61,649 nt of DNA from an uncultured Bacteroidales bacterium (GTDB lineage: Bacteria; Bacteroidota; Bacteroidia; Bacteroidales; FEN-979): the NCBI GenBank assembly GCA_903828645.1, contig CAIKNA010000067.1:1-61649 (forward strand), in the 5' to 3' direction. Below, piece after piece: positions 1-61,649 of the stretch; the stretch's first letter is position 1; each line of letters starts with the position of its first letter. The notes under the pieces are model-generated. The model was not told the origin of the DNA. It was given only the letters and a program-made list of their open reading frames with translations, and did no database searches. Both the position numbers and the translations under genes were made by a program.

Positions 1-3000
1 CGGAGGATAAAGGAAGTGGGAGATAAAGGAATAACATGCCAGCGGGCTTGTGCCGGTGTTATATACAACCTCCACGCAGGCATTGTAATTCTGCTGATAT
101 ACGGCATATTGAGGTGGTATGGTATAACTCGTATCCTGTATCGTGGCAATCAGATTGTTGTTTAAATAAAAGTCATAACCGGTGATGCATGGGTTTAATC
201 CTGAAGCATCGCTACTTTGCACTTCAATGTTGTCAATATTCCAGTTGTTGATGTCATTCGAATTAGCACCGGATGCATGAAAACGGATCCGGAAATCAGG
301 GCTGCTGCTCACTGACGTGATATCCACGGCCTCTGTCGTCCAGGGGAAGCTTCCGTACTGGTTGTTATATGCTCTCAGAACCGACCAGGCCGTTCCGTTC
401 CAGAGCTCGACAGCCATGGAATTAACTGATGTGGTACCAATGTTGTCAAGAAAGATGTCGTATAAAAGAATCATCCGGGCGGCGGCAATACCCGCAAGGG
501 ATTTGCTGGTTAGGTACTGGTCGTAGCTGGTCGCCACCGGGGTCCACGTAAAGATTGCCGAAGGAGCCGGATTTCCGATCGTAGTGGAAATCTGCCAGTT
601 CGTACCCCCGGAAACGGTCCATTGGTTGGTGGTAAAACTTCCTGACGTAAATCGTTCATCAAGCTGCTTATAAACAACCTTAGGGGGTTCCCATGTTGCG
701 AACAGGGTGCTGTCGTTGACCGTTAAATTTGTCACAGGGTCAAGTTCCTGAAGGAGTGTTACCTGGAAATTTTGTGGTCCGGTGACCGTCACAGGCTGGG
801 TATATGCCTGGAACATTGCACGATGTATTGTAAGCAGGTAATTGCCCTTCCAGACATTGGTAAAATGCACGCATCCGGCAGCATCCGTTATCTTTGAATA
901 ATTTGTATCCGGGTAATCGGTATTTACCAACTGAACGAAGGTTCCGTCGTGTCCGAATGCCGGACATGAAAGTTCTACACAAACACTCACAGGCGCTACC
1001 CAGTTTTTACCAATAACATTGGAGAATGTGGCGGCTGAAAACCGTTGTCCCGGGGGAGAATAGATTGATTTGACTGCCCAGCGATAGGGGCCGCTGGCAA
1101 GGGCCGGCCAGGAATTATCCGTTGTATAGGTCGTGTTGCCTGTCCAGACCGTATTCCACAGGGTCGAGTCATTTTCCTGGCCCTGTTGCAACCGCCATAC
1201 CTGGTAATCAACATTCAGGGTGCCAGCCGGTGAGCCATTGATGTTAAAAGGCACCCCCTGTCCGTAAGGATCGATAGGCACATATCCTGTTGCGGTTCCC
1301 TGGAATTGCAAACCGTTACCGGTAACGGGGGTATTGTTAATGGTCACATAGGGGCACCACGGTCCGGAGGGCAATGTGCCAAGTGCTGCAAATTCAACCC
1401 AATAGGTACCCGGAGGTAAGATGAGCCCGGGTGTGTTCATTTCGATTTTCATGATCGGGCGTTGGTTGTTCCCGGATACAGTAACACGGTAAATGTTTGA
1501 AAACACACTCCCCGACAGCCTGTTGGTAATGGTATCGCCCCACACGACCGTTGTTCCCGGCTGCCCGGGGATGCCACTCAAAATTCTGCAATAGGCAGCC
1601 GTAATGGTTGATGTTGTCGTTGAACCGGTCTGGTACCCGAAAAAATCGATGGAAGAAACATTCCAGGCCACGCTGGGTATGGTGAAGTCATCGGCTATGC
1701 GAAAAAAGGCGGCATGGTTGAATACAGAACCATAACTTGAAACGGGAGACTGGAGCATGCTTTCATCCGCGCCTCCGAAGCCTGTTCCGAAACTGGTAAT
1801 CATCGGGCCATTGCTGTAAAGCAGGTTGGAAGGTGCATCAAAAGGCGGGCTCCAGCTGAGATTAACGGCAACCGGATTGGCCGGGTTGTTTAATACGGCA
1901 GTAACCGGACCAGGCGCAACGACGACAGGCAACAGATCAATATTGAATATGGTGGTGGTATTTGCGACGAGATGCACGGAACCGGTGAAAGGGACAAACC
2001 CGGTCATGGCTGCATGGATCGCCAGTGTCCCGGTATCAGACATGGCCGGGGTAAGATAGGTTCCATCGGCACCTGTGGTCGCAGAAACACTCCCCACTGT
2101 TACAACGGCGCCGCTTAAGGGCGCACCGGTGGATCCATTTTTGACCAGTCCGCCGGCTTTTGGTCCGGGTGTAAGATTCAGATCCGTTTGTACGACACTC
2201 CCGCTGACAATGCTGGTGGTAGTTGATCCGGGGGCATATCCGTTTGCGGTGTAACTGACAATTGCCGATCCGGGTGACAGGTTGTAAATAATGTAATATC
2301 CATCAGAGCGGGTAGTATCAATCCTGCCTCCCGCGTGAACAATTGCCCCAGGAACCGGCAGGCCGGTGGTCAAATCCCTTGCATAGCCCATCAATGCACC
2401 GGGAGTGGTGACGAGGGGTATGCCAAAACGGATGTTGGGGCGGTTTGTGGGGGCATTGTTGGTCGCAACGGTGCATTCTGTCTGGGTATCTGCATAGTGG
2501 CCGGCAGTCATGCCGGTGACGGTTGTTGAATTTACCGTGGAATAATTAGTGTAGTTTGTATTTGCAAAACAAATTTCAACGATCACATTGGAGGTGCCGT
2601 TCCAGGCGAAGGGAGTGGTGAGGGTTACATTCTGCCAGCCGGTTCCCGGTACGGAATAAGGGGTGGTGTAGTATGCAGTGAGACCGTTCACATAGCCGGC
2701 AGCCAGCGTGGTGAGTGTTGTTGCGCCCAATTTGACATTGAACCCATTCATCAGCTGGGTGGAGTTTGAGATCACATTAAACCCGACAGAGAGAAAGTTC
2801 CCGGCAAAAGCGCCGGCTGCAGCCAATTCAGCCGCAGTGAAAAGCATTTGAGTCCTTCCACCCATCCAGTATGTCAGATAGGGATAGTTCGACGAAACCA
2901 CTCCGTTGCCGATGGTTGCATAGGCACCTGGTGCGGCAGGGCCTTCGGTAACATGCACCAGGTCGAGTGAACAATTATTTCCGCCGGCAGAGGTGAAGAG

Positions 3001-3528
3001 AAAGGCAACATAAAGTGCCGGCTTGTTTTCGGCCCCTGCAGGTAAAAGCACATGTTTGATTTTCCAGCCGGCTGCCGGGTTGTACCGGTTATAAGTACCG
3101 GCAGTTGTCCAGGTCACACTGTCCGTTGACCATTGGACATCGACTTTATCGGCATTTGAGGGAAAACCGGGATCTTCATACCAGGCGAAATCGACCATGA
3201 CAAAGGTGTGGTTGACTGTTGACAGGGCATTGGTGTATTTCAACCGCGTGGAGCCAGTGGTAATGACATTGGAGTTGTAACTGACAAACTTATTCCCGTC
3301 GAAGGCAACCGCGATCGCCGGGTGGATTGAAGAGGCTGCAAAGCTCACCCCCGGGGAGGAGCCGGTAACCTGCTGAATTGCCCATCCGGCAGGGGGTATA
3401 ACCCCGTTACCCGACTCGAAACTTTCGGTAAGCAGGGTGGTTTGTTGCGTAAACCCGACAGAGGCTGAAACAAATATAGCCAGGGCAGTAATTAACCATG
3501 TTTTCGGCAAACGGGCAACAGTTCTCAT
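1..3528 (-). CDS. Giant secreted multidomain protein, C-terminus outside the window
   Basis: Open from an ATG at 3528 (MRTVARL, then a hydrophobic signal segment ending near VGFTQQ) to the window edge, 1176 codons without a stop, so the 3' end is missing. Residues about 25-200 look like a choice-of-anchor (jelly-roll) domain beginning ESFESGNGVIPPAGW. Residues about 200-368 are the ~165-residue module that also occurs twice in the next gene (motifs RTQML, VPGTGW, IIVEIC-like, PNIRF). Two carboxypeptidase regulatory-like beta domains follow (about 370-550), then fibronectin-like and further anchor-type domains. It lies 48 nt downstream of the 2463-residue gene on the same strand and is probably co-transcribed. 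A T9SS sorting domain is expected beyond the edge but is not visible. Probable surface or extracellular protein; substrate unknown. Confidence 0.85.
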   Translation of the reverse strand, partial: MRTVARLPKTWLITALAIFVSASVGFTQQTTLLTESFESGNGVIPPAGWAIQQVTGSSPGVSFAASSIHPAIAVAFDGNKFVSYNSNVITTGSTRLKYTNALSTVNHTFVMVDFAWYEDPGFPSNADKVDVQWSTDSVTWTTAGTYNRYNPAAGWKIKHVLLPAGAENKPALYVAFLFTSAGGNNCSLDLVHVTEGPAAPGAYATIGNGVVSSNYPYLTYWMGGRTQMLFTAAELAAAGAFAGNFLSVGFNVISNSTQLMNGFNVKLGATTLTTLAAGYVNGLTAYYTTPYSVPGTGWQNVTLTTPFAWNGTSNVIVEICFANTNYTNYSTVNSTTVTGMTAGHYADTQTECTVATNNAPTNRPNIRFGIPLVTTPGALMGYARDLTTGLPVPGAIVHAGGRIDTTRSDGYYIIYNLSPGSAIVSYTANGYAPGSTTTSIVSGSVVQTDLNLTPGPKAGGLVKNGSTGAPLSGAVVTVGSVSATTGADGTYLTPAMSDTGTLAIHAAMTGFVPFTGSVHLVANTTTIFNIDLLPVVVAPGPVTAVLNNPANPVAVNLSWSPPFDAPSNLLYSNGPMITSFGTGFGGADESMLQSPVSSYGSVFNHAAFFRIADDFTIPSVAWNVSSIDFFGYQTGSTTTSTITAAYCRILSGIPGQPGTTVVWGDTITNRLSGSVFSNIYRVTVSGNNQRPIMKIEMNTPGLILPPGTYWVEFAALGTLPSGPWCPYVTINNTPVTGNGLQFQGTATGYVPIDPYGQGVPFNINGSPAGTLNVDYQVWRLQQGQENDSTLWNTVWTGNTTYTTDNSWPALASGPYRWAVKSIYSPPGQRFSAATFSNVIGKNWVAPVSVCVELSCPAFGHDGTFVQLVNTDYPDTNYSKITDAAGCVHFTNVWKGNYLLTIHRAMFQAYTQPVTVTGPQNFQVTLLQELDPVTNLTVNDSTLFATWEPPKVVYKQLDERFTSGSFTTNQWTVSGGTNWQISTTIGNPAPSAIFTWTPVATSYDQYLTSKSLAGIAAARMILLYDIFLDNIGTTSVNSMAVELWNGTAWSVLRAYNNQYGSFPWTTEAVDITSVSSSPDFRIRFHASGANSNDINNWNIDNIEVQSSDASGLNPCITGYDFYLNNNLIATIQDTSYTIPPQYAVYQQNYNACVEVVYNTGTSPLACYSFISHFLYPP

Positions 3529-3576
3529 ATATTTGATATTTAAGTTATTGAGTAATGTCAATGGAACATATTGGGA

Positions 3577-6500
3577 TTAATATTTAATTATTTTCACGGT
3601 GCCTGCAACTCCCCCCGAGGAGATATGGAGCAGGTAGATTCCGGCTGGTTTGCCGCCAAGCGACAGCTCTTTTTTCAACAATCCTGGAAAGGTTTCCTTT
3701 AAAACGGTCTCTCCCATGAGGCCGTAGACAACCAGGTTAACCATGCCTGAAGCAATCTGAGTGTCGGGTTCGACTATGAATTTGTCTGCGGTCGGGTTGG
3801 GATAGACCTTACACAACGGGTCGCCCTTTTGATCGGTGATTGTTTCATCTTGCTGGTTGCTGGTAAGAATATCGGTTAATCCGGGCTGCAGCGTATAACA
3901 ATATATGCCGTTTGAAGTTATTTGGGCCTTCAAATATCCTCCTGAGAGAACCCTGGTTCCCGGCCAAAGGAAGATTTCCTGGCCTGCAATCAGGGTTGCA
4001 CGGCCTCCGTTGTTCACGATAAAAGCAGATCCGTTGCCGGCAACATTAAGGATTTGGGTGGCATTGAAACATTCATCCTGCCCCTCTTCAACTGTTGTAT
4101 TCGTCAAGTTTACAATCGGCTGTATCCCCTGTACAAGTCCATCGAGATAGAAGTTTTCGGAAGGAGTGTCGGGAAGCGGTTCACCGAAAGGGCCGAAATA
4201 TTCACAATCGGATCCGCCGTTGGAAGTAGTATTCCAGGTTAAGGGGGAAGAACCGGTGCCATAATTGAAAATAAGCTCCAGCAATTTTGATCCCGGTGAA
4301 AGGACAGAAGATGTTGAAGACGACCAGGAAATTGTGAGTTTGTGCAACGCCGGACCAAGGTGTGTATCGTAAACGGTCAACCCGGTCAATCCGGAGGCGA
4401 CATTTGCAAATCCCTGGTATGATATCACATTCGGATTATACTGCAATCTCAGATCAAACGCAGTAACATCGGTAAAACCGTTCACCCTGACAGGAACACT
4501 TACGGGTGTATTCACAGGGGCCTCCACCGTTGCGGCGGTAGTAACCGGCGCAGCAGCAGGGGTATAGATAACATTCATTTTTGCGTAGGTTCCGGGGGCA
4601 GTCCAGACAAGTCCGTCGGGCCAATACCCCGAGTAACCGGCAGAAGCATTCACGGTATACAGATAATTGCCGAAAGAATTGTTGACCGGATGCAGCGGGC
4701 TGTTGATCAGATCAATTTTGATTTCATACTCGCGATGTCCCCCATTAAAGGAGATGGCACAGGTAACCCCGGCAGGATTGTCAACCGGGGCAGAAATTGA
4801 CACCCCGGAAGGAAAGGTTCCCGACATCTGACGGTACCGGATGGAAACGGTACTGTCTGTAATCCGCTGAATCTGCAGGTTCCCGTCGGTACCGTCATAA
4901 ATGCCATTCGAATTATTATCAAAACTGAGCCCGATCATGTCGGCATCATTGGTAACGTCTGACAAATCCTTTGCCGCGATATATAAAGAGTTACCGATCT
5001 TTTTATAATATCCTGCAACCGATTGTGCCGGCGGCAGGTTAAAGACCCCCGATGTATTGGTAACAGGAAACTGGGTGGCATCATTCCATTCGGCAGGATC
5101 AATGATGCCATCAATTACCGGCTTAATTTCTGAATAGGCCGCCGTTTTTTCAAACCCGGTGAGATTCGACACCGCAGATACCTCGTTGGAAAAATTGGTT
5201 TCAATGCCTCCTGTCACCCCGGTGACCTTATAAAAGCAGGTCGTTCCGGGATCGGTTAATTTATCGACGAAACAGGAAGCCGGTGTGAAGGTGCCATACC
5301 CCTGGGTAGTTCCAATGAGTGTATAATTGCCTGTGGTTCCAATCCGGCGGTAAACTTTGTAATAATCGGCCAATAAGGGAGAATCAGAAACCGCGTCGGA
5401 CCAGTTCAACGGAATACAGTTTTTAAATCCACTTCCGGCTATCAGCCTCAACGGGGGTGCCGGCAAGGCAATTATTACGGTACCCGGACCTATCGGGTCG
5501 GTTTCCCCGTTTGGATAGACTGCAGACACTTTGTACAAATATGTACCATTGGCCAGTGCCGGATCATCAAAAGTTACAGAAGCAATGGGAATTGGCGTGA
5601 CTTGCAGGCTGTTCCTGTAGACAAAGTAGCCCAGTAAACCGGGAGCCGGTGCCGGTGCATTCCAGCTAACATGAACGTTGTTGCCGGTTGCCGTTGCCAC
5701 CAGGTTTGCGGGTGGTTGCAGCAAAATGGAGGATGTGTCAATTTCAAACCTGATGTTGGGTAAGACTGTCTGGACAGCTCCTGCAGCGGTGCCTGCACAC
5801 CCGGCATAGGAATCGGCATGATAATGCCATGTTCTGTTGTTGACTGCGGTACCGAGTACTGTTGAATTGTTCGTATAGGAGCCATTGTTTCCAAAGCAGA
5901 TTTCAACGATGATGTTGGAGGTTCCGTCCCAATAAAATGGCGTTGTCAGTTTAATATCCCTCCATCCTGTTCCCGGAACACCATAGTTTACGGCATACAC
6001 GGTGTTCATGACCGGAGTGGCCCACCCTGTAAGTGCGACGGCAGCGGTCAGCCCCATTTTAATGGTGAAATTCTGCATCACCTGCGGATATGCAAGATTG
6101 ACATTAAAACCAACACTGTACAAATTTCCCGCAACAGCGCCTCCGCTGACCAGGTCGGCGGCGAGATACAACATTTGCGTTCTCGAACCCATGTAATTGG
6201 TGTAATATGGATATCCTGAAGTCGCTGTTCCCGATCCTATCGTAACAAATGAGCCGACATTTGCCATCACAGGGCCCGCGTGTTGAGATACAAGTGAGCT
6301 ATAAACTGCTGCCACCGTATATTTATATATCCCCTTGACCAAGCCCGAATCAATGTATGATTGCCCAATCACAGGAACCAGGTTGATCTTAACACCATAC
6401 CTGTAAACATTGTATCCATCAAGCCCTACTGCACCTGAAGGGGCATTCCAGCTCAGGTTAATGGCAGAGACGCCTGCAACAGCCTGGAGGTTGGCCGGGG

Positions 6501-9500
6501 GTAAAACACCCTGTTGGGTGACGGTCACCGTATATTTCCGGGAATCGCTGGTTGTTACAGTTATGGAAGCCATGCGTGGAGTGGCGGAAAGATTTTTTGA
6601 AAAGGCAGCCGTCACGCTTCCATTCCCGGTTCCTGAAGGGGTAACGGTACACCACGATTGATGACTTACTGCGGTCCAGGCGCCAGTCGATTTCAGGTTA
6701 AAAACAGCAGTGCCTGCTTCGGGACCGACATCCTGGTTATCGGGGGATATGACCACCGAGGTAACGATAAACCGGATGTTTGGCCTGGGGGTGGAGGTGC
6801 CGGTATTGGATAATGGCTGGAAACATTCCTCCGGGTTGTTATCCTGGTAATGGCCAATGATACCACCCGGAACGAGGGATCCGTAAACCGGTGAATAATC
6901 CGACCAGCTGTCGTTAGCGTAACATATTTCCACGATAATGTTTGAAACTCCATCCCACACGAAAGGGGTGGTCAGCCGAATATCCTTCCAACCGGTACCC
7001 GGCACCGAAAATGGTGTGGAATAGTTGGTTGTCAACCCGTTGGTCCACCCGGTAAGCGTATTGAAGGTGGTGGCGCCCATTTTAACGTTGAACCCGTACA
7101 TCGCCTGGGATGAGTATGAAATCACATTAAACCCGATGGAGGTAATTGTTCCTGCGCTTGCTCCTGCATCGATCAGTTCAGATGCCTTGTACAACATCTG
7201 GGTCCTGCCACTTCCCCAGTAAGTGGTAAAGGGAAAATAGGAAGGAATGGATCCGCTGCCGATCGTAACTGTATCGGTAATGATAACCTGTACAGGTCCT
7301 GCCGGGGCTGATGTGCCGAATTGTTCAGGGTAGCCGTAAGGGGTCAGGTCATATCGGGCGGTAACCTGGTAATTGTAAATTCCCGGCGACATGTTTTTAT
7401 CATCAAAGAATACAGAATCTTTACCGGCATTGAATTTTACAAATGAGCCATTCCGGTATATGTTGTATCCAACCAAACCGGGTGTATTGCCACCGACAAT
7501 CCCCGCAGTAACGGGAAGTGTGGCACCGCCTATCTGATCCGGGGTTGAACTCAGCACGACCGACGCCCCGGTGGTAACATCAACCGCCCTGATCTGTGCG
7601 GCACCGGCAGTATTGTTATAGGCTGCCATCATAATGGTACTGGTTGCCTCATCAAAGAACATACACTGTCCGTAATTGGCATCGAATCCGATGGATCCGA
7701 CCACAGTGGCAAGGCCTGTGGTTTTGCTGACCGAGTAAAACCTGTCGTTAACAAGGTCATATCCCCATAGGTTTCCGAGTTTATCACCTGCCAGGCCGAT
7801 CATGCCAGCCGAATTGACAGTGGGGCCAATCAAGGTGGCGCTGGGAACTGCAGGATTAATCTTCCAGAGTTTATCCGCCGAAAGGGAGACAGACGAAACC
7901 CCATAAACAACCCCGGTGCTGCCATCTATGGCAAGGTCGAGCATTTGATCGGTTGTGCCATTGCCCATGCTGCCAAGGTCGGTAAAAGCACCGGTGGCCC
8001 TGGTTACTTTATAGAGATGGTCACTTCCGTCCCTGATGGCATATGCATAATCAGTTTGATTGGCCGGCATTTCCATGTCATGCCAGAAATCGGTGGTATT
8101 GGGAAGCGAAGCTACAAGTGCATTGCCCGCAACATTGTTAACATCAAAATTGATCGTTGAGTATGTTGACATGTCGATTCCGAATGCGTTGGAACCCAAC
8201 GGCTGATCAGTTTGCAATGTAACTGCACCGGAAGGATTTTTCGGGGCAATACCGGTATGTGAAGGCGAATGCTCTACCACACCACCGAAGGCAGGTATAT
8301 GCGGTGCATCGCCCATGGCAGCAACTCTTGGTCCGTACCAGGCAAGATGAATATTCATTTTATTGAGCGATGCCTGCAAATTTGTCGGAGGCTGAAGCCC
8401 GGATTGAGAAACAGTAACGATGACAGTATCTCCGGGCGAACCAACGACGAAAATCGTTGCTGTGCGCGATGCGGCACCGATATTCGATGTGTATACAGCT
8501 GATATCAAGCCATTTCCCGTCCCCGAAGTTGTCACGGTACACCATGGTTTGCTGCTGAATGCCGTCCACCCTGAAGGCGAATTAACGGTAAACGTGGCAG
8601 TTCCTGCCATCGGTCCGACATTTCGCACAGGGGGCGTTACGGCAAAGACTCCCGAAGCATCAATATCCGATTCCCATAACCCCCTTCCGTATGTGGCTGC
8701 TTTTAGTTTGCTGTTCAACGGATTGGCGGTGTTGTAGTAGATCTCTATTTCCCTGACATCCACCACGGGTAATCCTGTACTGAAAGGTACCCAGTCGGGC
8801 ATCAGTGCGTTTTTATAAAAAACCCCGGTCTGGCAGCCAACATAGAGCCCTTCATTGGATGTCTTATCATAAACGATGCAGTTGATGAACACATTTGGCA
8901 ACGTACCGGAAATATCTGTCCAGTTCATCCCTTTATCCGTTGATTTATAAACTTTTGTACCTGAAGTGGCATAGACGATGGCGGGGTTTGTCGGATGTGC
9001 CTCCAGGTCGGTCAAAGGGTTGGTTCCCGGATTTATAAGGGTAACCCATGAAGGGTTTGCCGCGTTGGCATTATCCGTTCTTTTCAGCACACTCCCCCTG
9101 CTGACATACAAAATATCAGGATTTGCAGGAGATTGTTCCAACACATTGCAGTTTGCGGTTTCGCCCGATGAAATTGCAGTCCAGGTCACGTCGGATGAAG
9201 AAGGAGTATTTACATTCGTGCTGCGCCAGACATTCCTGTACCCAGCAAACATGGTTGAAGGCAATGTTTCATGTAAAATATAGGGGGTGACCCAGCCACC
9301 GCTTTCGCTGATGCCGTTTGAGCCATTGGCAGCGATCGTTTCATAACCGCTCCCGGTTGACCTGCGGATGTCGCCGTAGTACAATTCGCCGTAACGGACA
9401 TTCATATCGGAATAATCGATGATACATTCCATGCCATCGCCACCGATCACGGTTGTAAAATCATTCGACAGGTTGCTGGCTGTCCCGTTGTCCTGGAAAC

Positions 9501-10968
9501 CATTCATAACCAGCCCGGCATTTGTGGCACTCTGACCTATCTTGTAAACCTGGGCGATGGCAAGGCCTGTTGAAATATCGGTCCAGTCCGTTCCCCCATC
9601 GGAGGTTACATAGACGCCACCATCGGTACCCGTGTATAACATTCCATTCACCGGCGACCAGTCGAGAGAATGAATATCGGCGTGAACTGACGGCGCGCAG
9701 CCGTAGCCCCAGGAAGATCCGACCCAATGTGAATTGATCGCCCATGTTGATCCGCCATCGGTGGATTTCCATATGTTCACCCCGCCTGTGTAAACGATCT
9801 CCGCATTGTTCGGATCAATGGAAATGCAAAGGTCGTACCATGCCTGGCTGCTGGTCCCGCTTCCATCACAGGAATAATCCATGATATTCGGGGAAGCAGA
9901 ACGCGTGGAGAACGTGAGGCCGCTGTCCGTTGACCGCAACAGTCCGGCAAAAGGGCCATTGGTTTGCAAAATATAGACATAAGCCGGCTGATTTGGACTG
10001 ACCCCTATCACCATCCGGTTTCCGGCAAGGACCCCGGATGTTATTTTTGTCCAGGTCTCGCCGGTATCGGATGAACGGTAGAACTCTCCGCCTGCAGTCG
10101 CATAAACAACTTGCGGATTGGCCGGTTTGAACCTGATATCCTTATAATTTGCAGTATTTGATGATTTAAGAACCCATGTTGATCCTCCATCAATGGATTT
10201 ATATATCCCGGTGCTTGTCGCCGCCAGAATGATATCGGGATTTGCGGGATGCCTGATCAGCATGCCAACCGTGGCATTGCCCAGCCCGGTAGCTGATGAA
10301 GTCCAGGTCAATCCCCCGTCCAGGCTTTTATACACGCCAAGCCCTGGTGCGTCCCCATGATCACGATCACCTGTTCCGATCAAAATATGGTCCACATTCA
10401 ACGGATCAATCAAAACTGAAGAAACGCCGAGCGTCGGAGTATTCGTGGTGAGCGGGATCCAGGAACTGCCGCCATTTGTCGTTTTCCACAACCCCCCGGA
10501 GGGAGCGCCGGCAAAAATAACATTGCCATTGGCCGGGTGAAAAGCGAGGGCATTTACCCGGCCCATTCCATTGGGCTGCGATGTAGCATTGGCCGGTAAT
10601 GTAGTCGGGCCGAGCTCAACCCAGTTCCCGGAAGGCGAAAGGGAGTGGTGATCGCCCTGGTATTTTCCATATTCCCTGGTAACCGCATCGGGTTTCGGTA
10701 ACCTGCCGTCCTGTCCAACCCTGTATTGATTGATATATTCCCACCGTTTGAATACCTTCCAGCCGTTTCCTTTAAAATCACTCCTGCCTTGCCAGTATTT
10801 TTCAAAGGCATGTTGCGTGGCGTTGAAATTGGCGTTGGGATCCTGCATCATCCCAACCCAGTAAGGGTAGTGAACTGTGTCACCGGATGTCTTATCAGCA
10901 TAAAACTGGGCCTGAAGGCTGGTTGCACAAGCAACAAACAGCAACAAAAAGAAGAGGAGTGATTTCAT
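3577..10968 (-). CDS. 2463-residue T9SS-secreted BNR/BACON/cohesin-like protein
   Basis: Signal peptide (MKSLLFFLLLFVACATSLQA, cut before QFYAD). Residues about 130-750 form a sortilin/BNR-type propeller with many S/T-x-DGG-x-TW Asp-box motifs. Then follow BACON (773-853), a second propeller-like region (940-1144), the ~165-residue RTQML/VPGTGW module (1233-1401), a second BACON (1408-1486), a second copy of the module (1573-1742), Fn3 domains, a CBM9/DOMON-like domain (from about 1943), a cohesin-like domain (about 2141-2283), a 3-coathanger stack (about 2287-2358) and a type A T9SS sorting domain (from about 2385, VYPNPTADKF to VKIIKY). Domain calls rest on motif recognition. Known families suggest outer-membrane translocation by T9SS and surface attachment or release. 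Binding target is not evident; a carbohydrate or proteinaceous polymer is plausible. Confidence 0.9.
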   Translation of the reverse strand: MKSLLFFLLLFVACATSLQAQFYADKTSGDTVHYPYWVGMMQDPNANFNATQHAFEKYWQGRSDFKGNGWKVFKRWEYINQYRVGQDGRLPKPDAVTREYGKYQGDHHSLSPSGNWVELGPTTLPANATSQPNGMGRVNALAFHPANGNVIFAGAPSGGLWKTTNGGSSWIPLTTNTPTLGVSSVLIDPLNVDHILIGTGDRDHGDAPGLGVYKSLDGGLTWTSSATGLGNATVGMLIRHPANPDIILAATSTGIYKSIDGGSTWVLKSSNTANYKDIRFKPANPQVVYATAGGEFYRSSDTGETWTKITSGVLAGNRMVIGVSPNQPAYVYILQTNGPFAGLLRSTDSGLTFSTRSASPNIMDYSCDGSGTSSQAWYDLCISIDPNNAEIVYTGGVNIWKSTDGGSTWAINSHWVGSSWGYGCAPSVHADIHSLDWSPVNGMLYTGTDGGVYVTSDGGTDWTDISTGLAIAQVYKIGQSATNAGLVMNGFQDNGTASNLSNDFTTVIGGDGMECIIDYSDMNVRYGELYYGDIRRSTGSGYETIAANGSNGISESGGWVTPYILHETLPSTMFAGYRNVWRSTNVNTPSSSDVTWTAISSGETANCNVLEQSPANPDILYVSRGSVLKRTDNANAANPSWVTLINPGTNPLTDLEAHPTNPAIVYATSGTKVYKSTDKGMNWTDISGTLPNVFINCIVYDKTSNEGLYVGCQTGVFYKNALMPDWVPFSTGLPVVDVREIEIYYNTANPLNSKLKAATYGRGLWESDIDASGVFAVTPPVRNVGPMAGTATFTVNSPSGWTAFSSKPWCTVTTSGTGNGLISAVYTSNIGAASRTATIFVVGSPGDTVIVTVSQSGLQPPTNLQASLNKMNIHLAWYGPRVAAMGDAPHIPAFGGVVEHSPSHTGIAPKNPSGAVTLQTDQPLGSNAFGIDMSTYSTINFDVNNVAGNALVASLPNTTDFWHDMEMPANQTDYAYAIRDGSDHLYKVTRATGAFTDLGSMGNGTTDQMLDLAIDGSTGVVYGVSSVSLSADKLWKINPAVPSATLIGPTVNSAGMIGLAGDKLGNLWGYDLVNDRFYSVSKTTGLATVVGSIGFDANYGQCMFFDEATSTIMMAAYNNTAGAAQIRAVDVTTGASVVLSSTPDQIGGATLPVTAGIVGGNTPGLVGYNIYRNGSFVKFNAGKDSVFFDDKNMSPGIYNYQVTARYDLTPYGYPEQFGTSAPAGPVQVIITDTVTIGSGSIPSYFPFTTYWGSGRTQMLYKASELIDAGASAGTITSIGFNVISYSSQAMYGFNVKMGATTFNTLTGWTNGLTTNYSTPFSVPGTGWKDIRLTTPFVWDGVSNIIVEICYANDSWSDYSPVYGSLVPGGIIGHYQDNNPEECFQPLSNTGTSTPRPNIRFIVTSVVISPDNQDVGPEAGTAVFNLKSTGAWTAVSHQSWCTVTPSGTGNGSVTAAFSKNLSATPRMASITVTTSDSRKYTVTVTQQGVLPPANLQAVAGVSAINLSWNAPSGAVGLDGYNVYRYGVKINLVPVIGQSYIDSGLVKGIYKYTVAAVYSSLVSQHAGPVMANVGSFVTIGSGTATSGYPYYTNYMGSRTQMLYLAADLVSGGAVAGNLYSVGFNVNLAYPQVMQNFTIKMGLTAAVALTGWATPVMNTVYAVNYGVPGTGWRDIKLTTPFYWDGTSNIIVEICFGNNGSYTNNSTVLGTAVNNRTWHYHADSYAGCAGTAAGAVQTVLPNIRFEIDTSSILLQPPANLVATATGNNVHVSWNAPAPAPGLLGYFVYRNSLQVTPIPIASVTFDDPALANGTYLYKVSAVYPNGETDPIGPGTVIIALPAPPLRLIAGSGFKNCIPLNWSDAVSDSPLLADYYKVYRRIGTTGNYTLIGTTQGYGTFTPASCFVDKLTDPGTTCFYKVTGVTGGIETNFSNEVSAVSNLTGFEKTAAYSEIKPVIDGIIDPAEWNDATQFPVTNTSGVFNLPPAQSVAGYYKKIGNSLYIAAKDLSDVTNDADMIGLSFDNNSNGIYDGTDGNLQIQRITDSTVSIRYRQMSGTFPSGVSISAPVDNPAGVTCAISFNGGHREYEIKIDLINSPLHPVNNSFGNYLYTVNASAGYSGYWPDGLVWTAPGTYAKMNVIYTPAAAPVTTAATVEAPVNTPVSVPVRVNGFTDVTAFDLRLQYNPNVISYQGFANVASGLTGLTVYDTHLGPALHKLTISWSSSTSSVLSPGSKLLELIFNYGTGSSPLTWNTTSNGGSDCEYFGPFGEPLPDTPSENFYLDGLVQGIQPIVNLTNTTVEEGQDECFNATQILNVAGNGSAFIVNNGGRATLIAGQEIFLWPGTRVLSGGYLKAQITSNGIYCYTLQPGLTDILTSNQQDETITDQKGDPLCKVYPNPTADKFIVEPDTQIASGMVNLVVYGLMGETVLKETFPGLLKKELSLGGKPAGIYLLHISSGGVAGTVKIIKY

Positions 10969-11289
10969 ACAAATGGAGCTAAGATGAATTGATTGTGGTT
11001 TGATTGAATAAAAACAATCATGTTGATGTGGAATGCAAAGTATAAAATTTTATTATAATATCGGCAATATATTTCATTAACATAACAATGTTTTTCCATA
11101 ATATTGTTTTTATGTTAATTAATCTTTAATGAGAAAATCATTGTTAAGGTATTCACAAGGCTATCCGGGCAGTGACGGCGGGTGAAAATTCATGTTTTTA
11201 TTCACCGTTCAGGGTAAAATTTTTCTTTTCAGAAAGAATTATCTCTAAAAACTCCTTCAAAGCCAAAGGGTAAACCGATTGACCCGGTT

Positions 11290-11445
11290 TTAACTTTTTA
11301 TGCGATTCAGCAGTCTCGACGGGACCTGCCATAACAGGAGATGTATGATCGCCTCTTTGAAAGACAACAATTCGTACTTTGTCTCAATTTCTTTGTGAAT
11401 AAGATAACGTCTCTGATAAAAGTACGCATTCCTGCGATGATCCAT
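11290..11445 (-). CDS. Possible 51-residue basic small protein, divergent from the ars operon
   Basis: ATG at 11445, TAA at 11290-11292. The translation starts MDHRRNAYFYQRRYLIHKE and ends SRLLNRIKS; it is rich in Arg, Lys and aromatic residues and looks coding rather than random. Its start lies 17 nt from the ars operator palindrome, and a TATGTTTA box sits just upstream on the minus strand, so the same operator could control it. No family recognised. It could also be the remnant of a larger gene. No clear Shine-Dalgarno is visible, which is normal for this phylum. Confidence 0.3.
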   Translation of the reverse strand: MDHRRNAYFYQRRYLIHKEIETKYELLSFKEAIIHLLLWQVPSRLLNRIKS

Positions 11446-11462
11446 CAGATAAATTTAAACAT

Positions 11463-11482
11463 ATAACGTAATATTACGTTAT
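11463..11482. promoter_or_regulatory. Perfect 20-bp palindrome, probable ArsR operator
   Basis: ATAACGTAAT followed by its exact reverse complement. It covers the position expected for the -33 element of the promoter at 11497-11504, as expected for a repressor site. The only DNA-binding protein encoded in the operon is an ArsR-family repressor (14216-14551), so autoregulation by that protein is the simplest reading. Inferred from position and symmetry only. Confidence 0.7.
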
Positions 11483-11496
11483 TAAAAAATATGACG

Positions 11497-11504
11497 TATA
11501 TTTG
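11497..11504 (+). promoter_or_regulatory. Bacteroidota-type -7 box of the arsenic operon (TATATTTG)
   Basis: Exact match to TAnnTTTG. Predicted transcription start near 11510, giving a leader of about 17 nt before the ATG at 11528. No good -33 TTG is seen; the 20-bp palindrome occupies that region. Confidence 0.65.
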
Positions 11505-11527
11505 CGCCACACTTAAATTGCTAACCA

Positions 11528-12274
11528 ATGAAAAAGATTCAAACCATCCTTTTCCTGTTGCTTTTTGTTACAGGAATGATCCATGTTAACGGGCAAACTG
11601 CCGTTGAAATAGAAAAAGCAGGCAAATCATGCAAACCGGTCTTCCTTGTAGCATTTAATGGCAATGGAGCAGAAGCAGACAAAGCTTTTTCCATCGCCGA
11701 TGAAGCAAAGAAAAGTTTTAAGGGATCTGCAGTTGTGATAAAAATGAATACAACAGATGCTGCCGTTAAGGAGCTTGTTGTAAAGTACCGTTTATCCGGC
11801 GCACCATTGCCATTGATCCTGGTTTTAGACAAAAACAGTACTGTTGCCGGTGGTCTTCCGCTAAAAGATGCGACTGCTGCAAAACTGGTTGACCTGATTC
11901 CAACCCCAAAGGCATCGGAGGTTTTAAAAGCCGTTGCGGATGGAAAATCAGTATACATAGTTGTTTATAAAGAATCAATGACCGGTCAAAAGAACATCTT
12001 GGACAATTGTGCCATGGCCTGCAGCAAAATGGATAACCAAAGCGTGACTGTAAAAGTTGACATGGATGATAACAAAGAGGCGAAATTCCTGCAAACACTT
12101 AAGTGCGATTTGAATGCAAAAGAGCCTGTAACCTATGTGATCAACAAATCGGGCCAGGTCATCGGGACCCACAACGGGATTACCGATGTTAATACCCTGG
12201 TAAGCACAGCAAAAAAGGCGCCGGCCGGCGGATGCTGTTCCGGTGGCAGCAGTGCCGGTTGCGGTAAGAAATAA
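11528..12274 (+). CDS. Secreted Cys-rich double thioredoxin-like protein, first gene of ars operon
   Basis: 248 residues with a signal peptide (MKKIQTILFLLLFVTGMIHV, cut after NGQ). The mature part reads as two thioredoxin-like halves (about 25-130 and 135-230), each with beta-strand patterns ending in a PLILVLDK or PVTYVINKSGQVIG strand. The classical CxxC is absent. Cysteines are at C35, C161, C165 (CAMAC), C193, and C236, C237 and C245 in a glycine-rich tail (GGCCSGGSSAGCGKK). The tail looks like a soft-metal or metalloid ligand. It is the promoter-proximal gene, 11 nt before the ABC permease. Inferred role: periplasmic arsenic or thiol-redox partner of the transporter. The ArsF-type proteins of other Bacteroidota ars operons are a possible comparison, but I cannot confirm homology. 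Confidence 0.75.
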   Translation: MKKIQTILFLLLFVTGMIHVNGQTAVEIEKAGKSCKPVFLVAFNGNGAEADKAFSIADEAKKSFKGSAVVIKMNTTDAAVKELVVKYRLSGAPLPLILVLDKNSTVAGGLPLKDATAAKLVDLIPTPKASEVLKAVADGKSVYIVVYKESMTGQKNILDNCAMACSKMDNQSVTVKVDMDDNKEAKFLQTLKCDLNAKEPVTYVINKSGQVIGTHNGITDVNTLVSTAKKAPAGGCCSGGSSAGCGKK

Positions 12275-12285
12275 ACAATCTTCCC

Positions 12286-13506
12286 ATGACCATATCAAAA
12301 CTCGTTTTCATTGAATTATGGAAACGCAAATCCCAATTGATCACCGGATTGTTGGCCATTACCTTGGGTATTGCCGTAATCGTTGCCATTCAAAGCGTTT
12401 CCGTTGTCTCCGAACAGAATGTTGCCAGGAACCTGGATAATCTTGGCGCCAACATCCTTGTGCTGCCGCAGGGTGCCAGCATCGATGATTATTATACTTC
12501 GGATATCGATGCCCCTACGCTTCCCATGGATTATGTGGAACGCATCCTTAACTCCACCATCGCCGGCGTTGACAACATGTCGCCCAAATTAACGCGCCGG
12601 GTTAAAGTTGGAGATCAATCGGTCGTCCTTACCGGGATTCTGCCAAAAAGCGAAATTGCCTCAAAACCCTTGTGGCAAACCTCGGGATTGACGGGGGCAC
12701 AGTTGACAACAGCTTGTGCACCCAATAAAACTGCGAACATATCACACGGTTTGGAGGATGAAAAATTAAAGCGAAAAGCAATAGATACACTGTACAGCGA
12801 CGATTGCCTTGCCGGCTCCCAGGTTGCTAACCGGTTAAAACTCCGGGTAAACGGCCGGATCAACATCATGGGTAAAGAATTTAAAGTAGTGAAAATACTG
12901 CCAGAGACCGGGACTGTGGATGATGACCGAGTTTTTGCAAACCTGAAGGATGTACAGAAACTTCTAAAGATAGAGAACCAGGTGTCTGCCATTGAAATCA
13001 TGGGCTGCTGTAATGCCATATCAGAAGGGCTGCTCTCACAATTGCGAAACATTCTTCCGGATACCAGGGTGACAACCATCGGCCAGATCGTATCAACACA
13101 GATTGAGACCAACCATTTGATGAAAAAGGTCACGCTGGTCATGCTGATTATCATCTTTTTCGTCGGCGGAATTTCGATCGGAAACTACATTTGGGCCAAC
13201 GTCAATGAGCGGAAACGCGAAATCGGGATGCTCCGGATGATGGGAGCAGATCGTTCGGCCATTTACAAGATGTTTCTTCTGAAGGCGCTGATCCTGGGAG
13301 TTGCGGGAGGAATTCTCGGATATCTTTCAGGCACGCTTGCCGGGGTCGTTTTAGGACCTTACCTGGCAGGGATCATTGTAAAACCTGTTTTTATTTACCT
13401 TTTGTGGTCGGTACTTTTTTCTGTTGCCATTGCATTGGCAGGTTCATTATTCCCTACATACCTGGCAGCCAGATTTGACCCGCATACTAACTTACAGGAG
13501 GACTGA
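12286..13506 (+). CDS. FtsX/MacB-type ABC transporter permease in ars operon
   Basis: 406 residues. One N-terminal membrane helix (about 17-37), a large extracytoplasmic MacB-like domain (about 40-270), then three helices (about 280-300, 330-355, 365-390): the four-span FtsX topology. The cytoplasmic motif NERKREIGMLRMMGA after the second helix is typical. Unusual for the family, the external domain has four cysteines: C144, C174 and the pair C241-C242 (IMGCCNAIS). Its 3' end carries the AGGAGG for the ATPase that starts 4 nt after its stop. MacB/Lol-type transporters move substrates from the periplasm or membrane outward rather than importing. The operon context suggests an arsenical or thiol-conjugate substrate (inference). 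Confidence 0.85.
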   Translation: MTISKLVFIELWKRKSQLITGLLAITLGIAVIVAIQSVSVVSEQNVARNLDNLGANILVLPQGASIDDYYTSDIDAPTLPMDYVERILNSTIAGVDNMSPKLTRRVKVGDQSVVLTGILPKSEIASKPLWQTSGLTGAQLTTACAPNKTANISHGLEDEKLKRKAIDTLYSDDCLAGSQVANRLKLRVNGRINIMGKEFKVVKILPETGTVDDDRVFANLKDVQKLLKIENQVSAIEIMGCCNAISEGLLSQLRNILPDTRVTTIGQIVSTQIETNHLMKKVTLVMLIIIFFVGGISIGNYIWANVNERKREIGMLRMMGADRSAIYKMFLLKALILGVAGGILGYLSGTLAGVVLGPYLAGIIVKPVFIYLLWSVLFSVAIALAGSLFPTYLAARFDPHTNLQED

Positions 13507-13509
13507 AAC

Positions 13510-14181
13510 ATGATGTTGCAGGGAGAAAATATCTTAAAACAATACCATCATAAGGGTGGGGTGATCAATGCCCTTGATCATGTTTCATTTACCGTTGAAA
13601 AGGGTGATTTTGTAACGGTTACCGGTCCATCCGGATCGGGGAAAAGCACCCTGTTGCTATCGATTTTCGGCCTGATCCGCCTGTCGTCGGGAACAATTGT
13701 TTTCGATGGCCGGAGGATTGACAATATCAATGACCGCCAGCTTACCGCTATCCGGAAAATATCTGTCGGCTATATCCTGCAGGGTTTTGCGCTGATCCCT
13801 TACCTCACCACCATTCAGAATGTGATGATCCCATTGGCACTCGAAAAGGTACCTGGTAAAGAACAGGTAAAGCGTGCATCCGAAATTCTTGATTATGTCG
13901 GATTGGCCGACAGAATGGAACATTTGCCGGGGGAGTTGTCTGCCGGTCAGCAGCAACGTGTAGCCATCGCCCGATCGATCGTTCATCGTCCGAAGATCAT
14001 CATGGCAGATGAACCAACCGGTAATCTGGACCCCTCGCTTTCGTTGGAAATACTTGACTTCCTGAAAAAAATCAACCAGGAAAATAATATCACAATCATG
14101 ATGGTAACCCACAGTCCGGTTGCAGCAGAATACGGAACACGTAAACTGCACCTGAACGACGGCAGGATCATTAAATCGTAA
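13510..14181 (+). CDS. ABC transporter ATP-binding protein (LolD/MacB type) in ars operon
   Basis: 223 residues, normal length for LolD/MacB ATPases. Walker A GPSGSGKST, Q-loop in YILQGFALIPYL, signature LSAGQQQRVAIARS, Walker B IIMADEPTGNLD and the switch His in MMVTHSP are all intact. The start at 13510 is placed 8 nt after an AGGAGG inside the end of the permease gene; a second ATG follows immediately and may be used instead. The last two codons and the stop are the first copies of a heptamer array (AAATCGT). Confidence 0.93.
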   Translation: MMLQGENILKQYHHKGGVINALDHVSFTVEKGDFVTVTGPSGSGKSTLLLSIFGLIRLSSGTIVFDGRRIDNINDRQLTAIRKISVGYILQGFALIPYLTTIQNVMIPLALEKVPGKEQVKRASEILDYVGLADRMEHLPGELSAGQQQRVAIARSIVHRPKIIMADEPTGNLDPSLSLEILDFLKKINQENNITIMMVTHSPVAAEYGTRKLHLNDGRIIKS

Positions 14182-14212
14182 ATCGTAAATCGTAAATCGT
14201 AAATCGTAAATC
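14173..14212 (+). repeat. Heptamer array, AAATCGT x5 plus a partial copy
   Basis: Five exact AAATCGT units (14173-14207) plus AAATC. It begins within the last codons of the ABC ATPase (stop TAA 14179-14181) and ends 3 nt before the arsR ATG. Each unit boundary holds a TAA, so all three frames are closed within 21 nt. The reverse complement of this unit is the unit of the arrays at 57562 and 59959. Confidence 0.95.
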
Positions 14213-14215
14213 AAA

Positions 14216-14551
14216 ATGGCTTCTGCAAAAACGGATCTGTTCGATCCAAAACTGAATTCAGCCGCGGTCTTGTTCAAAGCCCTGGCACACCCGGCCCGGC
14301 TTGCAATATTGCAATACCTGGCGGAAACAAAGGTCTGTATTACCGGTGATATCTCCGATGAATTGCCATTGAGCAGAACGACTGTCAACCAGCACCTGGC
14401 CGAATTGAAAAATGCCGGACTTATCCGGGGACAAGTGAATGGTGTAAAGGTGAATTACTGCCTTGACCCGCTAAAGGTCTGTGAAATGGGTAAAGTTTTT
14501 CAGGAGTTGTTTGATCTTCTTAATATTCCGGGTAATAACAATTGTAAATAA
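14216..14551 (+). CDS. arsR: ArsR/SmtB-family transcriptional repressor
   Basis: 111 residues, a winged helix of normal ArsR length. [14 protein letters not shown] is the conserved N-terminal helix, and [21 protein letters not shown] is the recognition helix-turn-helix. Many ArsR proteins of this phylum carry a CxC pair at the start of the recognition region; here it is C41-I-T43, so one ligand is missing. Other cysteines are C82, C89 and C110. Expected to repress the operon at the 11463-11482 palindrome and to release DNA when As(III) or Sb(III) binds. The gene lies between the ABC genes and arsC, 5 nt before arsC, so the ABC genes are part of the same regulated unit. Confidence 0.92.
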
Positions 14552-14556
14552 ACGCT

Positions 14557-15018
14557 ATGAAAATTTTAATACTATGTACCGGCAACTCATGCCGGAGCCA
14601 GATGGCGGAAGGGTTTCTTAAATCCTTCGACCCGCGGCTTGAAGTATATTCTGCGGGAACACACCCGTCACCGCATGCCAACCCTCATGCTGTTACAGCC
14701 ATGAAAGAACTGGGGATTGATATATCCGGGAACAAACCGAAGAGTGTCGATCTGTTCCTCTCCGACCCTTTCGATTATGTGATCACGGTTTGCGGAGGTG
14801 CCCAGGAATCGTGCCCTGCTTTTACAGGAAAGGTTAAAAACCGAATGCATATCGGGTTTGATGATCCGGCTGATGCTGTCGGAACCCTTGCAGAAGTAAT
14901 GCCTGTTTACAGAAGGGTTCGCGATGAAATCAGGGAAGGATTCCATGCGCTTTATTTCGACAAGATCAAAACGGCAATGGATCAGGAGGCAAACCCGGGT
15001 CCTGGTTATAAAAACTGA
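14557..15018 (+). CDS. arsC: Arsenate reductase, thioredoxin-coupled low-MW phosphatase type
   Basis: 153 residues. The N-terminal P-loop CTGNSCRS gives nucleophile C7 and R13 (CX5R), and the DP near FDDPADA is the expected acid loop. A second pair C-x6-C (CGGAQESC) matches the resolving cysteines of the thioredoxin-dependent S. aureus/B. subtilis ArsC family. It reduces As(V) to As(III) in the cytoplasm, which Acr3 (6 nt downstream) then exports. A start a few codons later is unlikely because the P-loop begins at residue 7. Confidence 0.95.
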   Translation: MKILILCTGNSCRSQMAEGFLKSFDPRLEVYSAGTHPSPHANPHAVTAMKELGIDISGNKPKSVDLFLSDPFDYVITVCGGAQESCPAFTGKVKNRMHIGFDDPADAVGTLAEVMPVYRRVRDEIREGFHALYFDKIKTAMDQEANPGPGYKN

Positions 15019-15024
15019 GAAAAT

Positions 15025-16101
15025 ATGAAGACAAGACTTAAATTTTTAGACCGCTATCTTACTTTATGGATCTTCCTGGCAATGGCCATCGGTGTATTCT
15101 GGGGATGGCTTTTCCCGGGTATTGCCGGATTCTGGAACGCGATGTCATCGGGAACAACGAATATTCCAATAGCTATCGGACTTATCGTGATGATGTACCC
15201 ACCACTGGCAAAAGTCAAATATGAAGAGTTGGGCGATGTATTTAAAAACACGAAGATACTGGGGTTGTCGATGGTACAGAACTGGTTGATCGGTCCGGTA
15301 CTGATGTTCCTGCTGGCCATCATCTTCCTGAAATTCAATGTGGATTACATGTACGGGTTGATCCTCATCGGGCTGGCCCGGTGCATTGCCATGGTGATCG
15401 TATGGAATGAGCTTGCAAAGGGGGATACAGAATATTGTGCCGGCCTGGTTGCCTTCAACTCCATTTTCCAGGTACTTCTCTTCTCGGTTTATGCCTATTT
15501 GTTTATTGCCGTATTCCCGGCATGGTTTGGACTCCCTACAAACAGTTCGGTAGCGGCCATAACCATTAAACAGATTGCTGAAAGTGTTTTCATTTACCTT
15601 GGCATTCCATTCCTGGCCGGATTTCTCACCCGCTTTATCCTGATCCGGGTAAAAACCAAGGAATGGTATCATACGAAGTTTATACCCAAAATCAGCCCGC
15701 TTACGCTGATTGCCCTGTTATTCACCATCCTGGTCATGTTCTCGCTCAAGGGTGAATACATTGTGAAGATCCCGCTGGATGTGGTCAGGATTGCGATTCC
15801 ACTGGGCATCTATTTTTTGATCATGTTCCTGCTTTCATTCTGGATGAGCATGAAGTTCGGAGCAACATATGAGCAATCGGCCACCCTCTCATTTACCGCG
15901 GCAAGCAACAACTTTGAGCTGGCCATCGCCGTTGCCATTGCCATATTCGGTATTAATTCAGGGGAAGCCTTCGCGGCGGTGATCGGACCGCTGGTAGAGG
16001 TTCCTGTAATGATAGCGCTGGTGAATGTCGCCTTGAAATTTAAAGCGATCAGAACCTGGCCGCAACCGCGTTCCAGTCGATCAGCTTCCAGAAATCGGTG
16101 A
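15025..16101 (+). CDS. acr3: Arsenite efflux pump Acr3
   Basis: 358 residues, about ten membrane segments, BASS-superfamily Acr3. The signature [19 protein letters not shown] contains the conserved C120 needed for As(III) transport in characterised Acr3 proteins, and the late [14 protein letters not shown] motif is intact. The last ~18 residues ([17 protein letters not shown]) are not Acr3-like: they come from reading antisense through the end of sodB, the two genes overlapping by 53 nt tail to tail. The ancestral stop was probably lost when sodB came to lie here. The membrane domain is complete, so function is expected. Confidence 0.93.
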
Positions 16102-16624
16102 TGTAATCGGGACGGACATTCTGTTTATCGAGGTAATAGGCGTGTTCCCATACATCGCAGGTGAGCAGCGGGGTCGCTCCGTGTTTAAGCGGATTGCCGG
16201 CATTGCTTTCCTGAACGATTTCAAGGGTGCTGTCATCCTTTTTGATCAGCCAGGCCCAGCCTGAACCAAACAAGGTAGCTGCTGATGCTGAAAATTTCTC
16301 CTTGAACTCTGCCAGGGATCCAAAGTTCTTTGCGACAGCGGCTGCGAAGGCACCGGTTGGTTCGCCTCCACCCTGCGGCTTCATGCAGTTCCAGTAAAAA
16401 GTATGGTTCCATACCTGTGCGCCGTTGTTGAAAATACCTCCACCCGCTTTCATGACGATCTCGTCGAGGGTCGCATTTTCAAATTCAGTGCCGGCGATCA
16501 GCTTGTTCAGGTTGTTTACATAAGCCTGGTGATGCTTGCCATAGTGAAATTCAATGGTCCGCTTCGAAATATAAGGTTCCAGGGCATCAGGGGCATAAGG
16601 AAGTTTAGGAAGTTCGTGTATCAT
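16049..16624 (-). CDS. sodB: Superoxide dismutase, Fe/Mn family
   Basis: 191 residues, full length. Metal ligands are H27 (IEFHYGKHH), the His of [10 protein letters not shown], and Asp and His of [10 protein letters not shown]. It disproportionates superoxide in the cytoplasm. Fe- versus Mn- or cambialistic use cannot be settled; Bacteroidota enzymes of this type often accept both. It overlaps the acr3 3' end by 53 nt and lies 63 nt downstream of the S41 protease gene, separated from it by a heptamer array. Confidence 0.95.
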
Positions 16625-16658
16625 AATACAAAAATTTAATGGTTAATACTCAACAAAT

Positions 16659-16686
16659 TAAAATCTAAAATCTAAAATCTAAAATT
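16659..16686. repeat. Heptamer array, TAAAATC x3 plus TAAAATT
   Basis: Four units in exact 7-nt register, ending 1 nt before the stop codon (complement of 16688-16690) of the minus-strand S41 gene. On that gene's strand the array gives a TAG every 7 nt. It separates the protease gene from sodB. Confidence 0.9.
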
Positions 16687-16687
16687 G

Positions 16688-18295
16688 CTAAAGTTTTGCT
16701 TCGTCTTTTTGAAGGATTTCGATTGCTTTTAAAAATCCGGGATCGATGGTGTTCAGAACCGGGAAGAAGCCGTTGTTGTCAAGCATGTTCCGGCCGATGT
16801 AGGCCTTCAGCATGGTTTTCACAAACCGGTCTGATTTCGAAAGATCTTTCCCGTCATGTTTAACGCCTTTTTTATCGGCATATTGAACAAAATCTCCAAA
16901 AATCGCACCGGTGACCGTAAATCCATGGTCAAACTGGGTCGCATTTTTGAAATGCCGCAGCTGAAGCCGGTTCCGGTCGGTGTAGTCAAAGGCAAACTGG
17001 TAGGCCAATCCTTTGTTGATGACTTTATTATAATATTGCAACGCCGAATCCTTCTCCATCGGCACAAAAATGTCGGGCATGATGCCGCCACCTCCGTAAA
17101 CAATCCGGCCTTTGGGTGTTTTGTATTTGAGCGAATCGGGGAATTTGATGGAGTCGCGATGTTCCATCTCCCCGTTCATGAAACGGTGGTAATAATCGCT
17201 GTTGTAAGTTTCGAGCCCGTCTTTGTATGATTTCTGGATGCACCGCCCGGTGGGGGTGTAATATCTGGCCACGGTAAGCCTCAGCGCGCTGCCGTCTTTA
17301 AAATCAAGTTGTTCCTGTACCAGCCCTTTCCCGAATGAACGGCGCCCGACAATAACTCCCCGGTCGTGATCCTGGATGGCCCCCGATACAATTTCGGCTG
17401 CCGAGGCGGTTCCTTCATCCACCAGGACGACCAGCTCTCCTTTTTCAAACAAGCCGTCGGAGGTGGCTTTGGAGACCTCCCGCTTGTGGTTCATCCCTTC
17501 GGTATAAACAATCAGTTCGCCCTTGCCCAGAAATTCATCGGCCACGTCGATGGCTGCCTTCAGGTAACCTCCCCCGTTGCCGCGCAGATCGAGGATAAGT
17601 TTCTTCATGCCGTCCTTCAGAAGGGTCTCAAGGGCATGGTGTACTTCATCATGTGTTGTGGATGCAAAGTTGTTCAGCCGGATATACCCGATTCCCGGTT
17701 CCGCCATGTAGGCAATGTCCATGCTGAAGGTAGGGATCACGTCGCGGGTGATGGTGAAATCAAGCAACCCCCCTGCGCCCCGCCTGAAAATGGATACTTT
17801 GACATGGGTCCCTTTGGGGCCTTTCAGTTTACGCATCACATCGTTGTTGGATATTTTAATGCCGGCAATGTTTTTCCCGTCAACTTTCACGATACGGTCG
17901 CCTGCGCGGATGCCAAGTTTTTCCGACGGCCCCCCCGATACAGGGTTGATCACGGTGACCGTATCGTTTTCAAGGCGAAATTGAACGCCGATCCCTTCAA
18001 AGCTTCCCAGCAACGGATCGTTGGCCTCATGAAACTCCTCGGCAGTTATGTAGACCGAATGCGGGTCGAGTTTTTCAAGCATGCCGGTAATCGCTTTCTC
18101 TTCCAGCACCTTTCGGCTGAGGGTATCAACATAATTATCTTCCACGTAGCTGATTACCTCTTTTAACTTATCTTTACCCGATGGCAATAGGTTGAAATTC
18201 CCGGTCCGGGTTCCTAAAATAAAACCCAGCAGGATTCCTCCGATCAGGACTACCGAGAACCAGATCGGCAAATAGGGATGATTCTTCTGCTCCAT
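16688..18295 (-). CDS. C-terminal processing protease, S41 family with PDZ domain
   Basis: 535 residues from the ATG at 18295 (MEQKNHPYLPIW, then a membrane anchor). An upstream in-frame start at 18385 adds 30 residues but lies before the promoter box at 18300-18307. PDZ domain around FEGIGVQFRLEND to VSIFRR, then the S41 domain with LILDLRGNGGG, catalytic Ser298 (DEGTASAAEIV) and Lys323 (RSFGKGLVQ). Periplasmic CtpA/Prc-type proteases process or degrade envelope proteins from the C-terminus. Confidence 0.93.
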   Translation of the reverse strand: MEQKNHPYLPIWFSVVLIGGILLGFILGTRTGNFNLLPSGKDKLKEVISYVEDNYVDTLSRKVLEEKAITGMLEKLDPHSVYITAEEFHEANDPLLGSFEGIGVQFRLENDTVTVINPVSGGPSEKLGIRAGDRIVKVDGKNIAGIKISNNDVMRKLKGPKGTHVKVSIFRRGAGGLLDFTITRDVIPTFSMDIAYMAEPGIGYIRLNNFASTTHDEVHHALETLLKDGMKKLILDLRGNGGGYLKAAIDVADEFLGKGELIVYTEGMNHKREVSKATSDGLFEKGELVVLVDEGTASAAEIVSGAIQDHDRGVIVGRRSFGKGLVQEQLDFKDGSALRLTVARYYTPTGRCIQKSYKDGLETYNSDYYHRFMNGEMEHRDSIKFPDSLKYKTPKGRIVYGGGGIMPDIFVPMEKDSALQYYNKVINKGLAYQFAFDYTDRNRLQLRHFKNATQFDHGFTVTGAIFGDFVQYADKKGVKHDGKDLSKSDRFVKTMLKAYIGRNMLDNNGFFPVLNTIDPGFLKAIEILQKDEAKL

Positions 18296-18299
18296 GCTG

Positions 18300-18307
18300 C
18301 AAAGATA
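18300..18307 (-). promoter_or_regulatory. -7 box TATCTTTG immediately before the S41 start codon
   Basis: Exact TAnnTTTG match on the minus strand, 4 nt upstream of the ATG at 18295. A start 5-7 nt past the box would fall on or next to the ATG, implying a leaderless or near-leaderless mRNA. The -33 element is not clear. Confidence 0.45.
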
Positions 18308-18434
18308 CTTCAATTCGCAAATCGGCTGCCCGGGTTTGGCAAGAATGTTGAATGTTTTTATTAAGATGTGGTATAAATAAACCACGGAAGCTCACGGACC
18401 GGAAAAAATGACGAATTTTGTAAAAAAACATTCC

Positions 18435-19382
18435 ATGCGCTATCCGGCGATCGTGATCCTTCTGTTAATCTCCATGCTGGCTTCAGCAGGATCGCACCAT
18501 GTCCAGCCCCCTGAGAAACCATTTCCCAATTCCCGGTTTGCGTCAGTCGACTCGCTTCAGATCCATTATCGCGTATGGAATGAAGATCTCAAACATCGCA
18601 GGGGAAAAGTACTGCTCATTCATGGTTTCTGCGGATCGACTTTTAGCTGGCGGAACAATTATGATGCGCTGGTAAGGGCCGGTTACATGGTTGTCGCCAT
18701 CGATCTGCCCGGCTTTGGGTACAGCGCGAGATCGTCAACGATAAACCAGTCGCAAAGCAACAGGGCCCGGATGATCTGGCAACTGATCGCCGGCATTGAC
18801 CATGCGGACACCTCAAAATGGAACATTGTCGGACATTCCATGGGGGGCGGAACAGCAGAAGCTGTGGCCCTGGTAAAGCCCGAACGAACAAAAAGCCTGA
18901 CGATCGTCGACGGGATGATTTTCATTACCAACGACAACGTCAACCTGAGTATTGTCGGGCTTGTCAACCACCCGGTTTACAAAAAAATGCTCCTGGCCTA
19001 TACCGAAAACAGCTATCTCTCTTTCAACAATTTCAGGCGTGAACTAAAGAAGACCTACGGGTTTCTCCCCGATACCCTCACAACCAACGGATACTGGGAG
19101 CCCCTGCAGATTGAAGGCACCGCAGAAACAGTGGTGAACCTGCTGGCTAACTCCAAGGAGATTCAAGACCTCGATGCCAGGAATTTGAGCCGTTTGCCAG
19201 TGCTGGTCATCTGGGGAAAAAAAGACAAGACACTCCGGTTGAAAAACGGGAAAAAACTGAAAAGAGCTGTTCCGTCCATCGAACTCAAAGTGATTCCGGA
19301 TGCATACCATATGGCCATGGAGACGCATCCGGAGATATTCAATCAGATCCTGCTTGAATTCCTGGACAGGAATAATCAATAG
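18435..19382 (+). CDS. Secreted alpha/beta hydrolase
   Basis: 315 residues from ATG 18435 (MRYPAIVILLLISMLASAGS signal peptide). An upstream ATG at 18408 would add nine residues, but a promoter-like GAATTTTG at 18413-18420 argues for the later start. The alpha/beta-hydrolase fold shows the oxyanion segment LLIHGFCGSTFSW, nucleophile Ser in VGHSMGGG, the acid in IWGKKDKTLR and the catalytic His in DAYHMAMETHP. Substrate unknown; the fold covers esterases, lipases and C-C hydrolases. Its stop lies 4 nt from the convergent M56 gene. The 112-nt divergent gap to the S41 gene holds a small dyad GTGGT-N8-ACCAC (18368-18385). Confidence 0.85.
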   Translation: MRYPAIVILLLISMLASAGSHHVQPPEKPFPNSRFASVDSLQIHYRVWNEDLKHRRGKVLLIHGFCGSTFSWRNNYDALVRAGYMVVAIDLPGFGYSARSSTINQSQSNRARMIWQLIAGIDHADTSKWNIVGHSMGGGTAEAVALVKPERTKSLTIVDGMIFITNDNVNLSIVGLVNHPVYKKMLLAYTENSYLSFNNFRRELKKTYGFLPDTLTTNGYWEPLQIEGTAETVVNLLANSKEIQDLDARNLSRLPVLVIWGKKDKTLRLKNGKKLKRAVPSIELKVIPDAYHMAMETHPEIFNQILLEFLDRNNQ

Positions 19383-19386
19383 CAAA

Positions 19387-20730
19387 TCACTTTTTTGGTT
19401 CTTCTTTTTTGGGCCCATCGAGGGCGAATTTGATGGGAAGGTTAAAAATGACATCAACCGGTTTTCCCTTTTCCTCCCCAGGATTCCACTTGGGCATCAG
19501 TTTAACCACACGCAAGGCTTCTTCATCGCATCCGCCTCCGATCCCCCTGAGAACCTTCACATCGGTAACGGAGCCATCGTCCCTGACGGTGAAAGTTAAA
19601 TAAACGGTACCCTGGATGTTGTTTTTGATGGCCGCCTCAGGATACTTGATATTCCCGGCCAGAAATTTAAGCCGGGCGTCATCTCCGCCGGGGTAGGAAG
19701 GCATTTTCTTAACAACTTTATATACCGGTTTCCCGGTTTTAGGGTCGGTAAAACTGACCTGGCTTCCTGTATTTGGTTTATCCTGGACTACCGGAGAGGG
19801 TGCGGGAATCAGGTGGATCGGATTGAACACCGGGCCTGAAGAAACATTCAGCACTTCAGGATTGCTGTAGGAGCCTGCTGTCAGCATGAACATCAGGGCC
19901 AGCAGCGCGGGAAGGGAAATAAGCACTTTGCTTTTCGCCCATGTTTTTGATTTCGATTTTGTCATCATGGCAATGCGTTTTTTTAACAGTGAAACATTGA
20001 AATTATTGGTCAGGTTATTTACCCGGATGCCCATGGTCTCATCCAGGATCATTTGCTGGTATCCGGGGCGGCTGATGCCGTTCTGCAGAACGCCTTCATC
20101 AGCCAGGTATTCATGAATGCTTTTCATTTCGCGGCTGGCAAGCCACATCACCGGGTTAAACCATTGCAGCAGGGTAGCCAGTTCGAGCAGGACCATGTCG
20201 GCCGTATGATGCTGCCGGATGTGGACGCGTTCATGTTCCAGGATGGTCGGCAGGGTATCGTCGGGGAGCAATGCCGGATTGATAAAGGTGAGGTTCAAAA
20301 AGGAAAAGGGTGAATAGCCACGGTCGACGTAAACCACCCGGTGCCCATGGTGTTCGCTGATGCCGGAGCGGCGGACGATCCGGTGAAGCTGGATCAGCCG
20401 GAGCACGAAACGCAATAAGAAATAGAGAACCCCGGAGAAATAGATCCCCGCTGCAATTTCAATCCATTGCAGGTGGTTTTGAAGGGTCAGTTCCACCTTT
20501 GCCGGGGTGATCATCACGGGTTCAAGAAGAACGACGAGCGATGCGGGTGGAGTTGAGAGGGCCCTGTGCATTGGAAGCAACGGAAAGAGCATGGAGAAGA
20601 GGACCATGGCCAGCAGATAAAAACGGTTCACGCTGAAAAAGGTCTCCCTCCGGAGAAAAACCCAGTAGACAGCATACAAAGCAGAAACACAAAGCGTTGA
20701 CTCAAACAGGCAGATAAACAGGGTGTTCAT
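19387..20730 (-). CDS. BlaR1-like M56 membrane protease with TonB C-terminal domain
   Basis: 447 residues. N-terminal membrane helices (about 1-110) with a cytoplasmic zinc-protease loop carrying LEHERVHIRQHH (HExxH), then a helix (LLALMFMLTAG), a periplasmic linker and a TonB_C domain (YPEAAIKNNIQGTVYLTF to NLPIKFAL). It overlaps the upstream BlaI-type repressor gene by 4 nt (ATGA), so the two are translationally coupled. BlaR1/MecR1 proteins sense an envelope signal and trigger repressor cleavage. Here a TonB-like domain replaces the penicillin-binding sensor, a frequent Bacteroidota arrangement with unknown ligand. No beta-lactamase is next to it. Confidence 0.9.
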   Translation of the reverse strand: MNTLFICLFESTLCVSALYAVYWVFLRRETFFSVNRFYLLAMVLFSMLFPLLPMHRALSTPPASLVVLLEPVMITPAKVELTLQNHLQWIEIAAGIYFSGVLYFLLRFVLRLIQLHRIVRRSGISEHHGHRVVYVDRGYSPFSFLNLTFINPALLPDDTLPTILEHERVHIRQHHTADMVLLELATLLQWFNPVMWLASREMKSIHEYLADEGVLQNGISRPGYQQMILDETMGIRVNNLTNNFNVSLLKKRIAMMTKSKSKTWAKSKVLISLPALLALMFMLTAGSYSNPEVLNVSSGPVFNPIHLIPAPSPVVQDKPNTGSQVSFTDPKTGKPVYKVVKKMPSYPGGDDARLKFLAGNIKYPEAAIKNNIQGTVYLTFTVRDDGSVTDVKVLRGIGGGCDEEALRVVKLMPKWNPGEEKGKPVDVIFNLPIKFALDGPKKEEPKK

Positions 20731-21140
20731 GGCTTTTCCTCCTTCTGTTTCCTTATCTCCTCGTTGATGGTCTTCCGGATATCTTCCAGTTCTCTCACAC
20801 TCAGTTTTTCTTCGGTGGCGAAAAAAGATGCCAGCGATTTGTAGGAGTTGCCGAAATAGTTTGCCATGAACCCCCTGAACGATGATTTTGTATAGGCTGC
20901 CTTGCTGATCACCGGGAAATATTCATGGGTGCGTCCGTAAGCCTTGTGCCCTGCAAACCCCTTCTGCTCCAGGATGCGGATAATGGTAGAGACGGTATTG
21001 TAGGCAGGTTTCGGGTCGGGAAAATTCTCCAGGAGGTCGTGAACCATCCCTTTTTCAATTTTCCAGAGAATCTGCATTACCTCCTCCTCGGCCCGGGTGA
21101 GCTGGAGGGGGAGGGGGAGGTTGGGTTTTTTGGGTGACAT
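20727..21140 (-). CDS. BlaI/MecI/CopY-family repressor
   Basis: 137 residues from the ATG at 21140 (MSPKKPNLPLPLQLTRAEEEVM). The longer reading frame would begin at a TTG inside the heptamer array. The winged helix (TRAEEEVMQILW, NTVSTIIRILEQKGF) is followed by the dimerisation helices. It probably represses its own promoter at 21237-21272 and is inactivated by the coupled M56 protease. The leader of its mRNA contains ten tandem heptamers (21153-21222). Confidence 0.92.
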   Translation of the reverse strand: MSPKKPNLPLPLQLTRAEEEVMQILWKIEKGMVHDLLENFPDPKPAYNTVSTIIRILEQKGFAGHKAYGRTHEYFPVISKAAYTKSSFRGFMANYFGNSYKSLASFFATEEKLSVRELEDIRKTINEEIRKQKEEKP

Positions 21141-21152
21141 TGGCAGAGGATT

Positions 21153-21222
21153 AAAATTCAAAATTCAAAGTGCAAAGTGCAAAGTGCAAAGTGCAAAGTC
21201 AAAAGGTCAAAGTGTTAAGTCT
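21153..21222. repeat. Heptamer array in blaI leader, AAAATTC x2, AAAGTGC x4 and four variants
   Basis: Ten consecutive 7-nt units in strict register: AAAATTC, AAAATTC, AAAGTGC x4, AAAGTCA, AAAGGTC, AAAGTGT, TAAGTCT. It lies between the blaI-type promoter and start codon, so it is transcribed as a pyrimidine-rich leader (GCACTTT repeats). Confidence 0.95.
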
Positions 21223-21236
21223 GAAATTTGATGAAA

Positions 21237-21272
21237 CAAAGATACAACTATATTTTTAGTTTGTCAACTAAA
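21237..21272 (-). promoter_or_regulatory. Promoter and probable operator of the BlaI/M56 pair
   Basis: On the minus strand: -33 TTG, 20-nt spacer, -7 TATCTTTG (21244-21237). A 7-bp dyad TTTAGTT-tgtc-AACTAAA (21255-21272) lies over the -33 side, and a further AACTA copy at 21246-21250 repeats the half-site within the spacer. BlaI-family proteins bind short AT-rich dyads, so autorepression is likely. Confidence 0.7.
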
Positions 21273-21436
21273 TACTTAATTTTATAGCGGGTAAATTGGC
21301 TGTTTCAGCGAAAAATAGCGACAATTTACCGAAAAGCCTGCAAAGCCGTATTATAAAAACCCTGTTTTCCTGCTATTACAATAAATCTTGTAACTTTACC
21401 CTGTCAACCCGGACGGAAACCTTTTTACAGGACTTA

Positions 21437-21472
21437 ACAGGGATCTCCCGGTGAGGGTCGGGAGTATCCTGT
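21437..21472 (+). other. Leader hairpin before the second S41 gene
   Basis: Imperfect 36-nt inverted repeat: outer arms ACAGG/CCTGT, inner arms CTCCCG/CGGGAG, a 2-nt internal mismatch and an 8-nt loop. No T-tract follows, so it is not an ordinary terminator. It ends about 41 nt before the ATG at 21514 and could affect translation or mRNA stability. Confidence 0.45.
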
Positions 21473-21513
21473 CAAAATGCAGGAACCAGGTCAGAAACTA
21501 AAAAGTCGACATC

Positions 21514-23616
21514 ATGGCACCAAAGAATGGCTGCATCCTTCTTCTGCTTGGAATTTCTATATCCTGCTTTGCAGCAATGGCACAGGAGGTTCCATGCCGC
21601 CAGATGACGATGCTGGTAAACATGCTCGAAAAGTACCATTACAAACCGGTTGAACTCAACCAAACAACCTCTGCTGAAATTTTTGATGATTTTATTGAAC
21701 GGCTGGATCCATACGGCAACATTTTCATTTCCGGCGATATCAAGGCACTGGAGCCTTACAAAAACAACTTGTTCATCATGCATTCTGATGAAAAGGCCTG
21801 CTCATTTTTAAAATCGATCACGGAACTTTATCTCAGAAAACTTCAAAAAACCGATACCCTTGTCAGTTCAATTCTTGAACATCCCTTTGATTTTGATGTT
21901 AACGACAGCATCGTTTTTACCGGCCATTCCCAGGCTAACTTCGCTGCCAATGACGGGGAGCTTAAAAAACGCTGGGTCAGGCGGCTCAAGTATAAAGCCC
22001 TGAACATCCTGTGCACCCCGGCTGAGGAAGCCGATCCGATTGCCCTGGATAACAAACAACTTTTGCTGAAAGAAGCCGGTGCCAGGAAAAAACTGATGAG
22101 CCAGTGGAGGAGGTTCCTTCAAAGGATGACCGAACATCCCTCTGGTTATGAAATGTTTATGGCGGAACAGTTCTTCAACACGATTGCCAACCGGTATGAT
22201 CCGCATACGTTGTACTTGTCGGCTGCCGGGAAAGAGCGCTTTCTTTTGCCCATATCAAAGGAAGCCAGGGCATTCGGATTGTCGTGCACGGAAGGAAAAA
22301 ATGGTGAAGTTGAAATCGGATATTTAACTCCCGGCGGACCCGCATGGAAATCGAACCAGCTTCACCGGGGCGATGTGTTGTTGCAGTTAAAATGGCCGGA
22401 GGGGGAAGCCCTCGATCTTTCATATTCAAGTGATTCGGAAGTGGATGAAATTATCAACAATTCCGGTTATGACAAAATGTGGCTTACCGTTAAAAAGGCA
22501 AATGGCATGGTATCGACCGTCGCCCTGGTGAGGGAAACCATTGATGTGGAAGAGAACATCATCGCCGGTTACATCCTGAAAGGTGAAAAAAGGGTTGGAT
22601 ATATTTCTCTTCCGGGCTTTTATACCAGCAGGGACGACCAGGTTGGCCTGGGCTGTGCCAACGATGTTGCGAAAGAAATTTTTAAACTTCAGAAAGAAAA
22701 CATAGAAGGCCTGATCCTCGATTTGCGATACAATGGCGGAGGGTCGTTGCATGAGGCCATCGGGTTGGCCGGGATCTTTATTGACCAGGGCCCTTTGTGC
22801 ATGGCAAAAGACAGGTATCAGAATGTCAGACTGATGAAAGACCTGAACCGGGGAACCGTCTTTAATGGTCCGCTTGTGGTGATGGTAAATGGCTTCAGTG
22901 CTTCCGCATCGGAACTGGTTGCCGCCGGACTCAGGGATTACAACCGGGCCCTGATCGTGGGCAGCAATACTTTCGGAAAGGCCATTGCCCAGGTTACCTT
23001 TCCGCTGGATAGCGATCTGACCTCCCTGCACAATTTGCTGAATCAAAAAAACAGGGCATTTGTGAATATAACAGTTGAGCAACTTTACCGGGTAAACGGG
23101 ATAAGCCACCAAAAAACAGGCATCGCCCCCGACATTGAACTGCCTGAGCTCTTTACAAACCTTGATGATGGTGAAACCTCTGAGCCATATGCCATCCTCC
23201 CCGACCGGGTGGATAAAAAAGTTTATTACACCCCTTTGCCGGAGCTTCCCGCTACCCTGCTGGCAGAAAAGAGCAGAAGCAGAACAGAACAGCATGATGT
23301 TTTTACAAAAATCAAACAATTGTCCGATTCCCTGCGAACGGCCAGGAAGCAAAAAGAGATATTGGTGCTAAAACCGGCAGCTTTCAGCACATACGTAAAA
23401 AAGGACCGGGAGCTGAAAGCATTCACAGCCCGGTTGATGAAAGCCCCGGCAGCAAATTACAGCGTTTTGGCCACCCGGTTTGATGAAGCGGTGATAAAAT
23501 CGAATAATTTCAGAAAAGAGATGAATGCCGTTCTGATGAAAAAACTGACCGACGACATCTACATTGAAGAAGCATATTCAATTTTAACTGATCTGATTGA
23601 TACTCAAAAAAAATAA
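21514..23616 (+). CDS. Secreted S41 family protease, Prc-like, PDZ-containing
   Basis: 700 residues with signal peptide (ILLLLGISISCFAAMAQ). N-terminal helical region (about 30-210), PDZ-like segment (EIGYLTPGGPAWKSNQLHRGDVLLQL), then the S41 core with LILDLRYNGGG, Ser464 (FSASASELVAAG) and Lys489 (NTFGKAIAQ). The layout resembles tail-specific protease Prc. The preceding 350 nt hold the divergent blaI promoter, a TAACTTTA box and a leader hairpin. The following gene starts within 2 nt of its stop. Confidence 0.9.
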   Translation: MAPKNGCILLLLGISISCFAAMAQEVPCRQMTMLVNMLEKYHYKPVELNQTTSAEIFDDFIERLDPYGNIFISGDIKALEPYKNNLFIMHSDEKACSFLKSITELYLRKLQKTDTLVSSILEHPFDFDVNDSIVFTGHSQANFAANDGELKKRWVRRLKYKALNILCTPAEEADPIALDNKQLLLKEAGARKKLMSQWRRFLQRMTEHPSGYEMFMAEQFFNTIANRYDPHTLYLSAAGKERFLLPISKEARAFGLSCTEGKNGEVEIGYLTPGGPAWKSNQLHRGDVLLQLKWPEGEALDLSYSSDSEVDEIINNSGYDKMWLTVKKANGMVSTVALVRETIDVEENIIAGYILKGEKRVGYISLPGFYTSRDDQVGLGCANDVAKEIFKLQKENIEGLILDLRYNGGGSLHEAIGLAGIFIDQGPLCMAKDRYQNVRLMKDLNRGTVFNGPLVVMVNGFSASASELVAAGLRDYNRALIVGSNTFGKAIAQVTFPLDSDLTSLHNLLNQKNRAFVNITVEQLYRVNGISHQKTGIAPDIELPELFTNLDDGETSEPYAILPDRVDKKVYYTPLPELPATLLAEKSRSRTEQHDVFTKIKQLSDSLRTARKQKEILVLKPAAFSTYVKKDRELKAFTARLMKAPAANYSVLATRFDEAVIKSNNFRKEMNAVLMKKLTDDIYIEEAYSILTDLIDTQKK

Positions 23617-23617
23617 C

Positions 23618-24664
23618 ATGAGACACCTTAAACTATCTTCGGCAGGAGTTATCTTTCTCCTTTTTGTTTTGACCCCATCCCTGGTGGCTCAAAAAAGCAA
23701 AGCATTGATGTACATGGAAAAAATAAATAGGGAAATGGATGCCATCACGGCCGACTCATGGGAATATACCAGCGAGGTTGCCCATGGCAAAAACGCCCGG
23801 AAAGTTGAAACCAAACGAAGGGAACTGGTGAGAACCTCAAAAATGGCCATGGAAAAGGTTGGCAGGATGGATGCGTTTGAAGGCAGTACGCAGTTTCGCG
23901 ATTCGATGGTTTCTTATCTGCGCATCCACTACCTTGTTTTGAATGAAGATTATGAGAAAATCTTAAACATGGAAGAGATTGCCGAACAATCTTACGACCG
24001 GATGGAGGCTTACCTGCTGGCAAAGGAACTGGCCGATGACAAGCTTGATGAAGCGGGCGAGCGGATGCAGGAACAGCAAAAGCAGTTTGCGGCAGCCAAC
24101 AATATCAACCTTTTAACCTCTACCGATAAGGTAACCATAAAACTGGAAAAGGCGGGAGAGGTAATGAAGCATTACAACGTGGTCTATCTCATCTTTTTTA
24201 AGTGCTTTAAACAGGAGGCCTATCTGATTGATGCCTCCAACAAGAAAGATATCAATGCCATGGAACAAAATAAGAATGCCCTGATCTCCGCCTCTGAAGA
24301 GGGGCTCGACAAATTAAAGGGAGTTCCCGCTTACAAAGGCGACAAGTCGCTTGTTTATGCCTGCAAAAGTTGCCTGGATTTTTACCACCAGGAAGCTTCC
24401 GTTAAAATGGATGGCGTTATCGATTTCTATCTGCAGGATGAAAATTTTAAAAAATTAAAAGCCTCCTTCGACCTGAAGCCGCAGAAAGAGAGAACAAACG
24501 CAGATGTTTCGGAATACAATGATGCCGTGAAGGAGCTTAACCGCAAACTGAACGCCTTTAACAAACAGAATGACGGGATGAATAAAGCCCGTACGGGGGC
24601 GTTGAATGACTGGGACCGGACTGCAAAGAATTTCCTGGACAAACATATCCCAAAGTATAAATAA
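23618..24664 (+). CDS. Secreted helical protein of unknown function
   Basis: 348 residues from the ATG at 23618, directly after the stop of the S41 gene; an upstream in-frame start overlaps that gene and would spoil the signal peptide (LSSAGVIFLLFVLTPSLVAQ). The rest is almost all alpha-helical and charged, with coiled-coil-like heptads (for example LADDKLDEAGERMQEQQKQF). No catalytic motif recognised. Translational coupling to the protease suggests a linked envelope role, possibly as substrate or adaptor. Confidence 0.75.
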   Translation: MRHLKLSSAGVIFLLFVLTPSLVAQKSKALMYMEKINREMDAITADSWEYTSEVAHGKNARKVETKRRELVRTSKMAMEKVGRMDAFEGSTQFRDSMVSYLRIHYLVLNEDYEKILNMEEIAEQSYDRMEAYLLAKELADDKLDEAGERMQEQQKQFAAANNINLLTSTDKVTIKLEKAGEVMKHYNVVYLIFFKCFKQEAYLIDASNKKDINAMEQNKNALISASEEGLDKLKGVPAYKGDKSLVYACKSCLDFYHQEASVKMDGVIDFYLQDENFKKLKASFDLKPQKERTNADVSEYNDAVKELNRKLNAFNKQNDGMNKARTGALNDWDRTAKNFLDKHIPKYK

Positions 24665-24709
24665 TTCCAAATGTCAACCCGGATCCGATTGGTTATAAAA
24701 CACAGGATT

Positions 24710-25504
24710 ATGAAACAGCTTGCATTGATTTCGATGTTGCTTGGTCTTTTCCAGATGGTTCCTGTTGCACAAAAACCTGTGGAAGTAAAGTATTACCTGG
24801 ACCCGGGCGGATTTTACGTTTTTTTTTCTGACAATCATGATTTCTGCAATTACATTGTCATTATTTCCTTACCGGTCATGCGCAATTTTAAAGCTAGCGT
24901 AACTTTTCCATTTGCAGCAGAGGTGAAACCCGGCAAGTACAACTTATTTGAATTGAGACCCGTTTCGGGGAATGATTTCCCGGCCGTGCAATACACTTAT
25001 ACCTGGTTCACGGGATGCAGCAAACCGGCTGTGAAGTTGGATTTTCCATATTTATTGCCAATCGGTGCCGGGAAGGAAGCAGAAGTGTTCAGCTGCGAAT
25101 ATGTGAACAGAAACCCGGGGGACCCTGAACCGAAAGAGTGGTATGGCATTGGATTTAACCTGGAAGCCGGGGATACGGTTTATGCTGCCAGGCGCGGGAA
25201 TGTTATTGGCCTGAGAGATACGACTGAAACACCGGCGGGTTATGATTTTGCGCGTGAGAATAACACCGTGGAAATTGCCCATGATGACTGTTCATTTGGC
25301 GTTTATGAAGCACTTGGCGGCATTTTCGTCAGGCAGGGTTGTAGTGAACGAATACGCTGCCACCGACAAACTGGCACTCCGGCTTCCCGACTCGCTGACA
25401 AAATCAACGGAAAGCATCGCCGGTTACATAAACGCAAACTTCAAAACGGAAAACGAGAAGGCAAGGGCCATCTTTATCTGGATCGCTTCAAATATCAAAT
25501 ATGA
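24710..25504 (+). pseudogene. 5' part of an M23-like peptidase gene, truncated by fusion
   Basis: ATG 24710 (MKQLALISMLLGLFQMVPVA signal peptide). Residues up to about 208 follow the pattern of Bacteroidota M23-like metallopeptidases: YLLPIGAGKEAEV, GDTVYAARRGNVIG, NNTVEIAHDDCSFGVYEALGGIFVRQG. The match ends abruptly there. The last ~55 residues (from CSERIRCHR) are an out-of-frame reading of the transglutaminase gene that continues at 25335. The C-terminal catalytic HxH part is missing. Probably a deletion that joined two neighbouring genes. Confidence 0.7.
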
Positions 25505-26444
25505 TGTGGAAAACATGTTTGCCCTGAATTTCTACGAAAAAAAAGAGGAGAAAATCGCAAAACCGTTAAAAACAAGGAAAGGGATCTGTGAAAATTATTC
25601 CGCTTTGTTTACCGACATTTGCTCAAAGACAGGAATCAAATCCTTTGAGATTGAAGGCTATACCAAGCAGAATGGCTTTGCGGATTATATTCCGCATGCT
25701 TGGAATGCTGCGCTTATCGACAGCACCTGGTTTGCATTCGACCCTACATGGGGGTCGGGGTATGTCAGTGGCGGGAAATTCTTCCCTAAAATAAACAATG
25801 AATACTACAAAGCTGCCCCGTCGTCACTCATCACCTCTCACATGCCCTTTGATTACCTCTGGCAGTTCCTCTATTACCCGATCTCCAACCAGGAGTTTTA
25901 TGAAGGAAAGACAATGCAGAACAGGTCCAAACCGTTTTTTAACTACATCGACTCTATCGGGCTGTATGAAAAGCAAAGTCATACGGAACAGTTGCGCTCC
26001 TCCGCTTCAAGAATTGAACGGAACGGGATAAAGAATTCCATGATTTTTGACAGGTTGCAGCATATCAAACTGGAGATAGAGCAGGACAAACAAAGTAAAT
26101 CTGTGAATTTATACAACTCGGCTGTCACTGATTTCAATGGTGCAATCAATGACTACAATACTTTTATCCAATACAGGAATAAACAATTCATCCCGAAGAA
26201 GCCTGACCCTGAAATCCGAAAAATGATCGATTCGGCAGAAATAAAAATCAAAGCTTCAAAATCAAAACTTGGCGAAATCGTGAATCCTGATGAAAACGCC
26301 ATCGCCATGATACAGCAGCTGAACAAATCTCTCGATGAGGCTGCCGTTCGCGTAAAAGAGCTGCAGGACTGGTTAAAGAAATACTTCAGCAAAAGCACCT
26401 CAGACCGGAAAATGATGTTTTACGATAAAATTGAAACAAAGTGA
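25335..26444 (+). pseudogene. Transglutaminase-like protein gene lacking its own start and signal peptide
   Basis: The frame is open from 25242, but homology-like sequence starts at about 25335 (VVVNEYAATDKLALRLPD), directly where the M23-like sequence stops in another frame. The transglutaminase core is intact: Cys in KGICENYSALF, His in PHAWNAAL, Asp in FDPTWGSG. A long helical C-terminus follows. The natural start and signal peptide were probably removed with the end of the M23-like gene. Whether a start such as ATG 25305 rescues expression is unknown; without export the product would be mislocalised. The stop overlaps the start of the S9 gene (TGATG). Confidence 0.65.
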
Positions 26445-28543
26445 TGATTTCAAAAATCCTGAGGCTCATCCTGCCTGCCATCCTCATGGTTTGCCGCATC
26501 GGGGCGCAGGGGCAGGAATATCAACATATCGTAGCGAAAGAGGAGGTGGCGGTCGATACCTTTTTCAGCAAATACCTCATCACCGATAAGTACCAGTGGC
26601 TCGAAAATGTCGACAGTGCAGAGACAAAAGAGTGGGTTGCCCAACAAAACCAGTCAAGTGAAAAATATTTGTCAAAAGCGGTACGCAAAACGGACATGTT
26701 CGGTTTGATTGACAAGTATGCATTTACATTGTTCGATAATCCCCAGAAAATGGGAGATTACTACTTTACCTATGCACATTACAATAACTATAACGTTCCG
26801 GCCCTGTTTTATCAATCGTCGCTGGAAAGGGAGTCGGAAATGCTGGTTGACCCGACAGATATTTCAAAGAAAGATGTCATCATGCTTAACGATTATGCTG
26901 TGTCAAAAGACTCCAGATTGCTTGCGTACCAGTTCAGCAGAAATGGCAGTGACTGGAACGAGGTGAAGGTGATCTCGCTGAAAACGCGCAAACACAGGGA
27001 AGACCACCTGACGGGTTTAAAATTTTCTCACATTTCATGGAAGGGAGATGGTTTCTTCTATACGACATTTTCACAGGAGGGAAAATTCGGCGAAACGCAT
27101 GGACAAAGGGTCTTTTATCATAAAATCGGTACGGAACAACGGCAGGACAGCCTTGTTTTTGAAAGGAAAAACGATCCCTCTGTGGAGTTTAAATACCTGA
27201 CAACCTCTGATGAACGATTTTTCGTACTCAAGGAATTTAAAAAAAAGAACGGAATGATAAACATATATTACACAGATTATCATTCGGAACATCCGGGCAT
27301 CGTGCCACTTATCACCAACCTTACCTATAACGCCGACATCCTTGACAGCCATGAAGGGAAATTTATCGCAACCACCTTCAAAGAAGCGAACAACGGCCGG
27401 ATTGTCGAGATAGATCCTGCAAATCCTTATAAATGGCGGGCAATCGGTTACGAATTCAACGACGCGCTGCTGCTGAAGACCATTCCCTTTACCGACCGGA
27501 TTGTCGCTGTTTACCAGGCCAACCAGCATCCGTTCATCATGGTCTATGATTATTCCGGCACCGTATTGTACAAATACCAGTTGCCGGTGGCATCCTCGGT
27601 AGGGGGATTCAGCGGAAACAGTACCGACGAAGAGTTGCTTTTTGATTTTACCTCCTATACGATTCCACCGGTGGTTTACAAGTTTAACATCAGGACATTT
27701 AAACAGGAATTAACCCAGAAGACAACCGTCAATTTTGATTTTAACACGATCGAATACAAGGAAGAAGAATATATGTCGAAGGACAGCGTGATGGTTCCCA
27801 TGATCCTGGTTTATGAAAAGGGAATGATCAGGGACGGGAACAACCCGGCGATCCTTGAAGCTTATGGCGGTTTTAACGTCGTGGTGTCTCCCCATTTTGA
27901 TCCCGGAATCGTATCGTTCATCAAGCATGGGGGAATTTATGCATTTGCAAACATACGCGGGGGTGGCGACAAGGGGGTTGCATGGGCGCGGGCAGGGCGG
28001 GGCGAAAACAAGCAAAACTCCTTTGATGATTTCATTGCTGCCGCTGAATTCCTGATCGCGCAAAAATACACTTCCAGGGATAAGCTGGCTGCAACCGGGG
28101 CTTCCAACGGGGGTCTGGTTGTGGCTGTAGCAGCCATCCAGCGGCCCGATTTGTTCAAAGCAGTGGTTCCCGTTGTGGCGCCCACGGATATGATCCGGTT
28201 CGAAAAATTCACGGTGGGACACTGGCACACGGGGGAATACGGCACGGTGAATGACAGTGCCAGTTTTGCCAGGCTCCTGCATTATTCCCCTTACCACAAT
28301 ATCCGGGAAGAGATCAATTATCCGGCGATGCTGTTGGTAACTTCAGAAAATGATGACCGGGTTCCACCCTTTCATTCGTACAAATTTGTCGCGCGGCTCC
28401 AGAACAGGGAAGCCCAGAAAAATCCGGTCCTGTTGAAGATCGAACTGAAATCGGGCCATTATGGTGCGTCAACCTTTATGTCTGTCATCAGGGAAATGGC
28501 AGATGTTTATGGATTTATCATGAATGAAATCATGAAAAAATAG
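26444..28543 (+). CDS. Prolyl oligopeptidase family (S9A) serine peptidase
   Basis: 699 residues from ATG 26444, which overlaps the preceding stop as TGATG; a GTG one codon earlier is possible. Signal peptide LRLILPAILMVCRIGAQGQ. N-terminal beta-propeller (about 70-430), then the alpha/beta-hydrolase domain with Ser554 (GASNGG), Asp638 (ENDDRVPPFHS) and His672 (KSGHYGAS). It cleaves short peptides, often after proline; exported forms probably help peptide use. It converges on the NarL-type regulator gene with a 14-nt gap. Confidence 0.93.
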   Translation: MISKILRLILPAILMVCRIGAQGQEYQHIVAKEEVAVDTFFSKYLITDKYQWLENVDSAETKEWVAQQNQSSEKYLSKAVRKTDMFGLIDKYAFTLFDNPQKMGDYYFTYAHYNNYNVPALFYQSSLERESEMLVDPTDISKKDVIMLNDYAVSKDSRLLAYQFSRNGSDWNEVKVISLKTRKHREDHLTGLKFSHISWKGDGFFYTTFSQEGKFGETHGQRVFYHKIGTEQRQDSLVFERKNDPSVEFKYLTTSDERFFVLKEFKKKNGMINIYYTDYHSEHPGIVPLITNLTYNADILDSHEGKFIATTFKEANNGRIVEIDPANPYKWRAIGYEFNDALLLKTIPFTDRIVAVYQANQHPFIMVYDYSGTVLYKYQLPVASSVGGFSGNSTDEELLFDFTSYTIPPVVYKFNIRTFKQELTQKTTVNFDFNTIEYKEEEYMSKDSVMVPMILVYEKGMIRDGNNPAILEAYGGFNVVVSPHFDPGIVSFIKHGGIYAFANIRGGGDKGVAWARAGRGENKQNSFDDFIAAAEFLIAQKYTSRDKLAATGASNGGLVVAVAAIQRPDLFKAVVPVVAPTDMIRFEKFTVGHWHTGEYGTVNDSASFARLLHYSPYHNIREEINYPAMLLVTSENDDRVPPFHSYKFVARLQNREAQKNPVLLKIELKSGHYGASTFMSVIREMADVYGFIMNEIMKK

Positions 28544-28557
28544 CGCGGCAGGAGCGG

Positions 28558-29154
28558 CTAACCGACCTTCAGTTTTTTATAGATGTTTTTTACCCGGGTC
28601 CTCACTGTTTCCAGGCTGACAAAGCACTTTTCAGCAATGACACTGTAACTCATTCCATAGACCAGGTATTTTAACATTTCCGTTTCGTTCAGGGTGAGAT
28701 CGTGTGATGCACCTTTTGTTAAGGAGGTTCCCTGGTTGAACATGGCCAGCACCTTGCCGGCAATCCCCGGCGACATGGGTGCTCCACCTTCATGGATTTC
28801 CCGGATGGCTTCCAGGATTTGAAGAGGAGGTGTGTTTTTTAAAATATATCCTTCGGCACCACTGCAGATGGAATGAAACACCTTTTCATCATCTTCGAAA
28901 ATTGTTTCCATCAGGATTTTCAGTTCCGGGAATTGGGATTTCAGTATTTTCACGGCTTCGATGCCATTCATGCCGGGCATTTCAATATCCATCAGTACGA
29001 CATCCGGTTTTGTTGCGGCAATATGCTGAACCAGGTTGTCGCAATTTCCAAATGCGCCGGAACATTCAAAACCGTCACTGCTGTTGATCAGTATGGTGAG
29101 TCCGCGCCGGAGGCTGGAGTTGTCTTCGAAGATGACCACATTGATGTTGCTCAT
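28558..29154 (-). CDS. NarL/LuxR-type response regulator, C-terminally shortened duplicate
   Basis: 198 residues. Receiver domain with acidic D11 and phospho-acceptor D56 (VLMDIEMPGMNG), then a LuxR HTH (LNETEMLKYLVYGMSYSVIAEKCF). It is a close paralogue of the regulator at 31733-32374 (long identical DNA tracts, for example over 28869-28916) but ends at KKLKVG, about 15 residues before its paralogue. No kinase gene is adjacent. Two dyads (29239-29254 and 29281-29296) lie upstream. The HTH remains nearly complete, so function is possible. Confidence 0.88.
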   Translation of the reverse strand: MSNINVVIFEDNSSLRRGLTILINSSDGFECSGAFGNCDNLVQHIAATKPDVVLMDIEMPGMNGIEAVKILKSQFPELKILMETIFEDDEKVFHSICSGAEGYILKNTPPLQILEAIREIHEGGAPMSPGIAGKVLAMFNQGTSLTKGASHDLTLNETEMLKYLVYGMSYSVIAEKCFVSLETVRTRVKNIYKKLKVG

Positions 29155-29238
29155 TCCTTCTGAATTAATTCGGTCTGTTTTCGGGGGCAGGTCATTTTAC
29201 TGAAATACAAAGTAAGTTAAAAACTACTTTCCGGCTTC

Positions 29239-29254
29239 TCACCTGTTCAGGTGA
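29239..29254. promoter_or_regulatory. Operator-like dyad TCACCTG-tt-CAGGTGA
   Basis: Perfect 7-bp arms with a 2-nt centre, in the divergent gap between the NarL-type regulator and the lipoprotein gene. About 35 nt upstream of a possible -7 box (TTACTTTG, minus strand, 29215-29208). Confidence 0.65.
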
Positions 29255-29280
29255 TATTTTGCAACTTCCCGCCCCGAATC

Positions 29281-29296
29281 TCACCTGTTTAGGTGA
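29281..29296. promoter_or_regulatory. Second operator-like dyad TCACCT-gttt-AGGTGA
   Basis: Same sequence as the dyad at 29239 except one central base. Starts are exactly 42 bp apart, four helical turns, so two dimers would bind on the same DNA face. Confidence 0.65.
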
Positions 29297-29412
29297 TTGA
29301 CGCGCCCTGATTTTACCATTTTCTTTGCTATGACATTTTGTATTCCGAGTGATCGGGAAGAGGAAGCCGAAAATCTTTAGCCAGAGTAGGCGAAATTCAA
29401 AACAGTATTCAG

Positions 29413-30147
29413 ATGAAAACAAGAAAAATTATTATCAACATCCTCGGCGGGGTAATTATGGTATCCGCCCTGATATTTGTGGTTGAAAGCTGCAAAAAAG
29501 ACTCTACCGCTGTTACCCCGGCGGCAACCTCACCGGTTTATGCCTACGATGCCACCAATTACGGCAAAACAAATGCGCAATGGGCGGCTGAATGGTGGAA
29601 ATGGAACCTTCAGTTCGACTGCGTTCATTTTCCGCTGCGCGATACCACAGGCGCATATGCAAACCAAAACCAGAGCGGCTCGGTGTTTTTTCTTTCGGGG
29701 CGCAGGGGACATACGCTGTCTGTAACTGTACCGGCAGGAGTATCCCTGTTTCTCCCCCTGATCACCTTCGAATCTGATTACCCTTGTGCTTCTGATACTT
29801 CATCGCACCCGGCTCCGGGCGAATCTGTCGAACATTTCCTGACAACCATGACCCAGGCCAACGTTGCTGCCATGGACCAGTTATCGTTGACCATAGATGG
29901 AGATTCCATTGCGCATGTAAACAATTTCAAGGTGCTCTCCCCCTTGTTCACCATGACGGCCAATGCCGATCTTGCCGGCTGCTATGACGATTGCCTGAAC
30001 GGAAGCCTGCAATCATTTGTTGGCGGAGGATACTTTTTCATGCTCAGGCCCCTTTCAAAGGGAACACATACCATCCACCGCGTTGGCGGGGCTTCAGCTT
30101 TGTTTCCTTTTCTTTACGATATAACCTATCATATCACCCAGCAATAA
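29413..30147 (+). CDS. Probable lipoprotein of unknown function
   Basis: 244 residues. N-terminal signal KIIINILGGVIMVSALIFVV followed by ESCKKDS, which resembles Bacteroidota lipoproteins (Cys followed by Lys/Asp). The mature part contains a Trp-rich segment (NAQWAAEWWKWNLQF), GRRGHTLSVTVPAGVSLFLPLI, and a C-terminal beta segment ending GTHTIHRVGGASALFPFLYDITYHI. This looks like a compact beta-domain; no named family recognised. It lies between two regulator paralogues, divergent from the first. Confidence 0.75.
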   Translation: MKTRKIIINILGGVIMVSALIFVVESCKKDSTAVTPAATSPVYAYDATNYGKTNAQWAAEWWKWNLQFDCVHFPLRDTTGAYANQNQSGSVFFLSGRRGHTLSVTVPAGVSLFLPLITFESDYPCASDTSSHPAPGESVEHFLTTMTQANVAAMDQLSLTIDGDSIAHVNNFKVLSPLFTMTANADLAGCYDDCLNGSLQSFVGGGYFFMLRPLSKGTHTIHRVGGASALFPFLYDITYHITQQ

Positions 30148-30275
30148 TCAGCCAGGTAATTTCAATTTCCAGTCTGTGAAGCCAGCCGAACCCGCGGCCA
30201 TGTTGAATGTGAAATCGATGTTGCAGGAATTCATGGGAGAGAAAAATTTATTCTAACCAATTTAAACACTGTTTT

Positions 30276-31709
30276 ATGAAAACAAATTGCAGATTTCTTA
30301 TCGTACTGGGATTTTTTTTAGCTTTTCCCACATTTTACCTTTTCGCACAGGTAGCCATCAATGCTGATAACAGCCCACCGGACAATTCGGCGATGCTCGA
30401 TGTGAAATCTACCACAAAGGGAGCTTTGTTGCCACGGATGACCTTTGAACAACGGAATGCCATTGCTAATCCTGTTGAAGGGCTTATGGCATATTGCACC
30501 AATTGCAATCAGGATGGAACCGGAACTTTGTCAATATTTCAGGGCGGTAAATGGATTAATATTGCAGGATCTTGTACTGTACCAACTTCCCCTTCTGCAG
30601 GTTTTAGCATTCCATCCGTTACAGAAATGATCTGGAAGTGGAAAAGAGTGCCAATTGCAACCGGATATAAGTGGAATACGACCAATGATTCCTCCACTGC
30701 CATCAATATGGGTAGCGATACATCCAAAACAGAAACCGGACTTACCTGCTGGACAACTTATAACAGATACGTTTGGGCTTACAATTTATGTGGAAATTCG
30801 AGTCCTCTTACTTTGACGCAGACAACTTCTCCAATTCCATTTTCTCCGGCACCTACAGCGGGAGTAAATATACCTGGTCCTTTCTCAATCATTTGGAACT
30901 GGAATTCTGTTGCAGGGGCCACCGGCTATAAATGGAGCCCTACCAATGACATAAATTCCGCGACTGACATGGCAAACGCCACAACAACAACCGAGACAGG
31001 GTTGGCTTGTGGCACCAACTATACCCGGTTTGTATGGGCATATAATGGCTGTGGCTTTTCCACCCCGGTATCCTTAAATCAGGCCACGGTGGCTTGTCTG
31101 ATTTGTGGTACCTCCATCACAATCAACCATGTGGCGGGAGCTGTGGCACCGGTTACCAAAACAGTTACTTATGGCATCGTTACAAATATTACCGGATTGA
31201 CAGATGTATGCTGGATTACCCGAAACCTGGGTGCCAGTCAGCAGGCAACAGCCGTGAACGATGCTACCGAAGCATCAGCCGGCTGGTACTGGCAGTTTAA
31301 CCGCAAACAGGGGTATCAATATACCACTACCCGCTTACCTAACACCCCCTGGATCACCAGCATCAGTGAAAATTCTGATTGGGTTGCCACCAACGACCCT
31401 TGCAGGATTGAACTTGGTTCCGGCTGGCGTATTCCAACCTCTGCCGAGTGGTATAATGTGGATGCAGGTGGAAACTGGATCGATTGGACCGGACCATGGG
31501 GCTCTGGTCTGAAACTGCATGCTGCCGGGTACGTTGCCTACAGCGATGGTAACGTGTACTATCGCGGTTCGAACGGCTTCTATTGGAGCAGTTCGCAGTA
31601 CGATGCATCAGACGCCTGGTACCTGTCCTTCGGCAGTGGGTACTGCAACGTTTTCGAGAGTTATCCCAAGGCGGCCGGCTACTCCGCCCGCTGCCTTCGA
31701 GGCTATTAA
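30276..31709 (+). CDS. FISUMP-domain secreted protein with DGR-like variable C-terminus
   Basis: 477 residues; signal peptide (FLIVLGFFLAFPTFYLFAQ). Residues 22-95 are the start segment common in this family (AMLDVKSTTKGALLPRMT). Two ~90-residue Fn3-like repeats follow (IWKWKRVPIATGYKWNTTND and IWNWNSVAGATGYKWSPTND). The C-terminal FISUMP domain (CWITRNLGAS to YSARCLRGY) has a C-type-lectin-like fold. Known Bacteroidota diversity-generating retroelement (DGR) targets end in the same fold, with the pattern RGSNG.YWSS..., W.L.F.S, and S.RCLR. The last ~50 codons look like such a variable region. No reverse transcriptase or template repeat is in this window. Confidence 0.85.
   Translation: MKTNCRFLIVLGFFLAFPTFYLFAQVAINADNSPPDNSAMLDVKSTTKGALLPRMTFEQRNAIANPVEGLMAYCTNCNQDGTGTLSIFQGGKWINIAGSCTVPTSPSAGFSIPSVTEMIWKWKRVPIATGYKWNTTNDSSTAINMGSDTSKTETGLTCWTTYNRYVWAYNLCGNSSPLTLTQTTSPIPFSPAPTAGVNIPGPFSIIWNWNSVAGATGYKWSPTNDINSATDMANATTTTETGLACGTNYTRFVWAYNGCGFSTPVSLNQATVACLICGTSITINHVAGAVAPVTKTVTYGIVTNITGLTDVCWITRNLGASQQATAVNDATEASAGWYWQFNRKQGYQYTTTRLPNTPWITSISENSDWVATNDPCRIELGSGWRIPTSAEWYNVDAGGNWIDWTGPWGSGLKLHAAGYVAYSDGNVYYRGSNGFYWSSSQYDASDAWYLSFGSGYCNVFESYPKAAGYSARCLRGY
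31545..31700 (+). other. Candidate DGR variable region (VR)
   Basis: At nearly every position where known FISUMP-type template repeats read Asn, the codon here is NNC with bases other than A in positions 1-2: TAC 31557, TTC 31578, TAC 31599, GAC 31611, TAC 31620, TCC 31626, GGC 31632, TAC 31641, TTC 31653, CCC 31665, GCC 31674, TAC 31680. Scaffold codons (RGSNG, YWSS, W.L.F, RCLR) are conserved. This is the expected result of adenine-directed mutagenesis of AAC codons. The template comparison relies on my memory of the family. Confidence 0.5.
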
Positions 31710-31732
31710 TTTATTTTTTATATGAAAAAAAA

Positions 31733-32374
31733 TTAAACAATCTTGCCCTTGATGGCTTTTGAAACCGCCTCTGACTTGGAATGAACCTGCAGCTTTTTAT
31801 AAACATTTTTCAAATGCGTACTGATCGTATCCATGCTCACACAGCACTTTTCCGCCACAGCCTTGTAACTCATGCCATCGACCAGGTATTTCAACACCTC
31901 CATTTCGCGGTCGGTGAGATTGTATGATTCATCCCTGGCAAATGAAGTTCCTGATTTGAACATGGACAACACTTTGCTGGCAATGCTTGGCGTCATCGGG
32001 GCTCCTCCTTCATGGATCTCCCTGACGGCTGCCAGGATTTGCGCCGGCGGGGTGCTTTTTAAAATATATCCTTCGGCACCGCTGCAGATCGAATGAAACA
32101 CCTTTTCATCATCTTCGAAAATTGTTTCCATCAGGATCTTTATTTCAGGAAATTGGGGCTTCAGCATCTTCACGGCTTCGATGCCATTCATGCCGGGCAT
32201 TTCAATATCCATCAGGACGACATCCGGTTTTGTTTCGGCAATATGTTGAATCAGGTTGTCGCAATTTCCAAATGCGCCTGAACATTCAAAGCCTGCACTG
32301 CCGTTGATCAGGGTGGTTAGACCACGCCGGAGGTTTGAGTTGTCTTCGAAAATGACTACCCTGATGTTGCTCAT
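31733..32374 (-). CDS. NarL/LuxR-type response regulator paired with TPR kinase
   Basis: 213 residues. Receiver with D11 and D56 (VLMDIEMPGMNG) and a full LuxR HTH (LTDREMEVLKYLVDGMSYKAVAEKCC to SKAIKGKIV). Its start overlaps the kinase gene end by 4 nt, so the two form a classic translationally coupled pair. It is the complete version of the shortened paralogue at 28558-29154. Confidence 0.95.
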   Translation of the reverse strand: MSNIRVVIFEDNSNLRRGLTTLINGSAGFECSGAFGNCDNLIQHIAETKPDVVLMDIEMPGMNGIEAVKMLKPQFPEIKILMETIFEDDEKVFHSICSGAEGYILKSTPPAQILAAVREIHEGGAPMTPSIASKVLSMFKSGTSFARDESYNLTDREMEVLKYLVDGMSYKAVAEKCCVSMDTISTHLKNVYKKLQVHSKSEAVSKAIKGKIV

Positions 32375-34533
32375 GCTTTTAAGGTTAGTTCTATTTGCGT
32401 TCCTTTGCCGGGTTGGGATTCAATTTTCAATTCAGCCTTCATTTCATCCGCCCTGCGACGCATGTTTTTTAATCCGTTGCCCTGGTTTTCCTGTGAAGTG
32501 TCAAAACCGGCGCCATCATCCAGGATGTGCAGCCGGATGAGGTTATTCTCATTTGTCAGCCTGATTCCGGCATGCGTGGCATTTGAATACTTGACAAGGT
32601 TGTTAATCGCTTCCTTGAAGATCAGGTAAAAATTCCTGCGCTCTTCAAGTGAGAGTTTCTTCTCGCTCAGGATTTCATCTGCATGAAAGGTGAATTCAAT
32701 CTGTTTTGCCCGGAACAAATTAAAGGCGAGCGATTTCATCCTGAAGATGATCTTTGCGAAACTGTCATTCTCCGCATTGATCGTCCAAACAATGTCGCTC
32801 ATGGCGTCTATCACCTTCCGCGAGGCATCGCCGATCATCTCGAGCGCTTCATCATGGTTCGCGTCATTTTTTCTTGCCACTTCACTGTAAACGGAGATGC
32901 TGTTGAGCGTGGAACCAATGTCATCGTGCAGGTCGCCTGCAATTTTATTGCGGATGTCGTTCAATCGCAGCAATTGCCTGGCACGGTAAGAACGGTAAAT
33001 AAAAAAGGATAAAACGAGCACCAGCCCGATCATCCCGATAAAGAAATTCGCCAGTAGTTTTTGCCGTTGCAATTCTTTCAGCGCCAGGGCATCTTTCTTT
33101 TCCTGTTCTGCTTTTGCCTGCGCCTCTTTTTGATCGAATTCATACTGCATCTTCGATTGTACGATTTTCTGAGTATTCTCCCGGTTGAACATGCTATCGC
33201 GGGCAGCGATGTGAAGTTTGTAGTGTTCCAATGCTTTTTTAAAGTCTCCCCGTGCGCTGTCTACCATAGCCAATTCACCATAGACTTCTGTTATTGCATT
33301 CAAACTTCCGTTTTCATTTGCAAGGGCGAGGCTTTTGTTCAGGTATTGAATGGACTGTTTATAGTTTTTCTGTTTGGCAAAGACCACTCCGATGTTGTAG
33401 CAGGAAAGCGCAATGCCGGTTTTATCCCCGATTTCATCGCAAATTTTTAACGCGGCGAACTGATTCTTCAACGCCTCGGGATAATTGCCCCGGGATGTAT
33501 AAATATTTCCAATATTGCCGTAATTCAGCGCAATGTCTTTTTTATTCCCGATTTCTTCATTCATTTTTATAGCAGCGGTTTGATATTTAACCGCTTCGGA
33601 ATAGTTGCCCCGGGAACCATAAACATTACCGATATTGCCGTATATCAGGGCGATACCCATTTTATCGCCGACTTCCTGGTACATTTTTAACGCAGCGAGA
33701 TAATACTTCAATGCTTCGGGCAAATTGCCCAGAGAAAAATAGATAAGCCCGATGTTGCCATCATTTCTCGCGATGCCATGCTTATCCCCGGTCTCTTCAC
33801 TGATTTTCAATGCTGACAGAAAATTATTCAGCGCTTCAGGAAAGTTGCCCTGTGAACCCAAAATATTTCCGAGGTTTCCGTAATTAAGCGCGATACCTTG
33901 TTTATCTCCGATTTCCTTATTTATTTTCAGGGCTTCAAAATAGTTCTTCAACGCCTCGGGATGGTTGCCCTGGTAATCATAAATAAGCCCAAGGTTGCCG
34001 TTACAGCGTGCGATGCCCTGTTTATCCCCGATCTCTTCATTTATTTTTAATGCCAGGCGCGTATGCTCCAGCGCCTCTGTATACCTGCCGCGGTTCCCGA
34101 AAACCACCCCTTTATTTTTCAATGCCAGGGATTTCAGTTGAAGTATCCTGAACCTGTTCCGGGATTTTTCCATTCCGGCAGGCATCTGCAGAAGCTGGTC
34201 GCACAATTCCAGGGCATTGTTACTGTTATTCAATGCCTCATCAAACTTCCCGAGATTTATATTTGCCGAACTCATGGTTGCCCGGGCAACTGCGATCCCC
34301 AATTTATAGTTCAAACTCGTTGCAAGTCCATTTGCCTGCAAGGCGAAATAAATTGAGGTGTCGGGGTTGTTATTCCTGGTTAAACCGGCCAGTTCATTCA
34401 GCGTATTTACTTTGGCCGTGTCGGATTTTGCGCCTGTCAATACATGCATCAGCGAATCGAACCCCTTGTTCTGCCCGTGGCACAAAGAGGTAAGAGAGCA
34501 AAAACAAATAAGAACCATGACGTTTCTATTCAT
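32371..34533 (-). CDS. TPR-containing sensor histidine kinase (HisKA_3)
   Basis: 720 residues; signal peptide (VMVLICFCSLTSLCHGQ). The periplasmic region (about 25-480) has 8-9 kinesin-light-chain-like TPRs of 40 residues (GNLGNI...G.YPEAL..). A coiled stretch and a membrane helix (ANFFIGMIGLVLVLSFFIYR) follow, then HisKA_3 with phospho-His536 (DLHDDIGSTLN) and HATPase_c (NNLVKYSNATHAG, DDGAGFD, GNGLKNMRRRA). It senses an unknown signal, probably through protein contacts of the TPRs, and phosphorylates the coupled regulator. It starts 39 nt after the dehydrogenase gene upstream and may be transcribed with it. Confidence 0.95.
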   Translation of the reverse strand: MNRNVMVLICFCSLTSLCHGQNKGFDSLMHVLTGAKSDTAKVNTLNELAGLTRNNNPDTSIYFALQANGLATSLNYKLGIAVARATMSSANINLGKFDEALNNSNNALELCDQLLQMPAGMEKSRNRFRILQLKSLALKNKGVVFGNRGRYTEALEHTRLALKINEEIGDKQGIARCNGNLGLIYDYQGNHPEALKNYFEALKINKEIGDKQGIALNYGNLGNILGSQGNFPEALNNFLSALKISEETGDKHGIARNDGNIGLIYFSLGNLPEALKYYLAALKMYQEVGDKMGIALIYGNIGNVYGSRGNYSEAVKYQTAAIKMNEEIGNKKDIALNYGNIGNIYTSRGNYPEALKNQFAALKICDEIGDKTGIALSCYNIGVVFAKQKNYKQSIQYLNKSLALANENGSLNAITEVYGELAMVDSARGDFKKALEHYKLHIAARDSMFNRENTQKIVQSKMQYEFDQKEAQAKAEQEKKDALALKELQRQKLLANFFIGMIGLVLVLSFFIYRSYRARQLLRLNDIRNKIAGDLHDDIGSTLNSISVYSEVARKNDANHDEALEMIGDASRKVIDAMSDIVWTINAENDSFAKIIFRMKSLAFNLFRAKQIEFTFHADEILSEKKLSLEERRNFYLIFKEAINNLVKYSNATHAGIRLTNENNLIRLHILDDGAGFDTSQENQGNGLKNMRRRADEMKAELKIESQPGKGTQIELTLKA
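33380..34080 (-). repeat. 120-bp tandem repeats encoding kinase TPR units
   Basis: DNA-level repetition with a 120-nt period inside the kinase gene. Each unit has the same order of motifs (IGDK.GIA..YGNIGN, then G.YPEAL). Similarity at the nucleotide level suggests recent unit duplication or gene conversion. Confidence 0.75.
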
Positions 34534-34572
34534 TTTCGTACCAAATTGAATGCAGGAAGCAATCCTGTGCTA

Positions 34573-35664
34573 TTACTCGTTCACATGCGGGCAATCAAAA
34601 GGAACCCCGATCTTTTCGCCCTCCCTTATAAGGTCATCCACGATGGGTTTGATCAGGGGCACGCCATGTATTTCGTTGAAGTCGGCATATTCGAACTCCT
34701 TTTCACCCGCAACATGGATTTCGTCGCGGCCCACGGCAAGCGGTGATTTCTTAAGCAGGGCGATCATGTCGTCCATGTGGTGTTTGAAATCGAGAACCGG
34801 GCGGAAGGCTTCGATGTTGATGGCCATGAAGAAATGGGAAACTCCGGTGGGATCGGGACTACCCGGCCCGCCAACATTCGTCAGGAAATTACCTCCCGAC
34901 AGGGCCGAACAAAGTATTTCAACCAGCACTGCAAGTCCATACCCTTTGTAACCGGCGGTAATATCCATTCCCCCCAGCGGCAGGAGGGCGCCATGCCCGC
35001 CGGGCTTGATCAGCGATGGGTCGTTGGTTGCAAGCCCCGCTTCATCGATCCCCCATCCGATGGGGATGTGTTCATGTTTCTTTTCGTACACCTGGATTTT
35101 ACCATATGCCACAGCACTTGTAGCCATGTCGAGCAAAAAGGGGAATGCCTTATCAGAAGGGGCAGCCATGGCGATCGGGTTGGTGCCCAGCACGGCGGTA
35201 CGGCCAAATGTCGGTGCAACCAGCGGCTGCGAATTGGTCAGGGAGATGCCGATCATTCCCTCCTCAAGGGCCATCATCGCATAATACCCTGCAATGCCGT
35301 AATGGTTGCTGTTGCGCACGGTGATGGCGGCAAGACCCGCGGTTTTCGCCTTTTCGATGGTGAGCCGCATGGCTTTGTGCGCCACAACCTGTCCGCAACC
35401 ATTGCCCCCGTCGATAAGGGCCGTGGAGGGTGTTTCGCTGATGAACTTATATGGGGTGAGCGGGTCGATCCAGCCTTTGCTGATGCGGTTCCCGTAATAG
35501 GAACCCAGCCTGTGCAACCCGTGCGATTCCACCCCGCGGATATCGGCGCAGATCAGAACATCGCCGACAATTTTCGCATCTTCGGCCGGCACGCCAAGTT
35601 TTGTCATGTATCTTACCACGAAGTCCATCAGGTCCTCGTGTTTGAACCTAAGTATAGTTTCCAT
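34573..35664 (-). CDS. Ldh_2-family malate/L-lactate-type dehydrogenase
   Basis: 363 residues, the normal length of the family (YlbC/AllD/ComC type). Family motifs: GVESHGLHRLGSYY, VRNSNHYGIAGYYAMMA, PTFGRTAVLGTNPIA, LDMATSAVAYGKI, GGMDITAGYKGYGLAVLVE. These enzymes oxidise 2-hydroxyacids (malate, lactate, ureidoglycolate, sulfolactate) with NAD(P). It is downstream of lhgO, which also acts on a 2-hydroxyacid. Substrate not decidable from sequence. Confidence 0.92.
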   Translation of the reverse strand: METILRFKHEDLMDFVVRYMTKLGVPAEDAKIVGDVLICADIRGVESHGLHRLGSYYGNRISKGWIDPLTPYKFISETPSTALIDGGNGCGQVVAHKAMRLTIEKAKTAGLAAITVRNSNHYGIAGYYAMMALEEGMIGISLTNSQPLVAPTFGRTAVLGTNPIAMAAPSDKAFPFLLDMATSAVAYGKIQVYEKKHEHIPIGWGIDEAGLATNDPSLIKPGGHGALLPLGGMDITAGYKGYGLAVLVEILCSALSGGNFLTNVGGPGSPDPTGVSHFFMAINIEAFRPVLDFKHHMDDMIALLKKSPLAVGRDEIHVAGEKEFEYADFNEIHGVPLIKPIVDDLIREGEKIGVPFDCPHVNE

Positions 35665-35672
35665 CTTGAAAT

Positions 35673-35714
35673 GAATATCAAATATTGAACAACGAATGAT
35701 GAATATTGAAGTAA
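35673..35714. repeat. Heptamer array of GAAnnnn units
   Basis: Six consecutive units in exact register: GAATATC, AAATATT, GAACAAC, GAATGAT, GAATATT, GAAGTAA. It sits just upstream of the Ldh_2-type gene. Confidence 0.7.
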
Positions 35715-35720
35715 CAGTAC

Positions 35721-35767
35721 CTTTGACTTTTTACTTTGCATTTTGACTTTGCATTTTCACTTTTGCA
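35721..35767. repeat. Degenerate heptamer array of (T)TTGCAT/TTTGACT units
   Basis: About seven imperfect units. On the minus strand it starts directly at the TAG stop (complement of 35768-35770) of lhgO and runs toward the next gene (TGCAAAA, GTGAAAA, TGCAAAG and related units). It fills the intergenic space together with the GAAnnnn array. Confidence 0.75.
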
Positions 35768-36973
35768 CTATTTTTTTTCTATATAATTATCAACGACCCA
35801 TTTCGCAAACGGGAAGCTGCAGGTAAAGGCGGGAGAAACGGCGTTGAGCACATGGATGGTGGTGTTGTCGCCTTCAACCACGAAATCCATTACCAGTTCG
35901 AGGGTTTTGGTATTGAGCAGCTGTGCGCGGATACCGGGTTTGCTCCATTCGGTAAAACCGGTGGGATCGATGTGGTGGACCATGCTGGTGGCAAGGCTTA
36001 CGAAGTAGGACTTGTTGTACTTTTTCATTTCATCGAAGGCGAGTCCCCTGAATCCGAAGGCATTTGAGAGGAAAAGTCTTGCTTCCCATGAGAGCACACT
36101 GGCCATTTCGGCCGCCTTGAAATTGTCCATTCCCTTGTAATTCTCCCGCCAGAAAGCCGGGATGGAGGTTGGGCCGATCTTGATAGTGCCATCTACCGTG
36201 ATGGTGTAATGGACCCCGAGAAACGGGTTTTTCAGGTTGGGAACAGGGTAAATATTGGTCCTGATGGGTTTGTCCTTTTTGGTGTATTTAAGGTAGATCC
36301 CTTTGAACGGTATGATGGTATATTGCTGTGAGAATCCGAAATCACGGGCAATCTTGTCTGCATAAAGTCCGGCGGTGTTGATCACCTTGTTGGCGGTGAG
36401 CCGCTTCCCTGAAGTGGTTTCGATGGTATTCCCGTCAATTTTGGATTTGTATCCTTCGTTGAATAGAAAATTCACCCCGGCTGCTTTCAGTTCGTTGCGA
36501 ACGGCTTTATTCAGCTCTGTGGGGTCAACAGTTGCCGTGTTGGGCGAATAGAGGGCAAACTTGAAGGTTTTGGCATTGGGGTCTATCTCTTTCATTTCGG
36601 CCTCGGTGATGATTTTCACATCCACCCCGTTGCGTTTTCCACGGCGGTCGAGTTCATACAGGGGTTCAAGTTCCGATTCGTCTTTGGCCACCACCACTTT
36701 CTGGCATTCATTCAACTTCAGCCCCTTTTGACGGCAGAAATCCTTCATGGCAAAGTTGCCGTCGCGGGTGAATTTTGCCTTCAGCGAATCGGCAGAATAA
36801 TAAAAGCCCGCGTGCAGTACCCCGCTGTTGCGCCCGCTGGAATGATAAGCCACGTCGGGCTCCTTTTCAATGATCGTGATGGAAGCCCGGGCATTGCGGG
36901 ATTTTAATTCGCGGGCAATGGCCAGCCCGATGATGCCGGCGCCGATGATAAGATAGTCGGATTGTTCTGTCAT
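35768..36973 (-). CDS. lhgO: L-2-hydroxyglutarate oxidase
   Basis: 401 residues. FAD-binding start SDYLIIGAGIIGLAIARELK, then the LhgO signature YHSSGRNSGVLHAGFYYSADSLKAKF. Later conserved segments: INTAGLYADKIARDFG, PFKGIYLKY, NPFLGVHYT. It oxidises L-2-hydroxyglutarate to 2-oxoglutarate with electrons to the membrane quinone pool, removing an erroneous product of malate dehydrogenase. Length and motifs match the family. Confidence 0.95.
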   Translation of the reverse strand: MTEQSDYLIIGAGIIGLAIARELKSRNARASITIIEKEPDVAYHSSGRNSGVLHAGFYYSADSLKAKFTRDGNFAMKDFCRQKGLKLNECQKVVVAKDESELEPLYELDRRGKRNGVDVKIITEAEMKEIDPNAKTFKFALYSPNTATVDPTELNKAVRNELKAAGVNFLFNEGYKSKIDGNTIETTSGKRLTANKVINTAGLYADKIARDFGFSQQYTIIPFKGIYLKYTKKDKPIRTNIYPVPNLKNPFLGVHYTITVDGTIKIGPTSIPAFWRENYKGMDNFKAAEMASVLSWEARLFLSNAFGFRGLAFDEMKKYNKSYFVSLATSMVHHIDPTGFTEWSKPGIRAQLLNTKTLELVMDFVVEGDNTTIHVLNAVSPAFTCSFPFAKWVVDNYIEKK

Positions 36974-37065
36974 GGATATAGGTTAAGCCTGAAAAACGGA
37001 AAATGTAAAAACTTATTTTGCCGGATGTTTCACTTCGAAACAAAAGTCACGGCAACCTTGAGCCA

Positions 37066-38097
37066 TTATTGAATGATAAACTTTTTCAGCACGACACTTT
37101 TGTGCATGATGATTTTTGCAAAACAGACTCCGCGCGGAAAGGAGGATATATCAACCTGGCTGACCGCATCACCGGCGGGCTGGCTTTTCATGATTCTTCC
37201 GTCGGCACTGATCAATTCAAGCGTTGCTTCCTGCAGATCTGCATCCCGGGGAAATTCAATGGTGATTTCCCCATGTGCAGGATTGGGATAGAGGCTTATC
37301 GAAGTGGCATATTCAAATGGTCGTGGTGTTTGAATCCCAACGTTTACATTGCAATCACACCAGTGCTGGCCAAGGCTGTCAAAAAAATTGACAGGCATGG
37401 AGTCATACTCCAGCAATGCATAGAAGCTGTTTGGCACTCCCATTGTGGTACTGTCGCCATAATGGATCATCGTGTTGCGATCCACTCCATGCCTTATGCC
37501 ATGCCTGCGCTTGAGGGTTTTACTCTTTGTCAGGTATACCCCCGTACCCAGTATGTACGGTTTGAAATCTGTCCAGGCACCGGAAGGGCTGTAGGTTCCC
37601 TGCCAGTTCATCGGACGTACCCCTATTTCACCGAAAATATCGATGTCTTTCCAGGTGTTGTTCGTTTGCTTTTTCTGAAGTGAAATGGCGTCATCCCCGT
37701 TCCAGAATACAACGTTTCCGCCCGGAGTGGTTCCGCCATAATCGTAAGGGGCAAGCCAGGTGGCTTTTTTACGCAATGCAGGCCAGACCATCGTATCCTG
37801 TCCGGGTTTGGTAGTGTCCTGGATGATCACCATCACCGCATGAGGCTGAAGGATAGTGGTCAGCGGAAGCACATAGAGCGGGTCCAGGTCGGCGGTTGTG
37901 CTGCCATTCGACCAGCGCACCAGGCGGTACAGGTTGTCAAGCGTTACCGGCAGGGCGGTAGGATTGTACAGTTCAAGGGCTTTGTTGTTGTTAAAACCCT
38001 CCACATACTCAGAAATAAAAATATCGGAGCAGTCGGTCTGGGCAATGACCGGGGATGCCGATATCAGGGCGAAGAGAAAAACGAAGATTTTTTTCAT
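37066..38097 (-). CDS. Lamin-tail-domain protein with T9SS sorting domain
   Basis: 343 residues; signal peptide (IFVFLFALISASPVIAQ). Lamin-tail domain at about 20-140 (DIFISEYVEGFNNNKALELYNPT, NAVMV-like core, WNGDDAISLQK). C-terminal type A T9SS domain (SLYPNPAHGEITIEF to LKKFIIQ). It is exported and attached or released by the type IX system. Ligand unknown; lamin-tail domains often accompany extracellular nucleases, but no nuclease domain is seen. Confidence 0.9.
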   Translation of the reverse strand: MKKIFVFLFALISASPVIAQTDCSDIFISEYVEGFNNNKALELYNPTALPVTLDNLYRLVRWSNGSTTADLDPLYVLPLTTILQPHAVMVIIQDTTKPGQDTMVWPALRKKATWLAPYDYGGTTPGGNVVFWNGDDAISLQKKQTNNTWKDIDIFGEIGVRPMNWQGTYSPSGAWTDFKPYILGTGVYLTKSKTLKRRHGIRHGVDRNTMIHYGDSTTMGVPNSFYALLEYDSMPVNFFDSLGQHWCDCNVNVGIQTPRPFEYATSISLYPNPAHGEITIEFPRDADLQEATLELISADGRIMKSQPAGDAVSQVDISSFPRGVCFAKIIMHKSVVLKKFIIQ

Positions 38098-38217
38098 TTT
38101 ATTTTTTTCTACTGATTATTACTGATGTGTTTTAGAACTTAACCACAAATGTCGCACAAAGGGATAATTGTGATCTGTCATTTTGCTATTTGACCATCCG
38201 GACCAGAGGTGAATAAA

Positions 38218-38586
38218 TTATTGAGGCGGTACCGTCACGCTGTCGACCAGGTAAACAGTTTCACCCCGCCATGGCAGGACGCCGTTTTTTTCCTGGTAAT
38301 GGAGCACGACGGTGGTACCCTCAAGTTTCAGCAGTTTTTCGGCAAGTTCCTTTCCAGGTACTGAAAAATGAAATTTCTCTGAAGCAAGCGACACATCCTG
38401 GCTGCTTTTCACACTGCTCAGGATCAGTTCGCCTTCATAGGTTTTGAAGAGGTTTCCTTTGTAGGAGAATTTCTGCAGCAGCCCGGAACGGTTGCCTTCG
38501 CTAAAGGTAAAGGAGTATTTCCAATAAATAAAAAGCCCCGAAACAATAATCAGGATTGCAAGGCTCCAGTACAAAAATTTTTTCAT
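38218..38586 (-). CDS. Small membrane-anchored protein of unknown function
   Basis: 122 residues; one N-terminal helix (LYWSLAILIIVSGLFIYWKY) and a small beta-rich outer domain (SEGNRSGLLQKFSYKGNLFKT, EGELIL). I recall similar short proteins in Bacteroidota databases under unrelated enzyme names, which is probably misannotation. Its promoter is a textbook match: TTG at 38640-38638, 19-nt spacer, TATGTTTG at 38618-38611 on the minus strand. Confidence 0.8.
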   Translation of the reverse strand: MKKFLYWSLAILIIVSGLFIYWKYSFTFSEGNRSGLLQKFSYKGNLFKTYEGELILSSVKSSQDVSLASEKFHFSVPGKELAEKLLKLEGTTVVLHYQEKNGVLPWRGETVYLVDSVTVPPQ

Positions 38587-38610
38587 GAGAATAAATTTAG
38601 AATGATTCTA

Positions 38611-38640
38611 CAAACATAAACTAACTTTTGCAAAAATCAA
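38611..38640 (-). promoter_or_regulatory. Promoter of the small membrane protein gene
   Basis: TTG, 19-nt spacer, TATGTTTG on the minus strand. Leader of about 20 nt to the ATG at 38586. On the plus strand a TAATTTTG box (38663-38670) lies before the truncated SDR gene. Confidence 0.7.
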
Positions 38641-38698
38641 ATTTTGCACAAAGGAGTTTTTCTAATTTTGCACAATTCCAAACAGAACCGAGGCATTT

Positions 38699-39130
38699 AT
38701 GATGAAAACACCGGCTACCGGACAAACAAATCCCTGTATCCTGCTCACCGGCGGATCGGGGTTCCCTGGCAATGCTATTGTACAAGAGTTGCTTGCCCCG
38801 GGTTCGCCGGTACAGCTGTCATTGCTGCGAATTTTCGACCTTACGGCCTATGCCGGCCCCGCGGATCCCCGGATCGAGATAGTTTCGGGCGACATCCGTG
38901 ATGCTTCAGCCGTTCATAATGCCTGCCGGGGCATCGACCTGGTGATCCATTCGGCAGCAGTAGTCGACTGGGGGACAAAACCTGAAGAGGAGGTGCTTTC
39001 CGTGAATTTCGGCGGTACGGAAAATGTCGTCAACGCCTGCCGTGAACAACGGGTGCGGCACCTGGTTTACACCAGCTCGCTGGATGCCATCTTCGGAGGG
39101 AGCAAGGAAAAATTCGCCGGGGAAGGCTGA
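38699..39130 (+). pseudogene. Truncated NAD-dependent epimerase / 3-beta-HSD-type SDR
   Basis: 143 residues. The Rossmann start is present (ILLTGGSGFPGNAIVQELL, a TGxxGxxG variant with P), as are DLVIHSAAVVDWG, VNFGGTENVVNAC and the strand LVYTSSLDAIFGG. The protein ends at KEKFAGEG, before the catalytic YxxxK, at less than half the ~330-residue family length. No continuation appears in other frames, so the 3' half has been deleted. A 10-bp inverted repeat (39139-39171) follows the stop. Inactive as an enzyme; only NAD binding could remain. Confidence 0.8.
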
Positions 39131-39138
39131 CATTTTTC

Positions 39139-39171
39139 CCGAAAAATTATTATCCATGAGGAATTTTTCGG
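39139..39171. repeat. Inverted repeat CCGAAAAATT / AATTTTTCGG
   Basis: Perfect 10-bp arms with a 13-nt loop, between the truncated SDR gene and the acyl-CoA ligase. No T-tract follows, so terminator function is doubtful; it may mark the deletion end. Confidence 0.6.
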
Positions 39172-39196
39172 AACTTCGCACTTCATATGTCCGACA

Positions 39197-40837
39197 ATGA
39201 ATTCTAAATCAACGAATCTGCTTGCTGTTTTTGAAGCTGCCATTCGCGATAACTGGAACTTCACCTCACTTTCCGATTACGGGGGCGAATCGTTTACATA
39301 TGAACAGGTCGGCGCTAGGATCGTAAAGATCCACGCCCTTTTCGAAGCGGCCGGTATCCGGAAAGGAGATCATGTGGCGCTTTTAGGTAAGAATTCGGCT
39401 CACTGGTGCATGGTTTACCTGGCCACGGTAACCTATGGCGCCGTAACCGTTCCCATTCTTCCTGATTTCAAACCTTCCGACATCCACTACATCGTAAACC
39501 ATTCCGATTCCATCCTGCTTTTCGCGGAGGAAAGCCTTTACAGGGAACTGGATCCGGAAGCCATGCCATTGCTCCGGCACATCCTGAAAATCCAGGATGA
39601 CCCTGTATTGTTCACCCGTGATCATTCCCTGGAAAAATCAGCATCGTACCTCCTCCATCCCACACCAGCTGTTTCACCGGAACAGATCCGTTTCCCCTCC
39701 TCCCATCCCGACGACATTGCGGTGATCAGCTACACTTCAGGCACAACAGGGTTTTCCAAAGGAGTGATCCTGCAGCACAAGAGCCTGCTTGGCAACATCC
39801 TCTATGCACACCGCAACATGCCCCTGAATCCGAAGGATAAGATTCTCTCTTTTTTACCGCTCGCCCATACCTACGGGTGTGCCTTTGAGTTTCTCTTTCC
39901 CTTCACCCTGGGATGCGACATCACCTTTCTCACCAAGACCCCGTCGCCAAAGATCATCATGCAGGCTTTCGGGGAGATCCGCCCGGCACTGATCCTTTCG
40001 GTTCCGCTGATCATCGAAAAAATTTACAAATCGCAGATCCTCCCTGCGCTTCGTAAACCCGCAGTGAGGATTCTTTCACATATCCCTGTCATTGACAAAA
40101 TTATTTATAATAAGATACGGAATAAGATGATCGCGGTTTTCGGGGGTAATTTCAGGGAACTGGTGATTGGAGGGGCCCCGTTCAACGCGCAGGCCGAAAA
40201 GTTTTTTAAAAAGATGAACTTCCCTTTTACCGTGGGATATGGCATGACCGAGTGCGGCCCGCTCATATCATATGCCTCCTGGAAGACGACCCACCTGGGT
40301 GCATCCGGAAGGGCTGTTGACGAACTCGAAGTCCGCATCGACTCTCCCGATCCCTATCATCAGTCGGGAGAGATCCTGATGCGGGGGAACCACGTGATGC
40401 TTGGCTACTACAAGAATGAGGAAGCCACCAGGGCGGTGCTCGACACTGCCGGTTGGCTGCATTCCGGCGACCTTGGCGTCATCGACCGGAAAGGAAATAT
40501 TTACATAAGGGGGCGCAGCAAGAGCATGATCCTTGGCCCATCGGGCAAAAACATCTATCCCGAAGAGATCGAGTCGAAGCTCAACAACCGTTTTATGGTG
40601 ATGGAATCGCTGGTGATTGAGCGCGATGACAAACTGGTGGCCCTGATATATCCCGATTTTGATGCCATGGAAAAAGCATGCCACAAAAAGGAAGATCTGA
40701 ACGGGATTTTCAAAGGTTACCTGCATGACCTGAACCACCACCTGCCGAAATATATCCGTATTGCCGATTTTGAAATTGTACCGGCTGAATTCGAGAAGAC
40801 CCCTAAAAAAAGCATCAAACGGTTCCTTTACCAATAG
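39197..40837 (+). CDS. AMP-dependent long-chain acyl-CoA ligase
   Basis: 546 residues, ANL superfamily. Motifs: P-loop ISYTSGTTGFSKGV, A5 YGMTECGPLISYA, A7 GWLHSGDLGVID and A8 hinge GRSKSMILGPSGKNIYPEEIE; the C-terminal catalytic Lys lies in KTPKKSIKRF. It activates a carboxylate, probably a long-chain fatty acid, with ATP and CoA. The preceding SDR remnant is co-directional, and such pairs are common in lipid-modification loci. Confidence 0.92.
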   Translation: MNSKSTNLLAVFEAAIRDNWNFTSLSDYGGESFTYEQVGARIVKIHALFEAAGIRKGDHVALLGKNSAHWCMVYLATVTYGAVTVPILPDFKPSDIHYIVNHSDSILLFAEESLYRELDPEAMPLLRHILKIQDDPVLFTRDHSLEKSASYLLHPTPAVSPEQIRFPSSHPDDIAVISYTSGTTGFSKGVILQHKSLLGNILYAHRNMPLNPKDKILSFLPLAHTYGCAFEFLFPFTLGCDITFLTKTPSPKIIMQAFGEIRPALILSVPLIIEKIYKSQILPALRKPAVRILSHIPVIDKIIYNKIRNKMIAVFGGNFRELVIGGAPFNAQAEKFFKKMNFPFTVGYGMTECGPLISYASWKTTHLGASGRAVDELEVRIDSPDPYHQSGEILMRGNHVMLGYYKNEEATRAVLDTAGWLHSGDLGVIDRKGNIYIRGRSKSMILGPSGKNIYPEEIESKLNNRFMVMESLVIERDDKLVALIYPDFDAMEKACHKKEDLNGIFKGYLHDLNHHLPKYIRIADFEIVPAEFEKTPKKSIKRFLYQ

Positions 40838-40877
40838 TGATCCGTGCAAATAGTACGAAATTTTAAACAAAAACAGA

Positions 40878-41414
40878 ATGGAAACAAGACGATTTAAAAA
40901 CTGGTGGTTCCTGGCCGTAAACGGATGTATCTTTACCATCTTCGGCGTGATGTTGCTTTTCTTTACCGCGGAATCAATTAAAACGATCCTGGTCTATTTC
41001 GGGATCGTAATGCTCGCCGGAGGAGCCGTGATGCTGCTGACCGGTATCAACAACATCAGGCGCGACAAGGCCGGTGCGATGATCCTGGTTGAATCCATCG
41101 TGGCTGTCGCCATCGGTATCGGATTGATTTTCTTTCCGGAAGTCTTCGCCAAATTGTTCCTGATCATGATCGGCATCTGGGCCATCATCATCGGGATCGT
41201 GCAACTGGTGATCATGGTGAACATCAAGGGAGAGATTGCCAATAAAAACATTCTTTTGATCAACGGACTACTCACCATCGCCCTCGGTGCGGTCCTGTTG
41301 TTCAACCCTTTCCTGTGGGCGATCTTCCTGGTTAAGATGATCGGGGTCTTTGCGGCACTTTTCGGAATCCTGATGATTTACTTTTCGCTGGTGTTAAGGA
41401 GGGTTAAGGCGTGA
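40878..41414 (+). CDS. HdeD-family (DUF308) membrane protein
   Basis: 178 residues, six membrane helices in three repeated pairs (for example WFLAVNGCIFTIFGVMLLFF, KNILLINGLLTIALGAVLLFNPF). It matches HdeD/DUF308 in length and Gly spacing. HdeD is linked to acid resistance in E. coli; a role here is unproven. Its stop codon TGA is the first part of a short GACAAGT heptamer array. Confidence 0.88.
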   Translation: METRRFKNWWFLAVNGCIFTIFGVMLLFFTAESIKTILVYFGIVMLAGGAVMLLTGINNIRRDKAGAMILVESIVAVAIGIGLIFFPEVFAKLFLIMIGIWAIIIGIVQLVIMVNIKGEIANKNILLINGLLTIALGAVLLFNPFLWAIFLVKMIGVFAALFGILMIYFSLVLRRVKA

Positions 41415-41426
41415 CAAGTGACAAGT
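41413..41426 (+). repeat. Two GACAAGT heptamers overlapping the hdeD-like stop codon
   Basis: GACAAGT twice, starting within the TGA stop (41412-41414), giving TGA every 7 nt. Same unit as part of the 55836 array. Confidence 0.75.
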
Positions 41427-41436
41427 GAATTGTTGA

Positions 41437-43731
41437 TTATGGTTTTGCGGGTGAATTTACAAAATACATGTCGATCTCTCCCTTGTGTTTTGCAGTCACT
41501 TTTCCCCGGTAGGTGCAATTGAACAGTTCCTTCACTTTTTCAAAGGTTGCGCCGCTGATGTTCACTTTATTGGACTCGCTGGCATTTTCCATCCGCGAGG
41601 CGGTATTCACCGTATCGCCCCAGATGTCGTAGGCGAATTTTTTTAGTCCCACGATCCCCGCTACCACCGGACCGGAATGAATCCCGATGCGAAGTTCGAA
41701 AAAAGATTCTCCCCGCTCCCTTCTCTCTTTTGCCTGGACCATCATAAACTCCTGGAATTCCAGTGCCGCAGCAACCACATCGCAGGCATGTGTTGTATTG
41801 GCGGCAGGCAACCCTCCTGCACACATATAGCTGTCGCCGATGATCTTGATCTTTTCAATGTTATGCCGGGAGATGATATTGTCGAATTCAGTGAAGTAAA
41901 AATTGATAACATCTACCAGCTCTTCCGCGCTCATTCGTTCACTGGCCTGTGTAAAATCCTTGAAGTCGGTGAACATCACCGTGACTTCGTCAAACCGTTT
42001 AGCCCTGGCCTTCCCTGTTGATTTAAGTTCCTCGGCCGTTTCATGCGGCAGGATGTTGAGCAAAAGATGGTCGGATTGTTTCTTGGCAGCATCCAGCAAA
42101 CGGTTCAGCCTTTTCTGGTTCCTGAAATTCCGGTAAACCAGCAGGGTTACGATGATGAAAAAAACCACCCCGCCGCCCAGCATTTTAACCTGGTTCTCAC
42201 CCTGCCTGATCTTTTGCCGGTTTTTTTCCGCATCGGCCTCTTTTTGCAACCGCTCCATCCTTACCGTCTCAGCCATGATCTGGTCGCTTTTTGTTTTTTT
42301 GCTGATGCTGTCGACAACCTGGAGTGTTACCGAGGCATAATGCCATGCATTTTTATAATCCCCTGCGTTTTTGTAGAGTGCTTCGAGATTTTTGGCAGCA
42401 ATCAGCATATACTCAAATCTCCCGGGATAATCATCTTTTTCGGCAACCTGGTAGGCCCTGGTAAATTTTTCAATTGCCGGCCGGTTCAGATCGTGCCGGA
42501 TTAAAAACTGGCCAAACCGGTTATAAAAATTAGACAGGTAAATAATCCCTTTGTCATTATTTTTGATCAGGAGATGCTCCGCCTGGTCAAAAAAGTAACG
42601 TGCGGAGTCTGGTTTTTTTTCAAGTTCTTTGAAGTATGCCGTAATCCTGAAATACATCTCCCGATCTGTCTGGTAGAGGTTTGCAAATTCATCCGGGTAG
42701 GACTTTTTAAAGAAGTTGTAAAGCATTGCCAGCTCGTCCGATTCGAGCAGGAATTTCCGGTAAAGACCAAATTCCCATGCTTTCAGCCTGTCGTTCCGCG
42801 TACGGATCGAATACCCTATGATACTCCTGACGCTTTGTTCAGGAAGACCGCCTTTTTTTTGACGGACCCTGATGAATTGTTTGTACAATTTAGCCCACAT
42901 CAGGGCAACTGAATCAACCGGTTTGTTGACCAGGATTATTTTAACCTCTTTGTTTTTATATTCAACAGCATCTTCGAAAAGTTTATTGTCATTGTAAAAT
43001 CTGGACAACTGGGAATAACATTTTTTGAGCAGGGTCGGGTCCCCGATATTTTCTGCCATCTCTCTCGCGACCAGGAAGTTTTTAAAAGCTTCGATCTTCT
43101 GGTTTTTATCTGCATAACTTTTACCGATAATAAGATAGCTTTCGGCAATCAGATTTCTGTCTTTTAATGCCATGGCCAATTGCAATGCTTCTTTGCTGAT
43201 TATAAGTGCGTTTGTATAGTCATATTTTGAAAGATAGACCTGTGCCAGGTTCCTGCTTGTCCGCCACTGCATGGCCAGGTTGCCGGCAATCCTGCATTTT
43301 TGCAGCGCGATGCTGGCATAATCCAGTGACTTCCTATACAGGAACGCATTGTCCGTTGATTCCAGGTAATTATTATAAGCGATTAGCAGCAGTCCCGGCT
43401 GGCGGCTCAATTCAGCAACAAGGATGGCCGCATCGCCAAGGCTGTCGGATTTGCTTTTATCTTCAAAATAGTCATTGTAAAAAAAAGCCAGCCTGGAGAG
43501 GTAAACAACCCTTGTGCTGTCATCCTGCGAATTTTTATACCTGGCCCACAATGTTTTGATGGTATCCGGCAGCTGGGACTGGGAAGAGAGTTTTGCGGGA
43601 TTGACCAGGAACAAAAGCAAGAACAGGCAAACATGAACCTGTGAACGATGCACAAGGTTTCTATTGATCCCTGCCCACTCCCGGACTGTTTTCTGCTCAT
43701 TCACGCCTGACAATTTTTTCTTATAATGCAA
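41437..43731 (-). CDS. TPR-containing class III adenylate/guanylate cyclase
   Basis: 764 residues; signal-like segment HVCLFLLLFLVNPAKLSSQ, TPR region (about 60-480), coiled coil (LQKEADAEKNRQKIRQGE), membrane helix (LGGGVVFFIIVTLLVYRNF), short HAMP-like linker and C-terminal cyclase. Metal-binding Asp residues are in MFTDFKDFTQ and IGDSYMCAGG, and the WGDTVNTASRME motif is complete. It probably makes cAMP (or cGMP) in response to a periplasmic signal sensed by the TPRs, with the same layout as the TPR kinase at 32371. It diverges from the Cys-rich gene at 43801. Confidence 0.93.
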   Translation of the reverse strand: MHYKKKLSGVNEQKTVREWAGINRNLVHRSQVHVCLFLLLFLVNPAKLSSQSQLPDTIKTLWARYKNSQDDSTRVVYLSRLAFFYNDYFEDKSKSDSLGDAAILVAELSRQPGLLLIAYNNYLESTDNAFLYRKSLDYASIALQKCRIAGNLAMQWRTSRNLAQVYLSKYDYTNALIISKEALQLAMALKDRNLIAESYLIIGKSYADKNQKIEAFKNFLVAREMAENIGDPTLLKKCYSQLSRFYNDNKLFEDAVEYKNKEVKIILVNKPVDSVALMWAKLYKQFIRVRQKKGGLPEQSVRSIIGYSIRTRNDRLKAWEFGLYRKFLLESDELAMLYNFFKKSYPDEFANLYQTDREMYFRITAYFKELEKKPDSARYFFDQAEHLLIKNNDKGIIYLSNFYNRFGQFLIRHDLNRPAIEKFTRAYQVAEKDDYPGRFEYMLIAAKNLEALYKNAGDYKNAWHYASVTLQVVDSISKKTKSDQIMAETVRMERLQKEADAEKNRQKIRQGENQVKMLGGGVVFFIIVTLLVYRNFRNQKRLNRLLDAAKKQSDHLLLNILPHETAEELKSTGKARAKRFDEVTVMFTDFKDFTQASERMSAEELVDVINFYFTEFDNIISRHNIEKIKIIGDSYMCAGGLPAANTTHACDVVAAALEFQEFMMVQAKERRERGESFFELRIGIHSGPVVAGIVGLKKFAYDIWGDTVNTASRMENASESNKVNISGATFEKVKELFNCTYRGKVTAKHKGEIDMYFVNSPAKP

Positions 43732-43800
43732 ATAAACATAAAATTAACTATATTTACGCGATTTTTTTTCTGATTCATACACCCTTGTAAATCAACCACC

Positions 43801-44268
43801 ATGAAAAATAAACCTTTTTTACTTGCATTTACCTTTATTGCCGGAGCAATCATCGGAGCTGCAATTTTCTGGATGATCTGTAACTATTGCTGTCATAAGA
43901 CCTCCTGCCAGAAGAGCTGCTGTGAAAAGCATTGTGCCATGGTCCCGGATACCTCGGGAATTCGCCAGATCGATGTTCCAACGGCAAACGGTTATTTCAG
44001 GGCTTATCTTAAAGCGCCTAAAGGCGTTGATACCCTCAAGGCATTTACCATCAACCTCGAACAGTTCAATGCAATGAAAGTTATTGCAAGGGAAGATACT
44101 TCAGTTCATGGCTTCAGAATCTACATGGGGCTGGATATAAAAACTCCGATCCGGATGGTGGTAGGTACAGGGAGCCCGGATAAAACCAAAAAAATCATTG
44201 TTACCAGTGATGTGAATTCGGGAGCCTGTCCGGACATCTGCGATAAATCAAGCCCGATCATGCAATAA
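43801..44268 (+). CDS. Membrane-anchored Cys/His-rich protein of unknown function
   Basis: 155 residues. One helix (about 8-26) is directly followed by a ligand cluster: C27, C30, C31, H32, C36, C40, C41, H44 and C45. The remaining domain (IRQIDVPTANGYFRAYLKAPKG) is beta-rich and ends with ACPDICDKSS (two more Cys). Seven Cys and two His within 19 residues suggest a metal site or disulfide knot just outside the membrane. No family recognised. A TATATTTA box lies about 40 nt upstream; the gene diverges from the cyclase and converges on two universal stress protein genes. Confidence 0.8.
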   Translation: MKNKPFLLAFTFIAGAIIGAAIFWMICNYCCHKTSCQKSCCEKHCAMVPDTSGIRQIDVPTANGYFRAYLKAPKGVDTLKAFTINLEQFNAMKVIAREDTSVHGFRIYMGLDIKTPIRMVVGTGSPDKTKKIIVTSDVNSGACPDICDKSSPIMQ

Positions 44269-44295
44269 TCCCGGAGTTGCTCCTGTTGCTTTGGC

Positions 44296-45153
44296 TTATG
44301 CGGAGGCGTTTTCCTGATCAATGAACATCACCGGAACCTGGGCCGGGTTAAACATCAGCCGTTCGTTCCATGTTGAAAAGCTGACTCCTGAAGCATCCGG
44401 TTCCGGAAGAGTGGTGGTCATGATCATATCCGCCCTGTTTTCGATTGCATAAGCAATTACCTGGTTTGAAAAATCATTAATGGTTGCTGCCGTATTAATT
44501 GTGCAGGCTGTTTTCTGTTCCTGAAAGACCCGGGTCATCTGCAGTGTGATTCCTGCAAGGAGATGATTCCTTTCGGGGTTTATTTCCAGCGCCTGGAACA
44601 AATGGATTTCCGAGTTGAACAGTTTGTTAAAAAGCAATGCCCACCTGATCAGGCAACGGGGTTCCAACTCCCCGGTTACAGGCAGCAAAACACGCCTGTA
44701 TCCTTCTCCGAAAAAGCGTTCCTGGACGATCAGCACCGGGCAGGCGGCGTCAAGCACGACCCGCAGGGCATGACTGCCGAACAAATGCTGCAGTCCCTGC
44801 TTTCCATGGGTCCCCATGACCATCATCGCCGGACTGACCTCTGCCGCCACTTTATTGACAACCTTAAAGAGGTTGCCCTCCCTGATCAGCGGGTCTATCT
44901 TTACCGCATATTTTTGTTCCCACTTCTCCTTGCATTGCAACAGATCCCGGCGGCTGTTTTGATTTGCCTCCTCCTCCTTATTATATATGGTACCTGGAAT
45001 TATGCCCTGCACATGCAGCAGACAAACCCGGTAATGAAGCCGCCGGGCAAACTCAAGAGCATGAACAACAGCATTTTCTGCAACCACAGAAAAATCTGTA
45101 GGCACGAGGATTGCTTTGTCAACCCTGTTCAACTTTTTTACCTGGTTGGTCAT
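44296..45153 (-). CDS. Tandem-domain universal stress protein
   Basis: 285 residues, two UspA folds. The first domain has AILVPTDFSVVAENAV and the ATP-type loop VMGTHGKQGLQHLFGSHALRVV (G-2x-G-9x-G-S/T form). The second (RRVLLPVTGEL to VMFIDQ) lacks the loop. It follows the homologous gene at 45190 by 36 nt. Cytoplasmic stress-survival protein by family. Confidence 0.9.
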   Translation of the reverse strand: MTNQVKKLNRVDKAILVPTDFSVVAENAVVHALEFARRLHYRVCLLHVQGIIPGTIYNKEEEANQNSRRDLLQCKEKWEQKYAVKIDPLIREGNLFKVVNKVAAEVSPAMMVMGTHGKQGLQHLFGSHALRVVLDAACPVLIVQERFFGEGYRRVLLPVTGELEPRCLIRWALLFNKLFNSEIHLFQALEINPERNHLLAGITLQMTRVFQEQKTACTINTAATINDFSNQVIAYAIENRADMIMTTTLPEPDASGVSFSTWNERLMFNPAQVPVMFIDQENASA

Positions 45154-45189
45154 GAAATGATGATTAGCCCTCCGCTCATTCTGTTAAAG

Positions 45190-46002
45190 CTATGCTCCGT
45201 CACCTCCTCCGGCACACAATACCGGGATCTGGTGTTCGTTCAGCAGCATGACCTCTTTATAGGGCTTTGCCAAAAAGGGATACTCCTCTGACGCAACAGA
45301 CATCATCCAGATGGCATCAGCCCCGATTGAATGAGCATACTTCAATGTTTGCAAGGCATATCCCTGTGAAAAACCTTCCTGCTCCTCTTTTATCCTGACC
45401 ATCCGCACACCCTGGTCTTCAAGCCTCCGGGTGGATTCACTGATGTTGGCCAGCATTTGTTTAGTCCATTCAAACCCCGGTTTATGTATGGAATAAAAGT
45501 GTACTTCCGGGTCATAGATGGCTGCAAAAAGCAATATTGCATCAACTGCCTGCTGAAAATTATCATGCCCCCCTACGGGAAGGACAATCCTGCTGAATGA
45601 TTCAACCACCGGGGCGCCTTCCTGCACAACCAGCAGCGGGATCGGAACTTTAGCCACCAGTTTGAGCATATCGGTTCCAAACAGTTTTTGCCTGATGCCG
45701 CTGTAGCCATGCGTTCCAATGACCATGAGATCAAAATCCTTTTCCATCACCGTTTGAGGGATTATATCAAAAGGCTTTCCCTCTTTTACCAGCACTTCAC
45801 ATGCTATTCCGGAGTTTTGCCGGATCTTTTCGGCTTCGGTGTTCAATCTTTCCCCGGCATCGTATGCCAATTCTGATTTACCATCAATTACATGCAACAG
45901 GGTCAGGGAGGATCCTGCTTTCATGGAAATGACAATGGCCTGGCTGAGAGCCTGGTCTGCGGCTTTGGTAAAATCGGTGGGAACGATAATTTTATTTTTC
46001 AT
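45190..46002 (-). CDS. Tandem-domain universal stress protein
   Basis: 270 residues; KIIVPTDFTKAADQALSQA and VIGTHGYSGIRQKLFGTDMLKLV in the first domain, with a degenerate second domain (RIVLPVGGHDNF). It is the first gene of the pair and has a near-ideal promoter: TTG 46061-46059, 19-nt spacer, TATTTTTG 46039-46032 (minus strand). Confidence 0.92.
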   Translation of the reverse strand: MKNKIIVPTDFTKAADQALSQAIVISMKAGSSLTLLHVIDGKSELAYDAGERLNTEAEKIRQNSGIACEVLVKEGKPFDIIPQTVMEKDFDLMVIGTHGYSGIRQKLFGTDMLKLVAKVPIPLLVVQEGAPVVESFSRIVLPVGGHDNFQQAVDAILLFAAIYDPEVHFYSIHKPGFEWTKQMLANISESTRRLEDQGVRMVRIKEEQEGFSQGYALQTLKYAHSIGADAIWMMSVASEEYPFLAKPYKEVMLLNEHQIPVLCAGGGDGA

Positions 46003-46031
46003 GAGTTGAGAAATGAGCTGTTAACTTACTT

Positions 46032-46061
46032 CAAAAATATAAAATTAACACCAATCATCAA
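46032..46061 (-). promoter_or_regulatory. Promoter of the two universal stress protein genes
   Basis: TTG, 19-nt spacer, TATTTTTG on the minus strand; leader of about 25 nt to ATG 46002. Confidence 0.75.
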
Positions 46062-46111
46062 CACGTCTGAAATATTAATTGGTTCTCCGTACCGGGATTA
46101 CCGCAATGGTC

Positions 46112-46127
46112 TGCGTAAAAATACGCA
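46112..46127. promoter_or_regulatory. Dyad TGCGTA-AAAA-TACGCA, cassette A
   Basis: Perfect 6-bp arms. The same dyad stands upstream of all three paralogous small secreted protein genes (also 47539 and 52661). It starts 83 nt before the dyad-like TGTAA-tt-TTACA that overlaps the -7 box. Confidence 0.8.
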
Positions 46128-46153
46128 AGGTCGTCAGGTTAAAAAACCCAATC

Positions 46154-46206
46154 AAATCGGGCATTTCGGCGCTTGATTCCACCCTGCGCCACGGTGTAAT
46201 TTTACA
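46154..46206 (+). promoter_or_regulatory. Conserved upstream block and promoter, cassette A
   Basis: A block starting AAATCGGGCATTTCGG runs into the -33 TTG (46173-46175), followed by a 21-nt spacer and TAATTTTA (46197-46204), a TAnnTTTG variant. The same arrangement with the same spacer length is at 47612-47654 and 52724-52776. Confidence 0.8.
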
Positions 46207-46248
46207 TCATTAAAAAACAGCAATACTAACCCCAAAAAAAACAAAACA

Positions 46249-46680
46249 ATGAAAACAACAAAGATTTTCTCGGTTCTCAGTCTCGCACTGATTTTAGCAG
46301 CGGTAACTTCAGTTTTTTCCGCAACCATCGGTACAAAAAACGATCCAACCGTTAACCCTGTCATCCGGTATCATGTCAACATCCAGTTAACACTTGAAAA
46401 ACCGCTCTGCAACATCTGGCTGGTCAAGATCCTTGACGAGAATGGCAGGATGGTCGCTCCCGCAAAACCTTATATTCCGGGAGTGGTAGGTTACGACTTT
46501 TATGAAAAAGGCCCGGTAAAAGGTTCAAGGATAGCTGTACTGGTAAAATACAAGGGCGGAGACCACTATGTTTGCGAAACTGAACTCTTTACAGCGCCAG
46601 CCATCATTACCGGTCAATTTTTCAACGGCGAAACCTATCGCTTTGAACTCGCCCCGACCACGCTGGTGCCAAAGCCGTAA
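46249..46680 (+). CDS. Small secreted protein, paralogue A of three
   Basis: 143 residues; signal peptide (IFSVLSLALILAAVTSVFSA). The mature ~120 residues are beta-rich, with LVKILDENGRMVAPAKPYIPG, YDFYEKGPVKGSRIAVLV, CETELFTAPAIITGQFFNGETYRFEL. It shares the whole pattern with 47693 and more distantly 52814: same start MKTTK, ILDxxGRxVAPAxxYxPGVxxYDFYExG, and a final YRFEL/YRYEL strand. One Cys pair (LCNIW and VCETE) may form a disulfide. Family not recognised. Upstream elements and terminator are also shared, so the three genes form one regulated set. Confidence 0.8.
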   Translation: MKTTKIFSVLSLALILAAVTSVFSATIGTKNDPTVNPVIRYHVNIQLTLEKPLCNIWLVKILDENGRMVAPAKPYIPGVVGYDFYEKGPVKGSRIAVLVKYKGGDHYVCETELFTAPAIITGQFFNGETYRFELAPTTLVPKP

Positions 46681-46720
46681 GGTTCAGGAGAGATCCTGCT
46701 TATCAGCAGGAAACTGAAAA

Positions 46721-46752
46721 ACCGTCCCGGGGTACCGGGGCGGTTTTTTTTT
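46721..46752 (+). terminator. Rho-independent terminator, cassette A
   Basis: 10-bp stem ACCGTCCCGG/CCGGGGCGGT with loop GGTA, then nine T. The T-tract touches the stop of the convergent regulator gene. Confidence 0.9.
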
Positions 46753-47392
46753 ACATGATCACCAGTTTGTTGCGCAGTGCGAAAATAACCAGGTTGATCA
46801 CATTGGCGGAGCCTGTTTTCTGGAGAAGCTTATTCCTGTATCCCTCCACAGTACGCACGCTGAGAAATATTTTTTCTGCAATTTCATTGTTTGACAGCCC
46901 CTTGCATAACCAGCGCAGCACCTCCATCTCCTTGTCGCTGAAAGATATTTTTTCAACCGCATCGATCTGCCTGACTTTCTTGACCAGTAACCCCATGATC
47001 TCCTCCGAGTAATATTGCTGCCCGTCGGATACCCTGTTGATGGCCTTTTCAAAATCGGGGAGACCGGAAGTTTTTAAAATAAACCCATAAACCCCCTTTT
47101 CGACCATGGAATAAACATATTCCTCTTCGCCGAACATGCTTATCACGAGGATTTTCAGAGAAGGATCATACTTGAGGGCCTTTTCAGTGGCTTCAAGCCC
47201 GTCCATCACCGGCATCTGGATATCCATCAGCACAATATCCGGGGTAACTTTCTTCAGTTTTTCCAGGAAAATCGCCCCGTTCTCCGCTTCGCCAACCAGT
47301 TCCACGTCATCCATTTCACCAATCACCCTTTTCAGCCCTTCCCTGAAAACAGCATGATCTTCAACGATAAAAACCCTCTTTTTCTTTGTCAT
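46751..47392 (-). CDS. NarL/LuxR-type response regulator, no adjacent kinase
   Basis: 213 residues. Receiver with E11-D12 and D57 (VLMDIQMPVMDGLEA), then a LuxR HTH (FSDKEMEVLRWLCKGLSNNEIAEKIFLS to INLVIFALRNKLVIM). It lies between cassettes A and B of the small secreted paralogues and diverges from B; the TGCGTA-type dyad of B lies 147 nt from its start. The nearest histidine kinase gene (HisKA_3, PAS) is at 49716-51074. A likely promoter is TTG, 20-nt spacer, TATCTTTC on the minus strand near 47500. Candidate regulator of the three cassettes (inference). Confidence 0.92.
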   Translation of the reverse strand: MTKKKRVFIVEDHAVFREGLKRVIGEMDDVELVGEAENGAIFLEKLKKVTPDIVLMDIQMPVMDGLEATEKALKYDPSLKILVISMFGEEEYVYSMVEKGVYGFILKTSGLPDFEKAINRVSDGQQYYSEEIMGLLVKKVRQIDAVEKISFSDKEMEVLRWLCKGLSNNEIAEKIFLSVRTVEGYRNKLLQKTGSANVINLVIFALRNKLVIM

Positions 47393-47538
47393 TTGCCGCG
47401 ACTTTTTTCAACAAATAAAACCGCTACCGGTTCATTAGAATGCATGTTAACGATACCGGCATGCATCATGTTAAATGAGCCGAAAGATACACCTAATAAT
47501 TTTTTTTTGCAACAGCAACACCTGTTTTATTTGTTGCT

Positions 47539-47554
47539 TACGTAAAAATACGCA
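47539..47554. promoter_or_regulatory. Dyad TACGTA-AAAA-TACGCA, cassette B
   Basis: Same element as at 46112 with one changed base in the left arm; starts 104 nt before TGTAA-tt-TTACA (47643-47654). A second, weaker copy (ACGTAAAATACGC) lies at about 47585-47597. Confidence 0.75.
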
Positions 47555-47611
47555 GGATAATGTTGGGTAGGTACTTGCCATCAAACGTAAAATACGCTGT
47601 AAAATCAGGCA

Positions 47612-47654
47612 TTTCAGCGCTTGATTTGACCATGCCGGCCGGTGTAATTTTACA
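47612..47654 (+). promoter_or_regulatory. Conserved block and promoter, cassette B
   Basis: Block with AATCAGGCATTTCAGCGC leading into TTG (47621-47623), 21-nt spacer, TAATTTTA (47645-47652); leader about 35 nt. Confidence 0.8.
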
Positions 47655-47692
47655 TCATCAAACACAAACAAATAACCCTAAAAAACAAAACC

Positions 47693-48127
47693 ATGAAAAC
47701 AACAAAATTTTTCTCAGCCCTCAGCTTCGCAATGATCTTTAGCGCCGCAACATTCGCTGCAACCATCGGCGGTGTTACAAAAAATGACCCGATCTCCATC
47801 AACCCGGTGGTCAACCATCATGTAAATGTTAACTTGACAATCGATAAAAGAATATGCAACTGGTACCTTGTTGAAATTCTTGACGGCCAGGGACGCCTGG
47901 TGGCTCCTGCCAAGAACTATGTGCCGGGTGTGTCGGCATATGATTTTTACGAACGGGGTCCTGCTTCCGGAGTCAGGATTGCCGTTTTGGTACTTGCTCC
48001 CATGAACAGCCATTTTATTTGTGAAACAGAGTTGTTTACCGCCCCGGCGATGATCTCCGGAAAATTTCTGCCCGGCCAGACCTATCGTTATGAACTGAAC
48101 CCGCAATCACAACCTTTCAAGCAATAA
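47693..48127 (+). CDS. Small secreted protein, paralogue B of three
   Basis: 144 residues; signal peptide (FFSALSFAMIFSAATFA). Closest paralogue of A: ATIGGVTKNDP, ICNWYLVEILDGQGRLVAPAKNYVPG, YDFYERGPASGVRIAVLVL, CETELFTAPAMISGKFLPGQTYRYEL. The two Cys of A are conserved. It diverges from the NarL-type regulator at 46751 and is followed by its own terminator and then an S41 protease gene. Confidence 0.8.
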   Translation: MKTTKFFSALSFAMIFSAATFAATIGGVTKNDPISINPVVNHHVNVNLTIDKRICNWYLVEILDGQGRLVAPAKNYVPGVSAYDFYERGPASGVRIAVLVLAPMNSHFICETELFTAPAMISGKFLPGQTYRYELNPQSQPFKQ

Positions 48128-48161
48128 CCATCCCGGACCTTTTAAAACCAAAGGAAGTAAA

Positions 48162-48189
48162 AGCCGCCCCGTAAGGGCGGTTTTTCTTT
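48162..48189 (+). terminator. Rho-independent terminator, cassette B
   Basis: Stem AGCCGCCC/GGGCGGTT with loop CGTAA, extended by A-T pairs, followed by TTTTTCTTTTT. Confidence 0.85.
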
Positions 48190-48199
48190 TTACATGTAT

Positions 48200-48207
48200 T
48201 ATATTTG
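48200..48207 (+). promoter_or_regulatory. -7 box TATATTTG of the S41 gene
   Basis: Exact TAnnTTTG, 20 nt before ATG 48228, directly after the cassette B terminator, so the protease gene has its own promoter. No clear -33. Confidence 0.6.
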
Positions 48208-48227
48208 TAGCAACCAAACGGACGATT

Positions 48228-49712
48228 ATGAAATCAAAACTATTATCGACCATTTTGGGATGCACTCTTTTTTTCATGGCGCATGCTCAAAACACTCCCT
48301 GCCTGACCGATTTTAATTACCTGGTCAAAAAAATCAGGACCGATTATCCCGGCTACCGTGACAAGGTTACGAAAAACACTGAAACGGATCTTGTTGCGCT
48401 GGAATCAAAACTGCGAAATAAGATCGCCGAACATCCCGATTCGTGCGGGAGGTACCTGAGAACTTATGTTGACTGGTTTAAGGACAACCATTTAGCTGTC
48501 AGACGCCTCTGGCAGGAGAACCAATCCGCGGCGGACCATCAGAAAGAGCCGGTGCGGCAGTTCATCCCACTGAACAACGATGCCATCTCCGGATTGGGCA
48601 GGAAAAAAGAGACCATCGAAGGCATCTGGGTTTCTTTCAGGGGTAAAATTGCCGTTGCAAAAAAAGCCGGCGAAGATAAATATTCCGGCATCGTCATCCG
48701 GTTCGACGGGTATGAACCGGGCCAGGTCATTTTTGAATTTATCCCCGGAAAGGGGAAGGAGTTTTCGGTGAAAAGCTACCCGGTCTACAACAATTTCGAA
48801 CCGGTTGACGGCATTGCCTCCCTCCTGATGGAGGATAACATTTTCGAAATTCATGATGACAACAACCGGTTTGTGCGCCAGTCGGCCTCACCCGCATTTG
48901 ACAAAGCGCTGCTATACTCCTATCAGCCTCAGTACCCCAATGGATCAAACATATATCCCATGGCTGCCTATTTGAATGACAGCACCTACTATCTCCGGAT
49001 CACCAGTTTTGCCGATGACATGACGGAGAAACTGATCAAACCTCACTGGAAGGAGATCATGGCCAGGCCCAACCTGATTATCGATATTAGGCACAATGGC
49101 GGGGGCCAGGATGAGTATTACCAGCTGCTGTTGTCGCTCATCTACACAACTCCCTATTTAAGCAAAGGGGTGGAGTGGTATGCCAGTGAAGGAAACATAG
49201 CCAATTTTGAGCAGGCGCTGAAGACAGGGGATGTGAGAAACGGGGAAGAGGGTGTCAAATGGATAAACTCCCTGCTTGCGGTCATGAAGAAAAACGTGGG
49301 AGGGTTCGTCGTTCATCCCATGATGGGAAGTGATGCGACTGTAAAAGAAGATACGGTTTATCCCACTCCGAAACGGGTCGGGATCATCATCGATGAGGGA
49401 AATGGCTCATCGGCCGAGCAGTTTATCCTGGACGCCAAAGAGAGTAAAAAGGTGATCCTGTTTGGCAACCATAATACGGCAGGGGTTCTTGATTATTCGA
49501 ATTGTATAAGTGAGGATTTCCCATCCGGGAAATATGAACTTCAGTGGCCGATGACCAGGTCACGCAGGCTTCCCGAACACCCCATTGACAATATCGGCAT
49601 CGCCCCGGATGTTGTGATTCCATATCCCGAAGCGAAACAACTCTTCGACAGGCTGGATGAGTGGGTCTATTTCGTGAAAAGCTACCTCGAACAACAGGGT
49701 TCTGACAATTGA
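48228..49712 (+). CDS. Secreted S41-family peptidase-like protein
   Basis: 494 residues; signal peptide (LLSTILGCTLFFMAHAQ). No PDZ is obvious. S41 core: LIIDIRHNGGGQDEYYQLL, nucleophile Ser395 in EGNGSSAEQFIL. The Lys of the usual Ser-Lys dyad is not seen; the matching segment reads LFGNHNTAGVLDY. This is typical of an S41 subgroup in Bacteroidota; activity uncertain. The last strand has NIGIAPDVVIPYPE as in active S41 enzymes. It converges on the PAS kinase gene with a 3-nt gap. Confidence 0.85.
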   Translation: MKSKLLSTILGCTLFFMAHAQNTPCLTDFNYLVKKIRTDYPGYRDKVTKNTETDLVALESKLRNKIAEHPDSCGRYLRTYVDWFKDNHLAVRRLWQENQSAADHQKEPVRQFIPLNNDAISGLGRKKETIEGIWVSFRGKIAVAKKAGEDKYSGIVIRFDGYEPGQVIFEFIPGKGKEFSVKSYPVYNNFEPVDGIASLLMEDNIFEIHDDNNRFVRQSASPAFDKALLYSYQPQYPNGSNIYPMAAYLNDSTYYLRITSFADDMTEKLIKPHWKEIMARPNLIIDIRHNGGGQDEYYQLLLSLIYTTPYLSKGVEWYASEGNIANFEQALKTGDVRNGEEGVKWINSLLAVMKKNVGGFVVHPMMGSDATVKEDTVYPTPKRVGIIIDEGNGSSAEQFILDAKESKKVILFGNHNTAGVLDYSNCISEDFPSGKYELQWPMTRSRRLPEHPIDNIGIAPDVVIPYPEAKQLFDRLDEWVYFVKSYLEQQGSDN

Positions 49713-49715
49713 TGG

Positions 49716-51074
49716 TTATAACTGTTTGGTGATTCTTACCTCCGTTTTTCCTTTCCTGATCAGGAACTGAATTTTTGCGTCGATGAGGTTCACGCGATGG
49801 ATGATGTTGCCGATACCCATCCCTCCCGGTTTGGTATTGATCTGCGAGACATCATACCCCTTGCCGTTGTCGGTATAGTTCAGCGTAAGCGCACCGTTCG
49901 CATATTTCAATTTCACCGTGGCGCAGGTTGCTCCGGCATGTTTGACGGTGTTGTTGATCAGTTCGCAGATGATCCGGTAAAAATGCAGCTCGGTTTGTTT
50001 CTGGAATCGACGCCCCTTCAGGTTCGAGATCAGGCTGATGGAGAAGATCCCCTCCTGCTGCATGGTGCCGGCAAAAGAGTTCAGGGCCGCTTCAAGTCCG
50101 AAATTTTCAATGAGACGGGGCATCAGGTTGTTGGCAACGATCCTCATTTTTGCAATGGCTTCCGCCAGTTGCCGGTGGCAAATGTCCAGGGTTTCTGCAA
50201 ACTTTTCAGGTGTTTTTGAATGTCCCAGCATCCCCAGGTGCAACTTGATACTCGAAAGTGTGGGGCCGAGGTCGTCGTGCAGGTCGGCTGCAAATTGCTT
50301 GCGGTTTTTTTCTTCGGTTTCGATCACCCGGCTCAGGACATATTTCTCCAGGTGCTTTCTTTCTGTGATGTCGATCAGGATGGTCATCACCGCATCCTGC
50401 CCCTTGTATTTGAGTTTGCTGTTACGCAACAGGAAATTCCGGATCACAACCTTCCTGTTTTCTGTCCTGATCTCAAATTCTTCCTCCTCAACAAATGAAT
50501 CGCCGGTGAGGTTTCTGAAAACAGCCATGTTTTTAGGATCGGCGGGGTCGGTTAAGAGATCGGCAACATTTTTCCCGATGATCTCATCCTTGTTAAAACC
50601 GGTAATTCCGAGGATCAGGTCATTTGCAAAAACCACCTTCCCGTCGATATGGATCAGGATCGGATTGGGGAGCTGGTTGACCAGGGTCCGGTACAGCACC
50701 TCACTTTCGCGCAGAGACTCTTCTGCCTGTTTGTTTTCAGTGAGATCTTTCAGCGTGTATACATCAAGATCGCGGTTTTCAAACGATGCGGTAATCCTTG
50801 AAACAAGGAAAGGGTTGATCATCCCGCTGCGGTTGCTGATATGTATTTCGCGGTTGTCGGCACTTCCCGTTATTCCCTTGAAAAGGAGACTCACCTCCGG
50901 TGAAAAGACAACGTCGATGTGCATGCCCGCCACGTCGCAGCCCGGCAGTGCCACCAGGTCGCAGAAAGCCTGGTTTGCCAGCACAAAACACTTTTTTTTA
51001 TCCAGGGCGAATATCGGGTTTGGGATTGAATTAAAAATCGCGGGAAGAAATCCGGGCTCCTTGATCGCTTTCAT
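49716..51074 (-). CDS. PAS-domain histidine kinase (HisKA_3)
   Basis: 452 residues from ATG 51074 (MKAIKEPGFL). A longer frame from 51197 adds 41 residues with no domain. Two PAS domains (about 10-120 and 130-250: NPIFALDKKKCFVLANQAFCDL, NPILIHIDGKVVFANDLI), HisKA_3 with His266 (ADLHDDLGPTLSS) and HATPase_c (NNTVKHAGATCATVKLK, DNGKGYD, GGMGIGNI). No membrane helix, so it senses a cytoplasmic signal or cofactor. It has no adjacent regulator gene; the NarL-type regulator at 46751 is the nearest candidate partner. Confidence 0.9.
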   Translation of the reverse strand: MKAIKEPGFLPAIFNSIPNPIFALDKKKCFVLANQAFCDLVALPGCDVAGMHIDVVFSPEVSLLFKGITGSADNREIHISNRSGMINPFLVSRITASFENRDLDVYTLKDLTENKQAEESLRESEVLYRTLVNQLPNPILIHIDGKVVFANDLILGITGFNKDEIIGKNVADLLTDPADPKNMAVFRNLTGDSFVEEEEFEIRTENRKVVIRNFLLRNSKLKYKGQDAVMTILIDITERKHLEKYVLSRVIETEEKNRKQFAADLHDDLGPTLSSIKLHLGMLGHSKTPEKFAETLDICHRQLAEAIAKMRIVANNLMPRLIENFGLEAALNSFAGTMQQEGIFSISLISNLKGRRFQKQTELHFYRIICELINNTVKHAGATCATVKLKYANGALTLNYTDNGKGYDVSQINTKPGGMGIGNIIHRVNLIDAKIQFLIRKGKTEVRITKQL

Positions 51075-51202
51075 GGGTGTGATGTTGCGTTGAATTTCCC
51101 TGCAAATTACAAAAAAAGAGGAATTAGCCTCTTTTTTCCTGGTCTCGGAAATTTGGTTTATTTTTACAGGCTGAGCTCCTGACATCAGAATAATCAAACA
51201 AT

Positions 51203-51952
51203 ATGAAAGAAAAATCGATCATCCTGTTTTTAACATTTGCGATGGCCTGCCAGTTGTATGGACAAAAAAACGATTTGAAACGGCTCGGGATCAACGGCAA
51301 CGTCAAGTCGATCCATGAAAATTCCTACCAGCCTGAGGAGAAAGGCGGGAAAACAGTGAACGGCGACCCTGAGTTTTCCTATTACAACACCTTCAACAAA
51401 TCGGGGAATAAAGTTGATGATATCAAGTACACCGCCAATGGAAAAACCGACAAGAAATATGTGTACAAATATGACAGCCTGGGCAGAAGGATTGAACAGA
51501 ACCAATTGTCGGCTGACGGAAGCCTGACCAGGAAAATCACCTATACCTATGATGAAAAGGGTCGCCTGGCAGAGGATAACAGTTTTGGTGCCGATGGAAA
51601 ATTTGAAAAGAAATTCACCTATACCTACGACAACCTGGGAAATGTTGTGGAAGACAAGAGTTTTGACGCCGGCAACGCGCTGTTGAAACGATTTACCTAT
51701 AAATATGACCGGGCAGGAAACAAAATTGAAAATGACCGGTACACCTCACAGGGTACGCTTGAGAAAACAGTAATTTACGGCTATGATAATAAGAGGAATG
51801 TAACCGAAGAGGTCTCGACCTCTCCCGACGGAAGCAAGATCACTTATACCTGGGTTTATGAATATGATCAGCAGGATAACTGGACCCGGAAGATAAAATA
51901 TTTTGAAAAAAAGGCGCAAAACATCCTTGAAAGAAAGATCGAATATTATTGA
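51203..51952 (+). CDS. Secreted YD-repeat-like protein
   Basis: 249 residues; signal peptide (SIILFLTFAMACQLYGQ). Seven to eight tandem ~21-residue units with YxYDxxGNxxE-type motifs (YTYDEKGRLAEDNSF, YTYDNLGNVVEDKSF, YKYDRAGNKIENDRY), as in RHS/YD proteins. No toxin or RHS core is present, so it is a short stand-alone repeat protein, possibly carbohydrate-binding or structural. Confidence 0.85.
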   Translation: MKEKSIILFLTFAMACQLYGQKNDLKRLGINGNVKSIHENSYQPEEKGGKTVNGDPEFSYYNTFNKSGNKVDDIKYTANGKTDKKYVYKYDSLGRRIEQNQLSADGSLTRKITYTYDEKGRLAEDNSFGADGKFEKKFTYTYDNLGNVVEDKSFDAGNALLKRFTYKYDRAGNKIENDRYTSQGTLEKTVIYGYDNKRNVTEEVSTSPDGSKITYTWVYEYDQQDNWTRKIKYFEKKAQNILERKIEYY

Positions 51953-51980
51953 TGATCAACAACCATTCAGAAATACAACC

Positions 51981-52442
51981 ATGAATCCAGCTCATTTGCA
52001 TCTTGTTTTTACCCATTTGCCCATCGTAGGCCTTGGCTTTGCAATCATCCTGAACGGCATTGCACTCTTCAGAAAAAGTGAAGAACTTCAAAAGCTTACC
52101 CTCTGGTGCTACCTGCTTTTAGGAATTTTCGTCCTGCTTGCCTACATGACGGGGGATGACGCCGGAAAACTCATGCAAACCTATCCCGGCATTACGGAAG
52201 ATGTGATAGAACCCCATGAAAATGCTGCGATGTTTTTCCTGATCGGCCTGCTGGCCACCTCCGCCTTGTCGATGGTCGGGTTGTATATGACAAAAACCCG
52301 GAAGGAGTTGCTGAAAAAGTTCACCCTCTCACTTCTCATCGGGGCTATCCTGGTGAGCGTTCTTGCAGTGATGACCGGTTCCACCGGCGGATCGATCCGC
52401 CACACTGAAATCAGGCAGGGGGAGTATAAAAAGGTGAACTGA
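51981..52442 (+). CDS. Four-span membrane protein (DUF2231-like)
   Basis: 153 residues from ATG 51981 (MNPAHLHLVFTHLPIVGLG); the longer frame overlaps the YD gene by 50 nt. Four helices with conserved polar residues: H in FTHLPI, DD in MTGDDAG, H in IEPHENAA. Together these suggest a cofactor or metal site between helices, as in DUF2231/cytochrome-like membrane proteins. Function unknown. Confidence 0.75.
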   Translation: MNPAHLHLVFTHLPIVGLGFAIILNGIALFRKSEELQKLTLWCYLLLGIFVLLAYMTGDDAGKLMQTYPGITEDVIEPHENAAMFFLIGLLATSALSMVGLYMTKTRKELLKKFTLSLLIGAILVSVLAVMTGSTGGSIRHTEIRQGEYKKVN

Positions 52443-52458
52443 TTTTATACCTTTTTAG
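52427..52458 (+). terminator. AT-rich hairpin at the end of the DUF2231-like gene
   Basis: Perfect arms TAAAAAGGT/ACCTTTTTA with a 14-nt loop that contains the stop codon. The arm itself supplies a T-run; it could terminate in both directions. Confidence 0.55.
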
Positions 52459-52660
52459 TCCTGTTTGATAATTTTTGCTGATTATTCAATTTGATCAGCT
52501 TCGCGGCCGAAAGCCTCTCAGGGATATCTTTTTGCTTAGAAATTGCCTATTTATTTGCAGCGATGGCACCGGGAAGCACCGAGATTCTCTGTTTTCTTCA
52601 CCGGGTATGGTAAACAGACAAGCTGCCGTTAAATGAGAACAGGTACTACATAGAAATCAT

Positions 52661-52676
52661 TGCGTAAAACTACGCA
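52661..52676. promoter_or_regulatory. Dyad TGCGTA-AAAC-TACGCA, cassette C
   Basis: Perfect 6-bp arms, as in cassette A; starts 104 nt before TGTAA-tt-TTACA (52765-52776), the same distance as in cassette B. Confidence 0.8.
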
Positions 52677-52723
52677 GCAAAACGCATCCTTTTACGTTGA
52701 ATTTATGGTTTGAATACGCAGTG

Positions 52724-52776
52724 AAATCGGGTATTACAGCTCTTGATTCCCCCCTGCAAACGGGTGTAATTTTACA
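52724..52776 (+). promoter_or_regulatory. Conserved block and promoter, cassette C
   Basis: AAATCGGGTATTACAGC block into TTG (52743-52745), 21-nt spacer, TAATTTTA (52767-52774); leader about 35 nt. Confidence 0.8.
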
Positions 52777-52813
52777 TCATTAAAATATACACCAACCTCA
52801 AAAACAAAAAACC

Positions 52814-53257
52814 ATGAAAACAACAAAATTTATCATCGCATTCAGTCTCGCACTGATCTTCTCAGCAGGGTTTAACGCTTTGTATGCCGGACAGCATGCA
52901 AAAAAAGATGTTCCAAGCGACACCAAAGCAGCAATGGTTGCCTATGTAGTAAGGATTAACAACCTGAACTACCTCGGGGAAAACGGCAACCGTTTTCTCA
53001 TTATGATGACCGATGAAACCGGTCGTTTGATTGCACCTGCCCAGACTTTTCAGCCGGGTGTGTCGGATTACACTTTTTTTGAAGGCGGAACGGTGCGCGG
53101 CACCAGGGTTGCAAAAATGATGAAGCTCCCAATCGGGCCAAAATCCTTTTATATTCCCCCGACATCCCATAGCGGCGTCTTTTACGTGGGAGCCTGCTAC
53201 CTGTTCATCATCAACCCCATCACCGCCGAGAGCGACGCCAGGGTTGTCATCCAGTAA
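52814..53257 (+). CDS. Small secreted protein, paralogue C of three
   Basis: 147 residues; signal peptide (FIIAFSLALIFSAGFNALYAG). It shares MKTTK, the MTDETGRLIAPAQTFQPGVSDYTFFEGG pattern and the closing beta-strand with A and B, but lacks the AxxxxxELFTAPA block and one Cys. The regulatory region is as well conserved as in A and B although the protein has diverged more, which suggests selection for joint control. Confidence 0.75.
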   Translation: MKTTKFIIAFSLALIFSAGFNALYAGQHAKKDVPSDTKAAMVAYVVRINNLNYLGENGNRFLIMMTDETGRLIAPAQTFQPGVSDYTFFEGGTVRGTRVAKMMKLPIGPKSFYIPPTSHSGVFYVGACYLFIINPITAESDARVVIQ

Positions 53258-53288
53258 GCAGAAGCGCTGATACCGGCCATCTTCTAAA

Positions 53289-53319
53289 ACCGTCCCGTAC
53301 AACCGGGGCGGTTTTTTTT
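53289..53319 (+). terminator. Rho-independent terminator, cassette C
   Basis: 9-bp stem ACCGTCCCG/CGGGGCGGT, loop TACAAC, eight T. The arms are nearly the same as in the cassette A terminator, showing that the terminator duplicated with the gene. Confidence 0.9.
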
Positions 53320-53341
53320 ATTTACGGGACTACCGGTAAGG

Positions 53342-54787
53342 CTATGGTTCTATCCACAGCACCGAATTCCCGGTTCCGTATTCATTTTCTTCCCAGAGTT
53401 CGTTGGATGGATCGCGGATCCATTTATTGTCGACAATAAATTTATAGGTGTACTTTCCCGGTTTGAGGAAGACAGGAAACCACCACGTTCCCTGGCGAAG
53501 CTCCATCCGGTAACCGGTGGTACTCCAGTTGTTGAAACTCCCTGAAACGATGGCCTTGTCGGCATCTGAATGCTGCTCCAGCCTGAACCAGTAATCGGGT
53601 TTCACGACAAGATAGGAATTGATGACGTCGCCCTCACCCACCGTATACGGGTTGGCCGGGTCGGTAATCCATTTACCATCGACAATAAACTTGTATTCAT
53701 AGCTTCCCATGGCAAGCACATAGGGAAGCTGCCAGCCTCCGTGGGTTTTGTTCATCGATAATTCCTCCTTGTTCCAGTCGTTAAAGTTCCCGCTGACCAC
53801 CACCTTCTCCGCCTTGGGAAATCCTTTCAGGGTGAAAAAGAGGGTATCGCCGATGCCGAGGAAGGAATTTTCATGACCCCTGCCGTCGGGCCTCGTAACC
53901 TTATTCGCAGGATCGGTGATCCATTGCCCGTCGACGATAAACTTATAAGCATAGGTTCCTTCCCTTAGGTATAACGGCAACAACCAATTGCCGTGGAACC
54001 TGATCATTCGCAGCTCCTTCTCCTTCCACTGGTTGAAAGTGCCTGCTACAAACACCTGGTGTGCGCCGGGAAAACCGTTCAGGACGAATTTATAATTGTA
54101 GCAGAAAAAGATGTTGTTGTATCCCTGCTGGTTGTTATCTTCGCGCAGCTTGTTGTATGAATCGTTGACCCACTTCCCGTCGATGACGAACCTATAGAAA
54201 TACTTCCCCTCCTTCAGGTTCAGGCTCACGGTCCAGCCGGAGTCACACGGCTGCATTGGGGTTTGAAGCGTGCTCCAGGCGTTGAATGATCCCGAGAGAA
54301 AGACCTTTTTCGCATTTTTTTGCCCGGGAAGGAAAAACCGCATCCAGCCGCCGGAAAGTTGCACGATGGTGTTCCGGGTAAGGCGGTTTACGCCATAAGT
54401 TACCGACTCCCTGTCCGGCGCTGAATTTTTTTTGATCCATTTGTCATCCAGCAGGAAAATCTTTTCCTTCGAATCCTCCCTGCCGGCAGATTTGCGTGGT
54501 TCCATGGAAAGTTCAATGCGCTGTGCGTCGAGCCTGCGGGTTTTCCATATTTTTCCACTGTCATTGATCGTTGGTTTTAATGCGAATGCACCGGAAAGGA
54601 GGGCGCTGTCGAGGTCGAACATCCGGGAGATCTCCCTGCGCTGCGAAGCGCTCCAACGCAGATCGAGCGTGAAGATGAGGCGGCCCTCTTCCACCCGGCA
54701 AACTTTTTTCGGGTCAAACTGGGCATGGGCCACGGAGGCCGTAACCAGCAAAATCAGCAATAAGACCGATGCAGTGCGTGCTCTCAT
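53342..54787 (-). CDS. Secreted protein with four glycogen-binding-like (CBM48/AMPK) modules
   Basis: 481 residues; signal peptide (SVLLLILLVTASVAHAQ). After an N-terminal region (about 25-145) there are four tandem ~80-residue modules, each with VFLSGSFNAWS-type, G.W...L.L..G.Y.YKFIVDG.WI.DP and N-S/end strands. This is the AMPK-beta/CBM48 pattern with the conserved W and K. No catalytic domain is present. Likely binds alpha-glucans or serves as a scaffold. The start overlaps the end of the upstream retropepsin-like gene (4 nt), so they are coupled. Confidence 0.88.
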   Translation of the reverse strand: MRARTASVLLLILLVTASVAHAQFDPKKVCRVEEGRLIFTLDLRWSASQRREISRMFDLDSALLSGAFALKPTINDSGKIWKTRRLDAQRIELSMEPRKSAGREDSKEKIFLLDDKWIKKNSAPDRESVTYGVNRLTRNTIVQLSGGWMRFFLPGQKNAKKVFLSGSFNAWSTLQTPMQPCDSGWTVSLNLKEGKYFYRFVIDGKWVNDSYNKLREDNNQQGYNNIFFCYNYKFVLNGFPGAHQVFVAGTFNQWKEKELRMIRFHGNWLLPLYLREGTYAYKFIVDGQWITDPANKVTRPDGRGHENSFLGIGDTLFFTLKGFPKAEKVVVSGNFNDWNKEELSMNKTHGGWQLPYVLAMGSYEYKFIVDGKWITDPANPYTVGEGDVINSYLVVKPDYWFRLEQHSDADKAIVSGSFNNWSTTGYRMELRQGTWWFPVFLKPGKYTYKFIVDNKWIRDPSNELWEENEYGTGNSVLWIEP

Positions 54788-55791
54788 TTAACTGCCTCCG
54801 TTAACAGGCTGATCCCCATCTCTTTTTTTATCAAATTAATACAAATCCTGCCTTTCGCAAAAAAATCAAATCCCAGCATTCCGTCGATGGAACATCCGTA
54901 TTTCTGCGACATATCGGCCAGGCTGCAAACAATCGTTTCCATGGGGATCAGCTGCCTGTTTCCCATGGAAAAATCATGAAGTGTGCCGTAGAGCACCTCT
55001 CCCCTGTTCTCCCCTGCACCGCTGAGGCCTGACCGGTTGGTGATGGTGACAGCAGCCAGCACCTTTTTATTCGCATCGATGCTCAGCACATTGGATTCGG
55101 CGCCGGTATCGAGGCAAAAATCGAGGATTTTCCCGCCAATCACCGCCTTTACAAACATAACATTGCGATATTCTTCAATTTTCTGGATGATATCATATTT
55201 CACCTCCGGGGAAGGAGGGCCGATATGGCTGCCGTCTTTGTTGAGTTTGAAGATCTGCAGTTCATTGTCGCGGACATCGATCACCATCTCCATGTTTCTC
55301 AGCAGGCTCATGCCGAACAGCCCTAGAATTTTAACACCTCTCCGGTTTTCAAGATGCCCGAGAGAGATCACATCTGCCGAAACACCGGCATAGATGAACT
55401 CACCAACCACCAGCCGTTTCACAACCAGGCGCGCCACTGCATCCGTGGACCCGGTCACCCCGCCCCCCTCCTCATCGTCAAAGGTCATGGAACTCCGGAA
55501 ATAGGTTTTATTCAGCACCAGGCCTGAAGCGCCGGTATCGAGGATGAAGTTGCCGCTTACGCTGTTGATGGTTCCTTCGAGCATCAGCAACCGCCCGGCC
55601 CTCTTCAGGGGGATGGTCGCCCCGACAACATTTCCCTGGTGGTCGCTGATCGGCTTGCAGGAGATGGAAACACTCCCGACAATCAACGGATCCCTTCCGC
55701 CACTCCCCGCGGAAGTTTTCACGGGAAGCAATGCCAGTGCGGAGAGCGTAACCAGGAGAATCATCGAGAGAATAGCCGGCCGGGGGGTCAT
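54784..55791 (-). CDS. Secreted retropepsin-like aspartic protease
   Basis: 335 residues from ATG 55791 (MTPRPAILSMILLVTLSALAL signal). An upstream start in the heptamer array is a translation artefact. Two retropepsin half-motifs in one chain: FILDTGASGLVLN and FCLDTGAESNVLS, each with the D-T-G-A active site, and a matching hydrophobic-Gly element (LGLFGMSLL, DGMLGFDFF). Both halves thus form an intramolecular protease. Coupled to the CBM48-repeat gene by a 4-nt overlap; substrate unknown. Confidence 0.88.
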   Translation of the reverse strand: MTPRPAILSMILLVTLSALALLPVKTSAGSGGRDPLIVGSVSISCKPISDHQGNVVGATIPLKRAGRLLMLEGTINSVSGNFILDTGASGLVLNKTYFRSSMTFDDEEGGGVTGSTDAVARLVVKRLVVGEFIYAGVSADVISLGHLENRRGVKILGLFGMSLLRNMEMVIDVRDNELQIFKLNKDGSHIGPPSPEVKYDIIQKIEEYRNVMFVKAVIGGKILDFCLDTGAESNVLSIDANKKVLAAVTITNRSGLSGAGENRGEVLYGTLHDFSMGNRQLIPMETIVCSLADMSQKYGCSIDGMLGFDFFAKGRICINLIKKEMGISLLTEAVK

Positions 55792-55835
55792 GAAAAACGT
55801 TGTTGCATATCTGCTGCAAGTTAGTAAAAAGACGT

Positions 55836-55905
55836 GACAAGGGACAAGGGACAAGGGACAAGTGACAAATGACAAGTGACGCGTGACGCGTGACGCGTGA
55901 CGGGT
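55836..55905. repeat. Heptamer array, GACAAGG x3, GACAAGT/AAT/AGT, GACGCGT x3, GACGGGT
   Basis: Ten units in strict 7-nt register between two divergent genes, preceded by a partial GACGT. It joins a GACAAGG family with a GACGCGT family, showing that the variants belong to one repeat class. Each unit boundary on the plus strand contains TGA. Confidence 0.95.
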
Positions 55906-55918
55906 CAGGCTTTTTTAG

Positions 55919-55926
55919 TACCTTTG
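55919..55926 (+). promoter_or_regulatory. -7 box TACCTTTG before the radical SAM gene
   Basis: Exact TAnnTTTG. The transcription start should lie near 55932, downstream of the first in-frame ATG (55928), which is why ATG 55952 is chosen. The heptamer array occupies the -33 side. Confidence 0.6.
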
Positions 55927-55951
55927 CATGTTTTTTGATGAGATTGGCTTT

Positions 55952-57562
55952 ATGAAAGATTTGCATGACGGAGTGACAAAATGTTTGCTGGTTCAAACGA
56001 AGTTTTCGGCTTACAGTTTCTGGAATTACCAGGAAGTTTGTGAAATGGTCGGGAAAAAATACCCGGCCGCCCCGCTGGGATTGCTCACGGTTGCAGCCCT
56101 TTTTCCGCAGCACTGGCAGTTCAGGCTGATCGACGAGAATGTGGAGCCACTGCTCGATGAACATATGCGATGGGCCGACCTTGTGTGCATCGGAGGAATG
56201 CTCCCTCAACAAAACAGCATGCTCAGCCTGATCACCAGGGCCCATTCACTGGGCGCGGTGGTGGTGGTTGGCGGGCCGGATCCCACCTCCCAGCCCGATC
56301 TTTATACGGAAGCCGATTTCCTCGTGCTCGGCGAAGGGGAAATTACGATCCCCATGTTCCTGAAAGACCTTAAAAACGGTGCGAAGAGCGGTAAATATCT
56401 CTCTGCCGACCGGGCCGACATGCTCCAGGCAGTGGTTCCCCGCTACGACCTGATCCGTTTCGACGATTATATCATGATCGGACTGCAATTCATCCGCGGA
56501 TGTCCGTTCAACTGCGAGTTTTGCGATGTGATCGAACTTTACGGCCGCATTCCCCGGTTCAAGACAAATGAGCAGGTGCTGAAGGAACTCCAGTCGCTTT
56601 ACGATCTTGGATACCGTGGCCACGTCGACATGGTGGACGATAACTTTATCGGGAACAAGAAAAAGGTCAAAGACCTGCTGCGCGAGATCATCGCCTGGAC
56701 AAAGGCACGGAAATACCCCTTCTATTTTACGACCGAAGCGTCTGTTAACCTTGCCGATGACGACGAATTGCTTCAACTCATGAAGGATGCCGATTTCCGG
56801 TATGTCTTCCTGGGAATTGAAACCCCCGACAGCGAAACCCTCGCGCTTAACAATAAAAACCAGAACGTAAACAAGTCCATTGAGGATGCGGTGATGAAGA
56901 TCATGTCGTATGGGATGGTCAGCAATGGCGGATATATCCTTGGATTCGACAGTGACCGTGCGCAGATTGCCGACCAGATGATCGGCTCCATCCAGGATTC
57001 GGGCATCTGCATGGCCATGATCGGATTGCTCTATGCCCTGCCGAACACCCAGCTTACCCGGAGGCTCATCATTGAAAAACGCCTGTTCCAGGCGCATTCC
57101 AAGTCGGTTTCCGATGGTGATATTGACCAGATGACGAGCGGGCTGAACTTCCTGACGCTCACTTCCCGTGTCGGCATCCTGAAGAATTATATCCGGATCA
57201 TCGAAGCCATTTTCAAACCTTCGAATTATTACAAAAGGGTTGTTTACACCGGGTTGCATACCAAAACTGATTATAAACACAAACCTGATTTCAAAACCTG
57301 GCTGATCTACATGCGATCCTTCCTGAGGGTGTGCAAAAAAGCGGGGTTCTCAAAAGCTACCGGGTATTTTTACTGGAAAATGTTCTTCACCATTATTTTC
57401 CGGAATCCCAAAGGCATCGAACCGGCAGTAAACCTGGCCGCCATGTTCATTCACTTTCAGAAACAAAAAACATACATCGTTTCGGTTACGACGCAGATGA
57501 TAGCCAGCATTGAAAAAACAGGGGAGCAGGCGTTTAATGAGAAGATGATGGGGGAGGGGTGA
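55952..57562 (+). CDS. B12-binding radical SAM protein
   Basis: 536 residues from ATG 55952 (MKDLHDGV); an earlier ATG at 55928 lies before the expected transcription start. N-terminal cobalamin-binding domain (about 15-150: PLGLLTVAALFP, DLVCIGGML, VVVVGGPDP). The radical SAM core has CPFNCEFCDVIELYGR (CxxxCxxC) and MVDDNFIGNKKKV, and a DUF4070-type C-terminus follows. Class B methyltransferases of this type (for example the hopanoid C-2 methylase family) methylate unactivated carbons in lipids or natural products; the substrate here is unknown. Its stop abuts a heptamer array. Confidence 0.9.
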   Translation: MKDLHDGVTKCLLVQTKFSAYSFWNYQEVCEMVGKKYPAAPLGLLTVAALFPQHWQFRLIDENVEPLLDEHMRWADLVCIGGMLPQQNSMLSLITRAHSLGAVVVVGGPDPTSQPDLYTEADFLVLGEGEITIPMFLKDLKNGAKSGKYLSADRADMLQAVVPRYDLIRFDDYIMIGLQFIRGCPFNCEFCDVIELYGRIPRFKTNEQVLKELQSLYDLGYRGHVDMVDDNFIGNKKKVKDLLREIIAWTKARKYPFYFTTEASVNLADDDELLQLMKDADFRYVFLGIETPDSETLALNNKNQNVNKSIEDAVMKIMSYGMVSNGGYILGFDSDRAQIADQMIGSIQDSGICMAMIGLLYALPNTQLTRRLIIEKRLFQAHSKSVSDGDIDQMTSGLNFLTLTSRVGILKNYIRIIEAIFKPSNYYKRVVYTGLHTKTDYKHKPDFKTWLIYMRSFLRVCKKAGFSKATGYFYWKMFFTIIFRNPKGIEPAVNLAAMFIHFQKQKTYIVSVTTQMIASIEKTGEQAFNEKMMGEG

Positions 57563-57603
57563 CGATTTTCGATTTACGATTTACGATTTACGATTTACGA
57601 TTG
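57562..57603 (+). repeat. Heptamer array, ACGATTT units x6
   Basis: ACGATTT, TCGATTT, ACGATTT x3, ACGATTG in register. It starts on the last base of the radical SAM stop codon and ends 43 nt before the next ATG. Reverse complement of the arsR array unit. Confidence 0.93.
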
Positions 57604-57646
57604 ATGCAGGTAGCACTAAAGTTCACTATCAAACATTTTTTTTATC

Positions 57647-58609
57647 ATGGCAGAAATGATCGTGGAGCCTATTGAGAAATACGGGCTCAGCAAGGAATCG
57701 CGGCCCAAAATCCTGTTCTCAAAAATAGGGGTTGTAGGTTGCGGCAATGTGGGCCAGGAATTGGCAATTACGGCATCGAAACATGGCATAGAAGTAATTT
57801 TTCTCGAACTCAGCGAAGAGTTGGTCAGCCATTCTTTTGAAGAGATCCGGAAAGAGCTGGACCATGAGATCAACCATTGGGGACTTACCCCGGGGGAAAA
57901 AACGGCCATCCTTTCGAGGATAAAGGGAACCCTTTCATATGCTGATTTTCGCGACTGCGAGCTGGTGATCGAGACCGTCAAATCAAAACAGGGGCAACCA
58001 AGTTTTGAGTTGCGGAAAGAGGTCTTTTTAAAAATCGAGCAAGAAGTAAGCACGGCGTGCATCATTGCAACAAACTCCTCGACCATTGTCGTAACTGAAT
58101 TGTCAACCGAACTAAAACACAAGGAACGGTGCGTCAGCCTTCACATTTCCACCACGGCTCCCGGCGCCAGCGTTGTGGAGCTTGCAAAAGGGCTTCACAC
58201 CTCCGATGAAGCGTATGAAAAAGTCATCAAGTTTGTAAAGCTCCTTGAAAAAATTTCCATTCCGGTAATGGAATCCCCAGGGCTGGTGAGCGTGAGGCTT
58301 TTCGTGGTATTGCTGAACGAGGCGTGTGAAACGCTGATGGAGGGCGTGAGTTCCCTGGAAAACATTGACCTTGCCATGCGCTCCTGTTTCAACATGCCGC
58401 TGGGGCCGTTTGAATTTGCCGACAAGGCGGGGCTGGACAAGGTTTGCCGCTGGATGGAAAACATTTACAGCGAATTCGGATCTTCGAGATATATTGCCTC
58501 CCCGATGATCAAGAAACTGGTGCGGGCAAACAGGCTTGGCAGGATCAGCGGCATCGGCTTTTATAAATATGACGCGGATGGGAACAAGGTTACCGAAGAT
58601 GCCGTCTGA
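57647..58609 (+). CDS. 3-hydroxyacyl-CoA dehydrogenase, single-domain type
   Basis: 320 residues. NAD motif KIGVVGCGNVGQELA (GxGxxG), with acidic E in VIFLELSEE. The HCDH active-site His is in CVSLHISTTAPGASVVELAKG, with the Asn/Ser motif IATNSSTIVVTEL. C-terminal HCDH domain with MPLGPFEFADKAGLDKV. It oxidises 3-hydroxybutyryl- or 3-hydroxyacyl-CoA. It lies upstream of acetate kinase on the same strand with a 140-nt gap. A short terminator overlaps its stop. Confidence 0.9.
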   Translation: MAEMIVEPIEKYGLSKESRPKILFSKIGVVGCGNVGQELAITASKHGIEVIFLELSEELVSHSFEEIRKELDHEINHWGLTPGEKTAILSRIKGTLSYADFRDCELVIETVKSKQGQPSFELRKEVFLKIEQEVSTACIIATNSSTIVVTELSTELKHKERCVSLHISTTAPGASVVELAKGLHTSDEAYEKVIKFVKLLEKISIPVMESPGLVSVRLFVVLLNEACETLMEGVSSLENIDLAMRSCFNMPLGPFEFADKAGLDKVCRWMENIYSEFGSSRYIASPMIKKLVRANRLGRISGIGFYKYDADGNKVTEDAV

Positions 58610-58619
58610 CGGCTTTTTT
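58601..58619 (+). terminator. Terminator overlapping the stop codon of the HCDH gene
   Basis: GCCGT-CTG-ACGGC (5-bp stem, loop CTG) followed by six T. The TGA stop (58607-58609) lies inside the hairpin. Confidence 0.7.
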
Positions 58620-58749
58620 CAATATAAAACCACTGAGGCACTAAGAACACTCAGGCGCACTCAGGCGGAGAAAAAACTCAATGATTTATGAATAGCCCTG
58701 GTCTTTCTAAGTGCCTCCGGGGTAAAAATCAAGATAATAGCGAATCATC

Positions 58750-59958
58750 ATGAATATTCTCGTATTGAACTGTGGAAGCTCGTCCATCAAATACCAGCTT
58801 TTCAACATCGAAAAGCAGCGGCTCTTTGCCAAGGGGATTGTTGAGAAAGTAGGTCTCAAAGGCTCGTTTTTAAAACATGAAAAAGAGAACGGCGACAAGG
58901 TAAAGCTCGAAGGCGAAGTAATTGACCATCAAACCGGCATCGAATATGTTCTCGGTGTGCTGATCAGCAAGGAGCACGGGTGCATCGGAACCCTGTCGGA
59001 GATTGATGCCATAGGGCACCGCATGGTGCATGGAGGGGAACGTTTCCAGGAGAGCAGCCTGATCACCGATGCCACTCTCAAAGATTTCAAGGCTTGCATC
59101 CCCCTTGCTCCGCTGCATAACCCTGCCAATTTAAAAGGGGTCCAGGCCATGCGGCATTTGTTGCCCAGGGTTCCGCAGGTGGCGGTATTCGACACCGCTT
59201 TCCACCAGACCATGCCTGCCCATGCCTACCTCTATGCCATTCCTTACTCCCTCTATAAAAAATACGGCATCCGCCGGTATGGATTTCATGGTACAAGTCA
59301 TTACTACGTTGCACGCCGTGCCTGCGAGATCCTGGGGGTAAACATGGAATCGATGAAGATCATCACCTGTCACCTGGGGAATGGCACCTCCATGGCCGCC
59401 ATTAAAAACGGCAAATCGATCGATACCTCCATGGGAATGACACCCGTGGAAGGGCTGATTATGGGAACCCGTTCCGGCGATATGGATCTCGGGGTACTCA
59501 CCTTCGTAATGGAAAAAGAGGAACTGAATATCGCGGTTGCCAACACGCTGGTCAACAAACATAGCGGGATGCTGGGGATCACCGGTGTATCATCTGACAT
59601 GCGCGAGATTGAAAAAGAGGCGGAAGCAGGAAATGAAAGAGCAATCCTTGGGCTGAACATGTTCCGCTACAGGATCAAAAAATATATCGGTGCCTATGCG
59701 GCCGCGCTTGGCGGACTTGACCTGCTCATTTTCACCGGCGGAATAGGCGAAAACGACCCGGTTACGCGTGAATTATGCTGTTCGGAACTGGAATACATGG
59801 GGCTCGAATTTGACGTGCAGAAAAATGCCGGTGTAAGAAGCAAAGAGATGCTGCTCAGCAAACCCGGCTCAAGAGTCAGCATCATGACAATTCCCACCAA
59901 TGAAGAACTCGTTATAGCGGAACATACGCACAGGATCGTTTTGGCGTTGAAGGCATAA
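58750..59958 (+). CDS. ackA: Acetate kinase
   Basis: 402 residues, full length. N-terminal ATP motif LVLNCGSSSIKYQLF, conserved HRMVHGGERF, substrate residues in IPLAPLHNPAN and DTAFHQTMP, phosphate-binding HGTSHYYVARRA, and adenosine-site GGIGENDP. It makes ATP from acetyl phosphate during fermentation. Phosphotransacetylase is not in the window. Confidence 0.97.
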   Translation: MNILVLNCGSSSIKYQLFNIEKQRLFAKGIVEKVGLKGSFLKHEKENGDKVKLEGEVIDHQTGIEYVLGVLISKEHGCIGTLSEIDAIGHRMVHGGERFQESSLITDATLKDFKACIPLAPLHNPANLKGVQAMRHLLPRVPQVAVFDTAFHQTMPAHAYLYAIPYSLYKKYGIRRYGFHGTSHYYVARRACEILGVNMESMKIITCHLGNGTSMAAIKNGKSIDTSMGMTPVEGLIMGTRSGDMDLGVLTFVMEKEELNIAVANTLVNKHSGMLGITGVSSDMREIEKEAEAGNERAILGLNMFRYRIKKYIGAYAAALGGLDLLIFTGGIGENDPVTRELCCSELEYMGLEFDVQKNAGVRSKEMLLSKPGSRVSIMTIPTNEELVIAEHTHRIVLALKA

Positions 59959-60000
59959 AGGATTTACGATTTACGATTGACGATTTACGATTGACGATTT
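59959..60000 (+). repeat. Heptamer array, ACGATTT/ACGATTG units x6
   Basis: AGGATTT, ACGATTT, ACGATTG, ACGATTT, ACGATTG, ACGATTT in exact register, starting on the base after the ackA stop codon. Confidence 0.93.
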
Positions 60001-60042
60001 TTTATAGCCGTTTTTGTTTGAAGCTGAATCGATAAAGTTGCC

Positions 60043-61407
60043 ATGGCACCGACCGGTAGTTTCCTTAAAATATCCGCTATTTTTTTTCTGCTGCTGGCTT
60101 ATTCTTTTTCCTTTTCGCAGGGCAGCTGGTCGCGGATCAATGTTCCGGCCACGCAGTCTTTAAAATCAGTATGCTTTGTCGACAGTCTTTACGGATGGGT
60201 GGCCGGAGATTCGGGTACCATCCTTCATACCGTCGACGGCGGGTTTACCTGGCTGCACCAGGACACCCATGCAGTGAACGACGTGCAGGATGTTTTTTTC
60301 CTGAACCGCAACCTGGGATGGGCCTCCGCCAATAATTTCACTACCAGCCCCTATGGCACAATTCTTCTGAAGACCACCAACGGAGGAGCCAACTGGGAGA
60401 GCCATCCCTACCCGGTCGACAACATTTTCATCACCTGCATTCTTTTCAGGGATTCGCTGAACGGATGGATGGGCGGACAGCCGCACGCACTGGTAAAGAC
60501 CACCGATGGAGGCATTACATGGGTGCAGGCAGCGATCGACACAAGTACCCTCGCATTCTTCCCGGTGCTGTGCATCCAGTTTTACAACGATAAGTTTGGT
60601 TATGCCAGCGGCGGAATGTTTGACATTGCCGGTGTAATATGGAATACTTCAAACGGGGGTGACCTGTGGCACGCCATGAATGCCTCCAGCGCCCCTGCGG
60701 ATGAGGTTCACGGGCTGCATATTTTCGACTCCCTGCATGTGATGGGTGCCGGCGGGGATCCCGATTTCGGTTACGGAGTAGGCATGATCCAGACGTTCGA
60801 TGGCGGGCTGAACTGGACCTACCACGAACTCGACATCCAGGGCAACGCCTATGACCTGGATTTCAGGAATGCACAGGAGGCTTGGGCCCCGCTCGGTCCA
60901 AGGAGAAAATTGATCTATAGCATGGATGCAGGCAACACCTGGACACAGATCACCTCGCCCGATTCGACAGCCATTTACGACATGACCTTCCCTGATTCCC
61001 TGCACGGGTTCGCTGTAGGAAGGGATGGGGCCGTGCTGAAATATCACCCGCCGGTGATTCCTGCTGTCGGGCCAGGGCTGTTGCCGGATAAAGATTTCAT
61101 CCTGTACCAGAACATCCCGAACCCTGTGCATTCGGCCACCCTCTTCAGGTTCACAGTACCCTCCCCCGGGATGAATGAAACGATGTACAACGGCAAATCA
61201 ACGCCCTTCCTGCAGCTGAAAGTTTACAATGCTTATGGAAAAGAGGTCGCCTCCATGGTAAATGAATTGCTGCCTCCCGGAGATCATGAAATTTCCTTCA
61301 ACACAGAGGGGCTGCCCGGGGGTATTTACTTTTACCTGCTCCAGGTTTCCATCGATGGTCATCAGCAGGTGGTTGCCGGGCCCAGGAGGATGATTGTGAT
61401 GAAATGA
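60043..61407 (+). CDS. YCF48-like beta-propeller protein with T9SS sorting domain
   Basis: 454 residues; signal peptide (ISAIFFLLLAYSFSFSQG). Six or so YCF48/BNR-like blades (DSLYGWVAGDSGTILHTVDGGFTW, DSLNGWMGGQPHALVKTTDGGITW). The C-terminal type A sorting domain starts at ILYQNIPNPVHSAT and ends RRMIVMK. Secreted by the type IX system; function unknown. Confidence 0.9.
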   Translation: MAPTGSFLKISAIFFLLLAYSFSFSQGSWSRINVPATQSLKSVCFVDSLYGWVAGDSGTILHTVDGGFTWLHQDTHAVNDVQDVFFLNRNLGWASANNFTTSPYGTILLKTTNGGANWESHPYPVDNIFITCILFRDSLNGWMGGQPHALVKTTDGGITWVQAAIDTSTLAFFPVLCIQFYNDKFGYASGGMFDIAGVIWNTSNGGDLWHAMNASSAPADEVHGLHIFDSLHVMGAGGDPDFGYGVGMIQTFDGGLNWTYHELDIQGNAYDLDFRNAQEAWAPLGPRRKLIYSMDAGNTWTQITSPDSTAIYDMTFPDSLHGFAVGRDGAVLKYHPPVIPAVGPGLLPDKDFILYQNIPNPVHSATLFRFTVPSPGMNETMYNGKSTPFLQLKVYNAYGKEVASMVNELLPPGDHEISFNTEGLPGGIYFYLLQVSIDGHQQVVAGPRRMIVMK

Positions 61408-61419
61408 GGAGGCTTGCGT

Positions 61420-61447
61420 GACGGGTGACGGGTGACACGTGAGAGGT
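61420..61447. repeat. Heptamer array, GACGGGT x2, GACACGT, GAGAGGT
   Basis: Four units in register, 13 nt after the stop of the T9SS gene and before the convergent TonB-dependent receptor. Same family as the end of the 55836 array. Confidence 0.85.
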
Positions 61448-61460
61448 GAGGCTGACGGGA

Positions 61461-61649
61461 TTAAAAAGAATAACCAAGGTTGAGGGAGAGATAATAGTTC
61501 CGGGGTGCGCCGGGTTCGTAAAACCGCTTTTCGGCTGAGTTGGCATTGATAAACCCGACATACGACTCATTGAAGATGTTATTAACCCCGCCGGAGGCCA
61601 TGATGTTGAATTTGCCGAATTTCAGGTCGATGCCAATCAGCCCGTTCAA
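61461..61649 (-). CDS. TonB-dependent receptor, C-terminal fragment
   Basis: 63 codons at the window edge (TAA/stop at 61461-61463; the upstream part lies outside). FNIMASGGVNNIFNESYVGF and a closing strand NYYLSLNLGYSF with terminal Phe are typical of the last beta-strands of a TonB-dependent outer-membrane receptor barrel. Substrate cannot be inferred. Confidence 0.85.
   Translation of the reverse strand: MNGLIGIDLKFGKFNIMASGGVNNIFNESYVGFINANSAEKRFYEPGAPRNYYLSLNLGYSF

Follow-up and report, generated by a model that had tools for sequence, protein, structure and literature searches.

A candidate two-component regulon of small predicted secreted proteins with phased dyads upstream of their promoters in an uncultured Bacteroidales bacterium

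Results

Three cassettes with a common control region

The window (the whole stretch of DNA that was analysed, 61,649 nt from an uncultured Bacteroidales bacterium) contains three monocistronic cassettes, A, B, and C (genes 46249, 47693, and 52814). All three have in common a 16-bp dyad, a 23-nt block with a CTTGA end, and a -7 box set off from it by a spacer of 21 nt, which confirms the three-cassette observation of the earlier note. We consider it likely that a PAS/HisKA_3 kinase and a NarL-type regulator activate the sigma-ABfr promoters of these small predicted secreted beta-sandwich proteins via phased dyads. The NarL-type regulator encoded at 46751 is the best candidate for the activator of the regulon. 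The features are listed in Table 1.

Table 1. Features of the three cassettes and of the signalling genes in the window.
Feature	Position	Strand	Remark
Cassette A dyad TGCGTAAAAATACGCA	46112..46127	+	ladder slot 42
Cassette A conserved block, CTTGA end	46154..46176	+	-33 TTG at 46173
Cassette A -7 region GGTGTAATTTTACATCA	46193..46209	+	
Protein A, 143 aa	46249..46680	+	predicted secreted
Cassette A intrinsic terminator	46718..46751	+	
NarL/FixJ-type response regulator	46751..47392	-	Response_reg + GerE
Cassette B dyad TACGTAAAAATACGCA	47539..47554	+	slot 63; between divergent response regulator and B
Cassette B second site AACGTAAAATACGCTG	47583..47598	+	slot 19, by eye; one base shorter
Cassette B conserved block	47602..47624	+	-33 TTG at 47621
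Cassette B -7 region	47641..47657	+	
Protein B, 144 aa	47693..48127	+	predicted secreted beta-sandwich
Cassette B intrinsic terminator	48160..48190	+	ends approximate
PAS-PAS-HisKA_3-HATPase sensor kinase	49716..51074	-	start 51074 by homology; mechanical ORF to 51197
Cassette C dyad TGCGTAAAACTACGCA	52661..52676	+	slot 63
Cassette C degenerate site	52705..52720	+	slot 19; right half-site TACGCA
Cassette C conserved block	52724..52746	+	-33 TTG at 52743
Cassette C -7 region	52763..52779	+	
Protein C, 147 aa	52814..53257	+	predicted secreted
Cassette C intrinsic terminator	53286..53319	+	

Specificity of the block and the promoter

The earlier note described a common block that runs into a TTG with a 21-nt spacer, and TTG-N21-TA is indeed exact in A, B, and C. 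The block with at most 3 mismatches was found at two places in the genome (A and B; control 0), C being more different. Of the 41 block promoters, 38 were used to construct profile R1, which spans the block to the -7 box (the three with a spacer other than 21 nt, namely N19 or N20, were left out). TTG, TA, and TTT are invariant across these 38 aligned promoters, all of which have TTG-N21-TA. In the 5.1 Mb genome, the profile gives three strong matches, which are the cassettes (E 6.1e-18 to 3.4e-15), and the next-best match is partial (E = 0.0017). The claim of a real and specific regulon of predicted secreted proteins is upheld. Sigma-ABfr promoters are recognised by a TTTG-like -33 box and a TAnnTTTG -7 box at the usual spacing, and by this measure the predicted cassette promoters fall in the class; the published consensus is quoted as TTG/TAnnTTTG (PMC7366714, PMC6847099).

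Two other proposed signals were not upheld as specific. The palindrome TGTAATTTTACA is present in A, B, and C but is perfect in only 20 of the 41 family block promoters, and for the most part it simply reflects the -7 box rather than a separate signal. It was rejected as an operator, other copies reading TGTATCTTTACA, CGTACCTTTACA, and the like. The common terminator exists as hairpins in A, B, and C, but these are ordinary and hold no specific signal; a shared terminator signal was rejected because the arms vary over 57 homologs, of which 47 exhibit a hairpin plus T-run in the terminator scan and 10 exhibit none. In the Rfam search of the whole window, no match within 45500-54200 reached the gathering score of its family, and none of the four sub-threshold matches at E <= 1 lies over a block.

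Specificity of the dyad

The dyad had been described as identical in the three cassettes and located 80-110 nt before the TTG. A and C carry perfect copies of TGCGTAN4TACGCA, but B has one mismatch (TACGTA), and the stated distance was not borne out in all three, as the first base of the dyad is 61 nt from the TTG in A and 82 nt from it in B and C. With at most 2 mismatches, three sites were found in the window against 1.24 expected, and three were reached in 10 of 100 shuffles. With at most 1 mismatch, the whole genome has six places (the three cassettes and three elsewhere), the same number as for the reversed-pattern control. The dyad alone is therefore weak evidence. Perfect copies number only two in the whole genome, both within cassettes, and the dyad with its A-tract (TGCGTAAAANTACGCA, at most 1 mismatch) occurs at exactly three genome sites, all of them cassettes (control 0). 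The suspicion that the dyad occurs at random applies to the one-mismatch form, which equals its control, but not to the perfect and A-tract forms. Across the 12 regulator-positive genomes, the A-tract form was counted 24 times (4 for the reversed control), 21 of these at ladder distances from a block, and it has no site in the 10 regulator-negative genomes of the window's genus (control 5). In G011, G019, and G027, the search for the strict A-tract form gave no site, and only degenerate dyads are present.

Block and ladder in relatives

The block, sought at its proper position with no more than 8 of its 23 letters mismatched, was found on 41 of 57 homologous ORFs of the protein family in relatives, a set outside which the fragments G036 C155 and G002 C65:129853 fall. 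Named relatives include Lake Pavin bins. By genome class, 41 of the 44 ORFs in the 12 regulator-positive genomes carry the block, compared with 0 of 13 in the four genomes that have the protein family and no regulator ortholog. The three exceptions are in G018 (a second ORF behind another copy), G027 (L059), and G019 (L069). The ORF G020 L073 5421, one of the 57, is without the block when scored from its corrected start.

The upstream dyads form a ladder at about 19, 41, 64, and 87 nt before the block. All 25 sites with at most 2 mismatches and 38 of 39 sites with at most 3 are on the ladder, where the slots make up 16 of 115 positions; these slots had been defined beforehand on the 41 promoters that were then tested. 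Shuffled sequences have, on average, totals of 0.2 and 1.9 sites, respectively. At least one on-ladder site with at most 4 mismatches is present in 41 of 41 block promoters. In a held-out set of promoters that belong to other genes, all 11 sites with at most 2 mismatches are on the ladder; this set is independent of the slot choice, but its genes are partly orthologs, so the 11 sites represent fewer than 11 events. Five held-out sites with at most 4 mismatches are off the ladder, one of them with 3. The 22.5-bp repeat is about 50 degrees per step off exact helical phase.

Block promoters in relatives also precede other small secreted proteins, and the predicted regulon reaches beyond the A/B/C protein family there. 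Two of the 14 extra block promoters lack a nearby gene: L128 has no ORF of at least 80 aa within 500 nt, and L121 has an AraC-type regulator ORF 360 nt downstream and nothing else near. A search of the window's genome for the secreted family of about 160 aa, which had no positive control, gave no match.

The regulator and the kinase

The earlier note saw a regulator without a partner and a kinase without a regulator. This view was overturned: the two form one two-component pair whose genes are adjacent in relatives, although cassette B and a gene for an S41 peptidase separate them in the window. Both genes are on one strand in G002 and G017, some 250-390 nt apart, both are within about 90 nt in G011, G019, and G026, and in G027 a kinase fragment at the contig end overlaps the regulator. 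The adjacency is also present in other genera. In 8 other regulator-positive genomes of the window's genus, the regulator (87-94% identical) and the kinase (69-79%) are syntenic. Of the 28 family genomes in which both were sought, the same 12 have both, and a more distant pair is also in G022. Judged by adjacency and co-inheritance, the kinase and the regulator are a cognate pair.

The regulator is of the NarL/FixJ type by its Response_reg (1.8e-24) and GerE (2.6e-14) domains, and the phospho-acceptor Asp of its MDIQMP-type motif is conserved in 7 of 7 aligned regulators. The kinase is of the HisKA_3 type, with HisKA_3 (3.8e-10), HATPase_c (1.7e-6), two PAS stretches, and the H-box ADLHDDLG seen in the translation; no part of it has the hydrophobicity that would point to a membrane segment. 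Further NarL-type regulators were read from translations within the window.

A regulator ortholog is present in 12 of 43 family genomes, which are exactly those with the block on cassettes (in 15 of the 43, the block was sought only upstream of genes of the protein family). The discriminating genomes are four of genus g3, with the protein family and no regulator, against one, G027, with both. The 10 negative genomes of the window's genus are without regulator, kinase, cyclase, and protein family alike.

The secreted proteins

The three genes encode related small proteins that are predicted to be secreted, as claimed (identity 61% for A-B and 37% for A-C). The control regions are 77% (A-B) and 74% (A-C) identical over 84 nt, so C has diverged more in its protein than in its control region, as had also been noticed. 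The N-termini are hydrophobic (by eye and by hydrophobicity), with no lipobox Cys seen. The predicted structure of the mature protein is of the CnaB/prealbumin-like beta-sandwich class. The PDB structure search gave no match at E <= 0.001, with a query TM of at most 0.53 among the matches listed, and the PDB search by sequence gave nothing below E 0.77. The CnaB fold match is weak and the mature-protein alignment has no invariant or nearly invariant Lys, which makes an isopeptide bond unlikely. No phage or defence family was found for 16 members in PHROGs and PADLOC (E <= 0.01). BFVD gave one match (E 1.9e-4), to a 454-aa viral protein; its others were weak.

Discussion

Proposed mechanism

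The interpretation in the earlier note is partly supported, and the putative signal-driven system may act extracellularly. In the mechanism that we propose, the kinase, probably soluble, would sense a signal most likely inside the cell and phosphorylate the NarL-type regulator. We infer that a regulator dimer then binds the 16-bp dyad TGCGTA-A-tract-TACGCA and activates rather than represses. One to three recognisable sites are present upstream, in slots spaced ~22.5 bp apart, which is close to two turns of the helix. The centre of the nearest slot is ~30 bp ahead of the -33 TTG, and the bound dimers would form a row leading to RNA polymerase. The 23-nt block that runs into the -33 probably provides a further contact, either as a degenerate regulator site in the next slot or as an extended polymerase contact. 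Transcription would start from the sigma-ABfr promoter (TTG-N21-TAnnTTTA) and stop at the private terminator. The product of each cassette would be a single small protein in which a signal-like segment at the N-terminus is followed by an Ig/CnaB-like beta-sandwich; it probably ends up in the periplasm or outside the cell.

A wider version, in which the regulon serves to make a coat or matrix outside the cell from many CnaB-like single-domain and LAPxTPxEAxFE-repeat proteins, all expressed from promoters with a tandem two-turn ladder, the 18-nt block is a second, independent recognition element, and the cyclase adds a second messenger, is doubtful. If it were true, the ladder would make the output tunable via site number and position. 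LAPxTP genes occur at four places in the window's genome, with no block or dyad in the upstream stretch of the three tested (all but C208).

Alternative explanations

It is unlikely that the dyads are bound by another regulator, such as a cyclase-coupled Crp/Fnr-type or a second LuxR-type protein, with the pair merely linked. This possibility arises from the further NarL-type regulators in the window and from a Guanylate_cyc (PF00211) gene and two Usp (PF00582) genes beside the cluster. Among genomes other than G028-G042, the cyclase ortholog is present in the same 12 regulator-positive genomes and in G020, and in G026, too, it adjoins the regulator. All genes of the cluster are inherited together, so co-occurrence within the window's genus cannot single out the binder. 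However, G020 has the cyclase and the protein family but neither the regulator nor the block, and the dyad lies between the divergent regulator and a cassette in the window, G001, G012, and G018 (degenerate in G013 and G016). The regulator tracks the block more closely than the cyclase does. The cyclase result cuts both ways, and our confidence in the proposed mechanism is slightly lowered by it.

The paralogy of the proteins, -33/-7 boxes that fit the primary sigma factor, and A-rich leaders that suggest strong translation could also be read as plain strong housekeeping promoters, kept alike by recent duplication. This is very improbable and already largely refuted by the held-out promoters: A, B, and C belong to separate ortholog groups and yet have control regions that are 74-77% alike, unrelated genes in relatives also have this block and ladder upstream, and family members in four regulator-negative genomes are without the block. 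Repression by the regulator via the array, alone or together with activation, with phosphorylation giving relief, is quite unlikely, as the ladder sites, from a scan of the relatives that went no further downstream than the -7 box, are upstream of the -33, at positions typical of activators. NarL itself represses one promoter and activates others (PMC4549865).

Significance and comparison with known systems

To our knowledge, few regulator sites are known in Bacteroidota. The dyad and block letters were not found in the literature searched, and word searches for Bacteroidota LuxR-type regulators with site words gave nothing on this regulon by those words. Sequence alone here links a regulator-kinase pair, a probable binding site, a promoter geometry, and a target set in an uncultivated Bacteroidales lineage. 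The ladder may serve as a natural promoter series (nearest good site at 19, 41, 64, or 87 nt) for a NarL-type activator and the unusual sigma-ABfr polymerase, and three families of small secreted proteins would be tied to one signal.

The cassettes share the -33 TTG and -7 TAnnTTT boxes with sigma-ABfr promoters of Bacteroidota but add a conserved stretch of ~18 nt directly before the -33 that is nowhere else in the genome. The predicted mature proteins share the fold class of CnaB/prealbumin-like domains of pilus and adhesin subunits, but each is a single small domain without a lipobox, and no sequence relation was found. MctR/MctS are of the same superfamilies and are the best NCBIfam equivalog matches; membership was ruled out by the scores, 146 bits where 300 are required and 90 where 700 are required.

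The NarL 7-2-7 consensus consists of inverted TACYYMT heptamers with a 2-bp gap. NarL dimers occupy 16-bp inverted sites, and an engineered 7-2-7 site, TACCCCTAAAGGGGTA, has TAC at its outer ends (PMC4549865). The dyad described here is of the same 16-bp length but has TAC inside (TGCGTA....TACGCA), and it was rejected as a NarL 7-2-7 site on letters and polarity. The E. coli NarX/NarQ-NarL system resembles the present one in the domain make-up of both proteins, the 16-bp inverted repeat, and the several upstream sites. Unlike NarX/NarQ, the kinase here has no membrane-like stretch, and in contrast to NarL systems, the predicted targets are small secreted proteins rather than respiration genes and the sites are on one fixed ladder.

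Control regions of the three cassettes

The three cassettes A, B, and C each consist of a gene for a small, predicted secreted protein and its own control region. The control regions align clearly with one another. In every cassette the dyad (TGCGTA-N4-TACGCA) comes first and is followed by the block AAATCRGGYATTNCRGCKCTTGA and then TTG-N21-TA; an A-rich leader comes next, and each cassette has a terminator of its own. A profile of the block plus the -7 box (62 nt) was built from 38 promoters using sequence only, with the dyad excluded. The genome to which the window belongs, as contig C67, is a draft of 5.10 Mb in 409 contigs with 4.57% contamination, and there the profile matched A (E 1.8e-16), B (6.1e-18), and C (3.4e-15); the next-best match was a partial promoter match (E 0.0017). 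The shared dyad, block, and TTG-N21 spacing described in the earlier note are borne out.

Perfect dyads occur only twice in the genome, in A and C; that of B departs at a single position. Allowing one mismatch gave six places, three of which are the cassettes, and the reversed-pattern control also gave six; at two mismatches the count in the window was reached by 10 of 100 shuffles. The bare dyad alone therefore proves nothing. The dyad with an A-tract fares better: the genome holds three such sites and no more, against zero for the control.

The cassette proteins (143-147 aa) are 61% (A-B) and 37% (A-C) identical and are the sole family members found by a homology search of the window's genome. 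They matched no Pfam or NCBIfam family above chance. The mature part contains two cysteines in A and in B and one in C. An eight-stranded beta-sandwich was predicted for mature B by AlphaFold2 with 16 relatives (mean pLDDT 88, pTM 0.80). A Foldseek search of this model against the PDB gave nothing at E <= 0.001; the best matches were pilus-adhesin and CnaB2 domains and a Bacteroides DUF4876 protein, with query TM of 0.35-0.52 in the first four rows. The three proteins fall into separate ortholog groups (support 95/80 for B and 97/89 for C, both starred, and weaker for A at 88/92), which makes it more likely that the promoter likeness was kept by selection than that it came from recent copying.

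Locations of the features in the window, the rest of its genome (G000), and relatives
Feature	Location	Strand	Remark
DUF805b cis-regulatory RNA (Rfam RF02914)	29357-29392	(+)	above gathering score; just upstream of ORF at 29413
Guanylate_cyc/TPR protein (cyclase)	41437-43731	(-)	beside cluster
Small protein and two Usp genes	43801-44268, 44296-46002	(+), (-)	beside cluster
Cassette A ORF	46249		
NarL-type regulator	46751..47392	(-)	
Cassette B ORF	47693		
PAS/HisKA_3 kinase	49716..51074	(-)	
Cassette C ORF	52814		
481-aa protein	53342-54787	(-)	adjoins cassette C; four AMPK1_CBM (glycogen-binding) stretches
LAPxTPxEAxFE small secreted proteins, G000	C265:20373-20735, C16:46239-46592, C127:68071-68385, C208:13331-13489		
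LAPxTPxEAxFE small secreted proteins, relatives	L115, L116, L118, L120, L122, L127, L134		
Dyad TGCGTAGAAATACGCC, relative G002	L050:8771-8786		just upstream of regulator gene
Second regulator-kinase pair, relative G013	L129, C5:331948-333973		69% and 38% identical to window's pair

Distribution of the family and of the block

The protein family was searched at E <= 0.01 in 149 genomes including the window's own, and 18 genomes matched. The matches in G106 and G128 were marginal and were lost on iteration. Repeating the search iteratively on the retrieved stretches yielded 57 family ORFs in 16 genomes, and 41 of these ORFs have the block 89-95 nt before the start codon. The eight loci from named relatives belong to metagenome bins of uncultured Bacteroidales or Bacteroidetes, four of them from Lake Pavin bins.

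The block is absent upstream of all 13 family ORFs of genus g3 (G020, G030, G033, and G036). A TCCGCA-like box lies near -156 in 12 of these 13 (loci L073-L080) and a second near -74 in 11, so that the regulatory system has apparently been replaced in these genomes without the regulator. Three family ORFs in regulator-positive genomes also lack the block; one of them, in G018, lies behind another copy in tandem, and two are unexplained.

The profile gave 54 matches at E <= 1e-5 in the 46 genomes searched, all within regulator-positive genomes, and 40 precede family genes. The 14 others precede LAPxTPxEAxFE-repeat proteins of ~120-140 aa (six), a family of ~160 aa with a signal-like N-terminus (five), and a 508-aa protein that is outer-membrane-like by eye (one), or have no gene close by (two). 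Scans of seven of these 12 target proteins against Pfam and NCBIfam gave nothing at E <= 0.01; the LAPxTPxEAxFE proteins scanned with this outcome are L115, L116, L118, and L127. One more LAPxTP gene, the seventh (L134, on G001 C162), carries a weak block (E 0.10) with a perfect dyad starting 19 nt before it. Neither block nor dyad was found upstream of three tested LAPxTP genes in the window's genome; therefore its block regulon is the three cassettes, as far as the profile sees.

Ladder of dyads upstream of the block

In the 41 promoters the distance from the start of a dyad-like site to the block is 19, 40-42, 63-65, or 86-87 nt, a ladder with a mean step of ~22.5 bp. On-ladder sites were 25 of 25 at <=2 of 12 mismatches, 38 of 39 at <=3, and 58 of 62 at <=4, where dinucleotide shuffles gave means of 0.2, 1.9, and 13.9 sites in all. 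Scanning the whole upstream stretch gave 63 sites at <=4 mismatches instead of these 62. Each promoter has one (27), two (11), or three (3) on-ladder sites at this threshold. The slots were read from the same 41 promoters; the 14 strong profile matches not preceding family genes served as a held-out set. All 11 of its sites with <=2 mismatches lie on slots (six at 19, four at 42, and one at 64), as do 12 of 13 with <=3; at <=4 there are more sites, five of them off slots.

The slot centres lie ~30, 53, 75, and 98 bp before the TTG, and such upstream positions are usual for activators. The block spans the interval between the nearest slot and the -33 element. One further step would land on the block, which may therefore be a degenerate last site; its letters back this reading weakly. 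The dyad before the regulator gene of G002 suggests autoregulation there.

Regulator, kinase, and inheritance of the cluster

The earlier note took the regulator as partnerless and the kinase as having no regulator, which is not so: the two genes are adjacent in six relatives. They lie ~90 nt or less apart in G011, G019, and G026, are consecutive with a gap of ~250-390 nt in G002 and G017, and in G027 a kinase fragment overlaps the regulator at the contig end. A cassette lies between them in G001, G012, G013, G016, and G018, as in the window. The two form one pair. The kinase has no 19-residue stretch above 1.5 (Kyte-Doolittle), so it is probably soluble, and its PAS domains would read a signal from inside the cell.

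Orthologs of the regulator (73-94% identical) occur in 12 of the 28 family genomes, including the window's, and the best match in 15 further genomes was 48%. Family cassettes have the block in precisely these 12 genomes; the profile itself covered the 28. G022, which has neither a family member nor a block match of full length, carries a more distant regulator (60%) and kinase (54%). Across the 12 positive genomes the dyad with an A-tract occurs 24 times (control 4). By hand, 21 of these were placed at 19, 41-42, or 63-64 nt from the block; three lie away from it (G016 C323, G026 C207, and G026 C227). The counts were 0 (control 5) in ten regulator-negative genomes of the window's genus, 2 (control 0) in the other six negative family genomes, and 5 (control 13) in 18 genomes outside the family.

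The cyclase occurs in the 12 regulator-positive genomes and in G020 (13 of 28; E <= 1e-120). Among the 28 these are the very genomes that contain the secreted family, and in G026 the cyclase gene directly precedes the regulator and kinase. The cyclase tracks the family and the regulator tracks the block. The cluster is thus passed on as a unit, and most of the co-occurrence is therefore by itself no proof that the regulator binds the dyad. The separating cases are G020 and, for the regulator, also G030, G033, and G036. The lack of a strict A-tract dyad in regulator-positive G011, G019, and G027 counts against the regulator-dyad reading. No dyad with <=2 mismatches was found within a 9-kb stretch around the second pair of G013.

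Comparison with known systems

No description of this probable two-component regulon was found in the literature searched. Both the -33 and the -7 box agree with the consensus for sigma-ABfr as quoted in PMC7366714 and PMC6847099. The regulon is specific and well bounded. Its parts are ordinary, namely a NarL-type regulator, a HisKA_3 kinase, and a sigma-ABfr promoter, and it is unusual in its promoter geometry and its targets.
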